From Nanobdellota archaeon (GTDB lineage Archaea; Nanobdellota; Nanobdellia; Pacearchaeales; GW2011-AR1): 64,000 bases of DNA. Location: assembly GCA_013329055.1 (NCBI GenBank), contig DUKY01000016.1, positions 16,851 to 80,850 of the forward strand, given 5' to 3'. The notes below the pieces were generated by a model, which saw only the letters and a program-made list of their open reading frames with translations, was not told the DNA's origin and made no database searches. The position numbers and the translations under genes were made by a program. This document shows, piece after piece, positions 1-64,000 of the stretch (the stretch's first letter is position 1; every line of letters starts with the position of its first letter).

Positions 1-104
1 TGTTGTTTGATTAAGTCTTATTGTTGTTTCCATATACAATTGTATACAAAAGTAGATTTTATAAATATTTCGTTTAATTGAAATAAATAGTGAAGATTCA
101 TCAA

Positions 105-800
105 TTAACCTTTCTTTGTTAATGAAACAACTTTTGCTTCTTTATAAAATTCATATAATGGTCCGATAAATGCTCCTGTTAAAAAAATCCAGATAAAATC
201 TTCAATTGGAACTTTAAAAAAAGTTATACCTGATAAATTTTCAAAATACCAGGAAGCTTGTATCCAACCAGGAGTTATAAATTCCGGAATCAAATAAGCC
301 GGTACTGAAATAATTACCAATAATATTCCGGATATTAAAGAATTGAGGATTAAATCTTTTCGCTTGAACCAAATAAAAAAGATTAATATTAAAAAAGAAA
401 TAATCGCAGAATAAAAAGTATTTAATTTAAGGATATAAAGAGAAACAAAAAAGATTATGGCAAATACAAAAACCAAAAGAAGAATCTTGTTTGATTTTAA
501 TTTTTGTTTTAATTTTTTAAATTTCAGTTTTTTTCTAAAGAGAGTAATGTATATTACCGACGCAATTCCTGCAATTACAAATCCAAAAAGAAAATCTTCA
601 AGACTTATTGTTGTATTTGTAATTGTTTGAGGGTGCCACCAATCAAGGAAATAAATAAATCCGGTAAAAATCCCAATAATTCCGAATATTAAAGAAATTG
701 CCAGCATTTCTTTTCGCACATCTTTACGCAAATAAAAAAGAATTGACCAAAAAACAAGCAAAACTAAATCACCGATTAAATAACTATATTGATAAGTCAT
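105..800 (-). CDS. multi-TM protein resembling tandem lycopene-cyclase-type (CrtYc/Yd-like) domains
   Basis: 231 aa, many TM helices; two related motifs 'DWWHPQTITNTTISLEDFLFGFVIAG' and 'WYFENLSGITFFKVPIEDFIWIFLTG' resemble the W-F...G...PIEdFlf pattern of heterodimeric-type lycopene cyclase domains. Confidence 0.5.
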   Translation of the reverse strand: MTYQYSYLIGDLVLLVFWSILFYLRKDVRKEMLAISLIFGIIGIFTGFIYFLDWWHPQTITNTTISLEDFLFGFVIAGIASVIYITLFRKKLKFKKLKQKLKSNKILLLVFVFAIIFFVSLYILKLNTFYSAIISFLILIFFIWFKRKDLILNSLISGILLVIISVPAYLIPEFITPGWIQASWYFENLSGITFFKVPIEDFIWIFLTGAFIGPLYEFYKEAKVVSLTKKG

Positions 801-841
801 TTAAATAAAATGATTTTTTGATTTATAATCTTTTTTAAAAA

Positions 842-1333
842 TTATCCCATATGAATAATTTTTTTTGAATCATAAACAGGTTTTTTTCCAAAAACAGCTA
901 TACCATGATTATAAATTTCTTTTTTTCCTTCTTTTGCATGCCACTTTTTTTCTAATTCTTTATCTTCTAAAAAAGTTCTTTCAAATGAAGAGGGATCATC
1001 AAAAAATATTTTATTTTTATCATATCCAATAGCTACAACCCAATGAAACTCATTATAAGCACTCAGAAGAATTAAAACAGGTATTTTTTTATCAAGATAA
1101 TTTTGAATATCTTTGATAGTCATTCTTTTTGATTCATATTTTAATTTAAATTCATCTAATGTTTTGAGTATTCCTTTGATTGTAGTTCCTTTTTTTGGAT
1201 TAGTTTTTGCATCTTTCATTAAAATTTCTTCTCTTAATTCTATCCCATAATATACTAATACTGCCTGCAAAGCATTTGCTCCGCAATCATATTCATAAGT
1301 TTGCCTTAACTTTGGAAAATCTAAAAGTTTCAT
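842..1333 (-). CDS. C39-like cysteine peptidase domain protein
   Basis: 'QTYEYDCGANALQAVLVYYG' (Cys nucleophile) and 'FHWVVAIGYDKNKIFFDDP' (His/Asp) are C39-like motifs. Confidence 0.75.
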   Translation of the reverse strand: MKLLDFPKLRQTYEYDCGANALQAVLVYYGIELREEILMKDAKTNPKKGTTIKGILKTLDEFKLKYESKRMTIKDIQNYLDKKIPVLILLSAYNEFHWVVAIGYDKNKIFFDDPSSFERTFLEDKELEKKWHAKEGKKEIYNHGIAVFGKKPVYDSKKIIHMG

Positions 1334-1367
1334 ATTATTATAGATTATTTTATTATATAAATATTAT

Positions 1368-1537
1368 TTTTTAATGGGCTTTGTAGAAAGTAAAAAATAA
1401 TTTTTGAATTTTATACTAATTTCTTGGAAATTCAAATATTTTTAAGGGCGGGTCTTTTTGCTTTAGCAAAAATTTATAGAGGGGATTTATAAAATTTAAA
1501 AAACAAAAAATAAACTTTCTACAAAGCCTTTTTAATG
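1368..1537. mobile_element. MITE-like non-autonomous element (TIRs 1377-1391/1514-1528; TSD 1368-1376/1529-1537)
   Basis: perfect 15-bp inverted repeats GGCTTTGTAGAAAGT...ACTTTCTACAAAGCC bounded by perfect 9-bp direct repeat TTTTTAATG; no ORF inside. Confidence 0.88.
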
Positions 1538-1589
1538 TGATAAAAAGTTATATAAGCTTTTATTAACAATCTTTAATAAAGAGGATACA

Positions 1590-2807
1590 ATGATACAGGA
1601 TTATTTTTCACTTTCGTTTAAAAATTTAAAACATAGAGGAATTAGATCTTGGCTTACACTTTTAGGAATTTTTATCGGAATTATGGCAGTTGTTTCGTTA
1701 ATTACTCTCGGGAATGGGTTAAAAATGGCTGTTAATTCACAATTTGGAATAAGTTCTACACAAGTTTTAACAGTTCAGGCAGGAGGATTGAGTTATGCAG
1801 GTCCGCCAGGAACAGGAGTTTCAACGCCATTAACAATGGATGATTTAAGAGCTATAGAAAAAGTCAATAATGTTGAAAGAGTTATTCGAAGAAATATTGC
1901 TACGTCAAAATTAGAGTTTAATGAAAAGGTTACATTTAGCATTGCTCTTAATATTCCTGAAGGAGAAGACCGGAAATTTGTTTATGATCAATTAGAGATT
2001 GAAGCCGAAGAGGGTCGATTATTAAAAGATGGGGATACAAATAAAGTCTTTTTAGGGTATAATTTTTATGCAGATAAAGTTGGATTAGATAAACCTCTTA
2101 AAAGGGGGGATAAAATTTTAATTCAAGACGAGAATTTTGAAGTTGTTGGGATTGCAAAGAAAAAAGGAAGTTTCTTACTGGATAATGCAATTTATATGAA
2201 TGAAGAACCATTAAAAGAATTATTTGAATTTGGAGATGAAGTAGATATAATAGTTGTTTTAGTTAAAGATAAAGATCTTATGGATAAAACTAAAGAAGAT
2301 ATTGAGAAAGTTTTAAGACAGCAAAGGGATGTTAAGTTGGGAGAGGAAGATTTTGAAGTTTCTACTCCTGATGCTATGCTTTCAACAGTGAATAGTATTT
2401 TAGCGGGAATACAGGCATTTATTATTATTATTGCTTCTTTGTCGATTATTGTTGGTGCAATAGGGATTGTTAATACTATGACTACTTCAGTTTTAGAAAG
2501 AAAAAAAGAAATTGGGATAATGAAAGCTATTGGTGCAAAGAATGAGCAAATTTTCTTTCAATTTTTTATTGAGTCCGGATTTATGGGTTTAATTGGCGGG
2601 GCTATGGGTGCATTATTTGGAATAATTATTGGATATTTTGGAACAATGGGAATTAATAATTGGATTGGTGCAGAATCACAACCGGAAATAAGTTTTATTT
2701 TAATTGCTGTTTCTTTAATGGGTAGTTTCTTGATTGGTTCAATTGCGGGAATTACTCCGGCAATGCAGGCAGCAAGACAAAATCCTGTGGAGGCATTGAA
2801 AAGTTAA
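1590..2807 (+). CDS. MacB/FtsX-type ABC transporter permease
   Basis: N-terminal TM with 'RSWLTLLGIFIGIMAVVSLI', periplasmic-like MacB domain, C-terminal 'TSVLERKKEIGIMKAIGAKN'. Confidence 0.9.
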   Translation: MIQDYFSLSFKNLKHRGIRSWLTLLGIFIGIMAVVSLITLGNGLKMAVNSQFGISSTQVLTVQAGGLSYAGPPGTGVSTPLTMDDLRAIEKVNNVERVIRRNIATSKLEFNEKVTFSIALNIPEGEDRKFVYDQLEIEAEEGRLLKDGDTNKVFLGYNFYADKVGLDKPLKRGDKILIQDENFEVVGIAKKKGSFLLDNAIYMNEEPLKELFEFGDEVDIIVVLVKDKDLMDKTKEDIEKVLRQQRDVKLGEEDFEVSTPDAMLSTVNSILAGIQAFIIIIASLSIIVGAIGIVNTMTTSVLERKKEIGIMKAIGAKNEQIFFQFFIESGFMGLIGGAMGALFGIIIGYFGTMGINNWIGAESQPEISFILIAVSLMGSFLIGSIAGITPAMQAARQNPVEALKS

Positions 2808-2873
2808 AATGGAAAAATTAAATTTTTATCTTTTTCAAACACAAGATAGGGAAATTAAAGGAGTATTTGAAAA

Positions 2874-4082
2874 ATGTTTAGCATAGAAAATATAAAATAT
2901 TCTTTACGAAATATTAAACATAGAAAAACCAGAAGTATTTTAACAATTCTTTCAATTTTTATAGGAATTACTACAATATTTATTTTTATTAGTTTTGGCT
3001 GGGGGTTATATGCTTATATTCAGGATTTGTCTTCCAGTACTTCAGCAGATAAAATAATCATTCAACCTCGTGGAACAGGTGCTCCTGGATTAGATACAAC
3101 TTTTAAACTTACAGACGAGGATTTAGATGCAATTGAAAAAACTGCAGGAGTTTATGAAGTTACAGGGGCTTATTTTAAAGTCGCAGAGGTTCAGCAGGGA
3201 CATCAAAAGTTTTATACTTTTTTAGTGGGAATGGATCCTAAAAAACCAATGTTAATGGAAATTTCAAATATTGGAATTATTAAAGGAAGAGATTTACAAC
3301 CAAGAGAAACAGGAAGTGTTGCTTTAGGTTACAATTATTTAATTGAAGATAAAATTTTTCCTAATTCTTATGATATAAATGATAATATTGAAATAAATGG
3401 ACAAAAAGTTAAAATTGTTGGGTTTTACGAAGCTGTCGGAAGTCCGCAAGATGATGCACAGATTTATACTACTAATGAATTCATTGAAGAGTTATATCCA
3501 AATGATACAAATTCGTATGGTTGGGTTGTTGCAAGAGTAGATGTAAACAATATTGATAAAGTTATACAGGATGTTGAAAAAAATTTAAGAAAAGAAAGGG
3601 GACTTGAAGAGGGTAAAGAAGATTTTTTTGTTCAGTCTTTTGAAGATATGATAGATAGTTATGCCAGTGCATTAAATATTATTATTGGTTTTGTAATTTT
3701 AATTGCATTAATCTCGGTTGTTGTTTCAGCAGTTAATACTGCTAATACTATGATTACTTCAGTTTTGGAAAGAATTAAAGAAATTGGTATTATCAAATCA
3801 ATTGGTGCCAGAAATTCTGAGATTTTTACAATATTTTTATTTGAGTCAGGATTTTTGGGTTTTGTTGCGGGGGTTTTGGGAGTCTTACTTGGTTATATTA
3901 GTACATATATTGTCGGTAGAGTCTTAGAGTCATTAGGCTGGGGATTTTTAGCTCCGTACTATAATATTTACTTGTTTATAGGTTGCATATTATTTGCAAC
4001 AATTACCGGTGCAATTTCAGGGGTTTGGCCTGCAATGAATGCTTCAAAAATTAATCCGGTTGATGCTTTAAGATATGAATAA
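2874..4082 (+). CDS. MacB/FtsX-type ABC transporter permease (paralog of preceding gene)
   Basis: same architecture; 'ITSVLERIKEIGIIKSIGARN', C-terminal 'GVWPAMNASKINPVDALRYE'. Confidence 0.9.
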   Translation: MFSIENIKYSLRNIKHRKTRSILTILSIFIGITTIFIFISFGWGLYAYIQDLSSSTSADKIIIQPRGTGAPGLDTTFKLTDEDLDAIEKTAGVYEVTGAYFKVAEVQQGHQKFYTFLVGMDPKKPMLMEISNIGIIKGRDLQPRETGSVALGYNYLIEDKIFPNSYDINDNIEINGQKVKIVGFYEAVGSPQDDAQIYTTNEFIEELYPNDTNSYGWVVARVDVNNIDKVIQDVEKNLRKERGLEEGKEDFFVQSFEDMIDSYASALNIIIGFVILIALISVVVSAVNTANTMITSVLERIKEIGIIKSIGARNSEIFTIFLFESGFLGFVAGVLGVLLGYISTYIVGRVLESLGWGFLAPYYNIYLFIGCILFATITGAISGVWPAMNASKINPVDALRYE

Positions 4083-4086
4083 AAGT

Positions 4087-4653
4087 TTATTTTTCAAATG
4101 TATCAAGAAGAAAATTAATATTATTTTTGTATTTAATTTTTTTTGAAAAATCAGAATCCATTTCTCTTATAATAAAATTATCTATAAGTGGACTACTTCC
4201 CTGATAAAATGCTGTTGGTAGTTTATAATCATTTATTGAGGCAATTAATTCTGTTAATGTCCCAATTCCACCTGTAATTCCTATTACAGCTTCACTTCCT
4301 TTTACTTGCAATATATTTCTTATTGGATAATCTTGATTTGTATAAATGGGTGTATCAGGTTTTATTAAAACTTCTTCTCCAACTTCTTTCATTAATTTTA
4401 ATTTAGGATAATATCCAATAAATTCACGGCCATGATTTTGTTTGTATGCTTTTGCGACTAAACCTTGCATCCCTGAACTAGGTGATGCTATCAAGATATG
4501 CCCTCTTCGAGCAATAGACATGCCTAATTCTTGTGCTTGAGGGATATATTCCTTGACTTTTTCAGGATTCCAAGAGCCTACAACTAATATCTTCATAAAA
4601 TTCGAGAAGAGATAGTTATTTATAAATCTTAGTTTAATACAAAATAATCCCAA
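4087..4653 (-). CDS. SLOG/LOG-family (lysine decarboxylase-like, TIGR00725-like) protein; real start probably the internal MKILVVG
   Basis: 'VIGITGGIGTLTELIASINDYKLP' nucleotide-binding GGxGTxxE motif. Confidence 0.7.
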   Translation of the reverse strand: MGLFCIKLRFINNYLFSNFMKILVVGSWNPEKVKEYIPQAQELGMSIARRGHILIASPSSGMQGLVAKAYKQNHGREFIGYYPKLKLMKEVGEEVLIKPDTPIYTNQDYPIRNILQVKGSEAVIGITGGIGTLTELIASINDYKLPTAFYQGSSPLIDNFIIREMDSDFSKKIKYKNNINFLLDTFEK

Positions 4654-4661
4654 AAGAAAAC

Positions 4662-5516
4662 TTATTTATGTTTATGCAAATCTCTTTTCTTTTTTCTATT
4701 TCTATAAGCAAAGAAAATTAAAATTAAAATTACAGCTCCAATTAAATAATAAATATTATAAGAGTTTGTTTTTTCATCAGCTTTTCTTCCTTGAAAATAT
4801 GAAGAATCAAATAAAACTTCGCTTTCAACTATTCTTCTAACATTGATATTATCTGTATAAATGATATTTATCTTAATTATTCCATTTATAGGAGTTGCCT
4901 CAAATTCAGCAGTAGTATACTCATTTGAGTCTAAATCCCCTATAATATTTCGGTTTGATCCTTTTACGATAATATTATTTTGTTTTGGAACTTCAATTGT
5001 TATTGCTTCAACATCATTTTTTCCGATGTTTAATATCTCAAATGTAATTGTATTTGTAGTATAATCGTAATCTTTTACATGAACTTCAAAATCAACCCGT
5101 GGATCTTGCACATTTAACATAAATTGTTGTGTTTCATAGACTAAGTTTGATCCTTTCTTATATTGAACTTCAATAGGATTATCGCCATTTAATGCATTTG
5201 CATCAACTCTTACTTTATATGGTGCTGTCAAAAATGAACTATAATCTTTATTATAAATTCCGGACTGAAAAATAATTTTTGGTTCATCAGTTGGATCAAA
5301 TGAGATAGGATATTTATCCAGCAATTCAAATTCAACCTTTCCACATTCAGGATTTGAAACTCCATTTACCTGAAAGACTACTTTTACATAATCTCCGGGA
5401 ATTGCAGGATAAGGGTCCTGATTGATTAAAGAGATATCTAATTTACATGCTTCAGATGAAACAAATGTAAAACTAAAAAACATTATTAATAAATAAATTA
5501 ATACACTCTTTTTCAT
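4662..5516 (-). CDS. secreted/membrane-anchored protein with Ig/CARDB-like domains and C-terminal TM
   Basis: signal peptide 'LIYLLIMFFSFTFVSSEAC', C-terminal TM followed by RNRKKKRD. Confidence 0.55.
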   Translation of the reverse strand: MKKSVLIYLLIMFFSFTFVSSEACKLDISLINQDPYPAIPGDYVKVVFQVNGVSNPECGKVEFELLDKYPISFDPTDEPKIIFQSGIYNKDYSSFLTAPYKVRVDANALNGDNPIEVQYKKGSNLVYETQQFMLNVQDPRVDFEVHVKDYDYTTNTITFEILNIGKNDVEAITIEVPKQNNIIVKGSNRNIIGDLDSNEYTTAEFEATPINGIIKINIIYTDNINVRRIVESEVLFDSSYFQGRKADEKTNSYNIYYLIGAVILILIFFAYRNRKKKRDLHKHK

Positions 5517-5690
5517 ATAAGTTTAAGAGATTGATTATTTTTAAAACTATTTATTTATAATTTAAAATTAACTAATTTTTACAAGATCTTAACCAAAATT
5601 TATAAACAAGAAACGCCAAGTTTTATTAAAGATGGAATAATTCAAAATCAAACTGTGCCTTCGCACAGAAAACTATTAAAGATTTTGAAT

Positions 5691-5839
5691 ACAAAGAAAA
5701 TCTTGGAAAAAATTTTCTAGCATTTCCATTTCAGGAGAAATGAAAATACAAAGAAAATCTTGGAAAAAATTTTCTAGCATTTCCATTTCAGGAGAAATGA
5801 AAATACAAAGAAAATCCATAAAAAAGGAGAAATGAAAAT
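5691..5839. repeat. 57-bp tandem repeat (2 complete copies plus partial) containing two small inverted repeats
   Basis: 'acaaagaaaatcttggaaaaaattttctagcatttccatttcaggagaaatgaaaat' at 5691 and 5748, partial from 5805. Confidence 0.9.
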
Positions 5840-6613
5840 ATGAATAAAAGAGGGCAAATGACTATATTTTTAATTATTGGGATAATCCTTATTGCTATTG
5901 CAATAATTTTATTTTTTTTGAACAAACAAGATATTTTAAATCCAAATCAAATAGAGGTAGATAAAAAAGAATTTTTACAGACATGCATTGAAGAACGAAT
6001 TACAGAAACAGTTAATTTAATTGCAATACAAGGCGGATCAATTAATCCAACTTTAAAGAAAACATATGATTTAGAAGATGGACTTGGAAAGAAAAATATT
6101 TCAATATTATGTTATAATCAAAATTTTTACACGCCATGCATTAATCAGGAACCAATGCTGGTTAATCATGTTAGAGAGGAAATTGAAAAAAATATTAGTC
6201 AAGATGTTAAACAATGTTTTGATGATTTGGTTATAAGTTTAAATAAAAAAGGATTTGAAACAAGTGCATTATACAAGGGTTTTGAAATTAAATTACAACC
6301 TGATAAAGTTATTTTAGAGATTTATGGAGAGATTACAACTACCAGAACAGATGAAACTAAAAAGGAAAAAGATTTTGAAATTATAGTTAAAAGCAAGTTC
6401 TATAATTTAATAATTGTTGCTCAAGAAATACTCAGCCAAGAAGCAAGATTCTGTCATTTTGAAAATCTTGGTTATATGTTATTTTATAAAAATTTTAATA
6501 TTGATAAATTCAAAACAGGAGATTTTTATACATTTTATACTGTAGAAGACAGAGACAGCCAAGAAAAATTCAGGTTTGCAATAAGGGGGTGTGCAATTCC
6601 TCCGGGAATATAA
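5840..6613 (+). CDS. small protein with N-terminal 'KRGQMTIF' TM anchor (copy 1 of triplicated operon)
   Basis: 'MNKRGQMTIFLIIGIILIAIAIILFFL'; paralogous to 11306-12103 and 16617-17411 (shared 'E..LQTCIEE', 'LCYNQNFYTPCINQEPML', 'GCAIPPGI'). Confidence 0.75.
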   Translation: MNKRGQMTIFLIIGIILIAIAIILFFLNKQDILNPNQIEVDKKEFLQTCIEERITETVNLIAIQGGSINPTLKKTYDLEDGLGKKNISILCYNQNFYTPCINQEPMLVNHVREEIEKNISQDVKQCFDDLVISLNKKGFETSALYKGFEIKLQPDKVILEIYGEITTTRTDETKKEKDFEIIVKSKFYNLIIVAQEILSQEARFCHFENLGYMLFYKNFNIDKFKTGDFYTFYTVEDRDSQEKFRFAIRGCAIPPGI

Positions 6614-6617
6614 AGAG

Positions 6618-9600
6618 ATGGTAAAACATAATCAAAAAATTAATTTAATGTTAATTGTATTTTTTCAAATAATTTTAATATTAAATATGACTTTTGCAGA
6701 AAGTTATTTTTTACATCAAGCAGACCAAATAACAGAGAATATAATTAGTGATAAAAATGACAAAGATTTATCGGATTTAATTTCAAAATTTTTAATTGAT
6801 TTTTTAATTATAAAACAAATTGGAACAGTTTCTGCAATTGGCTGGAGTTGTTGCCCTGAAACAATTATAGGTGCAAAATGCCAAGAACTTGCAAGTGTTG
6901 ATACTGAAAGCTGTGCTGTTGAGATGATTCCTTCTAAATGTGAAGAATTTTCAGATTGCCAACTTGGTTGCTGTGTTGATGAAATTGAAGGGCTTTGCAG
7001 TACAAAAACTCCTAAATCAATTTGTAAAAGGGATAATGGTACTTGGAGTGAAGATGAAAATTGCTTGATTCAAGAATGCCAAAAAGGATGCTGTATGTTA
7101 GGGGAAGAAGCTTCATTTGTTACTGAAACCAGATGTGAACAGCTTTCGGATATCTCCGGAACACAAAAAGATTTCCGAGATATAAATAATGAAGTGGATT
7201 GTCTTATGCAAAAAGTAAGTTCTAAGTTAGGAGCCTGTGTATTGGATTTTGAACCAATAATGAATCGTACTAATAAAACTAATTCATCTATTACAGGAGC
7301 AATAATCTCTAATTCAACAAATAATAGAACAAGCACAAATTTTACTGATGATGAAACTTGCAGGATTGTTACAGAAAGCGAATGCTACGAAATGGGGGGA
7401 ACATTTGCCGGGGGTTATTTATGTTCACACCCTGATTTAAATACCGGATGCAAAAGACAAACAACAATTAATTGTGTTGATTCAAGTGATGAAATTTTCT
7501 GGTTTGATTCTTGCGGTAATAAAGAAAACATTTATTCTTCAGACAGGGATGCTTCATGGAATGGAGGGATGATGATGAGTAAAGAAAAAAGTTGCAATCC
7601 AGATGTATCAAATGCAAATTCAAAGGATTGTGGGAATTGCAATTATTTTTTAGGAAGTATTTGTCAAGAGAGTAAAAACCCTAAGGTAAAAGATGGAAAT
7701 TTTATCTGCAAAGATATGGATTGCATTGATGAAGATGGAACTAAAAGAAAAAACGGAGAGAGCTGGTGCATATATGATTCTTATATTGGAGACGGAAAAG
7801 ATACTGTTGGAAGCAGACACTGGAAAAGAATGTGCATTGATGGAGAGATAAAAGTAGAACCTTGTGCAGATTATAGAGGAGAAATTTGTGTTCAGGCAAA
7901 AAATGAAGAAGGCGAATCGTTTTCATATGCAGCATGTGTTGTGAATGAAGCACTTGCATGTATTTTAGAGTATAATTCTTTAGAAACAGAAGAAGAACGG
8001 GATGCAAAGTGTTTAGAGAATAAAGATTGCATGATTAAAGAAGTTAAAGTGAGTAAAGACTTTACTTATGATATCTGTACTTCGAGATATCCTAAAGGAT
8101 TTGATTTAGTAGAAACTGAAAAGGGTAAAACTCAAGAGAGATTATGTGATATCGGTTCACAAAATTGCACAGTTTTATTAAAGAAAGGTTGGTTTAAAAG
8201 TGATTATACTTGTGAAAAAAATTGTGAATGCAAAACTAAATTATTTACTCAACAATTAAATGATGTTTGTATTTCCCTTGGAGACTGCGGTTCTTATATT
8301 AATTTTGTAGGAGACGGGAGCGATAATATTATTGTTAAAAATACTGAAAAGATTTCTTGGAGAGATTATATCGGTTTTGCTGAACCTGTAAAAGGTCAAT
8401 TTGCTGAACCAAAAAAGAATCGAGGACCAATGGGAGGAGAATCTAATGGAACAGACAGAAAAAGCAATGTTAAAGGGGATGATTTAAGTGGTCTTGATAT
8501 GCTTGGAACTATTGCTGGGGGTCTTGGGACATTAGTGGGAGGGGCACAATATTTATATGGGGGAGAGATACTTTATGCTTCAGGATATGGTTTTTTTGCT
8601 GCAGAGGGAGCTAGTGCAGGAGTTGGAGTTACACCAGTATTTGCTTCTTTTGGAGCAGCAGCAGCAGGTTTTGCAATTGGTTCAATAATTGGTTCTTATT
8701 GGGCTAAATCAATTGGAGCTACTAAAGAAACTGCAATGATTATGGCAATTTCCGGAGGGGTTGCAGGAGCTGCAATAGGTTATGCTTTAGTACAAGCATC
8801 AATTTCTACTTTCAACATTTATGTTATTGTTATAGCAATAATTATTATGATAATTGCTGCACTTTTTGGACCTAGATATAAAACTGAAAAAGTTACTTTC
8901 AAATGCCAGCAATGGTCTGCACCTACAGGAGGAGAAAATTGTGAAAAATGCAATGAAGACCCATTAAAACCATGTTCGGCATATAGATGCAGTTCACTTG
9001 GACAAGCTTGTCAACTTATGGAAAATGATACTAAAAACCCGATTTGCATTGGAAGTGATGATGATGGTAAACCCCCGATTATATTTCCATTAAATACATC
9101 AGAAGGATATAAATTCTTTGAGAAAACAAATGATGGAGTAAAGATACGAACAGATAATCAAAAATGCATTCCTGAATTTACAATGTTTGATTTTTCTTTA
9201 GGAACTGATGAACTTGCTCAATGTAAGTATAGTTTTGAAAAAACAAAAGATTATGAAGAGATGACTGAAACATTCTTGGAATCAAATTCATATTCAATGA
9301 ATCATTCAACATCGTTTATGATGCCAAGTATTCAAAGTTTAGAAAATGATATTAATGACACAGAAATTACTGTTATTCAAGATTTAAAGGAAACATATGC
9401 TAAATTAAATTTATATGTTCGTTGCCAAGATGTATATGGTAATAAAAATGTTAGAGAATATATTGTTAATCTTTGCATTAATGACGGACCTGATTTAACT
9501 GCTCCATACATTAAACAGATGGATCCAAAAAATGGAGGCAACATTAAATTTAATTCTACACAAGCACAAATTACTGCTTATGTTAATGAACCTGCAGATT

Positions 9601-10628
9601 GTAAATATGATACCATCCCGAAAAAAGCATATGAACAAATGAATAACTCGATGCAATGCAATACTCAATTAGATGGTTCTGGTTTATATGGCTGGCCATG
9701 TCAGGCGACATTTAGTAATTTAAAACCTGGTGCAAATAAATTTTATCTAAAATGCAAAGACCAGCCTTGGTTAAATGAATCAAATACTTCAAGAAATGCT
9801 AATACAGAAGATTATATTTATACTTTAAATGTTGCTGAAAAAAAGTTTAATATTTCTTCTATTTCTCCTCAGGGTATAATTAAAAATGGTTTTGCTCCTT
9901 CACAGGTTAATTTAGAAGTTCAAACAATTGGCGGGGTAGAAAATGGCAAGGGAACATGCGAATATAGTTTTACACAAAATGGTGAATATTATCAATTCTT
10001 TTCTACATTTAGTGCCAAACATAAACAAACATTTGAATTAATGGGAGGAAATTATACTATTTATGTTAAATGCGAAGATGAAACAAATGATCAAGATAGC
10101 AGAATATCACAATTTGATTTACAGATTGATTCAACACCTCCGGTTGTAATAAATTATACTGAAGGAGAAAAAATTGAATTTTATACTGATGAAGATGCTG
10201 AATGTTATTATCATCCTTCTAAATGTAATTTTGATTTTGAAAATGGCACTTTAATCAGTACTAAATTTACAACAGAACATCAAATTACATTTGACCCTAG
10301 CATAACATATCATATTAAATGCACAGATGTGTGGAAAAATACTAATCCTGATTGTGCAATTATTTTGAATGCTCCGGATTTAGACCTTCCAATGATTGTC
10401 AGGGCTTATAATTCAAATTCTGAATTGAAGATTATGACTGATAAGATTTCTAAATGTTATTATGATTTTGAAACTTGTTTATTTAATCCGGTTAATGCTC
10501 CGTCTATGACTGCAGATTTGACAAAAGAGCATACAGTTAATTGGATTCCCGGAAAAGTTTATCATATTAAGTGTGCAGATGCCTGGGGCAATTTTCCAAT
10601 TGATTGCACACGAAAAATTTCGATGTAA
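6618..10628 (+). CDS. giant Cys-rich secreted surface protein, copy 1 (ORF track starts at 6591; ATG 6618 is a better start)
   Basis: signal/TM N-terminus; many Cys pairs (SCCPET, QLGCCVDE, QKGCCMLG); aligns along its length with 12105-15944 except in a central region. Confidence 0.8.
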   Translation: MVKHNQKINLMLIVFFQIILILNMTFAESYFLHQADQITENIISDKNDKDLSDLISKFLIDFLIIKQIGTVSAIGWSCCPETIIGAKCQELASVDTESCAVEMIPSKCEEFSDCQLGCCVDEIEGLCSTKTPKSICKRDNGTWSEDENCLIQECQKGCCMLGEEASFVTETRCEQLSDISGTQKDFRDINNEVDCLMQKVSSKLGACVLDFEPIMNRTNKTNSSITGAIISNSTNNRTSTNFTDDETCRIVTESECYEMGGTFAGGYLCSHPDLNTGCKRQTTINCVDSSDEIFWFDSCGNKENIYSSDRDASWNGGMMMSKEKSCNPDVSNANSKDCGNCNYFLGSICQESKNPKVKDGNFICKDMDCIDEDGTKRKNGESWCIYDSYIGDGKDTVGSRHWKRMCIDGEIKVEPCADYRGEICVQAKNEEGESFSYAACVVNEALACILEYNSLETEEERDAKCLENKDCMIKEVKVSKDFTYDICTSRYPKGFDLVETEKGKTQERLCDIGSQNCTVLLKKGWFKSDYTCEKNCECKTKLFTQQLNDVCISLGDCGSYINFVGDGSDNIIVKNTEKISWRDYIGFAEPVKGQFAEPKKNRGPMGGESNGTDRKSNVKGDDLSGLDMLGTIAGGLGTLVGGAQYLYGGEILYASGYGFFAAEGASAGVGVTPVFASFGAAAAGFAIGSIIGSYWAKSIGATKETAMIMAISGGVAGAAIGYALVQASISTFNIYVIVIAIIIMIIAALFGPRYKTEKVTFKCQQWSAPTGGENCEKCNEDPLKPCSAYRCSSLGQACQLMENDTKNPICIGSDDDGKPPIIFPLNTSEGYKFFEKTNDGVKIRTDNQKCIPEFTMFDFSLGTDELAQCKYSFEKTKDYEEMTETFLESNSYSMNHSTSFMMPSIQSLENDINDTEITVIQDLKETYAKLNLYVRCQDVYGNKNVREYIVNLCINDGPDLTAPYIKQMDPKNGGNIKFNSTQAQITAYVNEPADCKYDTIPKKAYEQMNNSMQCNTQLDGSGLYGWPCQATFSNLKPGANKFYLKCKDQPWLNESNTSRNANTEDYIYTLNVAEKKFNISSISPQGIIKNGFAPSQVNLEVQTIGGVENGKGTCEYSFTQNGEYYQFFSTFSAKHKQTFELMGGNYTIYVKCEDETNDQDSRISQFDLQIDSTPPVVINYTEGEKIEFYTDEDAECYYHPSKCNFDFENGTLISTKFTTEHQITFDPSITYHIKCTDVWKNTNPDCAIILNAPDLDLPMIVRAYNSNSELKIMTDKISKCYYDFETCLFNPVNAPSMTADLTKEHTVNWIPGKVYHIKCADAWGNFPIDCTRKISM

Positions 10629-10652
10629 CGTAGAATTTCGAAATTTTTCGTG
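10609..10652 (+). terminator. palindrome spanning the stop codon
   Basis: CACGAAAAATTTCG...CGAAATTTTTCGTG; equivalent at 15925-15966 in the paralog. Confidence 0.5.
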
Positions 10653-11270
10653 CCACTAAATCACCAAACGCCTTGCCTACGCAAGGAAAAAAACAAGATT
10701 TAGTTTGCATGAAAAATCTCGATGTAAAGAATGAAGTGCCACTAAATCACCAAACGCCTTGCCTACGCAAGGAAAAAAACAAGATTTAGTTTGCATGAAA
10801 AATCTCGATGTAAAGAATGAAGTGCCACTAAACCCCCCGCTGTGTCTACACACAGAAAACTATTAAGGATTTAGTTGGCACGCAAAATTTCAATGTAAAG
10901 AATGAAGTGACACTAAATCACCTACGCCTTGCCTAAAGCAAGGAAAAAAACAAGATTTAGTTTGCATGAAAAATTCCAATGTAAAGAATGAAGTGACACT
11001 AAACCCCCCGCTGTGCCTTCAACAAGAATCAAAGATTCTCGAGCATGACAACTTCACGAAACAACAAGAAGTTGTCATACGCACAGAAAAATATTAAAGA
11101 TTTAGTCGGTGCTAAAGATTCAAAGAATCTTGGTTCCACTAAATCCTGCTGTGTCTACACACAGAAACTATTAAGGATTTAGTCGGCATGAAAAATTTCG
11201 ATGTAAAGAATGAAGTGCCACTAAATCACCAACGCCTTGCCTAAAGCAAGGAAAAAAACAAGATTAAACC
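10650..11270. repeat. array of ~86-bp hairpin-rich repeat units with two alternating inner hairpins and nested insertions
   Basis: units begin at 10650, 10736, 10822, 10907, 10993; outer stem CACTAAATC...GATTTAGT; inner stem CCTTGCctacGCAAGG or CTGTGtctaCACAG. Confidence 0.9.
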
Positions 11271-11305
11271 CAAAAGGTAATAAATAACAAAAATTTAAAA
11301 TTAAT

Positions 11306-12103
11306 GTGAAAAAAGAGATGAGTTTTGATAAAAGAGGACAGATGACGATGTTTATTGTAATTGCGATTTTAATTATTAGCGGAATTGCACTACTAATATT
11401 TTTTAATAAAGGGACTCCATTAATCGGAAGTCATCAGGAAATTAATAAAAAAGAATTTTTAGAAAGTTGTGTTGAAGAAGAGGTCAAAAATACATTAGAA
11501 ATAATTGGTTTACAAGGAGGATATTTTAGCGAGAGCAAAATAATGACTAAGCCATTTAGTTCAGGAAGTACATATGGACAAAAAAACATTGCAGTTTTAT
11601 GTTATAATAAAAATTATTTTGATCCTTGCATTAATCAGGATCCTATGTTAATTCAGCATTTAAATGATGAAATTAAATTGGGGATTTCTAAAACTGTTAA
11701 AGATTGTTTTGATGCTTTAACATTAAGTTTGGAAAATCAAGGATTTGAGGTACAAGCAAAATATAATGGGTTTGATGTCCAATTATTGCCTGAAAAATTA
11801 AAATTAGATATTAAGGGGGAAATTACAATAAGTCAAACAGGATCTACAACAAAAGAAAAAGATTTTGAAATTCTTTTTAGAACCAGATTATATGATATCG
11901 CAATAGTTGCCCAGAATATTATTAATCAGGAAGCTTCAACATGTTCATTTGACCATTCAGGGTTCATGTTATATTTTAAAGAATTTAGTATTGATAAAAT
12001 AAGAACTTCAGATTCATTTGATATATTTGCAGTTAAATCTAAAGATAGTTATGAAATATTTAATTTTGCATTAAGAGGATGTGTAATTCCTCCGGGAGTA
12101 TAA
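11306..12103 (+). CDS. small protein with N-terminal 'KRGQMTMF' TM anchor (copy 2); GTG start
   Basis: paralog of 5840-6613. Confidence 0.75.
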   Translation: MKKEMSFDKRGQMTMFIVIAILIISGIALLIFFNKGTPLIGSHQEINKKEFLESCVEEEVKNTLEIIGLQGGYFSESKIMTKPFSSGSTYGQKNIAVLCYNKNYFDPCINQDPMLIQHLNDEIKLGISKTVKDCFDALTLSLENQGFEVQAKYNGFDVQLLPEKLKLDIKGEITISQTGSTTKEKDFEILFRTRLYDIAIVAQNIINQEASTCSFDHSGFMLYFKEFSIDKIRTSDSFDIFAVKSKDSYEIFNFALRGCVIPPGV

Positions 12104-12104
12104 A

Positions 12105-15100
12105 ATGGATAATAAAATTAAATTCAAATTAGGACTAATTGTTTTCTTAATTGGATTTTTAATTATGAACAACATTTATGCTTTGGATATTAATTGCTGT
12201 CCAAAAATGATTGATAAATCCATATGCCAAGAAATCCTTGATACAGATACATCAACATGTTCTGTATCTCCACTTCCGGTTAGATGTGAAGAGTTTTCGG
12301 ATTGCCAATTAGGATGTTGCATTGATAAAACTGAAGGTCTTTGCACAACTCAAGCTCCAAGATCAGCCTGTGAAGATAATAATGGAACTTGGGAAGATGA
12401 TGCATCATGTTCTATTTCAGAATGTCAAAAAGGTTGTTGTGTAATTCAGGAGAATAGTTTATTTGTAACTGACCAAAGATGCGACCAGCTTTCAAATATT
12501 TCAGGAGTTGAAAAAGATTTTAGAGAAGTACAAACAGAGATGCAATGTCTGATGTTAAAAGGAAGCGGTGACAAAGGTGCTTGTGTTTTTGGATTTGTAC
12601 CACGTATTAATGAAACTAATAATACAAAAAATAATTCCAAAACTATTAAACCTTATACTTCTAATAATACTATTAATAATTCTAATTCTACGAATAATAC
12701 AAATTCGTCTATCACAGGTTACCTTGTTTCAAATAATTCAAGAATGCCCAGAGAATCAAATGAATCAGAAGAAGATAATGGTGCTTGCAGGATTACAACT
12801 GAATCTGAATGTTATGACATGGGGGGAATGTTTGCTAATAGCTATTTATGTTCTCACCCTGATTTAAATACCGGATGTAAAAGACAGACAAGTATTGATT
12901 GTTCTGATACAAGTGATGAAATTTTTTGGTTTGATTCCTGCGGGAATAAAGAGAACATTTATTCTTCAAATAAAGATGCTTCGTGGAATGGCGGGATGAT
13001 GATGAGCAAAGAACAAAGTTGTGGAGCAGGTTCTTCAAATGCTAATTCACAAGATTGCGGTAACTGTAATTATATTTTGGGAAGTATTTGTGCTGAAAGT
13101 GAAAACCCTAAAGTTAAAGACGGAGATTTTATCTGCAAAGATATGAATTGTGTTGAGAAAGATGGGACCAAAAGACAAAATGGTGAAAGCTGGTGTGTAT
13201 ATGATTCTTATATTGGCGACGGAAAAGATACTGTTGGAAGCAGACACTGGAAAAGACTCTGCACTGATGGGGAGATAGATGTTGAACCTTGTGCAGATTA
13301 TAGAGCAGAACTTTGTGCACAAAAAGTAACAGAAGTTGAAATGCCTGAAGGGGGAAAAAAATCACTTACTGTTGCTAAGTGTGTTATTAATGAAGGGTTA
13401 AATTGCATCTTTGATTATAATGACCCCAAGGATGCTGAAAAAACTGCAAAATGTTTGAAGAATACTGATTGTATGATTAATCATGTTTATGTAAGTGAAT
13501 ACTTTCAATTTGATTTTTGCACTGCAAGGTATCCAAAAGGATTTGAATTAAAAAATGAAGATGATAAAGAAGACAGGGGGGTTAAACAAAAAGCATTATG
13601 CTCAATGAGTTCACAAAATTGCACAGTTATCTATGAAAAAAAGAGAAAAGGAATGTTTGGCAGTAAATGGGTGTGTGTTGCTAACTGTGAATGCCAAACA
13701 GATGCATTTATCGCAGAAATGAATGATCTTTGCATCTCTATGGGAGATTGCGGAACTTACATTAATTATATTGGAGAAGGAACAAAGAATATTGGTTTAG
13801 TGAATAACCCTGGAGATGTTGCTTGGGAAGCATACAAACATTTTGCAGAACCAGTTAAGGGTCAATTTGTTGCACCAAAAGAATTTAGAGGTCCACAAGG
13901 AGAGGCTGGAGGAGAAGAGGAGATTAATACTTATAGACATAAATATACTAATGGTTATAGCGGAGAAGTTAATATTTGGGGAACTAATCCGGATGATGGA
14001 TGGATTGCTAATTGGAACGGGCATGTTGAGATAAAATGGCTTTCAAAAACTTTTGGAATGGATGATTATGATGCTTATATGTGGTCGCAATTAACAACAG
14101 TAATTATTAAAAAAGAACTTTTGGGAGTTTATGAAACTGGTAGTTATGGAATTCCTTCAATTGTATGGGTGATTATTGATTGGATACAGGGAATTGGAAA
14201 AACTAAAAAAGTAATTGTTGAATTTCATTGTAATCCTTGGAAAGCTCCGTTAGGAGGGATAAATTGTGAAAAATGCAATGGTGATTTATTAAAACCTTGT
14301 TCAAAATATAGATGTGATTCTTTAGGGCAAGCGTGTATGTTATCAAATTTAAGTGTTGAATTTCCACTTTGTTTATCTGCAGATGCTAATGACGGTAAAC
14401 CGCCAGTTATTTCTCCACTTAATGTTTCTAAAGGTTACAAATTCATGGAAGAAACAGCAAATGGAGTAAAGATTAGAACTGAAGATGGAAAATGCATACC
14501 GGAGTTTACTACTGTTAAATTTTCTTTGAAAACAGATAAATTTGCTCAATGCAAATACAGTTTAAATAGAACTAAAGATTATACAGATATGGATTTATCT
14601 TTTGCAGAAACAACTGCTTTTACGAAAAATCATACAACCTCTTTTATGATGCCTAGTTATGATAGTTTAATTAATGAACTCGATCCTGAGGTAGAATTTA
14701 GTCGGGATAAATTTGCAAATTTCGATATGTTTGTCAGATGTCAAGATGGATATGGCAATGTGAATAAAGTTGAATATGTTGTTAATCTTTGTGTTAATGA
14801 TGGACCGGATAAAACTGCTCCGTGGATAACAAGAGTTATTCCGGAAAATGGGAAAACTTTAAGATTTAATACTACAAGTAGTCCAGTTACAGTCTATGTA
14901 AATGAACCTGCAAATTGCAGATATGATACAATTGCAAATAAAAAATATGAAAATATGACTTATAACATGACATGCCAAACTGAACTTTCACAGGTAAGTC
15001 TTGGTGGCTGGCCTTGTTCTGCAAATCTTACTAATTTAAGTTTAGGAAATAATAATTTTTATTTTAAATGCAAAGATCAGCCTTGGTTACCGGAAGATAA

Positions 15101-15944
15101 TGAAACAAGGAATGTTAATTCAGAAGATTATGTTTATTCGTTGTATGTTTCAGAACATAAATTTAATATTAGTTCAATTTCTCCTCAGGATATAATCAAA
15201 AACGGATTTGAGCCTGCTCCTGTAACATTAAAAGCTCAAACTTTTGGGGGAGTAGATTCAGGAAAAGGTACATGTGAATATAGTTTTGCACAAAACGGAA
15301 GTTATTATCAATTCCTTAAAACATTTGGATATACTCATACGCAAGTATTTGATTTAATGGGAGGAAATTATACTATTTATGTTAAATGCCATGATGAATC
15401 AGACGACGAAGCTTATGGAACTGCAAATTTTGAATTACAAATTGATACAACTCCGCCAGTTATAATTAATTATTCTGAGGATGGAAAAATTGAACTTTAT
15501 ACAGATGAAAAAGCTGAATGCTTTTATCATCCGACTAAATGCAACTTTGATATTGATAATGCTACTTCGATGACTGTTGGTTTTTCACAAGAACATTTTG
15601 CAAATTGGGACCCAGGTATTACTTATCATGTTAAATGTGCAGATGTTTGGGGTAATACTAATCCAGATTGTGCAGTTATTTTGAATTCTCCGGATTTAGA
15701 ACTTCCAATTATTACCAGAGCATATAATGCGGGCAATTCATTAAATATTATTACTAGTGAAATTGCTAAATGTTATTATGATTTTGAAACGTGTTATTTT
15801 AAACCGGAAAATGCTCCATCTATGACTCCGGATTTAGAAACAGAACATACAGTTAATTGGATTCCTGGAAAGGTTTATCATATTAAATGTGCTGATGCAT
15901 GGGGCAATTATCCTATGGATTGCTCACGAAAAATTTCGATGTAG
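12105..15944 (+). CDS. giant Cys-rich secreted surface protein, copy 2
   Basis: signal peptide; extensive similarity to 6618-10628. Confidence 0.8.
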   Translation: MDNKIKFKLGLIVFLIGFLIMNNIYALDINCCPKMIDKSICQEILDTDTSTCSVSPLPVRCEEFSDCQLGCCIDKTEGLCTTQAPRSACEDNNGTWEDDASCSISECQKGCCVIQENSLFVTDQRCDQLSNISGVEKDFREVQTEMQCLMLKGSGDKGACVFGFVPRINETNNTKNNSKTIKPYTSNNTINNSNSTNNTNSSITGYLVSNNSRMPRESNESEEDNGACRITTESECYDMGGMFANSYLCSHPDLNTGCKRQTSIDCSDTSDEIFWFDSCGNKENIYSSNKDASWNGGMMMSKEQSCGAGSSNANSQDCGNCNYILGSICAESENPKVKDGDFICKDMNCVEKDGTKRQNGESWCVYDSYIGDGKDTVGSRHWKRLCTDGEIDVEPCADYRAELCAQKVTEVEMPEGGKKSLTVAKCVINEGLNCIFDYNDPKDAEKTAKCLKNTDCMINHVYVSEYFQFDFCTARYPKGFELKNEDDKEDRGVKQKALCSMSSQNCTVIYEKKRKGMFGSKWVCVANCECQTDAFIAEMNDLCISMGDCGTYINYIGEGTKNIGLVNNPGDVAWEAYKHFAEPVKGQFVAPKEFRGPQGEAGGEEEINTYRHKYTNGYSGEVNIWGTNPDDGWIANWNGHVEIKWLSKTFGMDDYDAYMWSQLTTVIIKKELLGVYETGSYGIPSIVWVIIDWIQGIGKTKKVIVEFHCNPWKAPLGGINCEKCNGDLLKPCSKYRCDSLGQACMLSNLSVEFPLCLSADANDGKPPVISPLNVSKGYKFMEETANGVKIRTEDGKCIPEFTTVKFSLKTDKFAQCKYSLNRTKDYTDMDLSFAETTAFTKNHTTSFMMPSYDSLINELDPEVEFSRDKFANFDMFVRCQDGYGNVNKVEYVVNLCVNDGPDKTAPWITRVIPENGKTLRFNTTSSPVTVYVNEPANCRYDTIANKKYENMTYNMTCQTELSQVSLGGWPCSANLTNLSLGNNNFYFKCKDQPWLPEDNETRNVNSEDYVYSLYVSEHKFNISSISPQDIIKNGFEPAPVTLKAQTFGGVDSGKGTCEYSFAQNGSYYQFLKTFGYTHTQVFDLMGGNYTIYVKCHDESDDEAYGTANFELQIDTTPPVIINYSEDGKIELYTDEKAECFYHPTKCNFDIDNATSMTVGFSQEHFANWDPGITYHVKCADVWGNTNPDCAVILNSPDLELPIITRAYNAGNSLNIITSEIAKCYYDFETCYFKPENAPSMTPDLETEHTVNWIPGKVYHIKCADAWGNYPMDCSRKISM

Positions 15945-16605
15945 GGAAATTTCGAAATTTTTCGTGCAACTAAACCCCCCACTGTCCTTCAACGAGAATC
16001 AAAGATTCTCGAGCATGACAACTTCACGAAACAACAAGAAGTTGTCATACGCACAGAAAAATATTAAAGATTTAGTTGGCATGAAAAATTTCAATGTAAA
16101 GAATAAAATGCCACTAAATCACCAAACCTTAAGCAAGATTTAGTTTGCATGAAAAATTTTAATGTAAGTTTAGAAAAACTAAATCAACCAACGCCTTGCC
16201 TACAATGAGAATCAAAGATTCTCAAGCATGACAACTTCGCGAAACAACAAGAAGTTGTCATACGCAAGGATTAAAACAAGATTTAGTTGGCATGAAAAAT
16301 TCCAATGTAAAGAATGAAGTACAACTAAATCACCAAACGCCTTGCCTACGCAAGGATTAAAACAAGATTTAGTTTGCATGAAAAATTCCAATGTAAAGCG
16401 AAAGTTTAGTGCCACTAAACCCCCGCTGTGCCTTCAACGAGAATCAAAGATTCTCGAGCATGACAACTTCATGAAACAACAAGAAGTTGTCATACGCACA
16501 GAAAAATATTAAAGATTTAGTCGGTGCTAAAGATTCAAAAAATCTTGGCACAACTAAATCACCAAACCTTAAGCAAGATTTAGTTTGCATGAAAAATTCC
16601 AAGAG
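15925..16605. repeat. second palindromic repeat array, same family as 10650-11270
   Basis: same outer stems, inner hairpins and nested hairpin-pair insertions (around 15981-16059, 16194-16269, 16426-16501). Confidence 0.9.
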
Positions 16606-16616
16606 TAAATTTCAAT

Positions 16617-17411
16617 TTGGTTAACTATATAAATAATAAATTACATAAAATAAATATGAAAAGGGGACAGGTTACATTATTTATAATCATGGGTATGATG
16701 ATTATTATATTAGGTATTTTATTATTCCTTTTTTCTCCAAAAATACAAGATCTTTTCTTAACTGAAACAAAAAATCCTTCTTCGTTTATTCAGGATTGCA
16801 TTGAAGAAGATATCAGTTTAGCAGTTAATGTATTATCTTTAAATGGGGGAAGCATTAATCCTGAACATTATTTTGTTTATGATGGTTCAAGATTAGAATA
16901 TTTGTGTTATATCGAGGGATTTTATCAAACTTGTGTTGTTCAGCAACCTATGTTAAAGAGACATATTGAGATGGAAATTGAAAAAGCAATTACTCAAAAA
17001 TCTGAAGAATGTTTTGCGGATTTAAAAGAAAGTTATGAAAGGAAAGGTTATCAAGTAAGTTTATCTAAAGGAGAGATTGATGTTGAACTTTTGCCTCAAA
17101 AAATTGTTACGACTTTTAATAATTCTTTAACTTTGACTAAAGAATCAACAGAAAGTTATAAATCAGTAAGAGTTGTAATAAATAATAATCTTTATGAATT
17201 GGTAAGTATTGCTAATAGTATTATAGATTGGGAATCAAAATACGGAGATTCTGAAACAACAGTTTATATGAATCTTTATCATGATTTAAAGGTTGAAAAG
17301 AAAGTACATTCCGAGGGTACAACGGTTTATGTTTTAACAGATAGAGATAATTTAAATAAATTCCAATTTGCTTCAAGAAGTGTGGCATGGCCACCAGGAT
17401 ATGGATTTTAA
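16617..17411 (+). CDS. small protein with N-terminal 'KRGQVTLF' TM anchor (copy 3)
   Basis: paralog of 5840-6613 and 11306-12103. Confidence 0.7.
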   Translation: MVNYINNKLHKINMKRGQVTLFIIMGMMIIILGILLFLFSPKIQDLFLTETKNPSSFIQDCIEEDISLAVNVLSLNGGSINPEHYFVYDGSRLEYLCYIEGFYQTCVVQQPMLKRHIEMEIEKAITQKSEECFADLKESYERKGYQVSLSKGEIDVELLPQKIVTTFNNSLTLTKESTESYKSVRVVINNNLYELVSIANSIIDWESKYGDSETTVYMNLYHDLKVEKKVHSEGTTVYVLTDRDNLNKFQFASRSVAWPPGYGF

Positions 17412-17412
17412 A

Positions 17413-17763
17413 ATGAAAGAAGAATTTAAACAATGGTTACAAATGGCTAAAGAAGACAGTAACGAAAAATTATTAAAAGATTTTAAAGATAAACTTTCAA
17501 ATCATATTCCGATAACTAAAATGTTATTATTTGGTTCAAGAGCAAGAAGAGATGAAAATAAATGGAGTGATTTTGATTTAATAATTGTCAGTGATAATTT
17601 TCAAAATAAAGACACATTACACAGACCTTTTGAGTTATATGATTATTGGGATTTAGATTATCCTGTAGATTTTATATGCTACACTCCTAAAGAATATAAT
17701 AAACTCAAAAATAAAATGGCTATTTTAAAAAATGCATTAAAAGAGGGAATAGAAATAAAATGA
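17413..17763 (+). CDS. minimal nucleotidyltransferase (MNT/NTP_transf_2), no HepT partner adjacent
   Basis: 'MLLFGSRARRDENKWSDFDLIIV' GSx10DxD motif; ORF track start 17368 overlaps the upstream gene, ATG 17413 preferred. Confidence 0.8.
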   Translation: MKEEFKQWLQMAKEDSNEKLLKDFKDKLSNHIPITKMLLFGSRARRDENKWSDFDLIIVSDNFQNKDTLHRPFELYDYWDLDYPVDFICYTPKEYNKLKNKMAILKNALKEGIEIK

Positions 17764-19304
17764 AAAACAAAATAATTTTTAGTTTGGTGTTAGGTATCTT
17801 TTTAATTAGTTTAGCTTATGCAGATATATCTTATTGTTGTGAAAAAACAGTTAATGGTGCGTGGTGCCAAAATTCTCCAAAAGAAAATTGTGACGAGGGA
17901 TTTAGAAGCACTCCTGCTTCATGTGAAGCTACTTCTTATTGTAAACTTGGAACTTGTATGGATAGTCAAGAAGGGACTTGCATGGAAAATTCTCCTCAAA
18001 AAGTTTGTGAAGAAAGCGGGGGAGTTTGGAAGTTAGGTTCTGCTGATGAAATTCCACAATGTTCTTTAGGTTGCTGTGCAATTGGTGACGGGGCAGCGTT
18101 TGTTACTCAAACAAGATGTAAAAGACTTTCATCAATTTATTCATTAAAGACTGATTTTAGGACAGATGTTGCAAGTGAATTTGAATGTATTTCAAGTGCT
18201 AAATCAAGTGCTAAGGGTGCTTGTGTATTTGAAAGTGAATACCAAAGAACTTGTTTACTTTTAAGTCAGGCAGAATGTTCAGAGAGGGGGGGAACAAATG
18301 AAAGTGAATTTCACGAGGGATATTTATGTTCTGATGAATCATTAGGTACAGATTGCGGTCCAACTGAACAAACAAGATGTGTTGAGAATAGAGATGAAGT
18401 TTATTTTGTTGATAGTTGCGGTAATTTGGCGAATATTTACGATGCTTCAAAAATAAAGGATAAAAATTATTGGTCTAAGATTTATGATAAAACACAAAGT
18501 TGCGGGACTGATTCCGGAAATGCTAATTCTGCTTCTTGTGGTAATTGTGATTATTATTTAGGTAGTATGTGCAAAGAATATAAAAGAGATGCTGATAAAG
18601 TTCAGCCAAATTATGGGAATTTTATTTGCAGAGATTTAAGCTGTAATTTTGATGGTAAAAAATATAATCATGGTGAAACATGGTGTCAAAATAGTGAAGG
18701 TGTAGATAAGAATTTACCTGGAAGCAGATATTTTAGGGCAGTATGTTACAATGGGGAAGTCAGTATTGAACCTTGTGCAGATTTTAGACAAGAAATTTGT
18801 TTAGAATCAAAGGTTGAAAGTTTTTCTGCTGCTGGTTGCATTGCAAATAAATGGCAAGATTGTTTTAGTCAAAGTAGTCAAAAAGATTGCGAAAACCAAG
18901 ATAGAAGGGATTGTGTTTGGATGGAGAAGGTAAATCTTACCGGGGGAAATACTTCTAAAGGAGTTCAATGTGTTGCTAAATTTGCTCCGGGATTTAAATT
19001 CTGGGAATCCGGAAGTCAGACACAAACGAGTACAACACCCACAACAACTACTGGAAATGCTAGTGCTGGTGCAGGTTCTAATAGTTCTAATTTTGGTGCG
19101 ATGCCTTCTCAATCTCAGTCATTATGTTCACTTGCAGATTCTAAATGTACAGTGCAGTATGAAAAAAAATTGTTTGGCAGTAAAAAATGTGTTAAAAATT
19201 GTGAATGTTTAGACCAAAAATGGCAGGAAACTCAAAATGAAATTTGTGTTTCAATCGGGGATTGCGGAAATTCTACTAATTTTATTGGTGTTAAGGGATA
19301 TTAA
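17760..19304 (+). CDS. Cys-rich surface protein, copy 3, lacking the C-terminal half
   Basis: 514 aa aligning with the N-terminal part of copies 1 and 2, ending at 'VSIGDCGNSTNFIGVKGY'. Confidence 0.75.
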   Translation: MKNKIIFSLVLGIFLISLAYADISYCCEKTVNGAWCQNSPKENCDEGFRSTPASCEATSYCKLGTCMDSQEGTCMENSPQKVCEESGGVWKLGSADEIPQCSLGCCAIGDGAAFVTQTRCKRLSSIYSLKTDFRTDVASEFECISSAKSSAKGACVFESEYQRTCLLLSQAECSERGGTNESEFHEGYLCSDESLGTDCGPTEQTRCVENRDEVYFVDSCGNLANIYDASKIKDKNYWSKIYDKTQSCGTDSGNANSASCGNCDYYLGSMCKEYKRDADKVQPNYGNFICRDLSCNFDGKKYNHGETWCQNSEGVDKNLPGSRYFRAVCYNGEVSIEPCADFRQEICLESKVESFSAAGCIANKWQDCFSQSSQKDCENQDRRDCVWMEKVNLTGGNTSKGVQCVAKFAPGFKFWESGSQTQTSTTPTTTTGNASAGAGSNSSNFGAMPSQSQSLCSLADSKCTVQYEKKLFGSKKCVKNCECLDQKWQETQNEICVSIGDCGNSTNFIGVKGY

Positions 19305-19365
19305 TTACCAGAAAAAATTATTTTGAATGGATTAACTTTATATAATTTAAAGAATTAGAAAATAC

Positions 19366-20073
19366 ATGAAAGGAGTTATTTTAGCAGGAGGAACAGGATC
19401 AAGATTATTTCCTTTAACAAAAGTTACAAATAAACATTTACTTCCAATTTATAATAAGCCAATGATTTATTATCCCCTTCAAACATTAATTAGTGCAAAT
19501 ATTAAGGAGGTTTTAATAATTTCAGGTCCAGAACATGCAGGGCATTTCTTAAATTTGCTTGGTTCAGGAAAAGAATTTGGAGTAAAATTTACTTATGAAA
19601 TTCAAGAAAAAGCGGGAGGAATTGCTCAAGCTCTTAGTCTTGCAGAGGATTTTTCCAATAATGGTCCGATTACAGTAATTCTTGGGGATAATATCTATGA
19701 AGATAACTTTAGTGAAGAAATAAAATCTTTTGAAAAAGGAGGGATGATTTTTTTAAAAGAAGTACAAGATCCGGAAAGATTCGGTGTTGCTGAATTAAAT
19801 GGAAAAAATGTAATTAAAATAGAAGAAAAGCCAAAAATACCAAAATCAAATTATTGTGTTACGGGACTTTATGTTTATGATAATGAAGTATTTAGTGTCA
19901 TTAAGACTTTAAAACCATCTAAAAGGGGAGAACTGGAAATAACAGATGTGAATAATTATTATATAGATAAAAATGCTATGAAAGCAGAATTTGTAAAGGG
20001 TTTTTGGAGTGATGCTGGAACTTTTGAAAGTTTAATTAAAGCTTCTAATTTAATTAGAGAGAAAATTAATTAG
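19366..20073 (+). CDS. glucose-1-phosphate thymidylyltransferase-like sugar nucleotidyltransferase
   Basis: 'MKGVILAGGTGSRLFPLTKVTNKHLLPIYNKPMIYYPLQTLI', 'FWSDAGTFESL'; RmlA-like. Confidence 0.9.
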   Translation: MKGVILAGGTGSRLFPLTKVTNKHLLPIYNKPMIYYPLQTLISANIKEVLIISGPEHAGHFLNLLGSGKEFGVKFTYEIQEKAGGIAQALSLAEDFSNNGPITVILGDNIYEDNFSEEIKSFEKGGMIFLKEVQDPERFGVAELNGKNVIKIEEKPKIPKSNYCVTGLYVYDNEVFSVIKTLKPSKRGELEITDVNNYYIDKNAMKAEFVKGFWSDAGTFESLIKASNLIREKIN

Positions 20074-20094
20074 TTTTTTAAATATTAAAAAGAT

Positions 20095-20286
20095 TTAATA
20101 TTTTGCTAATTCTTTAAATAAAAGCTCATCTTCTTTTAATACAATTTCCCCAGCAATTTTTACAAGTTTCAAAAATTTAAGATCATTTTTTGAAAGTTTG
20201 TCTTTTTTTGAAAATTCATATACAATTTTTTTAGTTACTTTTATATCACTATCCATTTTCTTCATCTCCCAACATGATATTAACAA
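20095..20286 (-). CDS. small ORF overlapping the 3' end of the Doc-like remnant
   Basis: ORF only; likely internal start MKKMDSDIKVTKK. Confidence 0.3.
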   Translation of the reverse strand: MLISCWEMKKMDSDIKVTKKIVYEFSKKDKLSKNDLKFLKLVKIAGEIVLKEDELLFKELAKY

Positions 20287-20800
20287 AAGTTCTACTTAAA
20301 TAATTTTCTAATATTTTTTCACTAACAGGTATACAATTCTCTTGAATCCAGACTTTAATTTCATCAAATGTTACTTTACTATTATATTCGGCAATCTTTA
20401 TAATAAAATTAGTTGCTTCTTTATATTTAATTTTCAAATGACATTTATTAACTAACATCAAAGTTTTAGCAATAGCATACGCAGTTTTTTTATTTCCATC
20501 CATAAAATAATGCCTACGAGCAAATTCATTTAATGCAAATGCACCAATATTTGAGGGAGAATTTTTTTTTATTCTGATAATTTAACAATTTATACATTGA
20601 ATTATAAATTCCTCCTTCATCACGAATACCATTTGTTCCTCCATTTTTCGAGGTTTATTCCAATAAGAACTTTTACATTTTGGACAAACTTTAGGGATAA
20701 TATTTTTTCGAGGCTTCCAATTATGATAGCACCTAAAACAAAAAAGATTATTATCCTTAACCCTATATACCTATATTTAGGCATATATCAAAACTTTTCT
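20249..20800 (-). pseudogene. frameshifted zinc-ribbon + Fic/Doc-family module
   Basis: minus-strand frames give 'CFRCYHNWKPRKNIIPKVCPKCKSSYWNKPRK', then in another frame 'GIRDEGGIYNSMYKLLNYQNKK', then in another 'NSPSNIGAFALNEFARRHYFMDGNKKTAYAIAKTL'. Confidence 0.7.
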
Positions 20801-20848
20801 TTTTTAATTAATGGGATATTTTAAATAATCAATAAATTTATTTTCTAG

Positions 20849-22030
20849 ATGTTAATTGGTCTTGTTGGCAAGCCTTCTGTGGGAAAGAGTACTTTTTTTA
20901 AAGCGGCAACTTTGGCAGAGGTTGAAATTGCTTCTTATCCTTTTACTACAATTAAGGCAAATCATGGTGTTGGTTATGTTAAAGTTGATTGCATTGAGAA
21001 GGAATTTCACACAAAATGCAACCCAAACAAAGGTTTTTGCATTAATCAAAATAGATTTGTTCCTATTGATTTAATGGATGTTGCGGGTTTAGTTCCCGGG
21101 GCTTCAGAAGGGAAGGGTTTAGGAAATCAATTTTTAAATGATTTAAGGGATGCTAATGCTTTTATTCATATTGTTGATTCTTCCGGAACAACAGATACTG
21201 AAGGTAAACCGACTAAAGATCATGACCCTTGCAAGGATATTATATTTTTGGAAGATGAGTTAAATAAATGGTATTATAATATTTTAATTAAGGCTTGGAG
21301 AACTTTTGCCAGAAAAGCTGAGATGCAAGATATTAGTTTTAGCGAAGCGATTGTAAAACAATTTTCCGGCTTGAAGGTTACTGAAAATCAGGTTAAAGAT
21401 GTTTTATTGAAAGCTAAATTACCGGAAAAACCTACAAATTGGTCTGATGAAGATTTAATGACTTTTTCCGCGAGATTAAGAGAAGTTAGTAAGCCTATGA
21501 TTTTGGCGGCAAATAAGTGTGATTCAGATAAGTCTAAAGAAAATATTGAGAAAATGAGAAAAACTTTTCCAAATATACTGATTTATCCTTGTTCTGCGGA
21601 TTCAGAACTTGCGTTAAGGCAGGCAGCTAAAGCAGAGATTATTGAGTATATACCTGGTGAAAGTCATTTTAAGATTAAGAAAGAATTAAATCCTAAGCAA
21701 TCTGAAGCTCTTAACAGGATTCAGGAAGATGTTCTAAATGTTTATGGGGGTACAGGAGTTCAGGAGATTCTTAATAAAGTTGTTTTTGATTTGTTGGATT
21801 ATTTGGCTATTTTTCCTGCTTCTGCAAATAAGCTTGGAGATAGCAAAGGGAACATACTGCCTGATTGTTTTTTGTTAAAAAATGGTTCTACTGCATTAGA
21901 TTTTGCTTATTATTTACATACTGATTTTGGAAAAAATTTTATTAAGGCGATTGATGCAAAGACTAAGCAGATAAAAGGTAAAGAGTATAAGTTAAAGAAT
22001 CGAGATGCACTAGAGATTATCACAAGATAA
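20849..22030 (+). CDS. ychF: redox-regulated ATPase / translation-associated GTPase, YchF family (archaeal type)
   Basis: 'GLVGKPSVGKSTFFKAATLA', 'DVAGLVPGASEGKGLGNQFLNDLRDANAFIHIVD', 'NKCD'. Confidence 0.92.
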   Translation: MLIGLVGKPSVGKSTFFKAATLAEVEIASYPFTTIKANHGVGYVKVDCIEKEFHTKCNPNKGFCINQNRFVPIDLMDVAGLVPGASEGKGLGNQFLNDLRDANAFIHIVDSSGTTDTEGKPTKDHDPCKDIIFLEDELNKWYYNILIKAWRTFARKAEMQDISFSEAIVKQFSGLKVTENQVKDVLLKAKLPEKPTNWSDEDLMTFSARLREVSKPMILAANKCDSDKSKENIEKMRKTFPNILIYPCSADSELALRQAAKAEIIEYIPGESHFKIKKELNPKQSEALNRIQEDVLNVYGGTGVQEILNKVVFDLLDYLAIFPASANKLGDSKGNILPDCFLLKNGSTALDFAYYLHTDFGKNFIKAIDAKTKQIKGKEYKLKNRDALEIITR

Positions 22031-22124
22031 TCTCTGTGCCACTAAACCCCAACTGCTGTGCCTACGCACAGAAAGTACCAAAGGTTTAGTTGACACTAGA
22101 GATCATCACAAGATAATTTCTGTG
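22007..22124. repeat. palindromic element after ychF flanked by direct copies of the ychF 3' end
   Basis: gcactagagattatcacaagataatctctgtg (22007-22038) and gacactagagatcatcacaagataatttctgtg (22092-22124) flank ccactaaacc..ctgtgcctacgcacag..ggtttagttg. Confidence 0.85.
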
Positions 22125-22486
22125 AGGCTTATCCAAATTATTTTGTTGACACCAAAAAATTTGTTTTAGAACTAGAAAAAATTATTAAAAAAGCTGGATA
22201 ATTTATTTTATTAAAAGTTTGAACTAAATTTACTCCTTAAAAATTATCAGTTTTAAATTTTAAAACTTCCATATAATAATTTTTAGATTAAACTGAAAGA
22301 TTTCTTTTAAAATAATTATTTTACCACACAAAATTAACCTAAAAATAAATATTTTTAATTATTTTTTAAACATAAAAATTCTAATAATTTTTTGAAACTT
22401 TTTTATTTAAATTAATTTCAATTTTATTTTTTATCTTCTTTAAAAAAACAAGGTTTAAATAGTTACAGCACATTTTTTTCATAACC

Positions 22487-25363
22487 ATGGTGTATAAGAG
22501 GTATATCAAAAAAAAGGTGAATGGAGAGTGGAAAACTTTCGGTCCGTATTACTATGAAAGTTATAGGGATAGTAATGGGATAACCAAAACAAGATATATC
22601 CTGGAACCGAAAAAGATTACAAAATTGCGTGCTGTAACCGAAAAGATTTATAGGGAATCTCGAAAGTTATTTGTAGTTTTGGGAATTTTATGTCTTGTTG
22701 TTTTGTCTTTTTTCCTTTTGTCAAATATTGATTTGACTGGAAAGGCTGTAATGTCTATTGATCAGGATTATTCAATAGGCGAACAAATTACAGGGGATTT
22801 AAAATTATTATTAGAGTCTAATGAGTTTATTCCGGGTTCAACAAAAGTTGTGATAAATAATGCGGGTGAAGAATTTATTTTTTTATTGAGTGATTTAGTT
22901 AAAGAAAATTTAAGTGAAGGTGAATTTTATTTAGTTGGTACAAATGTTTCTGGTTTTGGTTTGGGTTATGGAATAAGTGAAATTGAATATCCGAAAGTTG
23001 CGTTTGTTTTAGATGTATATAGAACCAATTTGACAAATCAAATTGGTGAAGAAATAGTTGAACCAGAAGTAGAGATTATTCCAGAAGAACAACCTCAAGA
23101 AAACATTACTGAAATAGAAAACGAAACTATTGAAGAACCGCAAGAAAATGTTACAATAGAAGAACCAGCAGAACCAGTTTTAAATGAAACAGAAGAAATA
23201 ATCCCAGAAATAGAAACAACTGAAACTCCTACTGAAACTATAACCCCTGAAACTGAAACTTCAGAAACTCCAACTGAAACTCCTACTGAAACTATAACTC
23301 CTGAAGTTACTCCTGAAACTTCAGAAACTCCAACTGAAATTCCTACTGAAACTATAACCCCTGAAGTTACTCCTGAAACTACCCCTTCTGAAACCCCAAC
23401 TCCAGAAATAACACCAGAAACTACAAAAGCAGAGAAAGAAATAGAAAAGGAAGTTAAAAAAGAAGAAAAACAAGAACCTGCATCAGAACCAGAAACAGAA
23501 ACAACAATTACAGGAGAAATCATAAAAACTCTTGTTAATACTTTTAATGCTATTTTATCTATTACAGGAAATGCTGTAATTGGTGAAGAAATTTCCGGAG
23601 AAGTAGCTTACGGAGAAACTTTCACTTATGATTTAGCTGAAAACCAAACTGCTAGAATTATCTCTTCAGAACAGGATATTGAACTAACCATTAATAATAA
23701 CCAAGCTATTATTACTACTAATTATACTGGGGGAATTGAAAAAGAAATTTTAATTGATTTATCAAACTTGAATTTGACTGCTAAAGATGGAGAATTTAAA
23801 GTTAGTTTAGTTTATGAAGGAACCGAAATTGTTTCTGCAAGTAAAAATATTAATGTTGAAAATTTGACAATTGTTAATGAAACAATCCAAAATATTACAT
23901 TAATTAATGTTTCAGAGATTATTGAAAATATTACGACAAAACAATATAAAGCAATTATTGGCAGACCCGTTAAATCACTTAAAATTTTAAACATCACTCA
24001 AATTAAAACTCAAAATGTTACAGATATTAATATTACTCTTCCAAAAAAAGCAACAAATATTTCAGTTTTAACCGGTCAGGAAATTAAAGATGCTTTAAAA
24101 GAAATTGATGATTTTGAAGAAACAGTAAACAATACTGAAAAAGAAGATTTGGTTTCAGGGGTTATTACGGGGCAAGTTTCTTTAGATATTGAAATGGGAG
24201 AGAGTATTTTTTCCAGAATTTGGAAAAAAATTTCTAAGTTGGGTATTACAGGAAAAGTAATTGATGAAAAAGATATTGAGTCGAGTATAATTGAAACTAA
24301 TGACAATAAGATTGTTGAAATTAATGAAGTTGTGGATTTTGAATTACTTGAAGAAGTTGCTGTGGGTTATTATACTGATGCACCTTTGGCTGTTGAAGAA
24401 AATTTGGCAAATGGTAAAAGAGTTACAATTTCTGCTCCTGATGAATTGAATTATACAGATATTTTGGCTTATTCTTTAGTTGATAAACAAATTAAGTTAG
24501 TTGATGCAGAAAAGAAAATTAGGCTTTATTGGTATACTACTTCTGAAAGCCCTATTATTATAAGTAATGAAACAATACCTGAGACAGTTTTTTCAAATGA
24601 AACTGCTATTATTAATGAATCAATAATTGAAGAAAACATTTCTAATGAGAGTCTAGAAGAAAATTTGACAATTATTAATGAAACCGTTGAAAATGTTACA
24701 ATTATTGTAAATGAAACAATAGAAGAATCTGAAAATACAACAATCCCTCAGGAAAATGAAACAGTTATTTCAAATGAAACAAGTAGTTTTTCAATTACTG
24801 GACAAGTTACTAAAGAAGATAATAAATCAAAAGAAAAAAATAATTCTAAAAAACAGGATATTGAAGAAACTAATGAGTCAATAATTCTAAATGAGACAGT
24901 GATTAATAATTCTATTGAAATTAATTATTCTGAAGTAATCATAAATGAAAATCCTATTGTTAATAATATTGTGAGGGTGCAAGTTGGTTTTGATGCTTAT
25001 GATTTGGATAATGATTCTTATGTTGATTATATTGAATGGATTGTTCCGCATTTATCTAACCAAACTTATGATATTATTTATATTACTAAAGCAGAACATT
25101 TAGATGAAAATAGAACTTTTATCGAGGATATTTCTGATGAGGTTAAATATTTAGACGGAAATTGGAGTAAACCAATTAATGATAGTGAATATGTGAGAGT
25201 TACTTTTGAAATTCCATTAGATAATACGAGGGATATTACTGTTTTTGCTCGTAGTGCTTGTCTTTCCGGAGAAGGTTTTGTTATGATTAATGATACTCAA
25301 GTCCCTTGCGAAATTTATCAAAAGAGGAAACGAATTGAGGAGATTAGGAGGGAATTAGGATGA
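22487..25363 (+). CDS. large membrane-anchored surface protein with Pro/Thr/Glu-rich low-complexity stalk
   Basis: N-terminal TM; 'PTETITPEVTPETSETPTE' repeats; 'YVDYIEWIVPHLSNQTYDIIYITKAEHL' domain. Confidence 0.7.
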   Translation: MVYKRYIKKKVNGEWKTFGPYYYESYRDSNGITKTRYILEPKKITKLRAVTEKIYRESRKLFVVLGILCLVVLSFFLLSNIDLTGKAVMSIDQDYSIGEQITGDLKLLLESNEFIPGSTKVVINNAGEEFIFLLSDLVKENLSEGEFYLVGTNVSGFGLGYGISEIEYPKVAFVLDVYRTNLTNQIGEEIVEPEVEIIPEEQPQENITEIENETIEEPQENVTIEEPAEPVLNETEEIIPEIETTETPTETITPETETSETPTETPTETITPEVTPETSETPTEIPTETITPEVTPETTPSETPTPEITPETTKAEKEIEKEVKKEEKQEPASEPETETTITGEIIKTLVNTFNAILSITGNAVIGEEISGEVAYGETFTYDLAENQTARIISSEQDIELTINNNQAIITTNYTGGIEKEILIDLSNLNLTAKDGEFKVSLVYEGTEIVSASKNINVENLTIVNETIQNITLINVSEIIENITTKQYKAIIGRPVKSLKILNITQIKTQNVTDINITLPKKATNISVLTGQEIKDALKEIDDFEETVNNTEKEDLVSGVITGQVSLDIEMGESIFSRIWKKISKLGITGKVIDEKDIESSIIETNDNKIVEINEVVDFELLEEVAVGYYTDAPLAVEENLANGKRVTISAPDELNYTDILAYSLVDKQIKLVDAEKKIRLYWYTTSESPIIISNETIPETVFSNETAIINESIIEENISNESLEENLTIINETVENVTIIVNETIEESENTTIPQENETVISNETSSFSITGQVTKEDNKSKEKNNSKKQDIEETNESIILNETVINNSIEINYSEVIINENPIVNNIVRVQVGFDAYDLDNDSYVDYIEWIVPHLSNQTYDIIYITKAEHLDENRTFIEDISDEVKYLDGNWSKPINDSEYVRVTFEIPLDNTRDITVFARSACLSGEGFVMINDTQVPCEIYQKRKRIEEIRRELG

Positions 25364-25482
25364 AAACAATGATAGATAAAAAAAGAATCACTAAAAATTT
25401 GCAAGCAAATTTTGGTGCCACTAAATCCCCAACGAGGGTAAAGGATTTAGTTGGTGAGGAAATTCGGAGGGAATTAGTATGA
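25337..25482. repeat. direct duplication of CDS 3' end flanking a palindromic element
   Basis: gaggagattaggagggaattaggatga (25337) and gaggaaattcggagggaattagtatga (25456); between them gtgccactaaatcc...ggatttagttggtg and aaatttgcaagcaaatttt. Confidence 0.85.
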
Positions 25483-25994
25483 ACACAGAGAAATTAATTC
25501 TTTTTGAAGGGAAAAAAATTAGAAAAATTTTACATAATGAAGAATGGTATTTTTCAGTAATAGATGTAATTTTTGCACTTACTAATTCAGATAACCCACG
25601 AAATTATTGGAATATGCTAAAAAGTAGAGAATTCCAAAATGGGATTCAGTTGTCCACAAATTGTGTACAGTTGAAATTAGAATCTTCTGATGGAAAATTT
25701 TATTCTACAGATTGTGCAAATAAAGAGAATTTTATGAAAACCTTAAAATTCTCTAACTTTCTTTTTGAAGGCAAGCAAAGCTTGCATGAGATTTATCAAA
25801 AAGAAAATAAAGAGAATTTTATACCAACCCAAAAATTCTCTAACTTCCTTTTTGAAGGCAAGCAAAGCTTGCATGAGATTTATCAAAAAGAAAGCAAAGA
25901 AGGAATTTTTAGAATTATTCAATCAATTCCTTCAAAGAATAGCAATAATATTATTGTAAATAATGAAAAGATTATCAAAGAGGTGGCAAAATGA
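25479..25994 (+). CDS. BRO-N domain protein carrying an in-frame 87-bp duplicated palindromic insertion; probably C-terminally truncated
   Basis: 'NEEWYFSVIDVIFALTNSDNPRNYWNMLKSRE'; 87-bp repeat at 25722 and 25809 encoding 'FSNFLFEGKQSLHEIYQK'. Confidence 0.75.
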   Translation: MNTEKLILFEGKKIRKILHNEEWYFSVIDVIFALTNSDNPRNYWNMLKSREFQNGIQLSTNCVQLKLESSDGKFYSTDCANKENFMKTLKFSNFLFEGKQSLHEIYQKENKENFIPTQKFSNFLFEGKQSLHEIYQKESKEGIFRIIQSIPSKNSNNIIVNNEKIIKEVAK

Positions 25995-27331
25995 ATAAAC
26001 AAGAACTTATAAATTTAATAAAAACAGGTGAAGGTTTAATGTTAGAATTTAAAGAGGGATTTAATCTTCCTGCTCTTGGAAAGGAAATTTGTGCATTTGC
26101 AAATTCAAATGGCGGAAAAATAATTTTAGGAGTTAATGATGAGGGACAGGTTAAAGGATTTAATCTAAGTAATTTTCAAACATCACAAATACAACAAATA
26201 GCAAGGAGCATGGACCCTTCATTTGAAGTTTCAGTAGATAAAGTTGATAATCTTGTTGTAATTAATGTTCATGAAGGAAAAAATAAACCTTATTCTATAA
26301 ATAGTAAATTTTATTTAAGAGTTGGGGCTAATTCTCAGCAATTAAAAAGGGATGAATTAAGAGAATTTTTTAAAGAAGAAGGATTAATTTCATTTGATGA
26401 AAAAATAAATAAAGATTTTGATTTAAAAGAAGATTTTGATGAAAACAAATTTAAGAATTTTTTAAAATTAGCTAAAATAACAGAGAACCAAGATAAAATT
26501 TCTATTCTTAAAAATTTAGGTTTAATTGAAAAAAATAATTTAGTGAATGCAGGAGTTTTGTTATTTTGTCACAGGATTTCTAAGTTCTTTTTGCAGGGAA
26601 AAGTTACTTGTGTTTTGTTTGAAGGGACTTCAAGTAATATAATTGATAAAAAAGAGTTTGATGCAGATTTTATTTCAAATTATGAAAATGCTTATAATTT
26701 TATTGTTTCAAAGTTAAATACAAAATTCATTATTGAAAGATACAGGGAAGAAAAATTAGAGCTTCCAAAAGATGCGATTCGGGAAGCATTAATGAATGCT
26801 TTTGTCCACAGAGATTATTTTTCTAATGGACATGTTCAGGTTAATATTTTTATTGATAGAATAGAAATAAGCAGTCCAGGGGGTTTAATGAAAGCATTAA
26901 AAAAGGAAGACTTTGGGAAATTGAGTTTACCAAGAAACTCTTTATTGTTTGATTTAATGGCAAGAACAGATTATGTTGAAAAAGCAGGTACGGGAATTAA
27001 AAGAATTCAAGATGCTATGAAAGAATATGGTTTAGAGGTTGAATTCAAAAGTACTGGGTTTTTTACAGTTATTTTTAAGAGGGAAAGATTTGGGGCTTTA
27101 AAGAAAGACGGTGTAAAGGTGACAGAAAAGGTGACAGAAAAGGTGACAGAAAATCAAAATAAAATAATAAAATTGATTCAAGAAAATAAATTTATCACTA
27201 TCTTAGAACTTTCTAAATTGATTGGAATGAGCAAGAAGAATGTTAAAGAGAACTTAAGGAAAATAAAAGAAAAAAATTTACTTAAAAGAATCGGTCCTGC
27301 AAAGGGGGGATATTGGGAGGTAACAGAATGA
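25991..27331 (+). CDS. AlbA_2/Schlafen-like ATP-binding regulator with C-terminal winged helix
   Basis: 'EGLMLEFKEGFNLPALGKEICAFANSNGGKIILGVNDEGQVKG', 'REALMNAFVHRDYF', KVTEKVTEKVTE linker, wHTH 'ILELSKLIGMSKKNVKENLRKIKEKNLLKRIG'. Confidence 0.88.
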   Translation: MNKQELINLIKTGEGLMLEFKEGFNLPALGKEICAFANSNGGKIILGVNDEGQVKGFNLSNFQTSQIQQIARSMDPSFEVSVDKVDNLVVINVHEGKNKPYSINSKFYLRVGANSQQLKRDELREFFKEEGLISFDEKINKDFDLKEDFDENKFKNFLKLAKITENQDKISILKNLGLIEKNNLVNAGVLLFCHRISKFFLQGKVTCVLFEGTSSNIIDKKEFDADFISNYENAYNFIVSKLNTKFIIERYREEKLELPKDAIREALMNAFVHRDYFSNGHVQVNIFIDRIEISSPGGLMKALKKEDFGKLSLPRNSLLFDLMARTDYVEKAGTGIKRIQDAMKEYGLEVEFKSTGFFTVIFKRERFGALKKDGVKVTEKVTEKVTENQNKIIKLIQENKFITILELSKLIGMSKKNVKENLRKIKEKNLLKRIGPAKGGYWEVTE

Positions 27332-27792
27332 GAAAAAAAGAATTTGATTATTATATATTTATTGATTATTCTGAAGATTTAATTGGATACAATATTATTG
27401 AAAATAATAATGTAGATAAAATACTTCCAAAAATCTCGAGATTTAGACATTATAAGGGTTCTAAAGATAGAAAAATTTATTTACAGCATATCAAAGATAT
27501 GATTCAACGAGAAAAAATAAAATCTTACTTTTTAAAATTAAAAATTTGTGATATGAGAGATAATATGGAGGTATTTATTGATGTTTTGGATTTTATTAAT
27601 AAACATGATAACTGTATTATTTTTATTTGTGTAGATAACAATCAATATTCTAATTTTAAGAAACTTGTAGGAATTGTTGATGGTGAAAAGACAAAAGTTG
27701 TAAAAGAAAGCAGTTTGAAGAAAAAAAGTTCGGAATATCAATTAAGTTTAATCCTTGATAATTTATTAAATATAGAAAGGAGGAAACGATAG
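27313..27792 (+). CDS. conserved-looking hypothetical, possible RNase-H-like fold
   Basis: 'YYIFIDYSEDLIGYNIIE', 'IIFICVDNNQYSNFKKLV'; no confident family. Confidence 0.4.
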   Translation: MGGNRMRKKEFDYYIFIDYSEDLIGYNIIENNNVDKILPKISRFRHYKGSKDRKIYLQHIKDMIQREKIKSYFLKLKICDMRDNMEVFIDVLDFINKHDNCIIFICVDNNQYSNFKKLVGIVDGEKTKVVKESSLKKKSSEYQLSLILDNLLNIERRKR

Positions 27793-27794
27793 AG

Positions 27795-27862
27795 TAAGTA
27801 GGTCCGTCTATCCTACTAACCGCATCAAGTACGGGATTCGTCAGGACCTGTTCCTCTAACTT
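27795..27862. ncRNA. GC-rich structured intergenic island upstream of the 4475-aa gene (candidate RNA, strand unknown)
   Basis: hairpin AGTAGG(tccgtctat)CCTACT at 27797-27817, hairpin CCGCA(tcaag)TACGG at 27820-27834, alternative AGGTCC/GGACCT pairing; roughly half G+C in AT-rich surroundings. Confidence 0.3.
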
Positions 27863-27877
27863 AAAAAAAGAAGCAAA

Positions 27878-30800
27878 ATGAAATATAAAAAGGTTTTGGT
27901 TGATATGAAAAATAAATTATTAATTCTAACTTTAGTTGCTTTGACAATTATAGGGGTTGTTATCGCACAAAACCAAAGTTTAGAGGAAGAATTAGCAAGT
28001 CTTGAAGAAGAGTTAGTTAATGCAGGATTTGACTGGTTAGTCAATGCAACGATTGATGAAAACTTAGATACTTCAACCATTGAAGTTTTCACCCAAAATG
28101 GAAATGAAACTCTTGCAGTATTTGAAAACATTCAAGAAGAAAAATTTTACAAAATTTATTTAACTAATTTAAACGGAACACAGGATGTTTTTGATTTAAG
28201 GATTAATGGAAGTATTGAATTTGACCAGATTTTGGACCCCGCTCCAACAATGTCAACAGTTAAAATAAACTCCACAACAAACGCATCAAACGAAAATCTT
28301 AAAGGATATTGTAATGCAACAGATGCTGATGGAGATGATTTAGCATATCAATATCAGTGGTATAATGGTTCAACTGTTTATTTGAATGGAACTTTGTTTA
28401 AGGAAGGAACGATTTCTACAGGAAATCTTCACACTTGTGGGATTAGAGCAAATGATTCAAGAGTATTATGCTGGGGGGAAGGAGCCAATGGAAGATTAGG
28501 AGATGAAGGGACTGGAGATAATACCGTTCCAAATATTACGACAGATAATTCTCCCTATTCAAGTGTGAGTGCGGGATATCAACACACTTGTGGTATTAGA
28601 CAAAATGATTCAAGAGTTTTATGTTGGGGATATGGTGATTTTGGGCAACTTGGAGATGGAAATTCTACAAGCCATAATGTTTTAAACCCAAATTTAACTA
28701 CAGATTCATCTGCCTATTCAAGTGTAAGTGCAGGATATATACACACCTGTGGAATTCGAGCAAATGATTCAAGAGTTTTATGCTGGGGATATGGTGGTTC
28801 TGGAAGATTGGGAGATGGAGATTCTACAAGTCATAATGTTTCAAACCCGAATTTAACTACAGATTCATCGGCTTATTTAAGTGTTAGTTCAGGAATTTCT
28901 TCTCATACTTGTGGTATTCGAGCTAATGACTCAAGAGTTTTATGTTGGGGAGATTCAGGATCTGGAAAACTTGGAGATGGACAAGCTTCAACAGATAGAA
29001 CTTCACCTTATCCCACGACAGATAATTCTTCTTATTCAAGTGTAAGTGCAGGATATTCACACACTTGTGGAATTAGAACTAATGATTCGAGAATTTTATG
29101 TTGGGGGCAAGGAGATTATGGACAGCTTGGAGATGGTAGTACTTCTGCACATTACAGTTCTGATCCAAATGTCACTACTGATTCTTCTGCTTATGCAAAT
29201 ATAAATGCAGGAGATTACCATACTTGTGGTATTAGAGCTAATGATTCGAGAGTTTTATGTTGGGGAACTGGAGATGATGGGCAAGTTGGTGATGGAACAA
29301 GTACTGAGAGAACAAATCCAACCCTTACATCAGATACATCTGCTTACTCAAGTATAAGTGCTGGAGGAGACAATGCTCTTGGCAGGAGTCATACATGTGG
29401 TATTCGAGCTAGTGATGGAAGAGTTTTATGCTGGGGGGATGGAGGTTATTATCAAACAGGAGATGGAGGGACTACAGATAATACTGTACCGACTCTTACA
29501 TCAGACAGTTCACCTTATAAAAAAGGATTTTCTTCAGGCGAAGAAATCCTAATTTCAATCTTAGGAAATTCTTTTTTAAATAAAAATAATATCTGGAAAT
29601 TGAGTTGCAGAGCTTATGATTTTACAGAATATTCATCTTGGATGAATAGTTCAACTGTTACTATTTCTGATGGTCGTTCTCCAATAATGGTCATAAATTC
29701 TCCGCAAAATATTACTTACACAACATCAACAATAATATTTAATATAACTGCTACAGATGAAAGTGGTGTTGGTGTTTGCAAATATTCTTTAGATGGAGCA
29801 ACCAATAAATCAATGACAAACATTACTGCAAGTCAATGGAATGCAACAAATTCGTCTATGACAAATCAAACTCATACTGTAAAATTCTATTGCAATGATT
29901 CTTTAGGAAATATGGGCGACACTCAAACTATATTTAGGATTAATAATAATCCGATAGTTCAAACAGCAACAATAAACTCAACAACAAATAAATCAAATGA
30001 AAGCATAAAAGGATATTGCAATGCAACTGATACAGATGGCGATGATTTGATTTACCAATATCAATGGTATAATGGTTCAACAGTTTATTATAACGGAACT
30101 TTGTTTAAGGAAGATAGTATTTCTGCTAGTTTTGAATATACTTGTGGTATTCGAGCAAGTGACTCAAGAGTTTTATGTTGGGGAGAAGGATCATACGGAA
30201 GACAGGGTGATGGAAGTACTACAGATAATTTAGTACCAACCCTAACCTCAGACATATCCCCCTACATAAGTGTAAGTACAGGATATCAACATACTTGCGG
30301 TATTAGAGTTAATGATTCAAGAGTTTTATGCTGGGGAGAATCTTTATATGGAAGATTAGGTGATGGACAAAATGGAGTAGATGTTTTGAACCCAAATTTA
30401 ACTACAGATAATTCTTCTTACATAAGTGTAAGTGCTGGATACTATTTCTCTTGTGGAATACGAGCTAATGATTCAAGAGTTTTATGTTGGGGAGATTCAT
30501 TATATGGACAATTAGGAGACGGACAAACCACTTTTGATATGAATACATCAACTTTAACAACAGATACTTCAGCTTATTCAAGCATCAGTGCAGGATATCA
30601 ACATACTTGCGGTATTAGAGTTAATGACTCAAGAGTATTATGTTGGGGAGAAACTGCAAATGGAAGAGTTGGTGATGGACAAACAACCACAGACAGAACT
30701 TCACCATATCAAACCACAGATTCATCTGCCTATTCAAGTGTAAGTGCTGGAAGTTTGCATACTTGTGGGATTAGAGCAAATGATTCAAGAGTTTTATGTT

Positions 30801-33800
30801 GGGGGGAATCTTTATATGGAAGATTAGGAGATGGACAAAATGGAGTAGATGTTTTAAATCCAAATCTTACAACAGATTCTTCTGCTTATACAAGTATAAG
30901 TGCAGGAATGAGACATACTTGTGGAATTAGAACTAATGATTCAAGAATTTTATGTTGGGGAGAAGGAGAATATGGAAGACTTGGGGATGGAAATAATTCT
31001 ATACATAATGTAGTAAGTCCAAATATTACTACTGATTCTTCTGTCTATTCAAGTGTAAGTGCAGGAGATTACCATACTTGCGGTATTCGGGCAAGTGATG
31101 GGAGAGTATTATGTTGGGGACAATCTGATTATTATCAACTCGGAGATGGACAAAATACTTTAGACAGAAATGAATCAACTTTAACAACAGACACTTCTGC
31201 CTACAAAAAAGGTTTTGGTTCTGGTAATGAAACTTTAGTTTCAATTTTAGGAAATGCTTTTATTAAAAAAGGCGAAATATGGAAAATGGGTTGCCGAGCT
31301 TATGATTTTAATGGTTATTCCTCTTGGATGAATAGTTCAACTATTACTATTTTAAGTGGTCCACCAACAATGGCAACTGTTAAAATAAACTCAACGACAA
31401 GTACTACTTCAGATAATATTAATGGTTACTGTAATGCAACAGACAAAGACGGCGACGATTTAGCATACCAATATCAATGGTATAACGGCTCAACTGTTTA
31501 TTTTAACGGAACGATTTTCAAGGATGGAAGTATTTCTACTGGATACTATTTCTCTTGTGGAATTCGAGCGAATGATTCAAGAGTTTTATGTTGGGGACAG
31601 GGATTATACGGACAACTTGGAGATGGGCAAAATACTATTAATAGAACTTCCCCTTATCTGACAACAGATATATCTTCTTACAAAATGATAAGTGCAGGAT
31701 ATTATCATACTTGTGGTATTAGAGCTAATGATTCAAGAGTATTATGTTGGGGAGAAACAGCAAACGGAAGGGTTGGTGATGGGCAAACCACTACAGATAG
31801 AACTTCACCATATCAAACCACAGACACATCAGCTTATTCAAGTATAAGTGCAGGACTATTGCATACTTGTGGTATAAGAACTAATGATTCAAGAGTATTA
31901 TGTTGGGGAGAATCTTTATATGGAAGATTAGGTGATGGACAAAATGGTGTAGATGTTTTAAATCCAAATGTTACTACAGATAATTCTTCTTATTTTAGTG
32001 TAAGTGCAGGAGGGTATCATTCTTGTGGAATTCGAGCAAATGATTCAAGGGTTTTATGCTGGGGATATGGACTTTATGGACAAGTAGGAAATAGTGGAAC
32101 AACAGACAATCTGATTCCAAACGTTACCACAGATACATCTTCTTACAAAAGTGCAAGTGCAGGATATTATCATACCTGTGGTATTAGAAATAATGATTCA
32201 AGAGTTTTATGCTGGGGAAGGGGAGATTGGGGAAATTTAGGGGATAGTGAAATAACAAACAATTTGGTTCCAAATTTAACAACAGACACATCTCCTTATA
32301 CTATTGCAAATGCAGGATATGTACATACATGCGGAATTAGAACAAATGACTCGCGAGTATTATGCTGGGGATATGGAGCTAATGGACAAGTAGGAGATGG
32401 AGAAACAACAAACAATCTTGTTCCAAATATTACCACAGATTCATCTATTTATTCAAGTGTAAGTCCAGGAGGTTATCATACTTGCGGAATTCGAGCAAAT
32501 GATTCAAGAGTTCTTTGTTGGGGATATGGGACATACGGGCAACTTGGTGATGGTAATAATGCTTCACATAGTGTTTTACGTCCAAATATCACTACAAGCT
32601 CATCACCTTACAAAAAAAGTTTTTCATCCAGCGAAGAAATCTTAGTCTCAATTTTAGGAAATGCATATCTAAATGTCGGTGAAAATTGGTCATTAGGTTG
32701 CAGATCTTATGATTTTACAGACTATTCATCTTGGATGAATAGTTCAATCTTAACAATTAATTTCCCCCCAGTTATTCAAACAGTTAAAATAAACTCAACA
32801 ACAAACAAATCAAATGAAAATATAAAAGGATATTGCAATGCAACAGACACAGATGGGAATGATTTAATTTATAATTATACTTGGTATAATGGCTCTACTG
32901 CTTATATCAACGGGACTTTGTTTAAAGAAGGAACTATTTCAGCAGGATATGGGCATTCTTGTGGTATTAGAGCTAATGACTCAAGAGTTTTATGTTGGGG
33001 AGAAGGATCAAATGGAAGACAAGGAGATGGACAAGTAACAGATAATTTAATCCCAACTTTAACTACAGATATCTCTGCCTATTCAAGTGTAAGTGCTGGT
33101 GGATATTTTCATACTTGTGGTATTCGAGCAAATGACTCAAGAGTTTTATGTTGGGGAGATTCGGCATATGGACAAATCGGAGATGGGCAAATCACCACTG
33201 ATAGAACTTCACCATATCAAACCACAGACACATCGGCTTATTCAAGTATAAGTGCAGGAGATTTTCATACTTGTGGTATTCGAGCAAATGACTCAAGAGT
33301 TTTATGCTGGGGAGAATCTGCAAATGGAAGATTAGGAAATGGACAAACCACACCAGATCAATCTAATCCAAATGTTACAACAGACACATCTGCCTATTCA
33401 AGCATTAGTGCAGGAGAACAACATACTTGCGGAATTCGGGCAAATGACTCACGAGTATTATGTTGGGGAGATTCGGCATATGGACAATTAGGAGATGGAC
33501 AAATTACTACTGACAGAACTTCACCGTATTTAACAACAGATTCTTCTGCCTATTCAAGTATAAGTGCAGGGGGTATTCATACTTGTGGTATTAGAACTAA
33601 TGATTCAAGAGTACTATGTTGGGGAGAATCTTTGGATGGTAGATTATGGGATGGGCAAGATGGGGTAAATGTTTTAAATCCAAATTTAACTACTGATTCA
33701 TCTGCTTATACAAGTATAAGTGCTGGAGGGTATCATACTTGCGGGATTCGACAAAGTGACTCAAGAGTTTTATGCTGGGGATATTCGGCTTATGGAGCAT

Positions 33801-36800
33801 TAGGAAGCGTTTCTGGAGGTCTAACTACTGATTCTTCTGCTTATTTGAGTGTAAGTGCAGGGGGGGATTCTGTTAGAATTCGTGGACATACTTGTGGAAT
33901 TCGTGCAAATGATTCAAGAGTTTTATGTTGGGGAGAATCTGAAAATGGAAGATTAGGAGATGGGCAAGACGGGGTAAATGTATGGAATCCAAATTTAACT
34001 ACAGATTCTTCTGCTTATAAAAAAGGTTTTTTTTCCGGAGAAGAAGTTTTAATCTCAACTTTAATGAGTTCTTTCATAACAGCCGGTGAAAGTTGGAAAT
34101 TCAGTTGCAGTGCTTATGACTTTATAGAATATTCATCATGGGTAAACAGTACGGCAATGACAATTTTAAGTAGTCCGCCAACAATGTCAACTGTTAAAAT
34201 AAATTCAACTACTAACACAAAAAATGATCCAATTTATGGTTATTGCAATGCAACTGACGAGGAAAGCGACGATTTAATATATCAATACCAATGGTATAAC
34301 GGTTCAACTGTTTATTTTAACGGGACTTTGTTTAAGGATGGGAGTATTTCAGCAGGATGGTATCATACTTGTGGTATTAGACAAAATGATTCAAGGGTAT
34401 TATGTTGGGGAAGGGGAGATAATGGAAGACTAGGAGATGGAATTACTGCTAACCATAATAATTCTAACCCAAATATAACTACTGATTCATCTGCTTATTC
34501 AAGCGTGAGTGCAGGATATACTCATACTTGTGGAATCAGATCTAATGATTCAAGAATACTTTGTTGGGGGTATGGACTATGGGGAAATCTGGGAGATGGA
34601 GAAACTACAGATAACTCAAATCCTAATGTTACTACAGATTTTTCTGCCTATTTAAGTATAAGTGCAGGATACACTCATACTTGTGGAATTCGAGCTAATG
34701 ATTCAAGAGTATTATGTTGGGGAAGGGGAAATTATGGAACCCTTGGAGATGGTAGCACTTCTACACATAATACATTAAACCCAAATTTAACCACAGATAC
34801 ATCGGCTTATTCAAGTGTAAGTGCGGGATATGTACATACATGCGGAATTAGAACAAATGACTCGCGAGTATTATGTTGGGGATATGGTAATTTTGGACAC
34901 CTTGGAGATGGTAGTACTTCTGCACATAATGTTGGTAATCCAAACATTACAACAAGCACATCTCCTTATTCAAGTATTAGTGCAAGTGCGGGATACCACC
35001 ATACTTGTGGCATTCGAGCAAATGATTCAAGAGTACTTTGTTGGGGATATGGTAATAATGGACAATTAGGGGATGGAAGTGCAACGGCTCATAATAATTC
35101 TAATCCTAATGTTACTACAGATTCATCTTCTTATTCAAGTATAAGTGCAGGGGGATATCACAATTGTGGGATTCGGGCAAATGACTCAAGAGTTCTGTGT
35201 TGGGGATATGGAACTCAAGGACAGCTGGGAGATGGAGCAGGTGCTGGAAGACCAAACCCCACTCTTATATCAGGTTCATCCATTTATTCAAGTGTTAGTG
35301 CAGGAAGTTATTATCATACATGCGGAATTAGAGCTAATGATAGTAGAGTTTTATGTTGGGGATATGGAAATGACGGGGAATTAGGAGATGGAAGTACCGC
35401 TTCACATAATGTTTTAAACCCAAATATTACCACAGATTCTTCCCCCTACAAAAAAGGTTTTTCATCCAGCGAAGAAGTCTTAGTTTCAATCTTAGGAAAT
35501 GCTTATATTAATGCAGGTCAAAATTGGTCATTAGGTTGTAGATCATATGATTTTTCTAGTTATTCAGATTGGATGAATAGTTCAGTTATGACTATTAACA
35601 CTGCACCAGTTATGCAAACAGTTAAAATAAATTCCACAACTAACACCTCAACAGAAAGCATAAAAGGATACTGCAACGCTACTGATTTTGAAGGAAGTGA
35701 TTTAGGATACCAATACCAATGGTACAATGGCTCTACACTTTCTATTAATGGAACGATTTTCAAGGAAGGGAGTATTTCTGCAGGATGGTATTCTGCTTGT
35801 GGTATTCGAGCAAATGATTCAAGAGTTGTTTGTTGGGGATATGGAGCATTTGGAGTATTAGGAGATGGTAGTACAACAGATAATCTTATTCCAAATGTAA
35901 CAGCTGATACATCAGCTTATAAAAGTGTAAGTGTTGGAGATTCTCATGCTTGTGGAATTAGGCAAAATGATTCACGAGTTTTATGTTGGGGAAGATGTTC
36001 AAATGATGCGTGTGGAGATGGGCAAACAACTATAGATAGATATACACCATATCCTATGACTGATTCTTCAGAATATTTGATGATAAGTGCAAGTAACTAT
36101 TATACTTGTGGTATTAGAGCTAATGATTCAAGAGTCTTATGCTGGGGATGGGGAGACAGAGGAGAAATGGGAGATGGAATATCAGCAGATCATACAAATC
36201 CAATTGCGACATTAACAACAGATACTTCCGGATATAAATTTATAATAACAGGGGATGACAGTAGTACACACTCCTGTGGAATTCGAGCAAATGATTCAAG
36301 AGTTCTGTGCTGGGGAGAAGGCAGTGATGGCCAACTTGGAGATGGAGATAATTCTTCACATAATAATCCTAATCCAAACATTACTACAGATTCTTCAGCT
36401 TATACAAGTATAGCTTTAGGATATCTTCATACTTGCGGAATACGAGCAAATGATTCGAGGGTTTTATGTTGGGGAAATGGCTATGCAGGACAATTGGGAG
36501 ATGGAATTATTGCATCACATGAAGTAGGAAATCCTACATTAATTAATGATGCCTCCCCTTATTTAATTATAACATCGGGATATGAAAATACTTGCGGAAT
36601 TAGACAAAGTGATAAAAGGGTTTTATGCTGGGGAAGTGGAACTCTGGGAGGGATCGGAAATGGAAATAATGTTGATGTGGGAACGCCAACACTTACATTA
36701 GATTCATCAGCTTATTCAAGGATTACGGGTGGATTTGAGTATTATTGTGGTATTCGAACAAATGATTCAAGAGTTTTATGTTGGGGATATGGAGATTATG

Positions 36801-39800
36801 GAGCATTAGGAGATAGTAGTACAGCAGTGCATAATACATTATTTCCAAATTTAACTGTAGATAATTCTTCTTATGTAAAAGGTTTTTCTTCAGGTAATGA
36901 AACTTTAGTTTCAACTTTAGCGAGTTCTTTCATTAAAAAAGGTGAAAATTGGAAGATAAGTTGCAGAGCTTATGACTTTACAAGTTATTCATCTTGGATG
37001 AATAGCACAGCAATGACTATTTTAAATGGTCCGCCAGTAATGGCAACAGTAAAAATAAATTCAACTACTAATACAAAAAATGACAGCATTTACGGTTATT
37101 GTAATGCGACAGATAAAGACGAAGACGATTTAGCTTATCAATACCAATGGTATAACGGCTCAACAGTTTATTTTAATGGGACGATTTTCAAGGAAGGGAG
37201 TATTTCTACTGGACATTATTTCTCTTGTGGAATTCGGGCTAATGATTCAAGAGTTTTATGCTGGGGACAGGGATTATATGGACAACTTGGAGATGGGCAA
37301 AATACTATTAATAGAACTTCCCCTTATTTGACAACAGATATATCTTCTTATTCAAGTATAAGTACTGGATATTTTCATGCTTGTGGGATTAGAGCTAATG
37401 ATTCAAGAGTATTATGTTGGGGAAGGGGAGAGTGGGGAAATTTAGGGGATAGTGAAATAACAAACAATTTGGTTCCAAATTTAACTACTGATTCATCTGC
37501 TTATTCAAGCGTAAGTGCAGGGGGTTATCATACATGCGGAATTAGAGCTAATGATTCGAGAGTTCTATGTTGGGGATATGGTAATTTTGGGGAACTCGGA
37601 GATAGTGAAACAGGAAATAACTTACGACCAAATATCACAACAGATTCATCTTCTTATTCAAATATAAATACAGGAGGTTATCATACATGTGGAATTAGAA
37701 CAAATGATTCAAGAGTATTATGTTGGGGATATGGATTATATGGACAACGTGGAGATGGACAAACTACAAATACCCAATCAAATCCAAATGTTACGAAAGA
37801 TACATCTGCTTACTCAAGTATAAGTGCGGGTGAGGTTCATACTTGTGGGATTAGAGCTAATGACTCTAGAGTATTATGCTGGGGAGAATCACAATATGGA
37901 AGGTTAGGAGATACACAAAATGGAGTAGATGTTTTAAATCCAAATTTAACTACAGATTCATCACCTTATACTATTGCAAATGCTGGATATTTACATACAT
38001 GCGGAATTAGACAAAATGATTCAAGAGTTTTATGCTGGGGATATGGAGCTAATGGACAATTGGGAGATGGAGAAAATCCAAATAATTTAATTCCAAATAT
38101 TACCACAGATTCGTCTATTTATTCAAGTGTAAGTCCAGGAGGTTATCATACTTGTGGTATTAGAGCTAATGACTCAAGAGTTTTATGCTGGGGATTTGGG
38201 ACATATGGGCAATTAGGTGACGGAAGTAATGCATCGCACAATACATTAAACCCAAACCTCACAACAGATTCATCACCCTACAAAAAAGGTTTCTCATCAA
38301 GCGAAGAAGTCCTAGTCTCAATCTTAGGAAGTGCTTATTTAAACGTAGGTCAAAATTGGAGTTTTGGTTGCCGTGCTTATGATTTTACTAATTATTCATC
38401 ATGGATGAATAGTTCAATTTTAATTGTTAATACTGCACCGATTATGCGAACAGTTAAAATAAACTCTACAACAAATTCTTCAACAGAGAATATAAAAGGA
38501 TATTGCAATGCAACAGATTTTGAAGGGAGTAACTTAGCTTATGGTTATACTTGGTATAACGGTTCAACTGTTTATTTTGATGGAACTTATTTTAGAAAAA
38601 ATTCTCTGGCATTAGGAGAAAATCATGTCTGTGGAATTCGAGCAAATGACTCAAGAGTGCTTTGTTGGGGAGATTCAGCATATGGACAATTAGGAGATGG
38701 ACAAACAACTACTGACAGAGCATCACCATATTTAACAAATGATTCTTTAGAATATCTTGGAATTTCTGCAGAAAAAGAATATACTTGTGGTATTCGAGCA
38801 AATGATTCAAGAGTTTTATGTTGGGGAAAATGCGATTTTGGAAGATGTGGAGACGGAAATCTTACAACACATAATAATTTAAATCTAACATTAACGACAG
38901 ATACTTCTGCCTATGCAAGTATAAGTGTAGGAGAAGATCATGTCTGCGGTATTAGAGCAAATGATTCAAGGGTTTTATGTTGGGGAGAATGTGATTCTGG
39001 AAAATGTGGAGATGGAAATATATCTAACCATGATGTCGGAAATCCAAATTTAACCACTGATACATCAGCTTATTCAATAATTGCTGCAGGAGGATATCAT
39101 ACTTGTGGAATTCGGGCTAATGATTCAAGAGTTTTATGTTGGGGATTAGGTGGTAATGGAGAATTGGGTAATGGCTCAATAAGTGATTCTGGAAATCCTC
39201 AAATAACAAGTGATAATTCTGCTTATTCAATGATTACCACTGGATATATATTAACTTGTGGTATAAGGAAAAGTGATTCAAGAGTTTTATGTTGGGGATA
39301 TTGTGATCAATATGGAACTTGCGGGGATGGAAATTTTATAGATCATAATAATTTAAATCCAACATTAACTACAGATAGTTCTTCATATAGCACAGTAAAA
39401 ACAAATGATATGTATGCATGTGGTATAAGAAATAGTGATTCGAGAGTTTTATGTTGGGGATACAATTATTATGGAACATTGGGAGATGGAACAACCACTG
39501 ATAAAGCAGATCCAACATTAACAACTGATAATTCTGCTTATTTGGATGTTAATATGAATTATCATCACACTTGCGGAATTCGTGCAAATGATTCAAGAGT
39601 TTTATGCTGGGGTAATAATTGGTATGGTGAATTAGGAAATGGCACCACTTCTAGTTATACCTCTTATTCACCAAGAGTCACAGTTGATACTTCACCTTAT
39701 ATTTCAGATTTATCTGTACAAGGCAATGAAACTTTAGTTTCAATTTTAGGAAGTGCTTTTTTAAATGCTGGAGAAACTTGGAAGTTCGGTTGCAGAGCAT

Positions 39801-41305
39801 ATGATTTTTCTAGTTATTCATCGTGGATGAATAGTTCAACGATGTATTTTGCTCCTCCGAGTTGTGAGATTCAAAGTATTACTGAATTAACTAATACTTC
39901 TTATCAGGATGTTGATGGTAATTATATTTGGTATTATAATCCATCTTACGATGGTTCTGTTCAGATTTTAGTAAATACTACTGATACAGATGTTGATACT
40001 ATAAGTTTCCCAACTACTGTTAGTGCAGGTGCTAACGACACTACTGACCCATATTCAGTAGATTATACTTGGGATACTGCAGATACTTATAATCAAACTA
40101 CTACGATAACAATTAATGATTCTTCGGGTAACCTTGGAAATTGTTCATTTGATATTTATAGAGATAGTGGTGCACCGATATATCACGGATATAATTATGT
40201 TGGTGGAGCTAGTTATGTTAATGGTACTGATTATTGGGTTACAGGGGGAGATAATTTTTTAATTAAGGTTAATCATTCTGATGTTGGTTCAGGTGTATGG
40301 AGACAATATTTTGGATATAATAAAGATGACTGCAATCCAAATGGATGTGGTGGTTCGCCTTATGAAATTAAATCTTATAAAGATACTGTTTATGCAGATT
40401 GGTATGTAAATAATAGTTATTTAGATATTATTAGTGCAACTTGTAATATTTCTGAATGTTATGATAGTTTGAATGTTAGTAATGTTTGGAATACTACTGT
40501 TGCTTTGATTAGTGAAGATTGGGATTTTAAGATGCATACTTATGAGTATGATATGGTGACTAGAGGTTTAGGATATACTGATATGGGCATTTGGTTAAAG
40601 GTTGATAATTCTGCTCCTATTTCAAATGGTACAACGCAAAGTTCATCATATGTTAATGATTTTAATGTTAGTACTTATGATTTTGATAATCGGTCAGGTT
40701 TAAGTTCATGTAGTTATAGAATTCATAATGGCAGTGCTTATTCTTTAGGATGGACTTCTAGAACTTGTAATGCGAATATTAATGTTGATATTTCAAGTTA
40801 TTGTGCTTCTGGGCAAAACTGCACTATTGTGTTAAATAGCACAGATCAGGTTGGACTTACAAGCAGTACTTTTAATGTTAGTGTTTCTATTACAAGTGTT
40901 TCGTCTGGAGCAGGATTTTTTATTACTAATAATACCAATGGAAATGTTGCATTGTTTGATAAAAATGGTAATTTTTATCTTAAGGGCAAGAAAAATTCTA
41001 ATCAGGGTACTTTGAATGCTCCGGCAAATTCTTTTGTTCTGCAAAATTCTTCAGGAACTACTATTGCTTATGTTAATTCAACAGGTTCTTTATTTATGAG
41101 GGGAAGCATTTCTGAGGGTTCAAGTTTGACCGGAAAAACTAGTTCAAATTTAGAGTTTAAGAATTCAACAGACAATTTAATTGGATTTTTTGATAACCAG
41201 GGTAATTTAAAACTTAAGGGATATGTTGTGGAAAATTATTTTAGTTATATTTTAAGTTTGTTTAACAGAATGGGATTATTTCAATCTGGAGGTTATAGAA
41301 AATAG
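27878..41305 (+). CDS. 4475-aa secreted protein: eight Ig-like modules each interrupted by a seven-repeat RCC1-like propeller, plus C-terminal Ig/adhesin-like region
   Basis: signal peptide 'LLILTLVALTIIGVVIAQ'; 56 copies of 'HTCGIRANDSRVLCWGxGxxGxLGDG' counted by eye in 8 groups of 7; 'VKINSTTN..GYCNATDxDGDDLxYQYQWYNGSTVYxNGTxFK' before and 'KKGFSSGEEVLVSILGNAF....GCRAYDFxxYSSWMNSS' after each group. Confidence 0.92.
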   Translation: MKYKKVLVDMKNKLLILTLVALTIIGVVIAQNQSLEEELASLEEELVNAGFDWLVNATIDENLDTSTIEVFTQNGNETLAVFENIQEEKFYKIYLTNLNGTQDVFDLRINGSIEFDQILDPAPTMSTVKINSTTNASNENLKGYCNATDADGDDLAYQYQWYNGSTVYLNGTLFKEGTISTGNLHTCGIRANDSRVLCWGEGANGRLGDEGTGDNTVPNITTDNSPYSSVSAGYQHTCGIRQNDSRVLCWGYGDFGQLGDGNSTSHNVLNPNLTTDSSAYSSVSAGYIHTCGIRANDSRVLCWGYGGSGRLGDGDSTSHNVSNPNLTTDSSAYLSVSSGISSHTCGIRANDSRVLCWGDSGSGKLGDGQASTDRTSPYPTTDNSSYSSVSAGYSHTCGIRTNDSRILCWGQGDYGQLGDGSTSAHYSSDPNVTTDSSAYANINAGDYHTCGIRANDSRVLCWGTGDDGQVGDGTSTERTNPTLTSDTSAYSSISAGGDNALGRSHTCGIRASDGRVLCWGDGGYYQTGDGGTTDNTVPTLTSDSSPYKKGFSSGEEILISILGNSFLNKNNIWKLSCRAYDFTEYSSWMNSSTVTISDGRSPIMVINSPQNITYTTSTIIFNITATDESGVGVCKYSLDGATNKSMTNITASQWNATNSSMTNQTHTVKFYCNDSLGNMGDTQTIFRINNNPIVQTATINSTTNKSNESIKGYCNATDTDGDDLIYQYQWYNGSTVYYNGTLFKEDSISASFEYTCGIRASDSRVLCWGEGSYGRQGDGSTTDNLVPTLTSDISPYISVSTGYQHTCGIRVNDSRVLCWGESLYGRLGDGQNGVDVLNPNLTTDNSSYISVSAGYYFSCGIRANDSRVLCWGDSLYGQLGDGQTTFDMNTSTLTTDTSAYSSISAGYQHTCGIRVNDSRVLCWGETANGRVGDGQTTTDRTSPYQTTDSSAYSSVSAGSLHTCGIRANDSRVLCWGESLYGRLGDGQNGVDVLNPNLTTDSSAYTSISAGMRHTCGIRTNDSRILCWGEGEYGRLGDGNNSIHNVVSPNITTDSSVYSSVSAGDYHTCGIRASDGRVLCWGQSDYYQLGDGQNTLDRNESTLTTDTSAYKKGFGSGNETLVSILGNAFIKKGEIWKMGCRAYDFNGYSSWMNSSTITILSGPPTMATVKINSTTSTTSDNINGYCNATDKDGDDLAYQYQWYNGSTVYFNGTIFKDGSISTGYYFSCGIRANDSRVLCWGQGLYGQLGDGQNTINRTSPYLTTDISSYKMISAGYYHTCGIRANDSRVLCWGETANGRVGDGQTTTDRTSPYQTTDTSAYSSISAGLLHTCGIRTNDSRVLCWGESLYGRLGDGQNGVDVLNPNVTTDNSSYFSVSAGGYHSCGIRANDSRVLCWGYGLYGQVGNSGTTDNLIPNVTTDTSSYKSASAGYYHTCGIRNNDSRVLCWGRGDWGNLGDSEITNNLVPNLTTDTSPYTIANAGYVHTCGIRTNDSRVLCWGYGANGQVGDGETTNNLVPNITTDSSIYSSVSPGGYHTCGIRANDSRVLCWGYGTYGQLGDGNNASHSVLRPNITTSSSPYKKSFSSSEEILVSILGNAYLNVGENWSLGCRSYDFTDYSSWMNSSILTINFPPVIQTVKINSTTNKSNENIKGYCNATDTDGNDLIYNYTWYNGSTAYINGTLFKEGTISAGYGHSCGIRANDSRVLCWGEGSNGRQGDGQVTDNLIPTLTTDISAYSSVSAGGYFHTCGIRANDSRVLCWGDSAYGQIGDGQITTDRTSPYQTTDTSAYSSISAGDFHTCGIRANDSRVLCWGESANGRLGNGQTTPDQSNPNVTTDTSAYSSISAGEQHTCGIRANDSRVLCWGDSAYGQLGDGQITTDRTSPYLTTDSSAYSSISAGGIHTCGIRTNDSRVLCWGESLDGRLWDGQDGVNVLNPNLTTDSSAYTSISAGGYHTCGIRQSDSRVLCWGYSAYGALGSVSGGLTTDSSAYLSVSAGGDSVRIRGHTCGIRANDSRVLCWGESENGRLGDGQDGVNVWNPNLTTDSSAYKKGFFSGEEVLISTLMSSFITAGESWKFSCSAYDFIEYSSWVNSTAMTILSSPPTMSTVKINSTTNTKNDPIYGYCNATDEESDDLIYQYQWYNGSTVYFNGTLFKDGSISAGWYHTCGIRQNDSRVLCWGRGDNGRLGDGITANHNNSNPNITTDSSAYSSVSAGYTHTCGIRSNDSRILCWGYGLWGNLGDGETTDNSNPNVTTDFSAYLSISAGYTHTCGIRANDSRVLCWGRGNYGTLGDGSTSTHNTLNPNLTTDTSAYSSVSAGYVHTCGIRTNDSRVLCWGYGNFGHLGDGSTSAHNVGNPNITTSTSPYSSISASAGYHHTCGIRANDSRVLCWGYGNNGQLGDGSATAHNNSNPNVTTDSSSYSSISAGGYHNCGIRANDSRVLCWGYGTQGQLGDGAGAGRPNPTLISGSSIYSSVSAGSYYHTCGIRANDSRVLCWGYGNDGELGDGSTASHNVLNPNITTDSSPYKKGFSSSEEVLVSILGNAYINAGQNWSLGCRSYDFSSYSDWMNSSVMTINTAPVMQTVKINSTTNTSTESIKGYCNATDFEGSDLGYQYQWYNGSTLSINGTIFKEGSISAGWYSACGIRANDSRVVCWGYGAFGVLGDGSTTDNLIPNVTADTSAYKSVSVGDSHACGIRQNDSRVLCWGRCSNDACGDGQTTIDRYTPYPMTDSSEYLMISASNYYTCGIRANDSRVLCWGWGDRGEMGDGISADHTNPIATLTTDTSGYKFIITGDDSSTHSCGIRANDSRVLCWGEGSDGQLGDGDNSSHNNPNPNITTDSSAYTSIALGYLHTCGIRANDSRVLCWGNGYAGQLGDGIIASHEVGNPTLINDASPYLIITSGYENTCGIRQSDKRVLCWGSGTLGGIGNGNNVDVGTPTLTLDSSAYSRITGGFEYYCGIRTNDSRVLCWGYGDYGALGDSSTAVHNTLFPNLTVDNSSYVKGFSSGNETLVSTLASSFIKKGENWKISCRAYDFTSYSSWMNSTAMTILNGPPVMATVKINSTTNTKNDSIYGYCNATDKDEDDLAYQYQWYNGSTVYFNGTIFKEGSISTGHYFSCGIRANDSRVLCWGQGLYGQLGDGQNTINRTSPYLTTDISSYSSISTGYFHACGIRANDSRVLCWGRGEWGNLGDSEITNNLVPNLTTDSSAYSSVSAGGYHTCGIRANDSRVLCWGYGNFGELGDSETGNNLRPNITTDSSSYSNINTGGYHTCGIRTNDSRVLCWGYGLYGQRGDGQTTNTQSNPNVTKDTSAYSSISAGEVHTCGIRANDSRVLCWGESQYGRLGDTQNGVDVLNPNLTTDSSPYTIANAGYLHTCGIRQNDSRVLCWGYGANGQLGDGENPNNLIPNITTDSSIYSSVSPGGYHTCGIRANDSRVLCWGFGTYGQLGDGSNASHNTLNPNLTTDSSPYKKGFSSSEEVLVSILGSAYLNVGQNWSFGCRAYDFTNYSSWMNSSILIVNTAPIMRTVKINSTTNSSTENIKGYCNATDFEGSNLAYGYTWYNGSTVYFDGTYFRKNSLALGENHVCGIRANDSRVLCWGDSAYGQLGDGQTTTDRASPYLTNDSLEYLGISAEKEYTCGIRANDSRVLCWGKCDFGRCGDGNLTTHNNLNLTLTTDTSAYASISVGEDHVCGIRANDSRVLCWGECDSGKCGDGNISNHDVGNPNLTTDTSAYSIIAAGGYHTCGIRANDSRVLCWGLGGNGELGNGSISDSGNPQITSDNSAYSMITTGYILTCGIRKSDSRVLCWGYCDQYGTCGDGNFIDHNNLNPTLTTDSSSYSTVKTNDMYACGIRNSDSRVLCWGYNYYGTLGDGTTTDKADPTLTTDNSAYLDVNMNYHHTCGIRANDSRVLCWGNNWYGELGNGTTSSYTSYSPRVTVDTSPYISDLSVQGNETLVSILGSAFLNAGETWKFGCRAYDFSSYSSWMNSSTMYFAPPSCEIQSITELTNTSYQDVDGNYIWYYNPSYDGSVQILVNTTDTDVDTISFPTTVSAGANDTTDPYSVDYTWDTADTYNQTTTITINDSSGNLGNCSFDIYRDSGAPIYHGYNYVGGASYVNGTDYWVTGGDNFLIKVNHSDVGSGVWRQYFGYNKDDCNPNGCGGSPYEIKSYKDTVYADWYVNNSYLDIISATCNISECYDSLNVSNVWNTTVALISEDWDFKMHTYEYDMVTRGLGYTDMGIWLKVDNSAPISNGTTQSSSYVNDFNVSTYDFDNRSGLSSCSYRIHNGSAYSLGWTSRTCNANINVDISSYCASGQNCTIVLNSTDQVGLTSSTFNVSVSITSVSSGAGFFITNNTNGNVALFDKNGNFYLKGKKNSNQGTLNAPANSFVLQNSSGTTIAYVNSTGSLFMRGSISEGSSLTGKTSSNLEFKNSTDNLIGFFDNQGNLKLKGYVVENYFSYILSLFNRMGLFQSGGYRK
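28258..39845 (+). repeat. eight long direct repeats (~1.40-1.43 kb period; first interval longer because of an extra Ig domain)
   Basis: VKINSTTN-equivalent motif at about 28258, 29965, 31377, 32780, 34192, 35620, 37047, 38452. Confidence 0.88.
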
Positions 41306-41361
41306 GAGATAAAATTATTAAAGGCTTACTGATATATAATAATATAAAAATTAGAGGTTAA

Positions 41362-41601
41362 ATGATAAATAAAAAAATTTATAAAGACAAAAAGTCTAAA
41401 AATAATATGATACTCCCCGGTGATCCTAAGGGGTTGCCGGATGATTTTTCTAATGCTATTATTTTTGTGGATAATGCTTCTAAGGGTATTTATAATGTTG
41501 TTTTGAGTGGGGTTAATTTATATGGAGAAAAAATGAATAACAAAATTGGTGTGTTGAGTTTAAAATTGAAAGGGGGAAGTTTTAAAAGTCTTAGGTGCTA
41601 A
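41362..41601 (+). pseudogene. fragment related to the N-terminal domain of the 1179-aa fibre protein
   Basis: 'SKGIYNVVLSGVNLYG' matches 'SNGIYNIVLTNVNLNF' of 42974-46513. Confidence 0.45.
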
Positions 41602-41804
41602 AAGAGATTATGGAAAATGTTAGTTTCGATATACTGAATAAGAAGATTATTGATTTAGCAAATGCTGTTGAGGAGATTAAGATTCAGATAAATCTTTTAA
41701 AAAATAATTCTTTAAACATTTATGATTCTGAATTAAGAGAAGAGTTAAATGAGTGGGATAAATTGAGTACACAAACTTTAGAAAACTTTGAATCTAAGAT
41801 ATGA
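41595..41804 (+). CDS. putative antitoxin partner of the downstream MazF/PemK-like toxin
   Basis: small, charged, overlaps the toxin start by 4 nt (ATGA). Confidence 0.55.
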   Translation: MLKEIMENVSFDILNKKIIDLANAVEEIKIQINLLKNNSLNIYDSELREELNEWDKLSTQTLENFESKI

Positions 41805-42127
41805 AAAAAGGAGAGATATTTAATGTTAACTTAATTGGAAGGGGGCATGAACAAAAAGGTTTTAGACCAGCAATTGTTTATTCTAGTGTTATTGCAGGAA
41901 TTGTAGCAATAATTCCTTTAACTAGCATTGAAAAGGCATTAAAGTATGATGGTTCTTTAAAAATTATAAAATCCAATACTAATGGATTAAATAGTGATTC
42001 TGTCGCTTTGATTTTTCACATAAAAACAATTGATGCAAGATTCCTAAAGAATAAAATTGGTGAATTAGATGAAAAGAATTTGCATTTAATAAATAATAAA
42101 TTAAGAGAATTTTTAGATCTAAAATGA
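41801..42127 (+). CDS. MazF/PemK-family toxin
   Basis: 'KGEIFNVNLIGRGHEQKGFRPAIVYSS...AIIPLTS', 'DARFLKNKIGELDEK'. Confidence 0.85.
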   Translation: MKKGEIFNVNLIGRGHEQKGFRPAIVYSSVIAGIVAIIPLTSIEKALKYDGSLKIIKSNTNGLNSDSVALIFHIKTIDARFLKNKIGELDEKNLHLINNKLREFLDLK

Positions 42128-42390
42128 TAAATAAAGAGGTGATAAAAATACAAATGAATTTTTTACTCTTTGTAATTGGTATTGTTTTACTTCTTAGTTT
42201 TGTTTCTGCTATTCCTCAGACTTTTAGTATTCACGGTAAATTAGAAAATAATGCGGGTAGTCCGCTTGAGGGGACTTATAGTAAAATTTATAAATCTTCA
42301 CTACATATTTTTAATAACATGTTCCCAGTGATCTTTTTAGGTCACTGGATGACTTTTCATTCTAGTAAATTTTTGGAGATTTTGAAATAA
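42124..42390 (+). pseudogene. truncated duplicate of the 5' end of the 1179-aa fibre gene
   Basis: 'SFVSAIPQTFSIHGKLENNAGSPLEGTY' nearly identical to 'SLVSAIPQTFSVHGKLENNAGSPLEGTY', then unrelated sequence containing palindrome ccagtgatctttttaggtcactgg. Confidence 0.8.
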
Positions 42391-42977
42391 TGGCAAATTC
42401 TACTCTTGTTTTTGTAGATGCAGGATTCTTATCTGAATTATCTAAACATTTTGGTGAAGGTAAACATTTAAAATTTGATTATCTTAAATTTTTTAAATTT
42501 CTGGCAGAAAAAAGAAAACTAAATCTAAAGAAGGTTTTTTATTATACTGCTCCACCTTTTCAGTCTAATACTCATAATAAAAAAGAGGTTTTAAGAAAGA
42601 AGGGTTATGATAGTTTTATTAACAAAATTAAAAAAGACCTTTTAATTCAGATTAGAGAAGGGAGGGTACAAAAATTAATGAGTGTTTATGGAGAGGAATT
42701 TAATCAAAAAGGAGTTGATACTTTAATGACTTTAGATTTGGTTTTAGTGAAAGATAAATTTCCAGAGATAGATGAACTTATTTTAATAACTAGTGATACT
42801 GATTTTTGTCCTGTGATTAAAGAAATCAAAAGATTTGGGATTAAAACTATTTTATATACTTATATTGAAAGGAAAAGAGATTCTAAATTTTTTCTTTCTC
42901 ATCACTTAATTGACTGTTGTGATAAAGTTGAATATCTAAAAAAGGAGGATATGATAAAATTTTCGTTTAAAAAATGA
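42390..42977 (+). CDS. NYN/PIN-like (LabA/DUF88) domain protein
   Basis: 'LVFVDAGFL', 'QKGVDTLMTLDLVLV', 'LILITSDTDFCPVIKEIKRFGIKTILY'. Confidence 0.85.
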   Translation: MANSTLVFVDAGFLSELSKHFGEGKHLKFDYLKFFKFLAEKRKLNLKKVFYYTAPPFQSNTHNKKEVLRKKGYDSFINKIKKDLLIQIREGRVQKLMSVYGEEFNQKGVDTLMTLDLVLVKDKFPEIDELILITSDTDFCPVIKEIKRFGIKTILYTYIERKRDSKFFLSHHLIDCCDKVEYLKKEDMIKFSFKK

Positions 42978-45900
42978 TGAATAAAAAAAGAGGTTTGTTG
43001 GTTCTTTGTATGATTCTTTTACTTGGGAGTTTAGTTTCTGCTATCCCTCAGACTTTTAGCGTCCATGGTAAATTAGAAAATAATGCAGGTAGTCCGTTAG
43101 AAGGAACTTATAATATGAGTTTTAATATTTATACGACTTATACTGGTGGAAGTGCGTCGTGGACTTTGTCAAATCAGGATGTGACGACTGATTCAAATGG
43201 TATTTATAATATTGTTTTGACAAATGTTAATTTGAATTTTTCTACACAATATTATTTGGGTGTTGCTGTTGGTAATGATTCTGAAATGAGTCCGAGGATT
43301 AATTTGACTTCTTCGCCTTATGCATTTGAGGCACAAAATGTTAGTGTGTCTGGGGTGAGGTTTAATTCTAATGTTGATTTTGGAACTGATTATAATTTTA
43401 CTTTTGATTCTGGGACTTTGTTTGTTGACGGGAGCAAAGGGTATGTGGGGATTGGGACTACGAGCCCACAAGCAATTTTCCATATTCAAACTACTGGGAC
43501 TGGAAACAAAACTGGTTTAATTGTGGGTAGAAATACGGCAAACACCAACGATATTTCCAGTATAGTCTTTAATTCTGCGGATTTGGGAGACCAGGGTGCG
43601 ATTGATTCTATAATTTTAAGTGGTTCTACGGCTGATTTAGCATTTAGAACTCGTACCGCAAGTGCATTAACGGAAAAGGTCAGAATAACAACAACCGGCT
43701 ACGTCGGAATCGGCACGACGAATCCCACGAGTAAACTTGGCATTAAGGATACAGCGACAAATGGAGCATTAACTTCTACTTTGAGATTATGGCAAGAAGG
43801 TTCTGGAAGTGGAACGGGAGCATCTATTGAACTTGGCTTTGCTGATAACTCGTTAAGTTCAGCGAGTATCGGCGGATTTTATGATGGAGCAGGAAGAGGG
43901 TTGTCTTTTAACACAGCTCTTTCAGGAGTGGCATTATCGGAAAAGGTGCGAATCACAAGTGCTGGCAACGTAGGTATCGGCACAACAACACCACAACAAA
44001 AACTTCATGTAAACGGAAGTATTCTTGCTAATGGGACCATTAATGCTACAAGTGATGTTTGTATTCAAGGGGGGGCTTGTTTGTCCACAGTTAGTTCAAG
44101 TGCGGGGGGGTGGACGAAAACAGGTACACAGGTTGCTTTGACAACTGCGACAGATAATGTAAGTATTGGTTCAACGGATTTTTTTGTGGATAATAGTAAG
44201 GGCTATGTGGGTATTGGGACGACGACGCCTAATGCAACATTACATATTGTAAAACCTGGAGTATCAGGGGATAATGTAACTATAATTCATTCAGGTGGAG
44301 GGGCTAATGATTTAATGTTGATAGGGAATAGTGGCTATCCTTATGCTGTATTTTCTGAAGCTAACACGAATGACCCCGGTAACTTGCAATTAAAATATGG
44401 AGGGAACACAACAATTAGCTTACTTGCCAATGGAAATACTTATTTTAATAATGGCAACGTAGGTATCGGCACAACAACACCCCAACAAAAACTTCACGTT
44501 AACGGAAGTATTCTTGCGAATGGGACGATTAATGCAACTACAGATTTATGTATTCAAGGGGGGGCTTGTTTGTCCACAGTTAGTTCAAGTGCGGGGGGGT
44601 GGACGAAAACAGGTACACAGGTTGCTTTGACAACTGCGACAGATAATGTGAGTATTGGTTCTACGGATTTTTTTGTAGATAACAGCAAGGGGTATGTCGG
44701 TATTGGGACGACGAGTCCGGAAGGAAGACTAGAGGTCTCAAATTTAGATACAGACACAGCTAATACTCTCTTGATTAGAAAACCAACTGAAGCTACTGGA
44801 ACAGATGTTGGAGGTTTAAGATTTGTTACGGGTTCAGGGGCAATTAGCTCATCAAACGCAATAGCAGGAATAGAAGCAGACATTACGCAAGCAAACCCAA
44901 GTTCATTAAAAGGAGAATTAACTTTCAGTACAAACAGAGGGGATTCATATACTGAAGCTATGAGAATTGATGACACCGGTTACGTCGGTATCGGCACAAC
45001 AGCCCCCGCAACTCCACTCGATATAGATACTGGTTCAAATTCTTTAGGTTTACGATTGAGGGGATTAGCAGAAACAGTTGAAATAGGAGATATGTATATG
45101 GGTACTAATGGAGAAATGATTATTTCTACCGTTGGAGGAAGTGGTGGTCAAGCATTTATAGATTTGAGATCAGAAGATGATAACTATGGATTAATACTTA
45201 GACAATCAAATGGAACAGGAATATCTCCTTACGCTAACTTTTATGTTACTGATGCTGCTACAGATTATCTAAATATTGTTGTTAATGTTGCACAAGGTAC
45301 CAAAGGATTAGTTATTGATGAAAATGAGAACGTCGGAATCGGCACAACAACCCCACAACAAAAACTTCATGTAAACGGAAATATCCTCGCGAATGGAACG
45401 ATTAACGCAACTACAGATTTATGTATTCAAGGGGGGGCTTGTTTGTCCACAGTTAGTTCAAGTGCGGGGGGTTGGACTAAAACAGGAACACAGGTTGCAT
45501 TAACTACTGCGACAGATAATGTGAGTATTGGTTCAACGGATTTTTTTGTGGATAACAGCAAGGGGTATGTAGGAATTGGGACGACGAGCCCTGCGACACA
45601 GCTACATGTTGTAAACCGTGGATTGTTTGACACTGCGGGTGTTGGAACCGCTAGTGTTGTTTCGTTGGGAGTTGGTAGTGAAAACACAGGATTTACATGG
45701 AACACTGGTAATGCTCTTGGTATTAGCACTAACGGTGGTGAAAGAATTAGGATTGATAATACAGGCAGCGTCGGCATTGGGACAACAAGCCCCGGAGCAA
45801 CTTTAGATATAAATGGTGCAAATGATGTTACACAGCTCCGTATACGAGATGATGATGCTAGCCCAACAGTTGCAACAGTAAATATATCCAGGTCAGATAA

Positions 45901-46513
45901 TTTAGCAATAAACAATTACAACAATTCTCTTTTATATTTAAGAGATCATTCATATAATGTCCCCCTTTATATAACAGACAATAACTTCAATCCTTTATTT
46001 ATAGTTAATGGTTCAGGAAATGTCGGTATCGGAACTACGAGTCCGGGGAATCTCTTAACAGTTGGGGAACCAGCTTCAGCTAAGAACAATGTAAATGCTA
46101 CCTTAAAGATTCAGGGAATGAGTGTTTCGGATGGAGGGGGAGGTTATTATGGAAGTTATGGTGGTGCATTACTTAGTGCTACCAACGAATTTACGACTGG
46201 TGCGAGAATGTATTTGATTACTAACGCATTGGGACTAAATAAATTTGCTATAATAAGAAGTGCAGACGTTGCAACTACTCCCACGCTGGGAACTAATGGG
46301 GTCATAACTTCTGGGACAGCTGATTTCGTGATGGATAATACAGGCAACGTCGGTATCGGCACAACAGCTCCTACGAAAAAGTTTGAAGTTAATGGAACAG
46401 CTGGGGCATTTAATGTTAATCCAGATAATGCTGGAGGTCCTTTACTTAATACTACTTCTGGAAATGTCACAATTACTTCTGCTGGTGGAAGTGTTATTAT
46501 AAGATTAGGTTAA
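42974..46513 (+). CDS. tail-fibre-like secreted repeat protein
   Basis: signal peptide; repeated 'GYVGIGTTSPxxxLxV' and three near-identical modules 'KLHVNGSILANGTINATTDLCIQGGACLSTVSSSAGGWTKTGTQVALTTATDNVSIGSTDFFVDNSKGYVGIGTT'. Confidence 0.88.
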   Translation: MMNKKRGLLVLCMILLLGSLVSAIPQTFSVHGKLENNAGSPLEGTYNMSFNIYTTYTGGSASWTLSNQDVTTDSNGIYNIVLTNVNLNFSTQYYLGVAVGNDSEMSPRINLTSSPYAFEAQNVSVSGVRFNSNVDFGTDYNFTFDSGTLFVDGSKGYVGIGTTSPQAIFHIQTTGTGNKTGLIVGRNTANTNDISSIVFNSADLGDQGAIDSIILSGSTADLAFRTRTASALTEKVRITTTGYVGIGTTNPTSKLGIKDTATNGALTSTLRLWQEGSGSGTGASIELGFADNSLSSASIGGFYDGAGRGLSFNTALSGVALSEKVRITSAGNVGIGTTTPQQKLHVNGSILANGTINATSDVCIQGGACLSTVSSSAGGWTKTGTQVALTTATDNVSIGSTDFFVDNSKGYVGIGTTTPNATLHIVKPGVSGDNVTIIHSGGGANDLMLIGNSGYPYAVFSEANTNDPGNLQLKYGGNTTISLLANGNTYFNNGNVGIGTTTPQQKLHVNGSILANGTINATTDLCIQGGACLSTVSSSAGGWTKTGTQVALTTATDNVSIGSTDFFVDNSKGYVGIGTTSPEGRLEVSNLDTDTANTLLIRKPTEATGTDVGGLRFVTGSGAISSSNAIAGIEADITQANPSSLKGELTFSTNRGDSYTEAMRIDDTGYVGIGTTAPATPLDIDTGSNSLGLRLRGLAETVEIGDMYMGTNGEMIISTVGGSGGQAFIDLRSEDDNYGLILRQSNGTGISPYANFYVTDAATDYLNIVVNVAQGTKGLVIDENENVGIGTTTPQQKLHVNGNILANGTINATTDLCIQGGACLSTVSSSAGGWTKTGTQVALTTATDNVSIGSTDFFVDNSKGYVGIGTTSPATQLHVVNRGLFDTAGVGTASVVSLGVGSENTGFTWNTGNALGISTNGGERIRIDNTGSVGIGTTSPGATLDINGANDVTQLRIRDDDASPTVATVNISRSDNLAINNYNNSLLYLRDHSYNVPLYITDNNFNPLFIVNGSGNVGIGTTSPGNLLTVGEPASAKNNVNATLKIQGMSVSDGGGGYYGSYGGALLSATNEFTTGARMYLITNALGLNKFAIIRSADVATTPTLGTNGVITSGTADFVMDNTGNVGIGTTAPTKKFEVNGTAGAFNVNPDNAGGPLLNTTSGNVTITSAGGSVIIRLG

Positions 46514-46539
46514 TTTTCAAAGAAAAGTTTGAAGTTATA

Positions 46540-47095
46540 GAGAATTGATTTTTAGAGAATTCTTTAAAAAATCAATTCTCTAAGAAGACATTTGAACCAA
46601 CGGAAATTGAGGAAAATTATTTATTCAAATGTCTCTATACAGAATTGTGGGGGATTACAATTCTCTAAGAAGACATTTGAACCAACGGAAATTGAGGAAA
46701 ACTATTTATTCAAATGTCTCTAATGGAACTGCTGGGGCATTTAATGTTGATCCAAATAATGCTGGGGGTCCTTTACTTAATACTACTTCTGGTTTAGAGA
46801 TTCATTGATATGAATCTCTAATAATCTTTTTGAAGGCAAGCAAAGCTTGCATGAGATTAAACAAAAAGATGATAATGTTACAATTACTTCTGCAGGTGGA
46901 AGTGTGATTATAAGATTAGGTTAATGATGTTACAATTACTTCTGCTTACTCGCAACTTCGCACAGTGGAAGTGTGATATAGAGATTCATTGATATGAATC
47001 TCTAATAATCTTTTTGAACAACGGCACAGCAAAGCTTGCATGAGATTAAACAAAAAGATCATTATTAGATGGGGTTAATTATTTAAATTTGAATT
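46540..47095. repeat. decaying duplications of the fibre-gene 3' end interleaved with palindromic elements
   Basis: 'ggcatttaatgtt.atcca.ataatgctgg.ggtcctttacttaatactacttctgg' and 'gttacaattacttctgc.ggtggaagtgt.att' repeated; palindromes at 46795-46820, 46824-46870, 46979-47004, 47008-47059. Confidence 0.85.
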
Positions 47096-47135
47096 GTGTG
47101 ATAAGATATATAAATATAATTTCTTTTTAACATAA

Positions 47136-47429
47136 ATGGAATTAACTAAAGAATTAATATTAACAACGATAAAAAAAAATAAAAGAAAATTAAGTGAACA
47201 TAATGTAAAAAAAATTGGATTATTTGGTTCATTTGTGAAAGAACAACAAAAATCCACAAGTGATATTGATATTTTAATTGAATTTACAAAAGTGAATATT
47301 GATAAATATCTTTATGTTTTAAATTTATTAGAAAAATTGTTTAATAAAAAAGTTGATTTGGTTATTGAAAAAAATTTAAAACCGGAATTAAAATATGTAA
47401 TAAAAGAAGCTGAATATGTCAAAATATGA
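47136..47429 (+). CDS. mntA: MntA-type nucleotidyltransferase antitoxin
   Basis: 'KIGLFGSFVKEQQKSTSDIDILIEF'. Confidence 0.88.
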   Translation: MELTKELILTTIKKNKRKLSEHNVKKIGLFGSFVKEQQKSTSDIDILIEFTKVNIDKYLYVLNLLEKLFNKKVDLVIEKNLKPELKYVIKEAEYVKI

Positions 47430-47760
47430 TTTATATCTAAATGATATTCTTAGAGCAATTAATTCAATTGAAACATCCATTCTAAAAAAGACATTTAAAG
47501 ATTTTGAATTGGATAATAATTTAATTGATGCCTCGTCCATGAGACTTCAAATAATTGGTGAATCAGTAAATAAATTATCTCCAATACATAATAAATATAA
47601 GAATGTTAATTGGAAAAAATACCTTCAAACAAGAAATATAATTAGTCATGCTTATTTTGCAATTGATTTAGATATTATCTGGTCGATAATAAAAAAAGAT
47701 ATTCCTAAACTAAAAAAAGAAATTCAAGAGATAATACAAAAAGAAAATTTACTGGAATAA
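47416..47760 (+). CDS. hepT: HepT-type RNase toxin
   Basis: 'LQIIGESVNKLSP', RNx4H-type 'TRNIISHAYFAIDLDIIW'. Confidence 0.88.
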   Translation: MSKYDLYLNDILRAINSIETSILKKTFKDFELDNNLIDASSMRLQIIGESVNKLSPIHNKYKNVNWKKYLQTRNIISHAYFAIDLDIIWSIIKKDIPKLKKEIQEIIQKENLLE

Positions 47761-47829
47761 ATTAATTAAACAATTACCAGTAAAGGTGGAAGTGTTATTA
47801 TTATATGGGGTTAATTATTTAAATTTGAA

Positions 47830-48243
47830 TTGATTAGGAGCTTTATGAAAAAAGAAAGATTTTTATTGTATGATTCAGGTAAAGAGAAAGTTAGTATTGA
47901 AGTTTTTTTCAAAGATGAAAATATATGGTTGACACAAAAATTAATGGCTGAGCTTTTTGGAGTTGATAGAAGTGTAATTACAAAGCATTTGAGAAATATC
48001 TTTGAAGATCAAGAACTAAACGAAAGTTCAGTATGTGCAAATTTTGCACATACTGCTAAAGATAAAAAAATTTATACTACTAAGTATTATAATCTTGATG
48101 CAATTATTTCTGTGGGGTACAGAGTGAATTCTCAAAAAGCAACTAAATTTAGAATTTGGGCGACAAAAAAATTAAAAGAATACATCTTGAAAGGGTTTGT
48201 TTTGAATGATGAACGACTAAAAAATTCTATAATTATTCTTTAA
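47830..48243 (+). CDS. RhuM-family virulence protein, apparently truncated
   Basis: 'IWLTQKLMAELFGVDRSVITKHLRNIF', 'YYNLDAIISVGYRVNSQKATKFRIWATKKLKEYILKGF'; short for the family. Confidence 0.8.
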   Translation: MIRSFMKKERFLLYDSGKEKVSIEVFFKDENIWLTQKLMAELFGVDRSVITKHLRNIFEDQELNESSVCANFAHTAKDKKIYTTKYYNLDAIISVGYRVNSQKATKFRIWATKKLKEYILKGFVLNDERLKNSIIIL

Positions 48244-49635
48244 TCTCCCAATGTCCCCCTTTATCGGGACCTATTCTCTTTATTTTCTTCTGACTCTTTA
48301 ATTGGTTTAAATTAAACTTGATTCCATCTTCGGTAATTCCTATCTTTTTTGCTAGTTCTCTTCTTGATATCTTTGGATTTTCTTTAATTAACTCCAATAT
48401 TTTCTGGGTAGTTTTCTGGGTAGTTTTCTGGGTAGTTTTCTGGGTAGTTTTCTGGGTAGTTTTCTGGGTAGTTTTCTGGGTAGTTGTTTCTCCAGCCATT
48501 TTACCGAGCTCTTCTTGAGTTGGTCTAAATAAAGTAACAGCGAAGAATTTACCAAACTGAAATACTGGCTCTTTTAATCCTGCTTTCTTCATTTCTCCCT
48601 TAATTCTGCCTATCCCACTCCCTATATGTTCAACCAATTCTAATTTATTGAATAAACTAAAAATTGTAGGATTCCTAGATAAGCTTCTCGTTCCAAATTC
48701 CGACTCTTTAATAATTAATCCCCCCGGGTTACTTATCTCAACCCTATCATCAAAAATATCCACCTGAATAAAAGCTCCTTTTTCAGAATAATCTCTATGA
48801 GTCATAGCATTAATGATGCACTCCTTTAATGCTTTATCTGGAATTTCTAACATTTCTTTTCTAGGACCAAATCCCTCCATTCTATAAACTATTTTCAAAT
48901 TGGTATAAAGAAACTTTAAAACTTCTTCATAATTAGAAGAAATATCTAATTTGAAATCTTTTTTATCTAAAATAAATTGTTTATCTAATCCCTTAAATAA
49001 AACACAGGTTACGATTGCTTGAGAGATAAACTTCTCAACATTATCGCAAAAGAATAATACTCCCGCATTCTTGAATTTTCTATTTTCAGTGAGAACTCCC
49101 ATATTCTTTAGAATAGTCTCATCAGGAATAACTCTGCTTAATTTTGCCTTATTCAAATAAGAAGTAAGCTTTGTTTTATCATAGCCATTATCAAAACTAA
49201 ATGTTGGATGGATTGCTTCATCAAAAAGGATCTTTCTCTCCTTGTTAAAGAATTCCCTAATTTCATCTGTTGATAATTTTTGAGAATTGCTTCCTTGCCT
49301 TAGATAAAAACCTGCTGAGCATCTGTAAGGTTTGTTTATTCCTTCATCAACATCTACGATAAGAATATTATCTATTGTCTCTAAGTTAATTACAATAGAA
49401 GGATCGCACCCCTTGCTAAATCCTGAATTTCAGATTTCAGCTTATTTGTTATTTGAATACCCTTAACTTTACCATGATCATCTACTCCAATAAAGATTCT
49501 TCCTCCTTCGGTATTCGCAAAAGCTACAATTTCTTTACCTAAATTTTTAGAATCATAATTCTCTTTAAACTCTAATTTCAATCCTTCTCCCTGTTTTAAT
49601 AAAAATTCAAACTCTTTTTTATCCATAATTTCCAT
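48233..49635 (-). pseudogene. AlbA_2/Schlafen-like regulator split by one frameshift near 49400
   Basis: ORFs 49390-49635 (N-term) and 48233-49156 (C-term) are joined in a shifted frame by 'CDPSIVINLETIDNILIVDVDEGINKPYRCSAGFYLRQGSNSQKLSTDEIREFFNKE'; paralog of 25991-27331. Confidence 0.8.
48400..48486. repeat. 12-bp coding tandem repeat (ttttctgggtag, about 7 copies; TTQK on minus strand)
   Basis: direct read of sequence. Confidence 0.95.
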
Positions 49636-49769
49636 AAGATTCCTATGTTTTAAAGTTTAACTAAAACAAGCTTCATGTAGAATCCATTGACATATGTCCC
49701 TTGATTGCACAGGTTAATAGTTAAAAAGTTAAAGAAAAATTTAAATAGTTTTGAGGAGATTATCTGAGT

Positions 49770-49973
49770 ATGGATTTTAATATAATTATTGAAAAAGGTG
49801 AAGATGGATATCTGATTTCAGAAGTAGTTGAACTTTCAGGATACCATACTCAGGCAAAGGATATGAATGAACTTATCACACGAACAAAAGAAGCTATTTC
49901 TTTATGTCTGAAAGAAGAAGGTGTTGAATTTGAGAAAACTAATTTTATCGGAGTTCAGGAAATAGAGGTGTGA
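49770..49973 (+). CDS. HicB/UPF0150-like antitoxin, no HicA visible
   Basis: 'IIIEKGEDGYLISEVVELSGYHTQAKDMNELITRTKEAISLCLKEE'. Confidence 0.8.
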   Translation: MDFNIIIEKGEDGYLISEVVELSGYHTQAKDMNELITRTKEAISLCLKEEGVEFEKTNFIGVQEIEV

Positions 49974-49974
49974 T

Positions 49975-50490
49975 ATGATTTTCATTGTCTTTCTTTCTGC
50001 AATCGCAATCCTATTTTTTTTCATCGTCAGTATTTCTATGAAAAATATTAAAAATATGAAGATACTTTTTATTATATTTAGTATATTTACTATTATTCCA
50101 TTACTTGTCCTAATGTCTTCCGTTATTAACTTAGCTATGGACAGCACTCTTTTTAATATGGGCGATGGCTTGGGTTATATAACTCTAATGTTTTTCTTTG
50201 GCCCTATGTTTTTAATCTCACTCATTTTGTATTTTATTAATTTTTATTTTTTGCAAAAAACAATAAAAGATGAAAAAGTCGTTGCTAATTGGAATTTTTA
50301 TAAATATGTAAACATAGCAACAGGCTTTAGTATAATGTTTGGTATAGTGTTTACTTTATTTGTGGAAAATGGAGGATTTGACGAGGTATTAGAAAATATT
50401 TTTATAATCATTATAGCTTCTGTAATAATATACTTACCCTTTGGGAAAATTTTTAGAATAATAAATTCGTTCGAAAAAAGATATTCCTAA
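49975..50490 (+). CDS. small multi-TM hypothetical membrane protein
   Basis: four or more hydrophobic segments. Confidence 0.5.
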   Translation: MIFIVFLSAIAILFFFIVSISMKNIKNMKILFIIFSIFTIIPLLVLMSSVINLAMDSTLFNMGDGLGYITLMFFFGPMFLISLILYFINFYFLQKTIKDEKVVANWNFYKYVNIATGFSIMFGIVFTLFVENGGFDEVLENIFIIIIASVIIYLPFGKIFRIINSFEKRYS

Positions 50491-50540
50491 ACTAAAAAAA
50501 GAAATTCAAGAGATAATAAAGGAAGAGAACCTTCAATAAA
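50479..50540 (+). pseudogene. 3' remnant of a HepT gene
   Basis: 'aaaaaagatattcctaaactaaaaaaagaaattcaagagataata' matches hepT 3' end at 47694-47745. Confidence 0.8.
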
Positions 50541-50651
50541 AAATTAAATATTTAAATAAAAGAAAAAAATTAATTCTTTTTAAAATATCAGTTATACGAA
50601 AAAATCGTGCAACTGAAATTAGAATTTTTGATGGAAAAACTTGACAGTTAT

Positions 50652-51056
50652 TTATGAAGATAATTTAATTAATTCTTCTGTTGTTAATACTGGAATTAAA
50701 GATTGTTCTTTTAAGTGCTTGTCATTTGACCAAATTACAGAATTGGTTGAGAGTGCTAAAGCTAAAAAATCTATGTCTTTTTCATCTGAAATTGACTTCT
50801 TTGCAGTTTTGAAGAAATGCTTATATTCTAATTCATTGATAAATCTAACTGATTCTTCAATCTGTTTTAATCTTGATTTAAATTCTTGCAAAGAAAGTTT
50901 TGACTTTAGCAAACAAACCTTTTTATGTTTCTCAAATTCTGATTTTATAAATTCAGGAGCAATAAATTTAGAATTTAGTGAAAAGAATAAAAAAGATGCT
51001 GTTGAATTTGGGTTCATCAATGAAAATAGTATGTTGCTATCCAATACTAATTTCAT
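50652..51056 (-). CDS. PIN-domain (VapC-like) toxin
   Basis: 'MKLVLDSNILFSLM', 'DEKDIDFLALALSTNSVIWSNDKHL'. Confidence 0.85.
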   Translation of the reverse strand: MKLVLDSNILFSLMNPNSTASFLFFSLNSKFIAPEFIKSEFEKHKKVCLLKSKLSLQEFKSRLKQIEESVRFINELEYKHFFKTAKKSISDEKDIDFLALALSTNSVIWSNDKHLKEQSLIPVLTTEELIKLSS

Positions 51057-51305
51057 CTACAATAATTTCCTCTTTTTCAAATCTTTAAGTCTTTCTTCTT
51101 TTGCTTTTCTTCCAAGCTCAACAGACCATTTGATTAGTTCTTGTTCTTCTGGAGAATTTAATTTTTCTAACATCTCTTGTTTCCAAGCTAGTTCTTTTGC
51201 CTTGGATTCAATGCAAGAACGAACAAATGCAGACCAGTTTATCTCTGAAAACCTTTTCATTTGTTCTCTTACTTCTTCAGGAATAGATAAAGTGATTGAT
51301 ACCAT
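51057..51305 (-). CDS. RHH (VapB-like) antitoxin
   Basis: 'VSITLSIPEEVREQMKRFSEINWSAFVRSCIESKAKEL', directly precedes PIN toxin. Confidence 0.85.
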   Translation of the reverse strand: MVSITLSIPEEVREQMKRFSEINWSAFVRSCIESKAKELAWKQEMLEKLNSPEEQELIKWSVELGRKAKEERLKDLKKRKLL

Positions 51306-51465
51306 TAAAAAACATAAATACGTTGAAATATTTAAATCTTTGGTTTTGGAAAAATCAACAAATGCTTCAAATTTATGGCAGGTAATTTAAGAAATAAAAT
51401 ATATTCCTGCATATTAGCTAAATTTATTATTTTATAAAAATGTAGTCTACAACTTTTATTTAGTT

Positions 51466-52746
51466 TTATCTAATCAATCTTTCTAGTTTTGTAACTCTCT
51501 CTAAAAGATCTTTTATTTCTTTTTTATTTTCTTCAAGAATAGTCTTACTGTCATTTGGAATTTTACTTTTTTCAATCCCAAAATATTTTTCAGTTTCCCG
51601 TCTAAGAATTCCCGCTTTATCCAATTTTTCCCATTTAAATTCCGGTTCATTTCTTCCAAAATGCCCGTAAGTTGCAGTCTTTTTGTAAATCGGTTTTTTT
51701 AAATCAAGTTCACGAATAATATCTGCAGGTTTAAGAGGGAAATATTTTCTAACTAATTCTTCAATTTTTTCTTCGGGAATTTTATTTGTTCCAAAACAAT
51801 TGAAAAAAATTGAAATCGGTTCAGCTAATCCTATAGCATATGAAATTTGAACTTCGCATTTATCCGCCAGACCTGAAGCTACGACATTTTTTGCAATATA
51901 TCTTGCTGCATACGCAGCACTTCTGTCAACTTTTGAGGGATCTTTCCCTGAAAAAGCACCTCCGCCATGTCGACCATAACCGCCATAAGTATCAACAATA
52001 ATTTTTCTTCCTGTTAATCCTGAATCTCCGACAGGTCCGCCAATAACAAATCTTCCTGTAGGATTTACATGGAAAATAGTTTTTTCGTCGAGTAAATTCC
52101 CGCAAACTGGTTTTATCACTTTTTCAATCATATCCCTTTTAATTTTTTCAAGAGAAACATTTTCATCATGTTGAGTTGATAAAACTACTGTGTGAATTTT
52201 TTTCGGAAAACCTTTTGAATATTCAATAGTAACTTGAGACTTTGCGTCAGGACCTAAATAAGAGATTTCCTTGCTACGCCTTAATTCAGTTCTTTTTTGC
52301 AATATTTTATGAGCTAAAATTATAGGTAACGGCATAAATTCCGGGGTTTCATTAGTTGCATAACCAAACATAAGTCCTTGGTCTCCGGCACCTTGTTCTT
52401 TATTTTCTGAAGAATCAACTCCCTGAGCAATATCCGGAGATTGCTTAGATAAAGCTACCTGAACTGCACAATATTTTCCGTCAAAACCATATTTTAGATT
52501 ATCATAACCTATTTCCTGAATTGTTTTTCTGGCAACAGCTTCGACATCTACATGAGCTTTGCTTGTGACTTCTCCGCCAATTAATATAAAACCAGTTTTT
52601 ACAAAACATTCTACAGCAACACGGCTATTTTCATCTTGTTCAAGAAAAGCATCAAGTAAAGCATCAGAAACCTGGTCGCAGAGTTTATCCGGATGACCTT
52701 CTGCAACAGATTCAGAAGTAAATAAATAATCTTTTTCCTCGTTCAT
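51466..52746 (-). CDS. metK: S-adenosylmethionine synthetase, bacterial-type MetK family
   Basis: '[29 protein letters not shown]', '[18 protein letters not shown]', '[23 protein letters not shown]'. Confidence 0.93.
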
Positions 52747-52787
52747 GGGTAATTTAAAAAATAAAAGATTATAATATTTATTGAAAA

Positions 52788-52809
52788 AAATATTCCTTTA
52801 GGAATATTT
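52788..52809. promoter_or_regulatory. 22-bp inverted repeat overlapping the TATA-like box of the HTH-CBS gene (candidate operator)
   Basis: AAATATTCC-TTTA-GGAATATTT in the divergent metK/HTH-CBS intergenic region. Confidence 0.5.
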
Positions 52810-52835
52810 ATATAGGGAATTAATTTCAAATAAAT

Positions 52836-53381
52836 ATGCTTCCTGAATTAAATTCTATCAAAAATAGAAGACAAATTTTAGGTATGAAACAAAAAGATTT
52901 AGCAATAGAAGCAAAAGTTTCTCAATCTATGATTGCAAAATTAGAGTCAGGCAAGCTTGAACCGTCTTATACTATTGTAAAAAGAATATTTTCAATACTT
53001 GAAAATTTAGAGCATAAAAAAGAAAAAACTTGCTTGGAGATTATGTCAAAGAATATGATTTGTCTAAAAAAAACAGATTCTATTGAATTAGCATCTAACG
53101 CAATGAGGAAACATTCAATATCACAAATTCCTATAATTGAAAATAAAAGAGTAATAGGAAGTATAAATGAATCATTGATATTAGAAAAAATTATTCAGGG
53201 GATAGATAAAAAAGAATTATTTAAAAAACAAATTCAAGAAATTATGAGGGAGCCTTTTCCAATATTAAATTCTAATACTCCATTAACTTTAGCTTTGCCA
53301 CTTTTAAAAACTTCAGAAGCAATCCTTATTTGTGAAAAAGATAAAATTTCCGGAATAATTACAAAGTCGAATATTCTTTAG
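52836..53381 (+). CDS. HTH (XRE)-CBS domain transcriptional regulator
   Basis: 'NRRQILGMKQKDLAIEAKVSQSMIAKLESGKLEPSY' HTH plus CBS pair 'SISQIPIIENKRVIGSI'. Confidence 0.88.
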   Translation: MLPELNSIKNRRQILGMKQKDLAIEAKVSQSMIAKLESGKLEPSYTIVKRIFSILENLEHKKEKTCLEIMSKNMICLKKTDSIELASNAMRKHSISQIPIIENKRVIGSINESLILEKIIQGIDKKELFKKQIQEIMREPFPILNSNTPLTLALPLLKTSEAILICEKDKISGIITKSNIL

Positions 53382-53393
53382 GAATTAATCTTC

Positions 53394-54393
53394 ATATGTC
53401 TACATCATTTAAAGAACTTTTCTTTGTTGTAGACATAAAAATTTAAAATCTAATTTGTTCTTCTTTAATTAAATCCAATAAGAATTTAACTAATGGTCTT
53501 AAATCCCCTTTTGTTTGTGCACTCTCCAGTGCTTCATAATAAATGTATTTCTTTTTGTTTGGAATATTGATCATTGGAAAATTATTCTTTCTTAAAATCA
53601 AATTTAGGATTAACCTTCCAACTCTCCCATTTCCATCCACAAAAGGATGAACTGTTTCAAATGCTGAATGGAAATATGCAGCGAGAATTAATGGATGTAG
53701 TTTTTTCTTGTTTTTTGTATACCAGGAGAGAAGTGATGCTATTTCTTTTGGAACTTCTGTTGATTTTGGGGGGAACCAATTTGTTCCTCTTATGTAAACT
53801 TGAAGAGTTCTGTATTTTCCTATTTGGTTTTTTAGTTCTGGTTTCAAAGTATTTTTAACCACTAATTTATGCAGTTTTAAGATTAGTTCTTTTGAAACAT
53901 CTTTTTTATTTTCAATTATAAAATCAAATGCTTCTTTATGGTTTGTTATTTCGTTTATTTCTCTTAAAGATTTTCTTGGAGTTATATTCTCAAATAAAAG
54001 CTGTGAGGTTTCTTGAAGTGTTAACGTATTTCCTTCAATATTTGTAGAATCATATGTAAAAAGAGATACAAATGCTTCATATCGATTATCTCTTGTTTCC
54101 TTTGGAAGCTTAAGGTACTCTTTTTTTATTTTATCAAGCTCTTTTAGTTCTTCTTCCTCTAAAAGAGTAGATAATAACATTAGTTCTTTGTCTGCTTTTT
54201 TTTCTTTTTTTGAAAGCTTATTTTTTTCAAGATCTACTCCTAGATAAATTCTGTTTTTTGTAACTTTATTATTTTTCCTAATTGATAAAACACGATAATA
54301 ATATTTTTTCCCTTTTTTCTCTTGTATTTCTGTATAAACCATATCTTCTATATGGCTACATCATTTAAAAAACTTTCTTTGTTGTAGACATAA
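53394..54393. repeat. ~44-bp direct repeats (53394-53437, 54350-54393) with internal inverted repeats, bracketing the Fic gene
   Basis: atatgtctacatcatttaaagaacttttctttgttgtagacataa vs atatggctacatcatttaaaaaactttctttgttgtagacataa. Confidence 0.9.
53443..54342 (-). CDS. Fic-domain AMPylase-like protein with N-terminal inhibitory motif
   Basis: 'HPFVDGNGRVGR' core motif; 'STNIEGN' inhibitory helix motif. Confidence 0.9.
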   Translation of the reverse strand: MVYTEIQEKKGKKYYYRVLSIRKNNKVTKNRIYLGVDLEKNKLSKKEKKADKELMLLSTLLEEEELKELDKIKKEYLKLPKETRDNRYEAFVSLFTYDSTNIEGNTLTLQETSQLLFENITPRKSLREINEITNHKEAFDFIIENKKDVSKELILKLHKLVVKNTLKPELKNQIGKYRTLQVYIRGTNWFPPKSTEVPKEIASLLSWYTKNKKKLHPLILAAYFHSAFETVHPFVDGNGRVGRLILNLILRKNNFPMINIPNKKKYIYYEALESAQTKGDLRPLVKFLLDLIKEEQIRF

Positions 54394-54423
54394 GGGTTTG
54401 ATTTTTTTATTCATTAAAACTTT

Positions 54424-55008
54424 TTATAGAATTTTTATATATCCCCTCTTAGGACGAATAAAGATATTTTCTCTATTCAAAAGTTCAAAAATATCTTCCA
54501 TTTCACTTTCAGAAATGGTTATATCCAACTTGGAATGAATTTTTATTTTTAATTCTTTTTCTTCAATAGCTTCATCATTGATTAAATTTTGTAAGAAATC
54601 TTTAACCATTTCAGCTTTTTTACGCTTAGGAGCTTTGAATTCTTTATGTTTTAGAGTTGTATCTTCTTCATTTAATTCTTTTATAAGGCTTATTGAATTA
54701 GCTTGGATTTTAAATTTAACCTCACCATTTTTTAAAGTTTTATCCTCTAAATAGATTCCTTCTACTTCAACTGCATTCCCTTTTTTAACAATTTTTGCAT
54801 CAACAATATCTTTTAAGATTTCAATTTTAATTTTATCTTTTGTTAATTCATCTTTTAATTGAATTATTAAATTTTCTTGGATATTTCCTTCTTTTTTAAT
54901 AAACTCATTTTTTCTTTCACTTATTATTCCTTCAAGAGAAATAAAATTATTCACTCCATCAAAATTTAACTCTGAAATTTTCATTACTAAAAATGAACTA
55001 TTTAACAA
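54424..55008 (-). CDS. hypothetical protein, possible OB-fold-like N-terminus and C-terminal winged-helix-like region
   Basis: ORF length; real start probably MKISELNF. Confidence 0.4.
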   Translation of the reverse strand: MLNSSFLVMKISELNFDGVNNFISLEGIISERKNEFIKKEGNIQENLIIQLKDELTKDKIKIEILKDIVDAKIVKKGNAVEVEGIYLEDKTLKNGEVKFKIQANSISLIKELNEEDTTLKHKEFKAPKRKKAEMVKDFLQNLINDEAIEEKELKIKIHSKLDITISESEMEDIFELLNRENIFIRPKRGYIKIL

Positions 55009-55076
55009 TTTTAAATATTTTCTTTTGGGTGTCTACATTTGATTATTTTTGTAGTCACCTATTTAAAATTTTTTAG

Positions 55077-55662
55077 TTATTTTTTCTTGCAATGAGGGCA
55101 TCCATTATATTCTGAACTATATAACTTTTTGCAAAATCTGCACCTTGTTTGTTTTTCTGTTTCAATCGTTTCTTCAGAAGATTTGATTGGAAAAGTAGAT
55201 GCTGGTTCTCCCTTTATCATTGAGATAACATTTCCAATTATCATAAAAACTCCAAAGATAATAAAACCAATGCCAATCATTTGACCGGTTGAATCGCTTA
55301 ATGTAGCTTCTTTATTAATAAAACCTAATATTGGGAAAAATACAAAACATATTCCGATTATAAATCCAATAATGATTCCAGATTTTACCATTTTTTTATT
55401 CTTTACAGAAGTTGTTGAACTTTTTAAAGATTGTTTTTGTTCTGTTTCTTTTATTGATGATACCCAGAAAATGCATATAATTGAAGCAATCCATGCGACT
55501 ATTGGTGAAAGGAGAACAAAAAGGGCAAATGCATTTACTATGAACAGGATAAGAATTGTTTTTTCTTTGCAGCTAATAAACCTGCAATAATTACCAGAAT
55601 CAGTGTGATAATATTTACTGTCCACTTGATTAGTTCGCTTGTTGCTTGAATATCCATATTTC
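55077..55662 (-). pseudogene. membrane protein with C-terminal zinc ribbon, N-terminus in a different frame
   Basis: ATG at ~55660 reads 'MDIQATSELIKWTVNIITLILVIIAGLLAAKK', then the continuing TM sequence is in the -1 frame across gcaaagaaaaaacaa; C-term 'CRFCKKLYSSEYNGCPHCKKK'. Confidence 0.55.
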
Positions 55663-55977
55663 CCTCAATTAAGAAATGTTATGAAGATTTATATAGGATT
55701 TGGTTGATGGAGTTAAAACCTTACTATTTGGGCAGGAAAGAATATAATTTATATCGAGGGATTAATTTATTTTTATAACCTTTTTGGCACGAATATATTG
55801 AGAAAATATAACCTTTTTGGCACGAATTAATTCCATTCTTAGTTGCTAATTTTAGATTAAATGGAGGTTTAATTTGAGGTCCGGAAATGAAAATAAGTTA
55901 ATATCTTCCTTTTCAGTAAGATATTAAAAATATACGCCTCAGCCTACTCGCAATCTCGCACGAAATTTTAGTTGAAT

Positions 55978-56850
55978 TTACGTGAATTTTTTTATCTTTT
56001 TTATTTTGTTTAAAGCACTTTCTAAACTTCCATGCAGTTGATTTATTAAACAGTTATAAATTTCTTCAAAATTTGAATCTTTTTTGAGACCTAATAATTT
56101 TACTACATTTTCAAATTTCTTTCCTCCTCCTGAATGGGTTGCCCATATTCTTAAGTCATATAAGTAGAAAAAAGATGCAATTATATTTGAATCATCAGAA
56201 AGAATTTCTTTAAATAAAATTTCTAATTTTTTAATATCCCCCAAATCTGTATTAACTTTGATTTGTTTAGAGATTAAATAGGAGGTAAGTTCATCTCTAT
56301 TTATAGTTTCAATTAATTTTTCATTAAGATCACTGATTATTCTTTTAAAATCATCTTCATTATTAAATGTTATCCGTTTATAAGCAGAACAAATTTCTAA
56401 TAATCTATCGAGTGGGATTATATCTGAATTAAATATTTTAAAATTAAATCTCTTCTGAGATTCTTCATTTATCTTATTTAATAACAAGAATAATTCAACC
56501 TCCAAAATATTATCTGTAAACTCTGCATCCAATTGTCCCTGCTTAAATTCTGATTCAATGTTATTATCTGAACTTATATTATAGGGTTTTAATATCCCTT
56601 TTATCTTAGGGGTTAATCTGTTTATATCCCCCAACCAAAATATCAAATGACCTTGGGGATTTATACCAAATGGAATAGAATTATCTTCAAAGACTAAAGC
56701 CCCATAGGTTTCACTTACAAAAGTGCAATTATAATCTGGGTTATATATAAAAGGAAGAAGAACTTCTTTTTCAAAATATACTGGGGTTAAAAAATTATCC
56801 TTTTGAGGGGAATAATCTTCTGAAGGGTCATAAATGAATTCCGAGGGCAT
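55978..56850 (-). CDS. hypothetical protein, no recognised family
   Basis: 290-aa ORF flanked by tRNA-Asp 3'-end fragments. Confidence 0.5.
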   Translation of the reverse strand: MPSEFIYDPSEDYSPQKDNFLTPVYFEKEVLLPFIYNPDYNCTFVSETYGALVFEDNSIPFGINPQGHLIFWLGDINRLTPKIKGILKPYNISSDNNIESEFKQGQLDAEFTDNILEVELFLLLNKINEESQKRFNFKIFNSDIIPLDRLLEICSAYKRITFNNEDDFKRIISDLNEKLIETINRDELTSYLISKQIKVNTDLGDIKKLEILFKEILSDDSNIIASFFYLYDLRIWATHSGGGKKFENVVKLLGLKKDSNFEEIYNCLINQLHGSLESALNKIKKIKKFT

Positions 56851-57024
56851 TAGATCTAGATGAAATACAATAATTTTAAGGATTTCTATTATAAATATCT
56901 ATTGAGATTATCATTTCTACCACGAAGTTGCTCGGAATTGAACAGAACATATTAGGAATCTAGTCCTATGTCCCCAGAATGAAGAATTTTAAGGGAATTT
57001 CACATAGTTCAATTCCCTAAAGAT

Positions 57025-57101
57025 GCCTCAGCCGGGTGCTAAAAAATTTGAAAAATTTTTGGCAACACAAAATGCGAAGCATTTTGTCGTAATTGAACCC
57101 G
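57025..57101 (-). repeat. partial tRNA-Asp 3'-end copy interrupted by 54 bp containing two hairpins
   Basis: gcctcagccggg (57025-57036) + insertion + aattgaacccg (57091-57101). Confidence 0.85.
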
Positions 57102-57166
57102 TAGCAGACTAAAATTCCAACTGGAATTTAATTCATATTGCTAAACGCAATATGAAAAGAAAATAC

Positions 57167-57237
57167 GCCTCAGCCGGGAATTGAACCCGGGTCTCCTGCG
57201 CGACAGGCAAGTGTCTTAGCCATTGGACAACTGAGGC
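57167..57237 (-). tRNA. tRNA-Asp (anticodon GTC)
   Basis: minus strand GCCTCAG-TT-GTCCAATGGCTAAGAC-A-CTTGC-CTGTCGC-GCAGG-AGAC-CCGGG-TTCAATT-CCCGG-CTGAGGC; all four stems pair. Confidence 0.93.
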
Positions 57238-57279
57238 AATACAATTTTAATAACAATTTGATTTTTAAAACTTTTTCTT

Positions 57280-57810
57280 TTAAGAAACTTGATATTGTCT
57301 TTGAATTTCTTTAAATATCCTTTCAGAAAAAGTATCATGTGTTCTGGGATTATCAACGTCAAATAATGTATTAGCTAAAACTAGAAAATTACTATTATCT
57401 TCTAATGTTTTATAAGTATGCAATATAAATGGAGGAATATAAATTCCTTTTTGAGAATCTAATATTAAATTTTTTGTACCTCCATAAATATCTTCAAGTG
57501 TTAATTTAACTGATCCTGCTAATAAAAAAAATAATTCTTTTCTAACCTTATGAAATTCTCTGCCCCCCTCACTTTCCTTCTTTAAATTTGTTACAGAATA
57601 AGCTCTTATTCCTCTAATATCCAGTGGGATTTTATCTAATTCATTTTGATTATATTGTAAATATTTTAAAACATCTTGATTTGAAAGTGCAAATAGCACC
57701 CTTAATTCAGCATTTGACTTGGTTTTCCAAGGACCTTTTTGTTGAAATACCACTATTTCTTCTATCGTGGAGAATTTATTTTTTGAATTAACAGATTCTT
57801 TATCTTTCAT
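57280..57810 (-). CDS. WxcM/FdtA-like cupin (sugar-nucleotide isomerase-like)
   Basis: 'RGIRAYSVTNLKKESEGGREFHKVRKELFFLLAGSVKL', 'IYIPPFILHTYKTLEDNSNFLVLANTLFD'. Confidence 0.8.
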   Translation of the reverse strand: MKDKESVNSKNKFSTIEEIVVFQQKGPWKTKSNAELRVLFALSNQDVLKYLQYNQNELDKIPLDIRGIRAYSVTNLKKESEGGREFHKVRKELFFLLAGSVKLTLEDIYGGTKNLILDSQKGIYIPPFILHTYKTLEDNSNFLVLANTLFDVDNPRTHDTFSERIFKEIQRQYQVS

Positions 57811-57893
57811 ATTAAATCAAATTAATTCTCTATTTATTAAATTTCCTTTATTATTTTGATTAGATTTATAAAATAATATTCTTTAAAATATCT

Positions 57894-58487
57894 ATGAAAA
57901 AAGAATTAAAGATAGTAATAGGATTAACATTCTTAGCTTTAATAGGTTTTTTAATAAAAGCACTTCTTGCAAAAAATTTTGAATTTATCGGTTACTGGAT
58001 TGTCTTAGTCGGATTATTCTTGCTAGTCATACTTTTAGATAAAGAATTTAATTTTCCAATCTGGGGAATAATCTTCTTCTCAATCTGGTCAATATCTCAC
58101 ATGGCAGGAGGATTAATCATGATTGGAAAAACCAGATTATACGACTTAATTTTAATAGATATCATCGGAGACCCGTTCTTCATACTAAAATATGATCAAT
58201 TAATTCACGCATATTGTTATTTTGCAATTTCTATCTTAGTTTATTTTGTACTAAAGAGATATATAAAGAAAGATGGTAAAGTATTATTAACAATTACAAT
58301 CTTATCCGCATTAGGAATCGGATTATTAAATGAAGTAGTAGAATTTGGAATGGTCGTTTTTGCAGACGCTGCCGATGCAGTCGGGGGATATTATAATACA
58401 GCTTTAGATTTAGTATTCAATCTAATCGGTTCAATTATAGGACCGCTTTTTGCAAGGAAATTTTTAAACAATAAAGAAATTTCCTAA
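57894..58487 (+). CDS. DUF2238/YjdF-like membrane protein
   Basis: 'YDQLIHAYCYFAISILVYFVLKRY', 'GLLNEVVEFG', 'GGYYNTALDLVFNLIGSIIG'. Confidence 0.65.
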   Translation: MKKELKIVIGLTFLALIGFLIKALLAKNFEFIGYWIVLVGLFLLVILLDKEFNFPIWGIIFFSIWSISHMAGGLIMIGKTRLYDLILIDIIGDPFFILKYDQLIHAYCYFAISILVYFVLKRYIKKDGKVLLTITILSALGIGLLNEVVEFGMVVFADAADAVGGYYNTALDLVFNLIGSIIGPLFARKFLNNKEIS

Positions 58488-58635
58488 AATTCCAATCCCC
58501 GTAAGCTGAAGGAGGATTATGGAATTTTCAAGACGGAAATTTCTAATTACATTTTGGGACGCAGCAGAGTTGCAGGATATTGACCCAAAATGTAATCGAA
58601 ATAACTTTTAAATAACATAAAAAACTTAATTCTTT

Positions 58636-59619
58636 ATGTCAACAATTTTAGGGATAGAATCAACAGCACATACTTTTGGCGTTGGAATTGTGAAAAACGG
58701 AAAAGTTTTATACAATATAAAAAAAACTTATACTACAGATAAAGGCGGAATTATCCCAATAGAAGCAGCAAAACATCATTATGACAATAAAAACGAACTT
58801 TATTTTGAAGCACTTGACAGTGCAAAAATTTCAGAAGATAAAATCGACGCAATTGCATTTTCTCAAGGACCAGGTTTAGCACCTTGTTTATTGCAAGGTT
58901 TGAAATTTGCAAAAGAACTCTCAAAAAAATTAAACAAGCCATTAGTACCTGTAAATCATTGTGTAGCCCATCTTGAAATAGGAAAAATTACAGGGGCAAA
59001 AGATCCGGTAATGTTATACACAAGCGGGGCGAATACTCAAATAATCGCATATGAAGCAAAAAAATATCGAATTTTTGGGGAAACCCTTGATATTGGGGTA
59101 GGAAACTTCATTGATAACTTCGCACGATACGCTGATATCGGCTTTCCCGGGGGTCCGACAATACAAAAATTAGCAAAAGAAGGAAAAGAATACATTGAAT
59201 TACCTTACACCGTCAAAGGAATGGACATCGCCTTATCGGGAATATTAACAAACTTAAAACAAAAATTAGACAAGGGTGCATCAATTAACGACTTAGCTTA
59301 TTCAATGCAAGAAACAGTTTTTGCGATGTTGGTTGAAACAGCTGAAAGAGCATTAGCTCATACAAAAAAAACAGAACTCCTTTTAGGAGGAGGAGTAGCA
59401 TGCAATTCACGTCTTCAAGAGATGTGCAAGATAATGTGCAAAGAACGAGGAGCTAAATTCTTTTGCCCTCCAGCAAATTTATTAACAGATAACGGAGCAA
59501 TGATTGCTTATCTTGGAGAAATTATGTTTAAATCCGGAATTAAAGAAAAAGATTTGAATAAAGTTGACATTTTACCACGACAAAGAACAGATGAAGTTAA
59601 TGTTTCATGGAGGAAATAA
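58636..59619 (+). CDS. kae1: tRNA N6-adenosine threonylcarbamoyltransferase, KEOPS subunit Kae1
   Basis: 'ILGIESTAHTFGVGIV', 'VNHCVAHLEIGK', 'LLGGGVACNSRLQEM'. Confidence 0.95.
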   Translation: MSTILGIESTAHTFGVGIVKNGKVLYNIKKTYTTDKGGIIPIEAAKHHYDNKNELYFEALDSAKISEDKIDAIAFSQGPGLAPCLLQGLKFAKELSKKLNKPLVPVNHCVAHLEIGKITGAKDPVMLYTSGANTQIIAYEAKKYRIFGETLDIGVGNFIDNFARYADIGFPGGPTIQKLAKEGKEYIELPYTVKGMDIALSGILTNLKQKLDKGASINDLAYSMQETVFAMLVETAERALAHTKKTELLLGGGVACNSRLQEMCKIMCKERGAKFFCPPANLLTDNGAMIAYLGEIMFKSGIKEKDLNKVDILPRQRTDEVNVSWRK

Positions 59620-60009
59620 AAATGGATAATGAAGAGGAATATTCCTAAAAATTCTCCTTCAATTCCCCCCTTTTCTAAGAGTTTAAAATTAGGCTTAGTC
59701 TGAAAATTTCTTAGAATATGATTTCTGTCCGAAACGAGCAGTTATTTTTTTCAAAGGACATAAAATCCCTTCTTTTTTGGCTTTAATATTATCTTTTTCT
59801 AGAATTTCGGGAGGAATTGTGATTACATATTTTGGATAAACTTCCAGAAGTTTGACACGAATCTTACAGAGATAGAATTTATGGTGTTTTTTCAGCAAGA
59901 AAAAGAAAGTAACAAAATTGGTTTAGGCAAAAACCAAATAGCTCAGGATATTGAATTGCTTTTGAAATGTTTAGTTTATAATTTGACAATTATTTGGAAA
60001 TATTCTTAG

Positions 60010-60051
60010 TTGTAAATATTTACAACTCTTACAATAATTACAATATTGTAA
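60010..60051. promoter_or_regulatory. two perfect palindromes upstream of the small ORF (candidate operators)
   Basis: TTGTAAATATTTACAA (60010-60025) and TTACAATATTGTAA (60038-60051), just before a TATA-like ATTTATAAATAA. Confidence 0.5.
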
Positions 60052-60083
60052 AAATTTATAAATAAGCTTTCATTTATAGTAAT

Positions 60084-60242
60084 ATGAAAAATATTGGAAA
60101 GAAATTAACTTCTAGGATTCCAGCAAAAAAAGAAACACTTTTAAGACTGAAGAAATTTCAGGTGAACAACGATTTTTCTTCTTATGATAAAGCGATAAAC
60201 TACTTATTAGATAAATTTAGAGGGAAAAATAATGGAGCTTAA
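60084..60242 (+). CDS. 52-aa protein, possibly RHH-like controller of the R-M operon (not in ORF track)
   Basis: MKNIGKKLTSRIPAKKETLLRLKKFQVNNDFSSYDKAINYLLDKFRGKNNGA; stop overlaps start of the MTase gene. Confidence 0.55.
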   Translation: MKNIGKKLTSRIPAKKETLLRLKKFQVNNDFSSYDKAINYLLDKFRGKNNGA

Positions 60243-63105
60243 AGAAATAATTTCTAACTTAGGAATTGAAAACGGAGTTTATAATAAAGATGACTTAAAG
60301 AAAATTGCTAATCCGCGATTAATAAAATCTATAGAAAAAGGAAAAATTGATTTTGATAAAATATATTTTATGGATAAAAGGCCTTTAATTATTTTTAAAC
60401 ATTTTAATATAGAAGTTAATGAAGAAGAAATAAAATATATCCTAGAAAAGATTTGGAGTCTTGATGAAGTGCCATTGTTTTTTGTTATAACTCCAAAACT
60501 AGTAAGAATTTATAATAGCTTCTTTTTCGATAAAGATAACCCAAAGAAGATAGAGGAAAAAATTGAGAATATAAATTCTTTTTTAGAGGAGTTTAAATAT
60601 GAGAAATTGTTGGGTGGTGATTTCTTAAATAAGAATGAATTGGGTTTCTCTAAGAAAAGAAGATTAGGAGAATATTTGAAAGATAATTTGAGTGTGTTAA
60701 TTGATAAACTAGAATCAGATGGGCTAGAAAGAGAAATAATAAATAACTTACTTTTAAAATGTTTTTTTTCTAAATGCTTTATTGATAGATATGATTATTT
60801 TCTTAAGAAGATAAAAAACGACTACAAAGTTAATTCATTTGAAGAATTAATTTTGAATATTGATGATTTATACAACTTTTTCGGAGAATTAAAAGAAAAA
60901 CATAATGGAGATATCTTTAAAACAGAAAAAGAAGAAAAGAATAAAATCAAAAAATCCTCTCTTAAGATTATATCGAATTTCTATAAAGGGTATGATTTAT
61001 CGAGGAATCAGTCAGTTTTATTCAACCCATATAATTTTTCTATAATTCCAGTTAGTCTAGTAAGTGATATTTATCAGGTAGTTTTGGGAGAAGAAGGAAG
61101 AGAGAAAAACAAATCATTTTATACTCCACTTTTTTTAGTGGATGAATTTTTAAACAAATATAAAGATTCTGTTAGTGATAAAACGACTATTTTAGACCCT
61201 TCCTGCGGATCAGGTATTTTTTTAGTAGAGTTTTTAAGATTAAAGTTAAGTAGATTAAAAAAGTTTGATAAATCTTCTATTGAAAAAGTATTGCACACAA
61301 TTTATGGGTTTGATCTAGATAAAAAGGCTGTTAAGATTGCATGTTTTTCATTATACGTGGTAATTTTGGATTATATAGAAAACTTAAAGAGTTTTAAATT
61401 TGATAATTTAATTGACAAGAATCTTTTTGAAATTGATTTTTTTGATTTAACCAAATTTGAAGAGAGTAATCAAATCCCTTCCTCTTTTGATTTAATAATT
61501 GGAAATCCTCCTTGGGGTCAACCCGCTGAACAAAAGAGATATAAGGAATATTGTAAAAAGAGAAATTTTCCAATAACGGATGGGCAGATAGCAGAAGCAT
61601 TTCTTTATCGTGCAGGAGAATTTTCAAAAGACAATCACCCAATTTCTTTACTCATTACATCTAAAATATTTTACAAGAACAGAGACTCATTTAGAAAAAA
61701 GTTCTCAGAAATTTTTTCCATAGAAGAGATAATAGATTTCACGAGAGTTAGGAAATTAATTTTTGATGAAGCGGACTCTCCCTTTGCTTTAATGACTTAT
61801 TCAAGAACCAAAAAGAAACAAAAAATAAATTTTATTCCAATTAAAAAATCTATTTTTTTAGAGAGAATCAAGCAATTATACTTTGATAAAGAGGAAGAGA
61901 AGAATTTATCCCACGAACATTTCGTTAAAGGTTTAAAGATTTATCTAGATGGGAATGCAAACGATAACAGAATAATTGATAAAATAAGGGAGGACTCTAT
62001 TTCTTTGAAAACTTTTTTAGAGGAGAAGAATTTGGATTGGGGAACTGGATTAATATATAACAACAAAAATATTGCCAATAATACAAGCCATTTTAAAGAT
62101 CAAAATATACTTAATTGTAAGTTTCTTGAAGGTGCCAATAAAGAGTTTGAGAAATTTAATTTGAATTATGATGGATTGCCTAAATTAAAAGAAAGATTTG
62201 ATATCTTTCAAAGATTAGGGAACATTGAATCGTATAAAAAACCAAAAATCTTAATTAGAAGAGGCGTTAGCGAAATAATTAGTACATATGAAAAAAGACC
62301 CTGTGTATACAACAATTCAATATTTGGTTTATGTAGTAAATCAACAGACCAAGAAGATTACCTTCTTTTTTTAGGGGGACTTATCACTTCGAAATTATAT
62401 CTGTATTACACTTTTTTATTGAGTAATGGCGTAGGGGTTGAGAGGGCTGAGATTACAAAAGCAGACCATTTAGAATTTTGTATACCTAAGACCCTAAATT
62501 TGAAATTAAAATCTGGTAAAAATATTATAAAAAGCTACAAAGAACTAATTTTATCGAAAGGAAGAAACTCTAATGCACGGAAAGTTCTTGATTCAAATGT
62601 ATTTGAATTGTATGGGTTAAGTAAGATTGATGAATATTTTGTAGAATATGTCTATGATCTAATAATTCCTTATTGGGAGAACCCTGATAAAGATGAGAAT
62701 GTATTCAATTCCCAAAAAAAATTACTACGAGAAGATGATGGTGAACAATACTTAAAAGAATATATTAATTTATTTTTCAACTCCATTTTATTTAGCACAA
62801 AAATAGGTAAACTAAATGCAGAAATTTATGAATCCCCAGGATTTGTTTGTATAAATTTTAATTACAATAAAAAAGGAGGAGAAATTAATAAAGTAAAATC
62901 TTCTGATAACTTATCTAAATTGATATCAAATTTAGGAAATCTATTGTCTCTAGATAAAGTCGGAGAGAGATTATTTTTACAAAAAGAATTGGTTGGATGT
63001 AGCAAAAATTCAATATTTATAATAAAACAAAATAAAAAGAAATATTGGCACAAAAAGAATGCTATTTCTGATATTTCTGAAATAATAAAATTAATTAAAG
63101 GATAA
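60232..63105 (+). CDS. N6-adenine DNA methyltransferase / type IIG-like restriction-modification protein
   Basis: 'TTILDPSCGSGIFLVEFLRL' (motif I), 'FDLIIGNPPWGQPAEQKRY' (motif IV). Confidence 0.87.
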   Translation: MELKEIISNLGIENGVYNKDDLKKIANPRLIKSIEKGKIDFDKIYFMDKRPLIIFKHFNIEVNEEEIKYILEKIWSLDEVPLFFVITPKLVRIYNSFFFDKDNPKKIEEKIENINSFLEEFKYEKLLGGDFLNKNELGFSKKRRLGEYLKDNLSVLIDKLESDGLEREIINNLLLKCFFSKCFIDRYDYFLKKIKNDYKVNSFEELILNIDDLYNFFGELKEKHNGDIFKTEKEEKNKIKKSSLKIISNFYKGYDLSRNQSVLFNPYNFSIIPVSLVSDIYQVVLGEEGREKNKSFYTPLFLVDEFLNKYKDSVSDKTTILDPSCGSGIFLVEFLRLKLSRLKKFDKSSIEKVLHTIYGFDLDKKAVKIACFSLYVVILDYIENLKSFKFDNLIDKNLFEIDFFDLTKFEESNQIPSSFDLIIGNPPWGQPAEQKRYKEYCKKRNFPITDGQIAEAFLYRAGEFSKDNHPISLLITSKIFYKNRDSFRKKFSEIFSIEEIIDFTRVRKLIFDEADSPFALMTYSRTKKKQKINFIPIKKSIFLERIKQLYFDKEEEKNLSHEHFVKGLKIYLDGNANDNRIIDKIREDSISLKTFLEEKNLDWGTGLIYNNKNIANNTSHFKDQNILNCKFLEGANKEFEKFNLNYDGLPKLKERFDIFQRLGNIESYKKPKILIRRGVSEIISTYEKRPCVYNNSIFGLCSKSTDQEDYLLFLGGLITSKLYLYYTFLLSNGVGVERAEITKADHLEFCIPKTLNLKLKSGKNIIKSYKELILSKGRNSNARKVLDSNVFELYGLSKIDEYFVEYVYDLIIPYWENPDKDENVFNSQKKLLREDDGEQYLKEYINLFFNSILFSTKIGKLNAEIYESPGFVCINFNYNKKGGEINKVKSSDNLSKLISNLGNLLSLDKVGERLFLQKELVGCSKNSIFIIKQNKKKYWHKKNAISDISEIIKLIKG

Positions 63106-63106
63106 A

Positions 63107-63766
63107 ATGATTAGATTTGGAAATTTTGCAGACTTAGGAATTAGTAAAGAAATTCCGAAAAAAGAATTAGATAATATATTTTTATTACTAGAAAAATCCT
63201 ATGAAGAAATGTTAAAAAATCATCCAAAAAATGAGTTAATACAGAATAACGAAGATAGAAATAGGAATTTATTAAAAAAATATATGAATGAAAATCTTGG
63301 GAATTTTGGTTTATCTTACTTAGTAATTGTTGCTGAGTGCAATGTTGAAGATAAGAACCATAATTCTATAGGTTATTCTGACTTAAAAATATTCAATTTC
63401 TCTGATTATAATATGGAAAATAAAGAAGAGATGTGTTTTATAATTGAATGCAAATGCTTAAACAAAAATTATGGCGGAGATAAATCTCTAAAAAAACATT
63501 ATATTTCCGAGGGGATATTACGTTTTAAAAAGAAATATCCTTCCCCTTTTGGAGTTGGCTCTATGCTTTCTTTTGTGCAGATAAAAACTCCAAAGGATTT
63601 TATAGATAAGATCAAGAATTTTGTAGAACAAAATAAAATCAATTTCATAAAAAGTGAATTTAAAGAGTCTGAAAGAGTAAAATCTTTATTCACCCATGTA
63701 ACTAAACACAAAAATATAGAGATTTATCATTTATTCTTAGATATGAATAAAAGGCAAACTCTGTAA
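63107..63766 (+). CDS. putative PD-(D/E)XK-type nuclease partner of the methyltransferase
   Basis: 'GYSDLKIFNF...CFIIECKCLNK' D...ExK arrangement; starts 2 nt after the MTase stop. Confidence 0.5.
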   Translation: MIRFGNFADLGISKEIPKKELDNIFLLLEKSYEEMLKNHPKNELIQNNEDRNRNLLKKYMNENLGNFGLSYLVIVAECNVEDKNHNSIGYSDLKIFNFSDYNMENKEEMCFIIECKCLNKNYGGDKSLKKHYISEGILRFKKKYPSPFGVGSMLSFVQIKTPKDFIDKIKNFVEQNKINFIKSEFKESERVKSLFTHVTKHKNIEIYHLFLDMNKRQTL

Positions 63767-64000
63767 AAAAAATATTTTCTATTTTAACCCCTTCAATAAC
63801 TACTTAGGCTGCTAATTTTGAATAAAATAGTTTCTTATTAGATTGTTCTATTCTAGGTTTTTATCCATAGCCTTAGGCTTCTTTCTTCAACTATTAGATA
63901 TAATTAAATAATCCTCTCTTAAAATCCCTCTATAATCCCCTTCAATTCCCCTCTTTTCTCATCGTTTCAAAATTAGTGTAGAATCCACAGACATATGTCG

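What the first reader, a model, noticed from the sequence alone, without database searches (positions are those of the whole stretch)
10609..16605. Nested palindromes: a hairpin pair inserted in the loop of other hairpins
Seen: simple inner hairpins CCTTGC-ctac-GCAAGG and CTGTGC-ctac-GCACAG occur intact (for example 10676, 16339, 22055). At 11011-11086, 15981-16059, 16194-16269 and 16426-16501 the same hairpins have a ~57-bp insertion in the loop, itself two hairpins (GAGAATCaaaGATTCTC and ATGACAACTTC...GAAGTTGTCAT). The inner hairpins in turn sit in the loop of an outer stem GTGCCACTAAATCC...GGATTTAGTTGGCAC. This is at least three levels of palindrome-in-palindrome. Inference: a family of very small mobile or templated palindromic elements targeting hairpin loops.
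Basis: partly seen in the sequence, partly recalled or inferred. Interest (0 to 1): 0.86.

Follow-up and report, generated by a model that had tools for sequence, protein, structure and literature searches.

The report
Nested hairpin insertions in tiny archaea
The nested palindromes are real, and they belong to a previously undescribed family of very small hairpin elements in symbiotic-type (DPANN) archaea; most copies look inserted just inside the start of ordinary genes, with direct and mirror-image copies of the target, and one lineage carries the same element as an intron in a glycine tRNA.

Summary
Confirmed: the window (a Pacearchaeota-like MAG contig) holds two arrays (10609-11270, 15925-16605) of a palindrome (Type I: arm, CTGTGC/CCTTGC hairpin, arm'). 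Four hairpins carry the same 60-bp insert (Type II) in the CTWC loop; two different host backbones each exist filled and empty. It is not a single-locus curiosity. The Type II unit hits 42 of 181 family genomes (27 of 87 genera). The strict core pattern gives 41 matches in 15 genomes against 0 for the reversed control, occurs only in DPANN-type archaea among 85k species genomes, and is absent from IMG/VR. Elsewhere it sits mainly in gene leaders (30 sense, 1 antisense, of 56), usually 6-8 nt after the ancestral ATG, with anatomy T1-core-T'-SD-T2 (T2 direct, T' inverted copy of the target; p<=5e-5). Empty orthologous sites exist for rrp41, rpl3, hjc and tRNA-Gly. The resulting upstream ORF stops at the re-made start in 12 of 23 copies (2 of 46 in other frames, p=9e-6). 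In one genus a homologous unit is a tRNA-Gly intron at 37/38. No mobilising enzyme was found. Best reading: a non-autonomous, target-templated insertion family, secondarily nested in this window. The mechanism is unproven.

The parts
10609..11270 (+). Palindrome array 1: Type I units separated by ~28-nt spacers (CATGAAAAATYTCGATGTAAAGAATGAAGTG); its first hairpin contains the stop codon of the 1345-aa surface-type gene 6591-10628
15925..16605 (+). Palindrome array 2: same organisation after gene 12105-15944; its first hairpin contains that gene's stop codon
10650..10711 (+). Type I unit, empty inner hairpin CCTTGC-CTAC-GCAAGG (another at 10736-10797)
10822..10882 (+). Type I unit, empty inner hairpin CTGTGT-CTAC-ACACAG (another at 11132-11189)
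10993..11112 (+). Type I unit filled with Type II (insert 11021-11080)
15964..16083 (+). Type I unit filled with Type II (insert 15991-16050)
16175..16293 (+). Type I unit with the other host backbone (CCTTGC) filled with Type II (insert 16204-16263, 60 bp); flanks match empty unit 16319-16379
16319..16379 (+). Empty counterpart of 16175-16293 (same GGATTAAAACAAG linker)
16409..16527 (+). Type I unit filled with Type II (insert 16436-16495)
16109..16151 (+). Minimal outer palindrome without inner hairpin (ACCAAACCTTAAGCAAG core; repeated at 16547-16591)
5640..5690 (+). Leader Type I with the same inner hairpin (AAACTGTGCCTTCGCACAGAAAACTATTAAA) but different arms ATTCAAAATC/GATTTTGAAT
5692..5839 (+). 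Two tandem Type II units (cores 5693-5721, 5750-5778; T' ATTTCCATTTC; AGGAG; T AAATGAAAATA) directly 5' of gene 5840-6613
22008..22124 (+). Type I unit (22039-22093) flanked by a 31-bp near-identical direct repeat CACTAGAGATYATCACAAGATAATYTCTGTG (22008-22038, 22094-22124); first copy spans the stop codon of the YGR210-like GTPase gene 20849-22030
25389..25453 (+). Hairpin plus minimal outer palindrome CCACTAAATCC..GGATTTAGTTG without inner hairpin

Best explanation
The window shows the nested, array-forming end of a family of very small non-autonomous palindromic insertion elements of Pacearchaeota/Woesearchaeota-type archaea. The only constant part of the main element (Type II) is a ~24-nt hairpin core, CAAY-[7-8 bp stem, usually a triloop]-RAGC. 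An insertion leaves T1 | core | T' | spacer | T2, where T2 repeats the sequence just 5' of the insertion point (9-30 nt) and T' is its imperfect reverse complement, so that T1:T' and T':T2 can each form a hairpin. [Shown: anatomy, statistics, empty sites.] Most copies lie 6-8 nt (some up to ~15 nt) after a gene's ancestral ATG. The old ATG then opens a short upstream ORF through the core, and the copied SD and ATG in the second hairpin re-make the gene start; the upstream ORF tends to stop exactly on that start (ATGA overlap or 4-5 nt before it), so the gene becomes translationally coupled to a leader ORF. [Shown as sequence statistics; the effect on translation is inferred.] In this window whole Type II units, carrying an already formed second hairpin, sit in the CTWC loop of another palindromic element (Type I) arrayed at the 3' ends of two surface-protein genes. 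In genus g29 a homologous unit sits in the tRNA-Gly anticodon loop as an intron. [Shown as sequence; splicing is inferred.] The enzyme and the copying step (template switching or fold-back synthesis from the target) are inferred, not identified.
For: Core motif: 41 matches in 15 genomes, 0 in reversed-pattern control; only DPANN-type records among 85k species genomes; absent from IMG/VR. CM hits in 42 of 181 genomes, 27 of 87 genera. Covariation: 93.4% of cells paired vs 67% shuffled and at most 52% slid; 22 of 24 pairs change on both sides. T1 vs own downstream, T1 vs own T', T' vs own T2, each permutation p<=5e-5 against other copies. Empty sites: rrp41 filled in G058, no insert in 16 congeners; rpl3 filled in G058 and at a different position in G067, hjc filled in G059 and G066, remaining congeners mostly empty; tRNA-Gly intron at 37/38 in G028/G200 (tRNA family match in L060), congener G199 intronless, intron alignable to mRNA leaders of G201/G021. 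Orientation 30 sense vs 1 antisense. Upstream-ORF stop within -8..+4 of main start 12/23 vs 2/46, p=9e-6. Two host backbones filled and empty in the window. A ~180-bp composite repeat with differing flanks in G058.
Against: No mobilising enzyme identified; own genome (85% complete) lacks detectable Y1 transposase and RT. About half of the copies show no clear T1/T2 duplication, so some may be old or purely vertical. The core sequence is conserved across genera, which a decaying transposon would not need. RNase HI has the element at the same place in two genera, suggesting retention. The catalogue of 56 was built requiring perfect stems, so it is not an unbiased sample, and a few members are spurious. 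The four nested copies in the window show no T1/T2 repeat beyond AC/TAC. All genomes are MAGs.
Confidence: 0.58

Rival explanations
1. A conserved cis-regulatory RNA (translational switch) rather than a mobile element: P3 plus alternative T1:T'/T':T2 hairpins hide or expose the SD and start codon, and T1 resembles T2 only because both must pair with T'. Copies arise by selection and vertical descent.
For: Strong covariation; sense orientation and fixed distance to ATG; uORF coupling; same gene in two genera for RNase HI and for the large gene starting MNTEKYF/MDTNEYF.
Against: Very many unrelated housekeeping genes, so no single ligand logic; patchy presence with clean empty sites in congeners and two different insertion points in rpl3; tandem copies; a copy as tRNA intron; copies in 3' arrays.
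Confidence: 0.25
2. Local history only: the four nested inserts in the window spread by tandem duplication and gene conversion from one original nested unit, not by independent insertion into loops. (Compatible with the family-level explanation; it concerns this locus.)
For: Inserts are nearly identical in sequence; arrays are tandem and the neighbouring genes look paralogous; the CTGTGC-hosted composite already exists in G021, so it is old.
Against: Two host backbones with different stems and linkers both occur filled and empty, with differences right up to the insert borders; the same core inserted elsewhere with clean empty sites.
Confidence: 0.3
3. Archaeal bulge-helix-bulge introns that spread from tRNA to mRNA leaders by reverse splicing and reverse transcription.
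For: tRNA-Gly(GCC) introns at 37/38 in G028/G200 carry the unit, and by inspection the pre-tRNA can form TTGC:GTRA flanked by CAA and AAA bulges; removal of core..T2 from mRNA restores the ancestral start (rrp41, rpl3).
Against: In the mRNA copies inspected T2 is a direct repeat of T1, so exon end and intron end are not complementary and no BHB forms; the mRNA copies carry their own SD and ATG; RT not found in own genome.
Confidence: 0.08
4. REP/IS200-605-like elements moved by a Y1 (RAYT/TnpA) transposase recognising the hairpins.
For: Hairpins with a recurrent mismatch near the base (one P4 column unpaired in 11 of 30); Y1 genes common in the family (73 of 180).
Against: No Y1 gene in the own genome; no association of Y1 with the element (19/42 vs 54/138); IS200/605 insertion is not known to duplicate or invert its target (own knowledge).
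Confidence: 0.08

Closest known systems
MITEs (miniature inverted-repeat transposable elements; review PMC10969869)
   Same: Very small, non-coding, palindromic, dispersed, flanked by direct target repeats
   Different: No fixed terminal inverted repeats: arms are copies of the local target; repeat length 9-30 nt; no transposase found; start-codon preference
REP/BIME and RAYT, IS200/IS605 palindromic ends
   Same: Short imperfect hairpins with a mismatch, intergenic arrays
   Different: No Y1 gene in own genome and no co-occurrence; direct and inverted target copies are not an IS200/605 product (own knowledge)
BOX elements and Rickettsia palindromic elements (RPE) (own knowledge)
   Same: Modular or palindromic repeats near or in genes (BOX is composed of modules; RPEs insert in coding genes)
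   Different: Different sequence and clade; here insertion is at the start codon with a re-made start, not in-frame inside the protein; nested with other modules
Archaeal BHB tRNA introns (reviewed in PMC4090602)
   Same: G028/G200 tRNA-Gly introns at canonical 37/38 carry the unit
   Different: mRNA and array copies do not form a BHB and keep a start codon without splicing
Bacterial leader-ORF / translational-coupling leaders (e.g. uORF leader in PMC8092293)
   Same: Short ORF in the leader, SD and start in a hairpin, stop overlapping or adjoining the main start
   Different: Here the same ~24-nt core recurs in front of dozens of unrelated genes and appears inserted

Membership tests
MITE | Fixed terminal inverted repeats shared by copies | tested here: not met
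   Only the ~24-nt core is shared; T'/T arms differ at each site and match the local target
MITE | Direct target-site duplication | tested here: met
   T1 vs own downstream region, permutation p<=5e-5; clear in roughly half of 40 copies; empty sites
MITE | Related autonomous transposase in the genome | tested here: inconclusive
   Y1 and RT searched and absent in own genome; other transposase families not searched
REP/RAYT or IS200/IS605 | Y1 (HUH) transposase present | tested here: not met
   PF01797 absent in G000; no association over 180 genomes
BHB intron | 4-bp helix with two 3-nt bulges joining exon and intron ends | tested here: inconclusive
   By inspection met for tRNA-Gly of G028/G200 and G068, not met for rrp41 and rpl3 leaders; no RNA evidence
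Known structured RNA / riboswitch | Match to an Rfam family | tested here: not met
   No match other than tRNA among 19 loci at E<=0.5; window 10000-17000 gave only a sub-threshold snoRNA hit outside the arrays
Integron attC | R''/R' core sites RYYYAAC/GTTRRRY | tested here: not met
   By inspection the Type I foot GTTGGCA / GTTTGCA does not fit GTTRRRY; integrase not searched
Rickettsia palindromic element | In-frame insertion inside protein-coding ORFs | tested here: not met
   Copies lie at start regions; the frame from the old ATG typically stops before or at the new start

The most novel reading that the evidence does not exclude
A new class of mobile element whose constant part is only ~24 nt and whose other parts are copied, directly and inverted, from its target: a start-codon-seeking, target-templated hairpin that rewrites gene starts into translationally coupled leader ORFs, can land in tRNA anticodon loops to become an intron, and can nest in other palindromes.
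Probability: 0.35. Interest if true: 0.92.

Novelty: new variant of a known kind. Interest (0 to 1): 0.74.

Why it matters
Small palindromic repeats are usually described in bacteria, and their mobility is mostly tied to known transposases. Here a family confined, as far as searched, to DPANN-type archaea has a minimal constant core and target-derived arms, a strong preference for translation starts, signs of selection for leader-ORF coupling, and one lineage in which it serves as a tRNA intron. That makes two questions directly testable: where new archaeal tRNA introns come from, and how fast-evolving reduced genomes acquire translational control elements.

Tried and rejected
Rfam at permissive thresholds: nothing useful. 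Y1 transposase and reverse transcriptase as mobilisers: absent in own genome, Y1 not associated. Viral origin: core absent from IMG/VR. A conserved leader peptide: the core is read in all three frames in different copies, so peptide conservation is not the constraint (inspection). BHB splicing of mRNA copies and attC sites: rejected by inspection. Bypassing elements ('byps'): considered; the paper search gave nothing usable. Simple RNA-duplex energies for T1:T' and T':T2 with shuffles of single sequences were weak (15 and 25 of 56 at p<=0.05); the cross-copy permutation was the stronger test. Literature searches on Pacearchaeota/Woesearchaeota palindromes and hairpins and on nested palindromes found no description.
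Full report
What is in the window. The window is G000:C15:16851-80850 of a 1.19-Mb, 85% complete genome. Related genomes of the same family carry names such as Pacearchaeota and Nanoarchaeota archaeon; the assignment of the window itself to Pacearchaeota is inference. Two arrays follow two large surface-type genes (6591-10628 and 12105-15944). In both, the gene's stop codon lies inside the first hairpin of the array. The repeating unit (Type I) is an outer stem CCACTAAATC..GATTTAGTTGG with one extra base on the 3' arm, an inner hairpin (CCTTGC-CTAC-GCAAGG or CTGTGY-CTWC-RCACAG) and linkers; spacers of about 28 nt separate units. Four inner hairpins hold a 60-bp insert made of P3 (GAGAATC aaa GATTCTC) and P4 (ATGACAACTTC..GAAGTTGTCAT). 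Single-strand folding gives z from -2.7 to -7.0; in the least stable copy the outer stem is not in the centroid, and in the 15964 copy the inner host hairpin is broken by a deletion.

Filled and empty sites inside the window. The CCTTGC backbone is empty at 10671, 10757 and 16340 and filled at 16194; the filled unit shares the GGATTAAAACAAG linker with 16340. The CTGTGY backbone is empty at 10840, 11149 and 22056 and filled at 11011, 15982 and 16426. The backbones differ in stem and linkers, so one insertion followed only by tandem duplication does not explain both; two insertions, or one plus gene conversion, do.

It is a family. A DNA search found the nested unit in another genus (G021, 88% and 80% identity) with a compensatory change in the outer stem, CTAAAT/ATTTAG to CGAAAT/ATTTCG. 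A covariance model of the three-way unit hit 42 of 181 family genomes in 27 of 87 genera at E<=0.1. The stricter core pattern gave 41 matches in 15 of 180 genomes against none for the reversed pattern. Among 85,462 species genomes it occurs only in Pacearchaeota, Woesearchaeota, Nanoarchaeota or otherwise unnamed DPANN/archaeal MAGs, and it is absent from IMG/VR. The Type I inner hairpin CTGTGCCTWCGCACAG occurs 16 times (G000 9, G021 5, G154 2) against 0 control, with arms that differ at most sites but pair. Across 33 distinct hits 93% of pair cells are standard, 22 of 24 pairs show changes on both sides, and sliding the partners destroys this (the alignment leans towards the model). One P4 column is unpaired in 11 of 30 sequences, a recurrent mismatch near the base of P4.

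Where the family normally lives. Most copies lie in sense orientation just before a gene: rrp41, herA, iscS, gyrA, hjc, RNase HI, ribosomal protein L3, a Cdc48-type ATPase, an EF-2-like gene, a Lon-like protease and others, named here from their protein sequences by eye. Of 56 catalogued copies 30 have an ATG of a long ORF within 75 nt on the sense side and 1 on the antisense side; distances cluster at 22-39 nt; random positions in the same loci give 13%. The anatomy is T1 | C-AAY-P3-RAGC | T' | spacer with SD | T2, where T2 repeats T1 and T' is its imperfect reverse complement. Against other copies as controls, T1 matches its own downstream region, T1 its own T', and T' its own T2, each with permutation p<=5e-5. 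The insertion point is usually 6-8 nt after the A of the old ATG (ATGCCAAA|, ATGACATA|, ATGGAAGA|).

Empty sites. In the genus of G058, rrp41 is interrupted in G058 between ATGACATA and CACAAAAAG, whereas 16 congeners show no insert, most with an upstream stop codon close to or abutting ATGNCATACACAAAA. rpl3 is filled in G058 after ATGCCAAA and in G067 at a different point before the ATG; most of the other congeners lack a core, though G057 has a core-like hairpin upstream. hjc is filled in G059 and G066 and shows no core in most of the rest (the automatic core flag in that script also marked two doubtful sequences). These patterns favour independent gains.

Effect on the reading of the gene. 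The old ATG now opens a short ORF through the core. Its stop falls within -8 to +4 of the main start in 12 of 23 copies, mostly as the ATGA overlap or 4-5 nt before it, against 2 of 46 in the other frames (p=9e-6; two of the copies are probable orthologues). For RNase HI in G021 and G004 no AUG stands at the SD-proximal start, and an AUU start with an overlapping UAA is the simplest reading (inference). This suggests selection for translational coupling; that translation is actually coupled is inference.

tRNA. In G028 and G200 tRNA-Gly(GCC) carries a 58/59-nt intron at 37/38 (ARAGORN; Rfam tRNA match across it in L060) that begins ACAATGAGAATC..GATTCTCAAGC and aligns well with leader units of G201 and G021. 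Congener G199 and several other genera have the intronless gene. By inspection the pre-tRNA can form TTGC:GTRA flanked by 3-nt bulges; G068 has another tRNA-Gly intron with TTGC:GCAA. Splicing itself was not tested.

Mechanism. Shown: constant core, direct and inverted target copies, empty sites, orientation, coupling statistics, covariation. Inferred: how the copies are made. A fold-back or template-switch step at the insertion point would yield T' and T2 in one event, but does not say where the core comes from. In the window the whole unit appears to have moved with an already formed P4, because its T arms do not match the host hairpin. No enzyme was identified: Y1 is absent from G000 and shows no association across the family, and RT is absent from G000. 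A ~180-bp composite with the three-way unit is dispersed within G058 and between G058 and G059 with unrelated flanks; two G059 copies have identical flanks and may be a duplicated contig region.

Verdict. Hairpin-loop insertion is one outcome; the main target in the family is the start of genes. All genomes are MAGs, the catalogue used a perfect-stem filter, and a purely regulatory, vertically inherited RNA remains a serious rival.

Noticed in passing
L253, L255, L259-L261, L264-L266, L269 upstream of rpl3: A recurrent motif TTTTGATARCA-hairpin-AGGYTCAGAAA precedes ribosomal protein L3 in many congeners of G058; may be a structured ribosomal-protein leader.
   Followed up: no
L066, L137, L160, L127 (G154): Four leaders in one genome share a longer composite: a hairpin with GGYCCCTGATARTTGA followed directly by the Type II core, in front of unrelated genes.
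   Followed up: partly
L058, L134 (G058); L062, L138, L139 (G059): A ~180-bp composite palindromic repeat (94% identical between two places in G058) containing the three-way unit and a second nested palindrome CCTCCAACT..AGTTGGAGG.
   Followed up: partly
L112 (G021) and L100 (G004): RNase HI appears to start at AUU overlapping the stop of a leader ORF; the element sits at the same place in two genera.
   Followed up: partly
L048 (G021:C31:48501-51578): A homologue of the window's 1279-aa surface-type protein appears split into two genes, with the nested unit at the split point.
   Followed up: no
L168 (G068) and L217 (G135): Other tRNA-Gly(GCC) introns: one P3-like with a perfect TTGC:GCAA helix, one 80-nt intron of different sequence.
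   Followed up: no
window 46794-46821 and 46979-47004: Two copies of the near-identical hairpin TAGAGATTCATTGATATGAATCTCTA about 185 bp apart.
   Followed up: no
window 27878-41305: A single 4475-aa open reading frame.
   Followed up: no
L235 (G000:C11:108.3k and 108.6k): Other intergenic hairpin chains (CAGAGAATCAAAGATTCTCTG, AACTTCAGGGAACCTGAAGT and others) flank Type I copies, repeated 275 bp apart.
   Followed up: no
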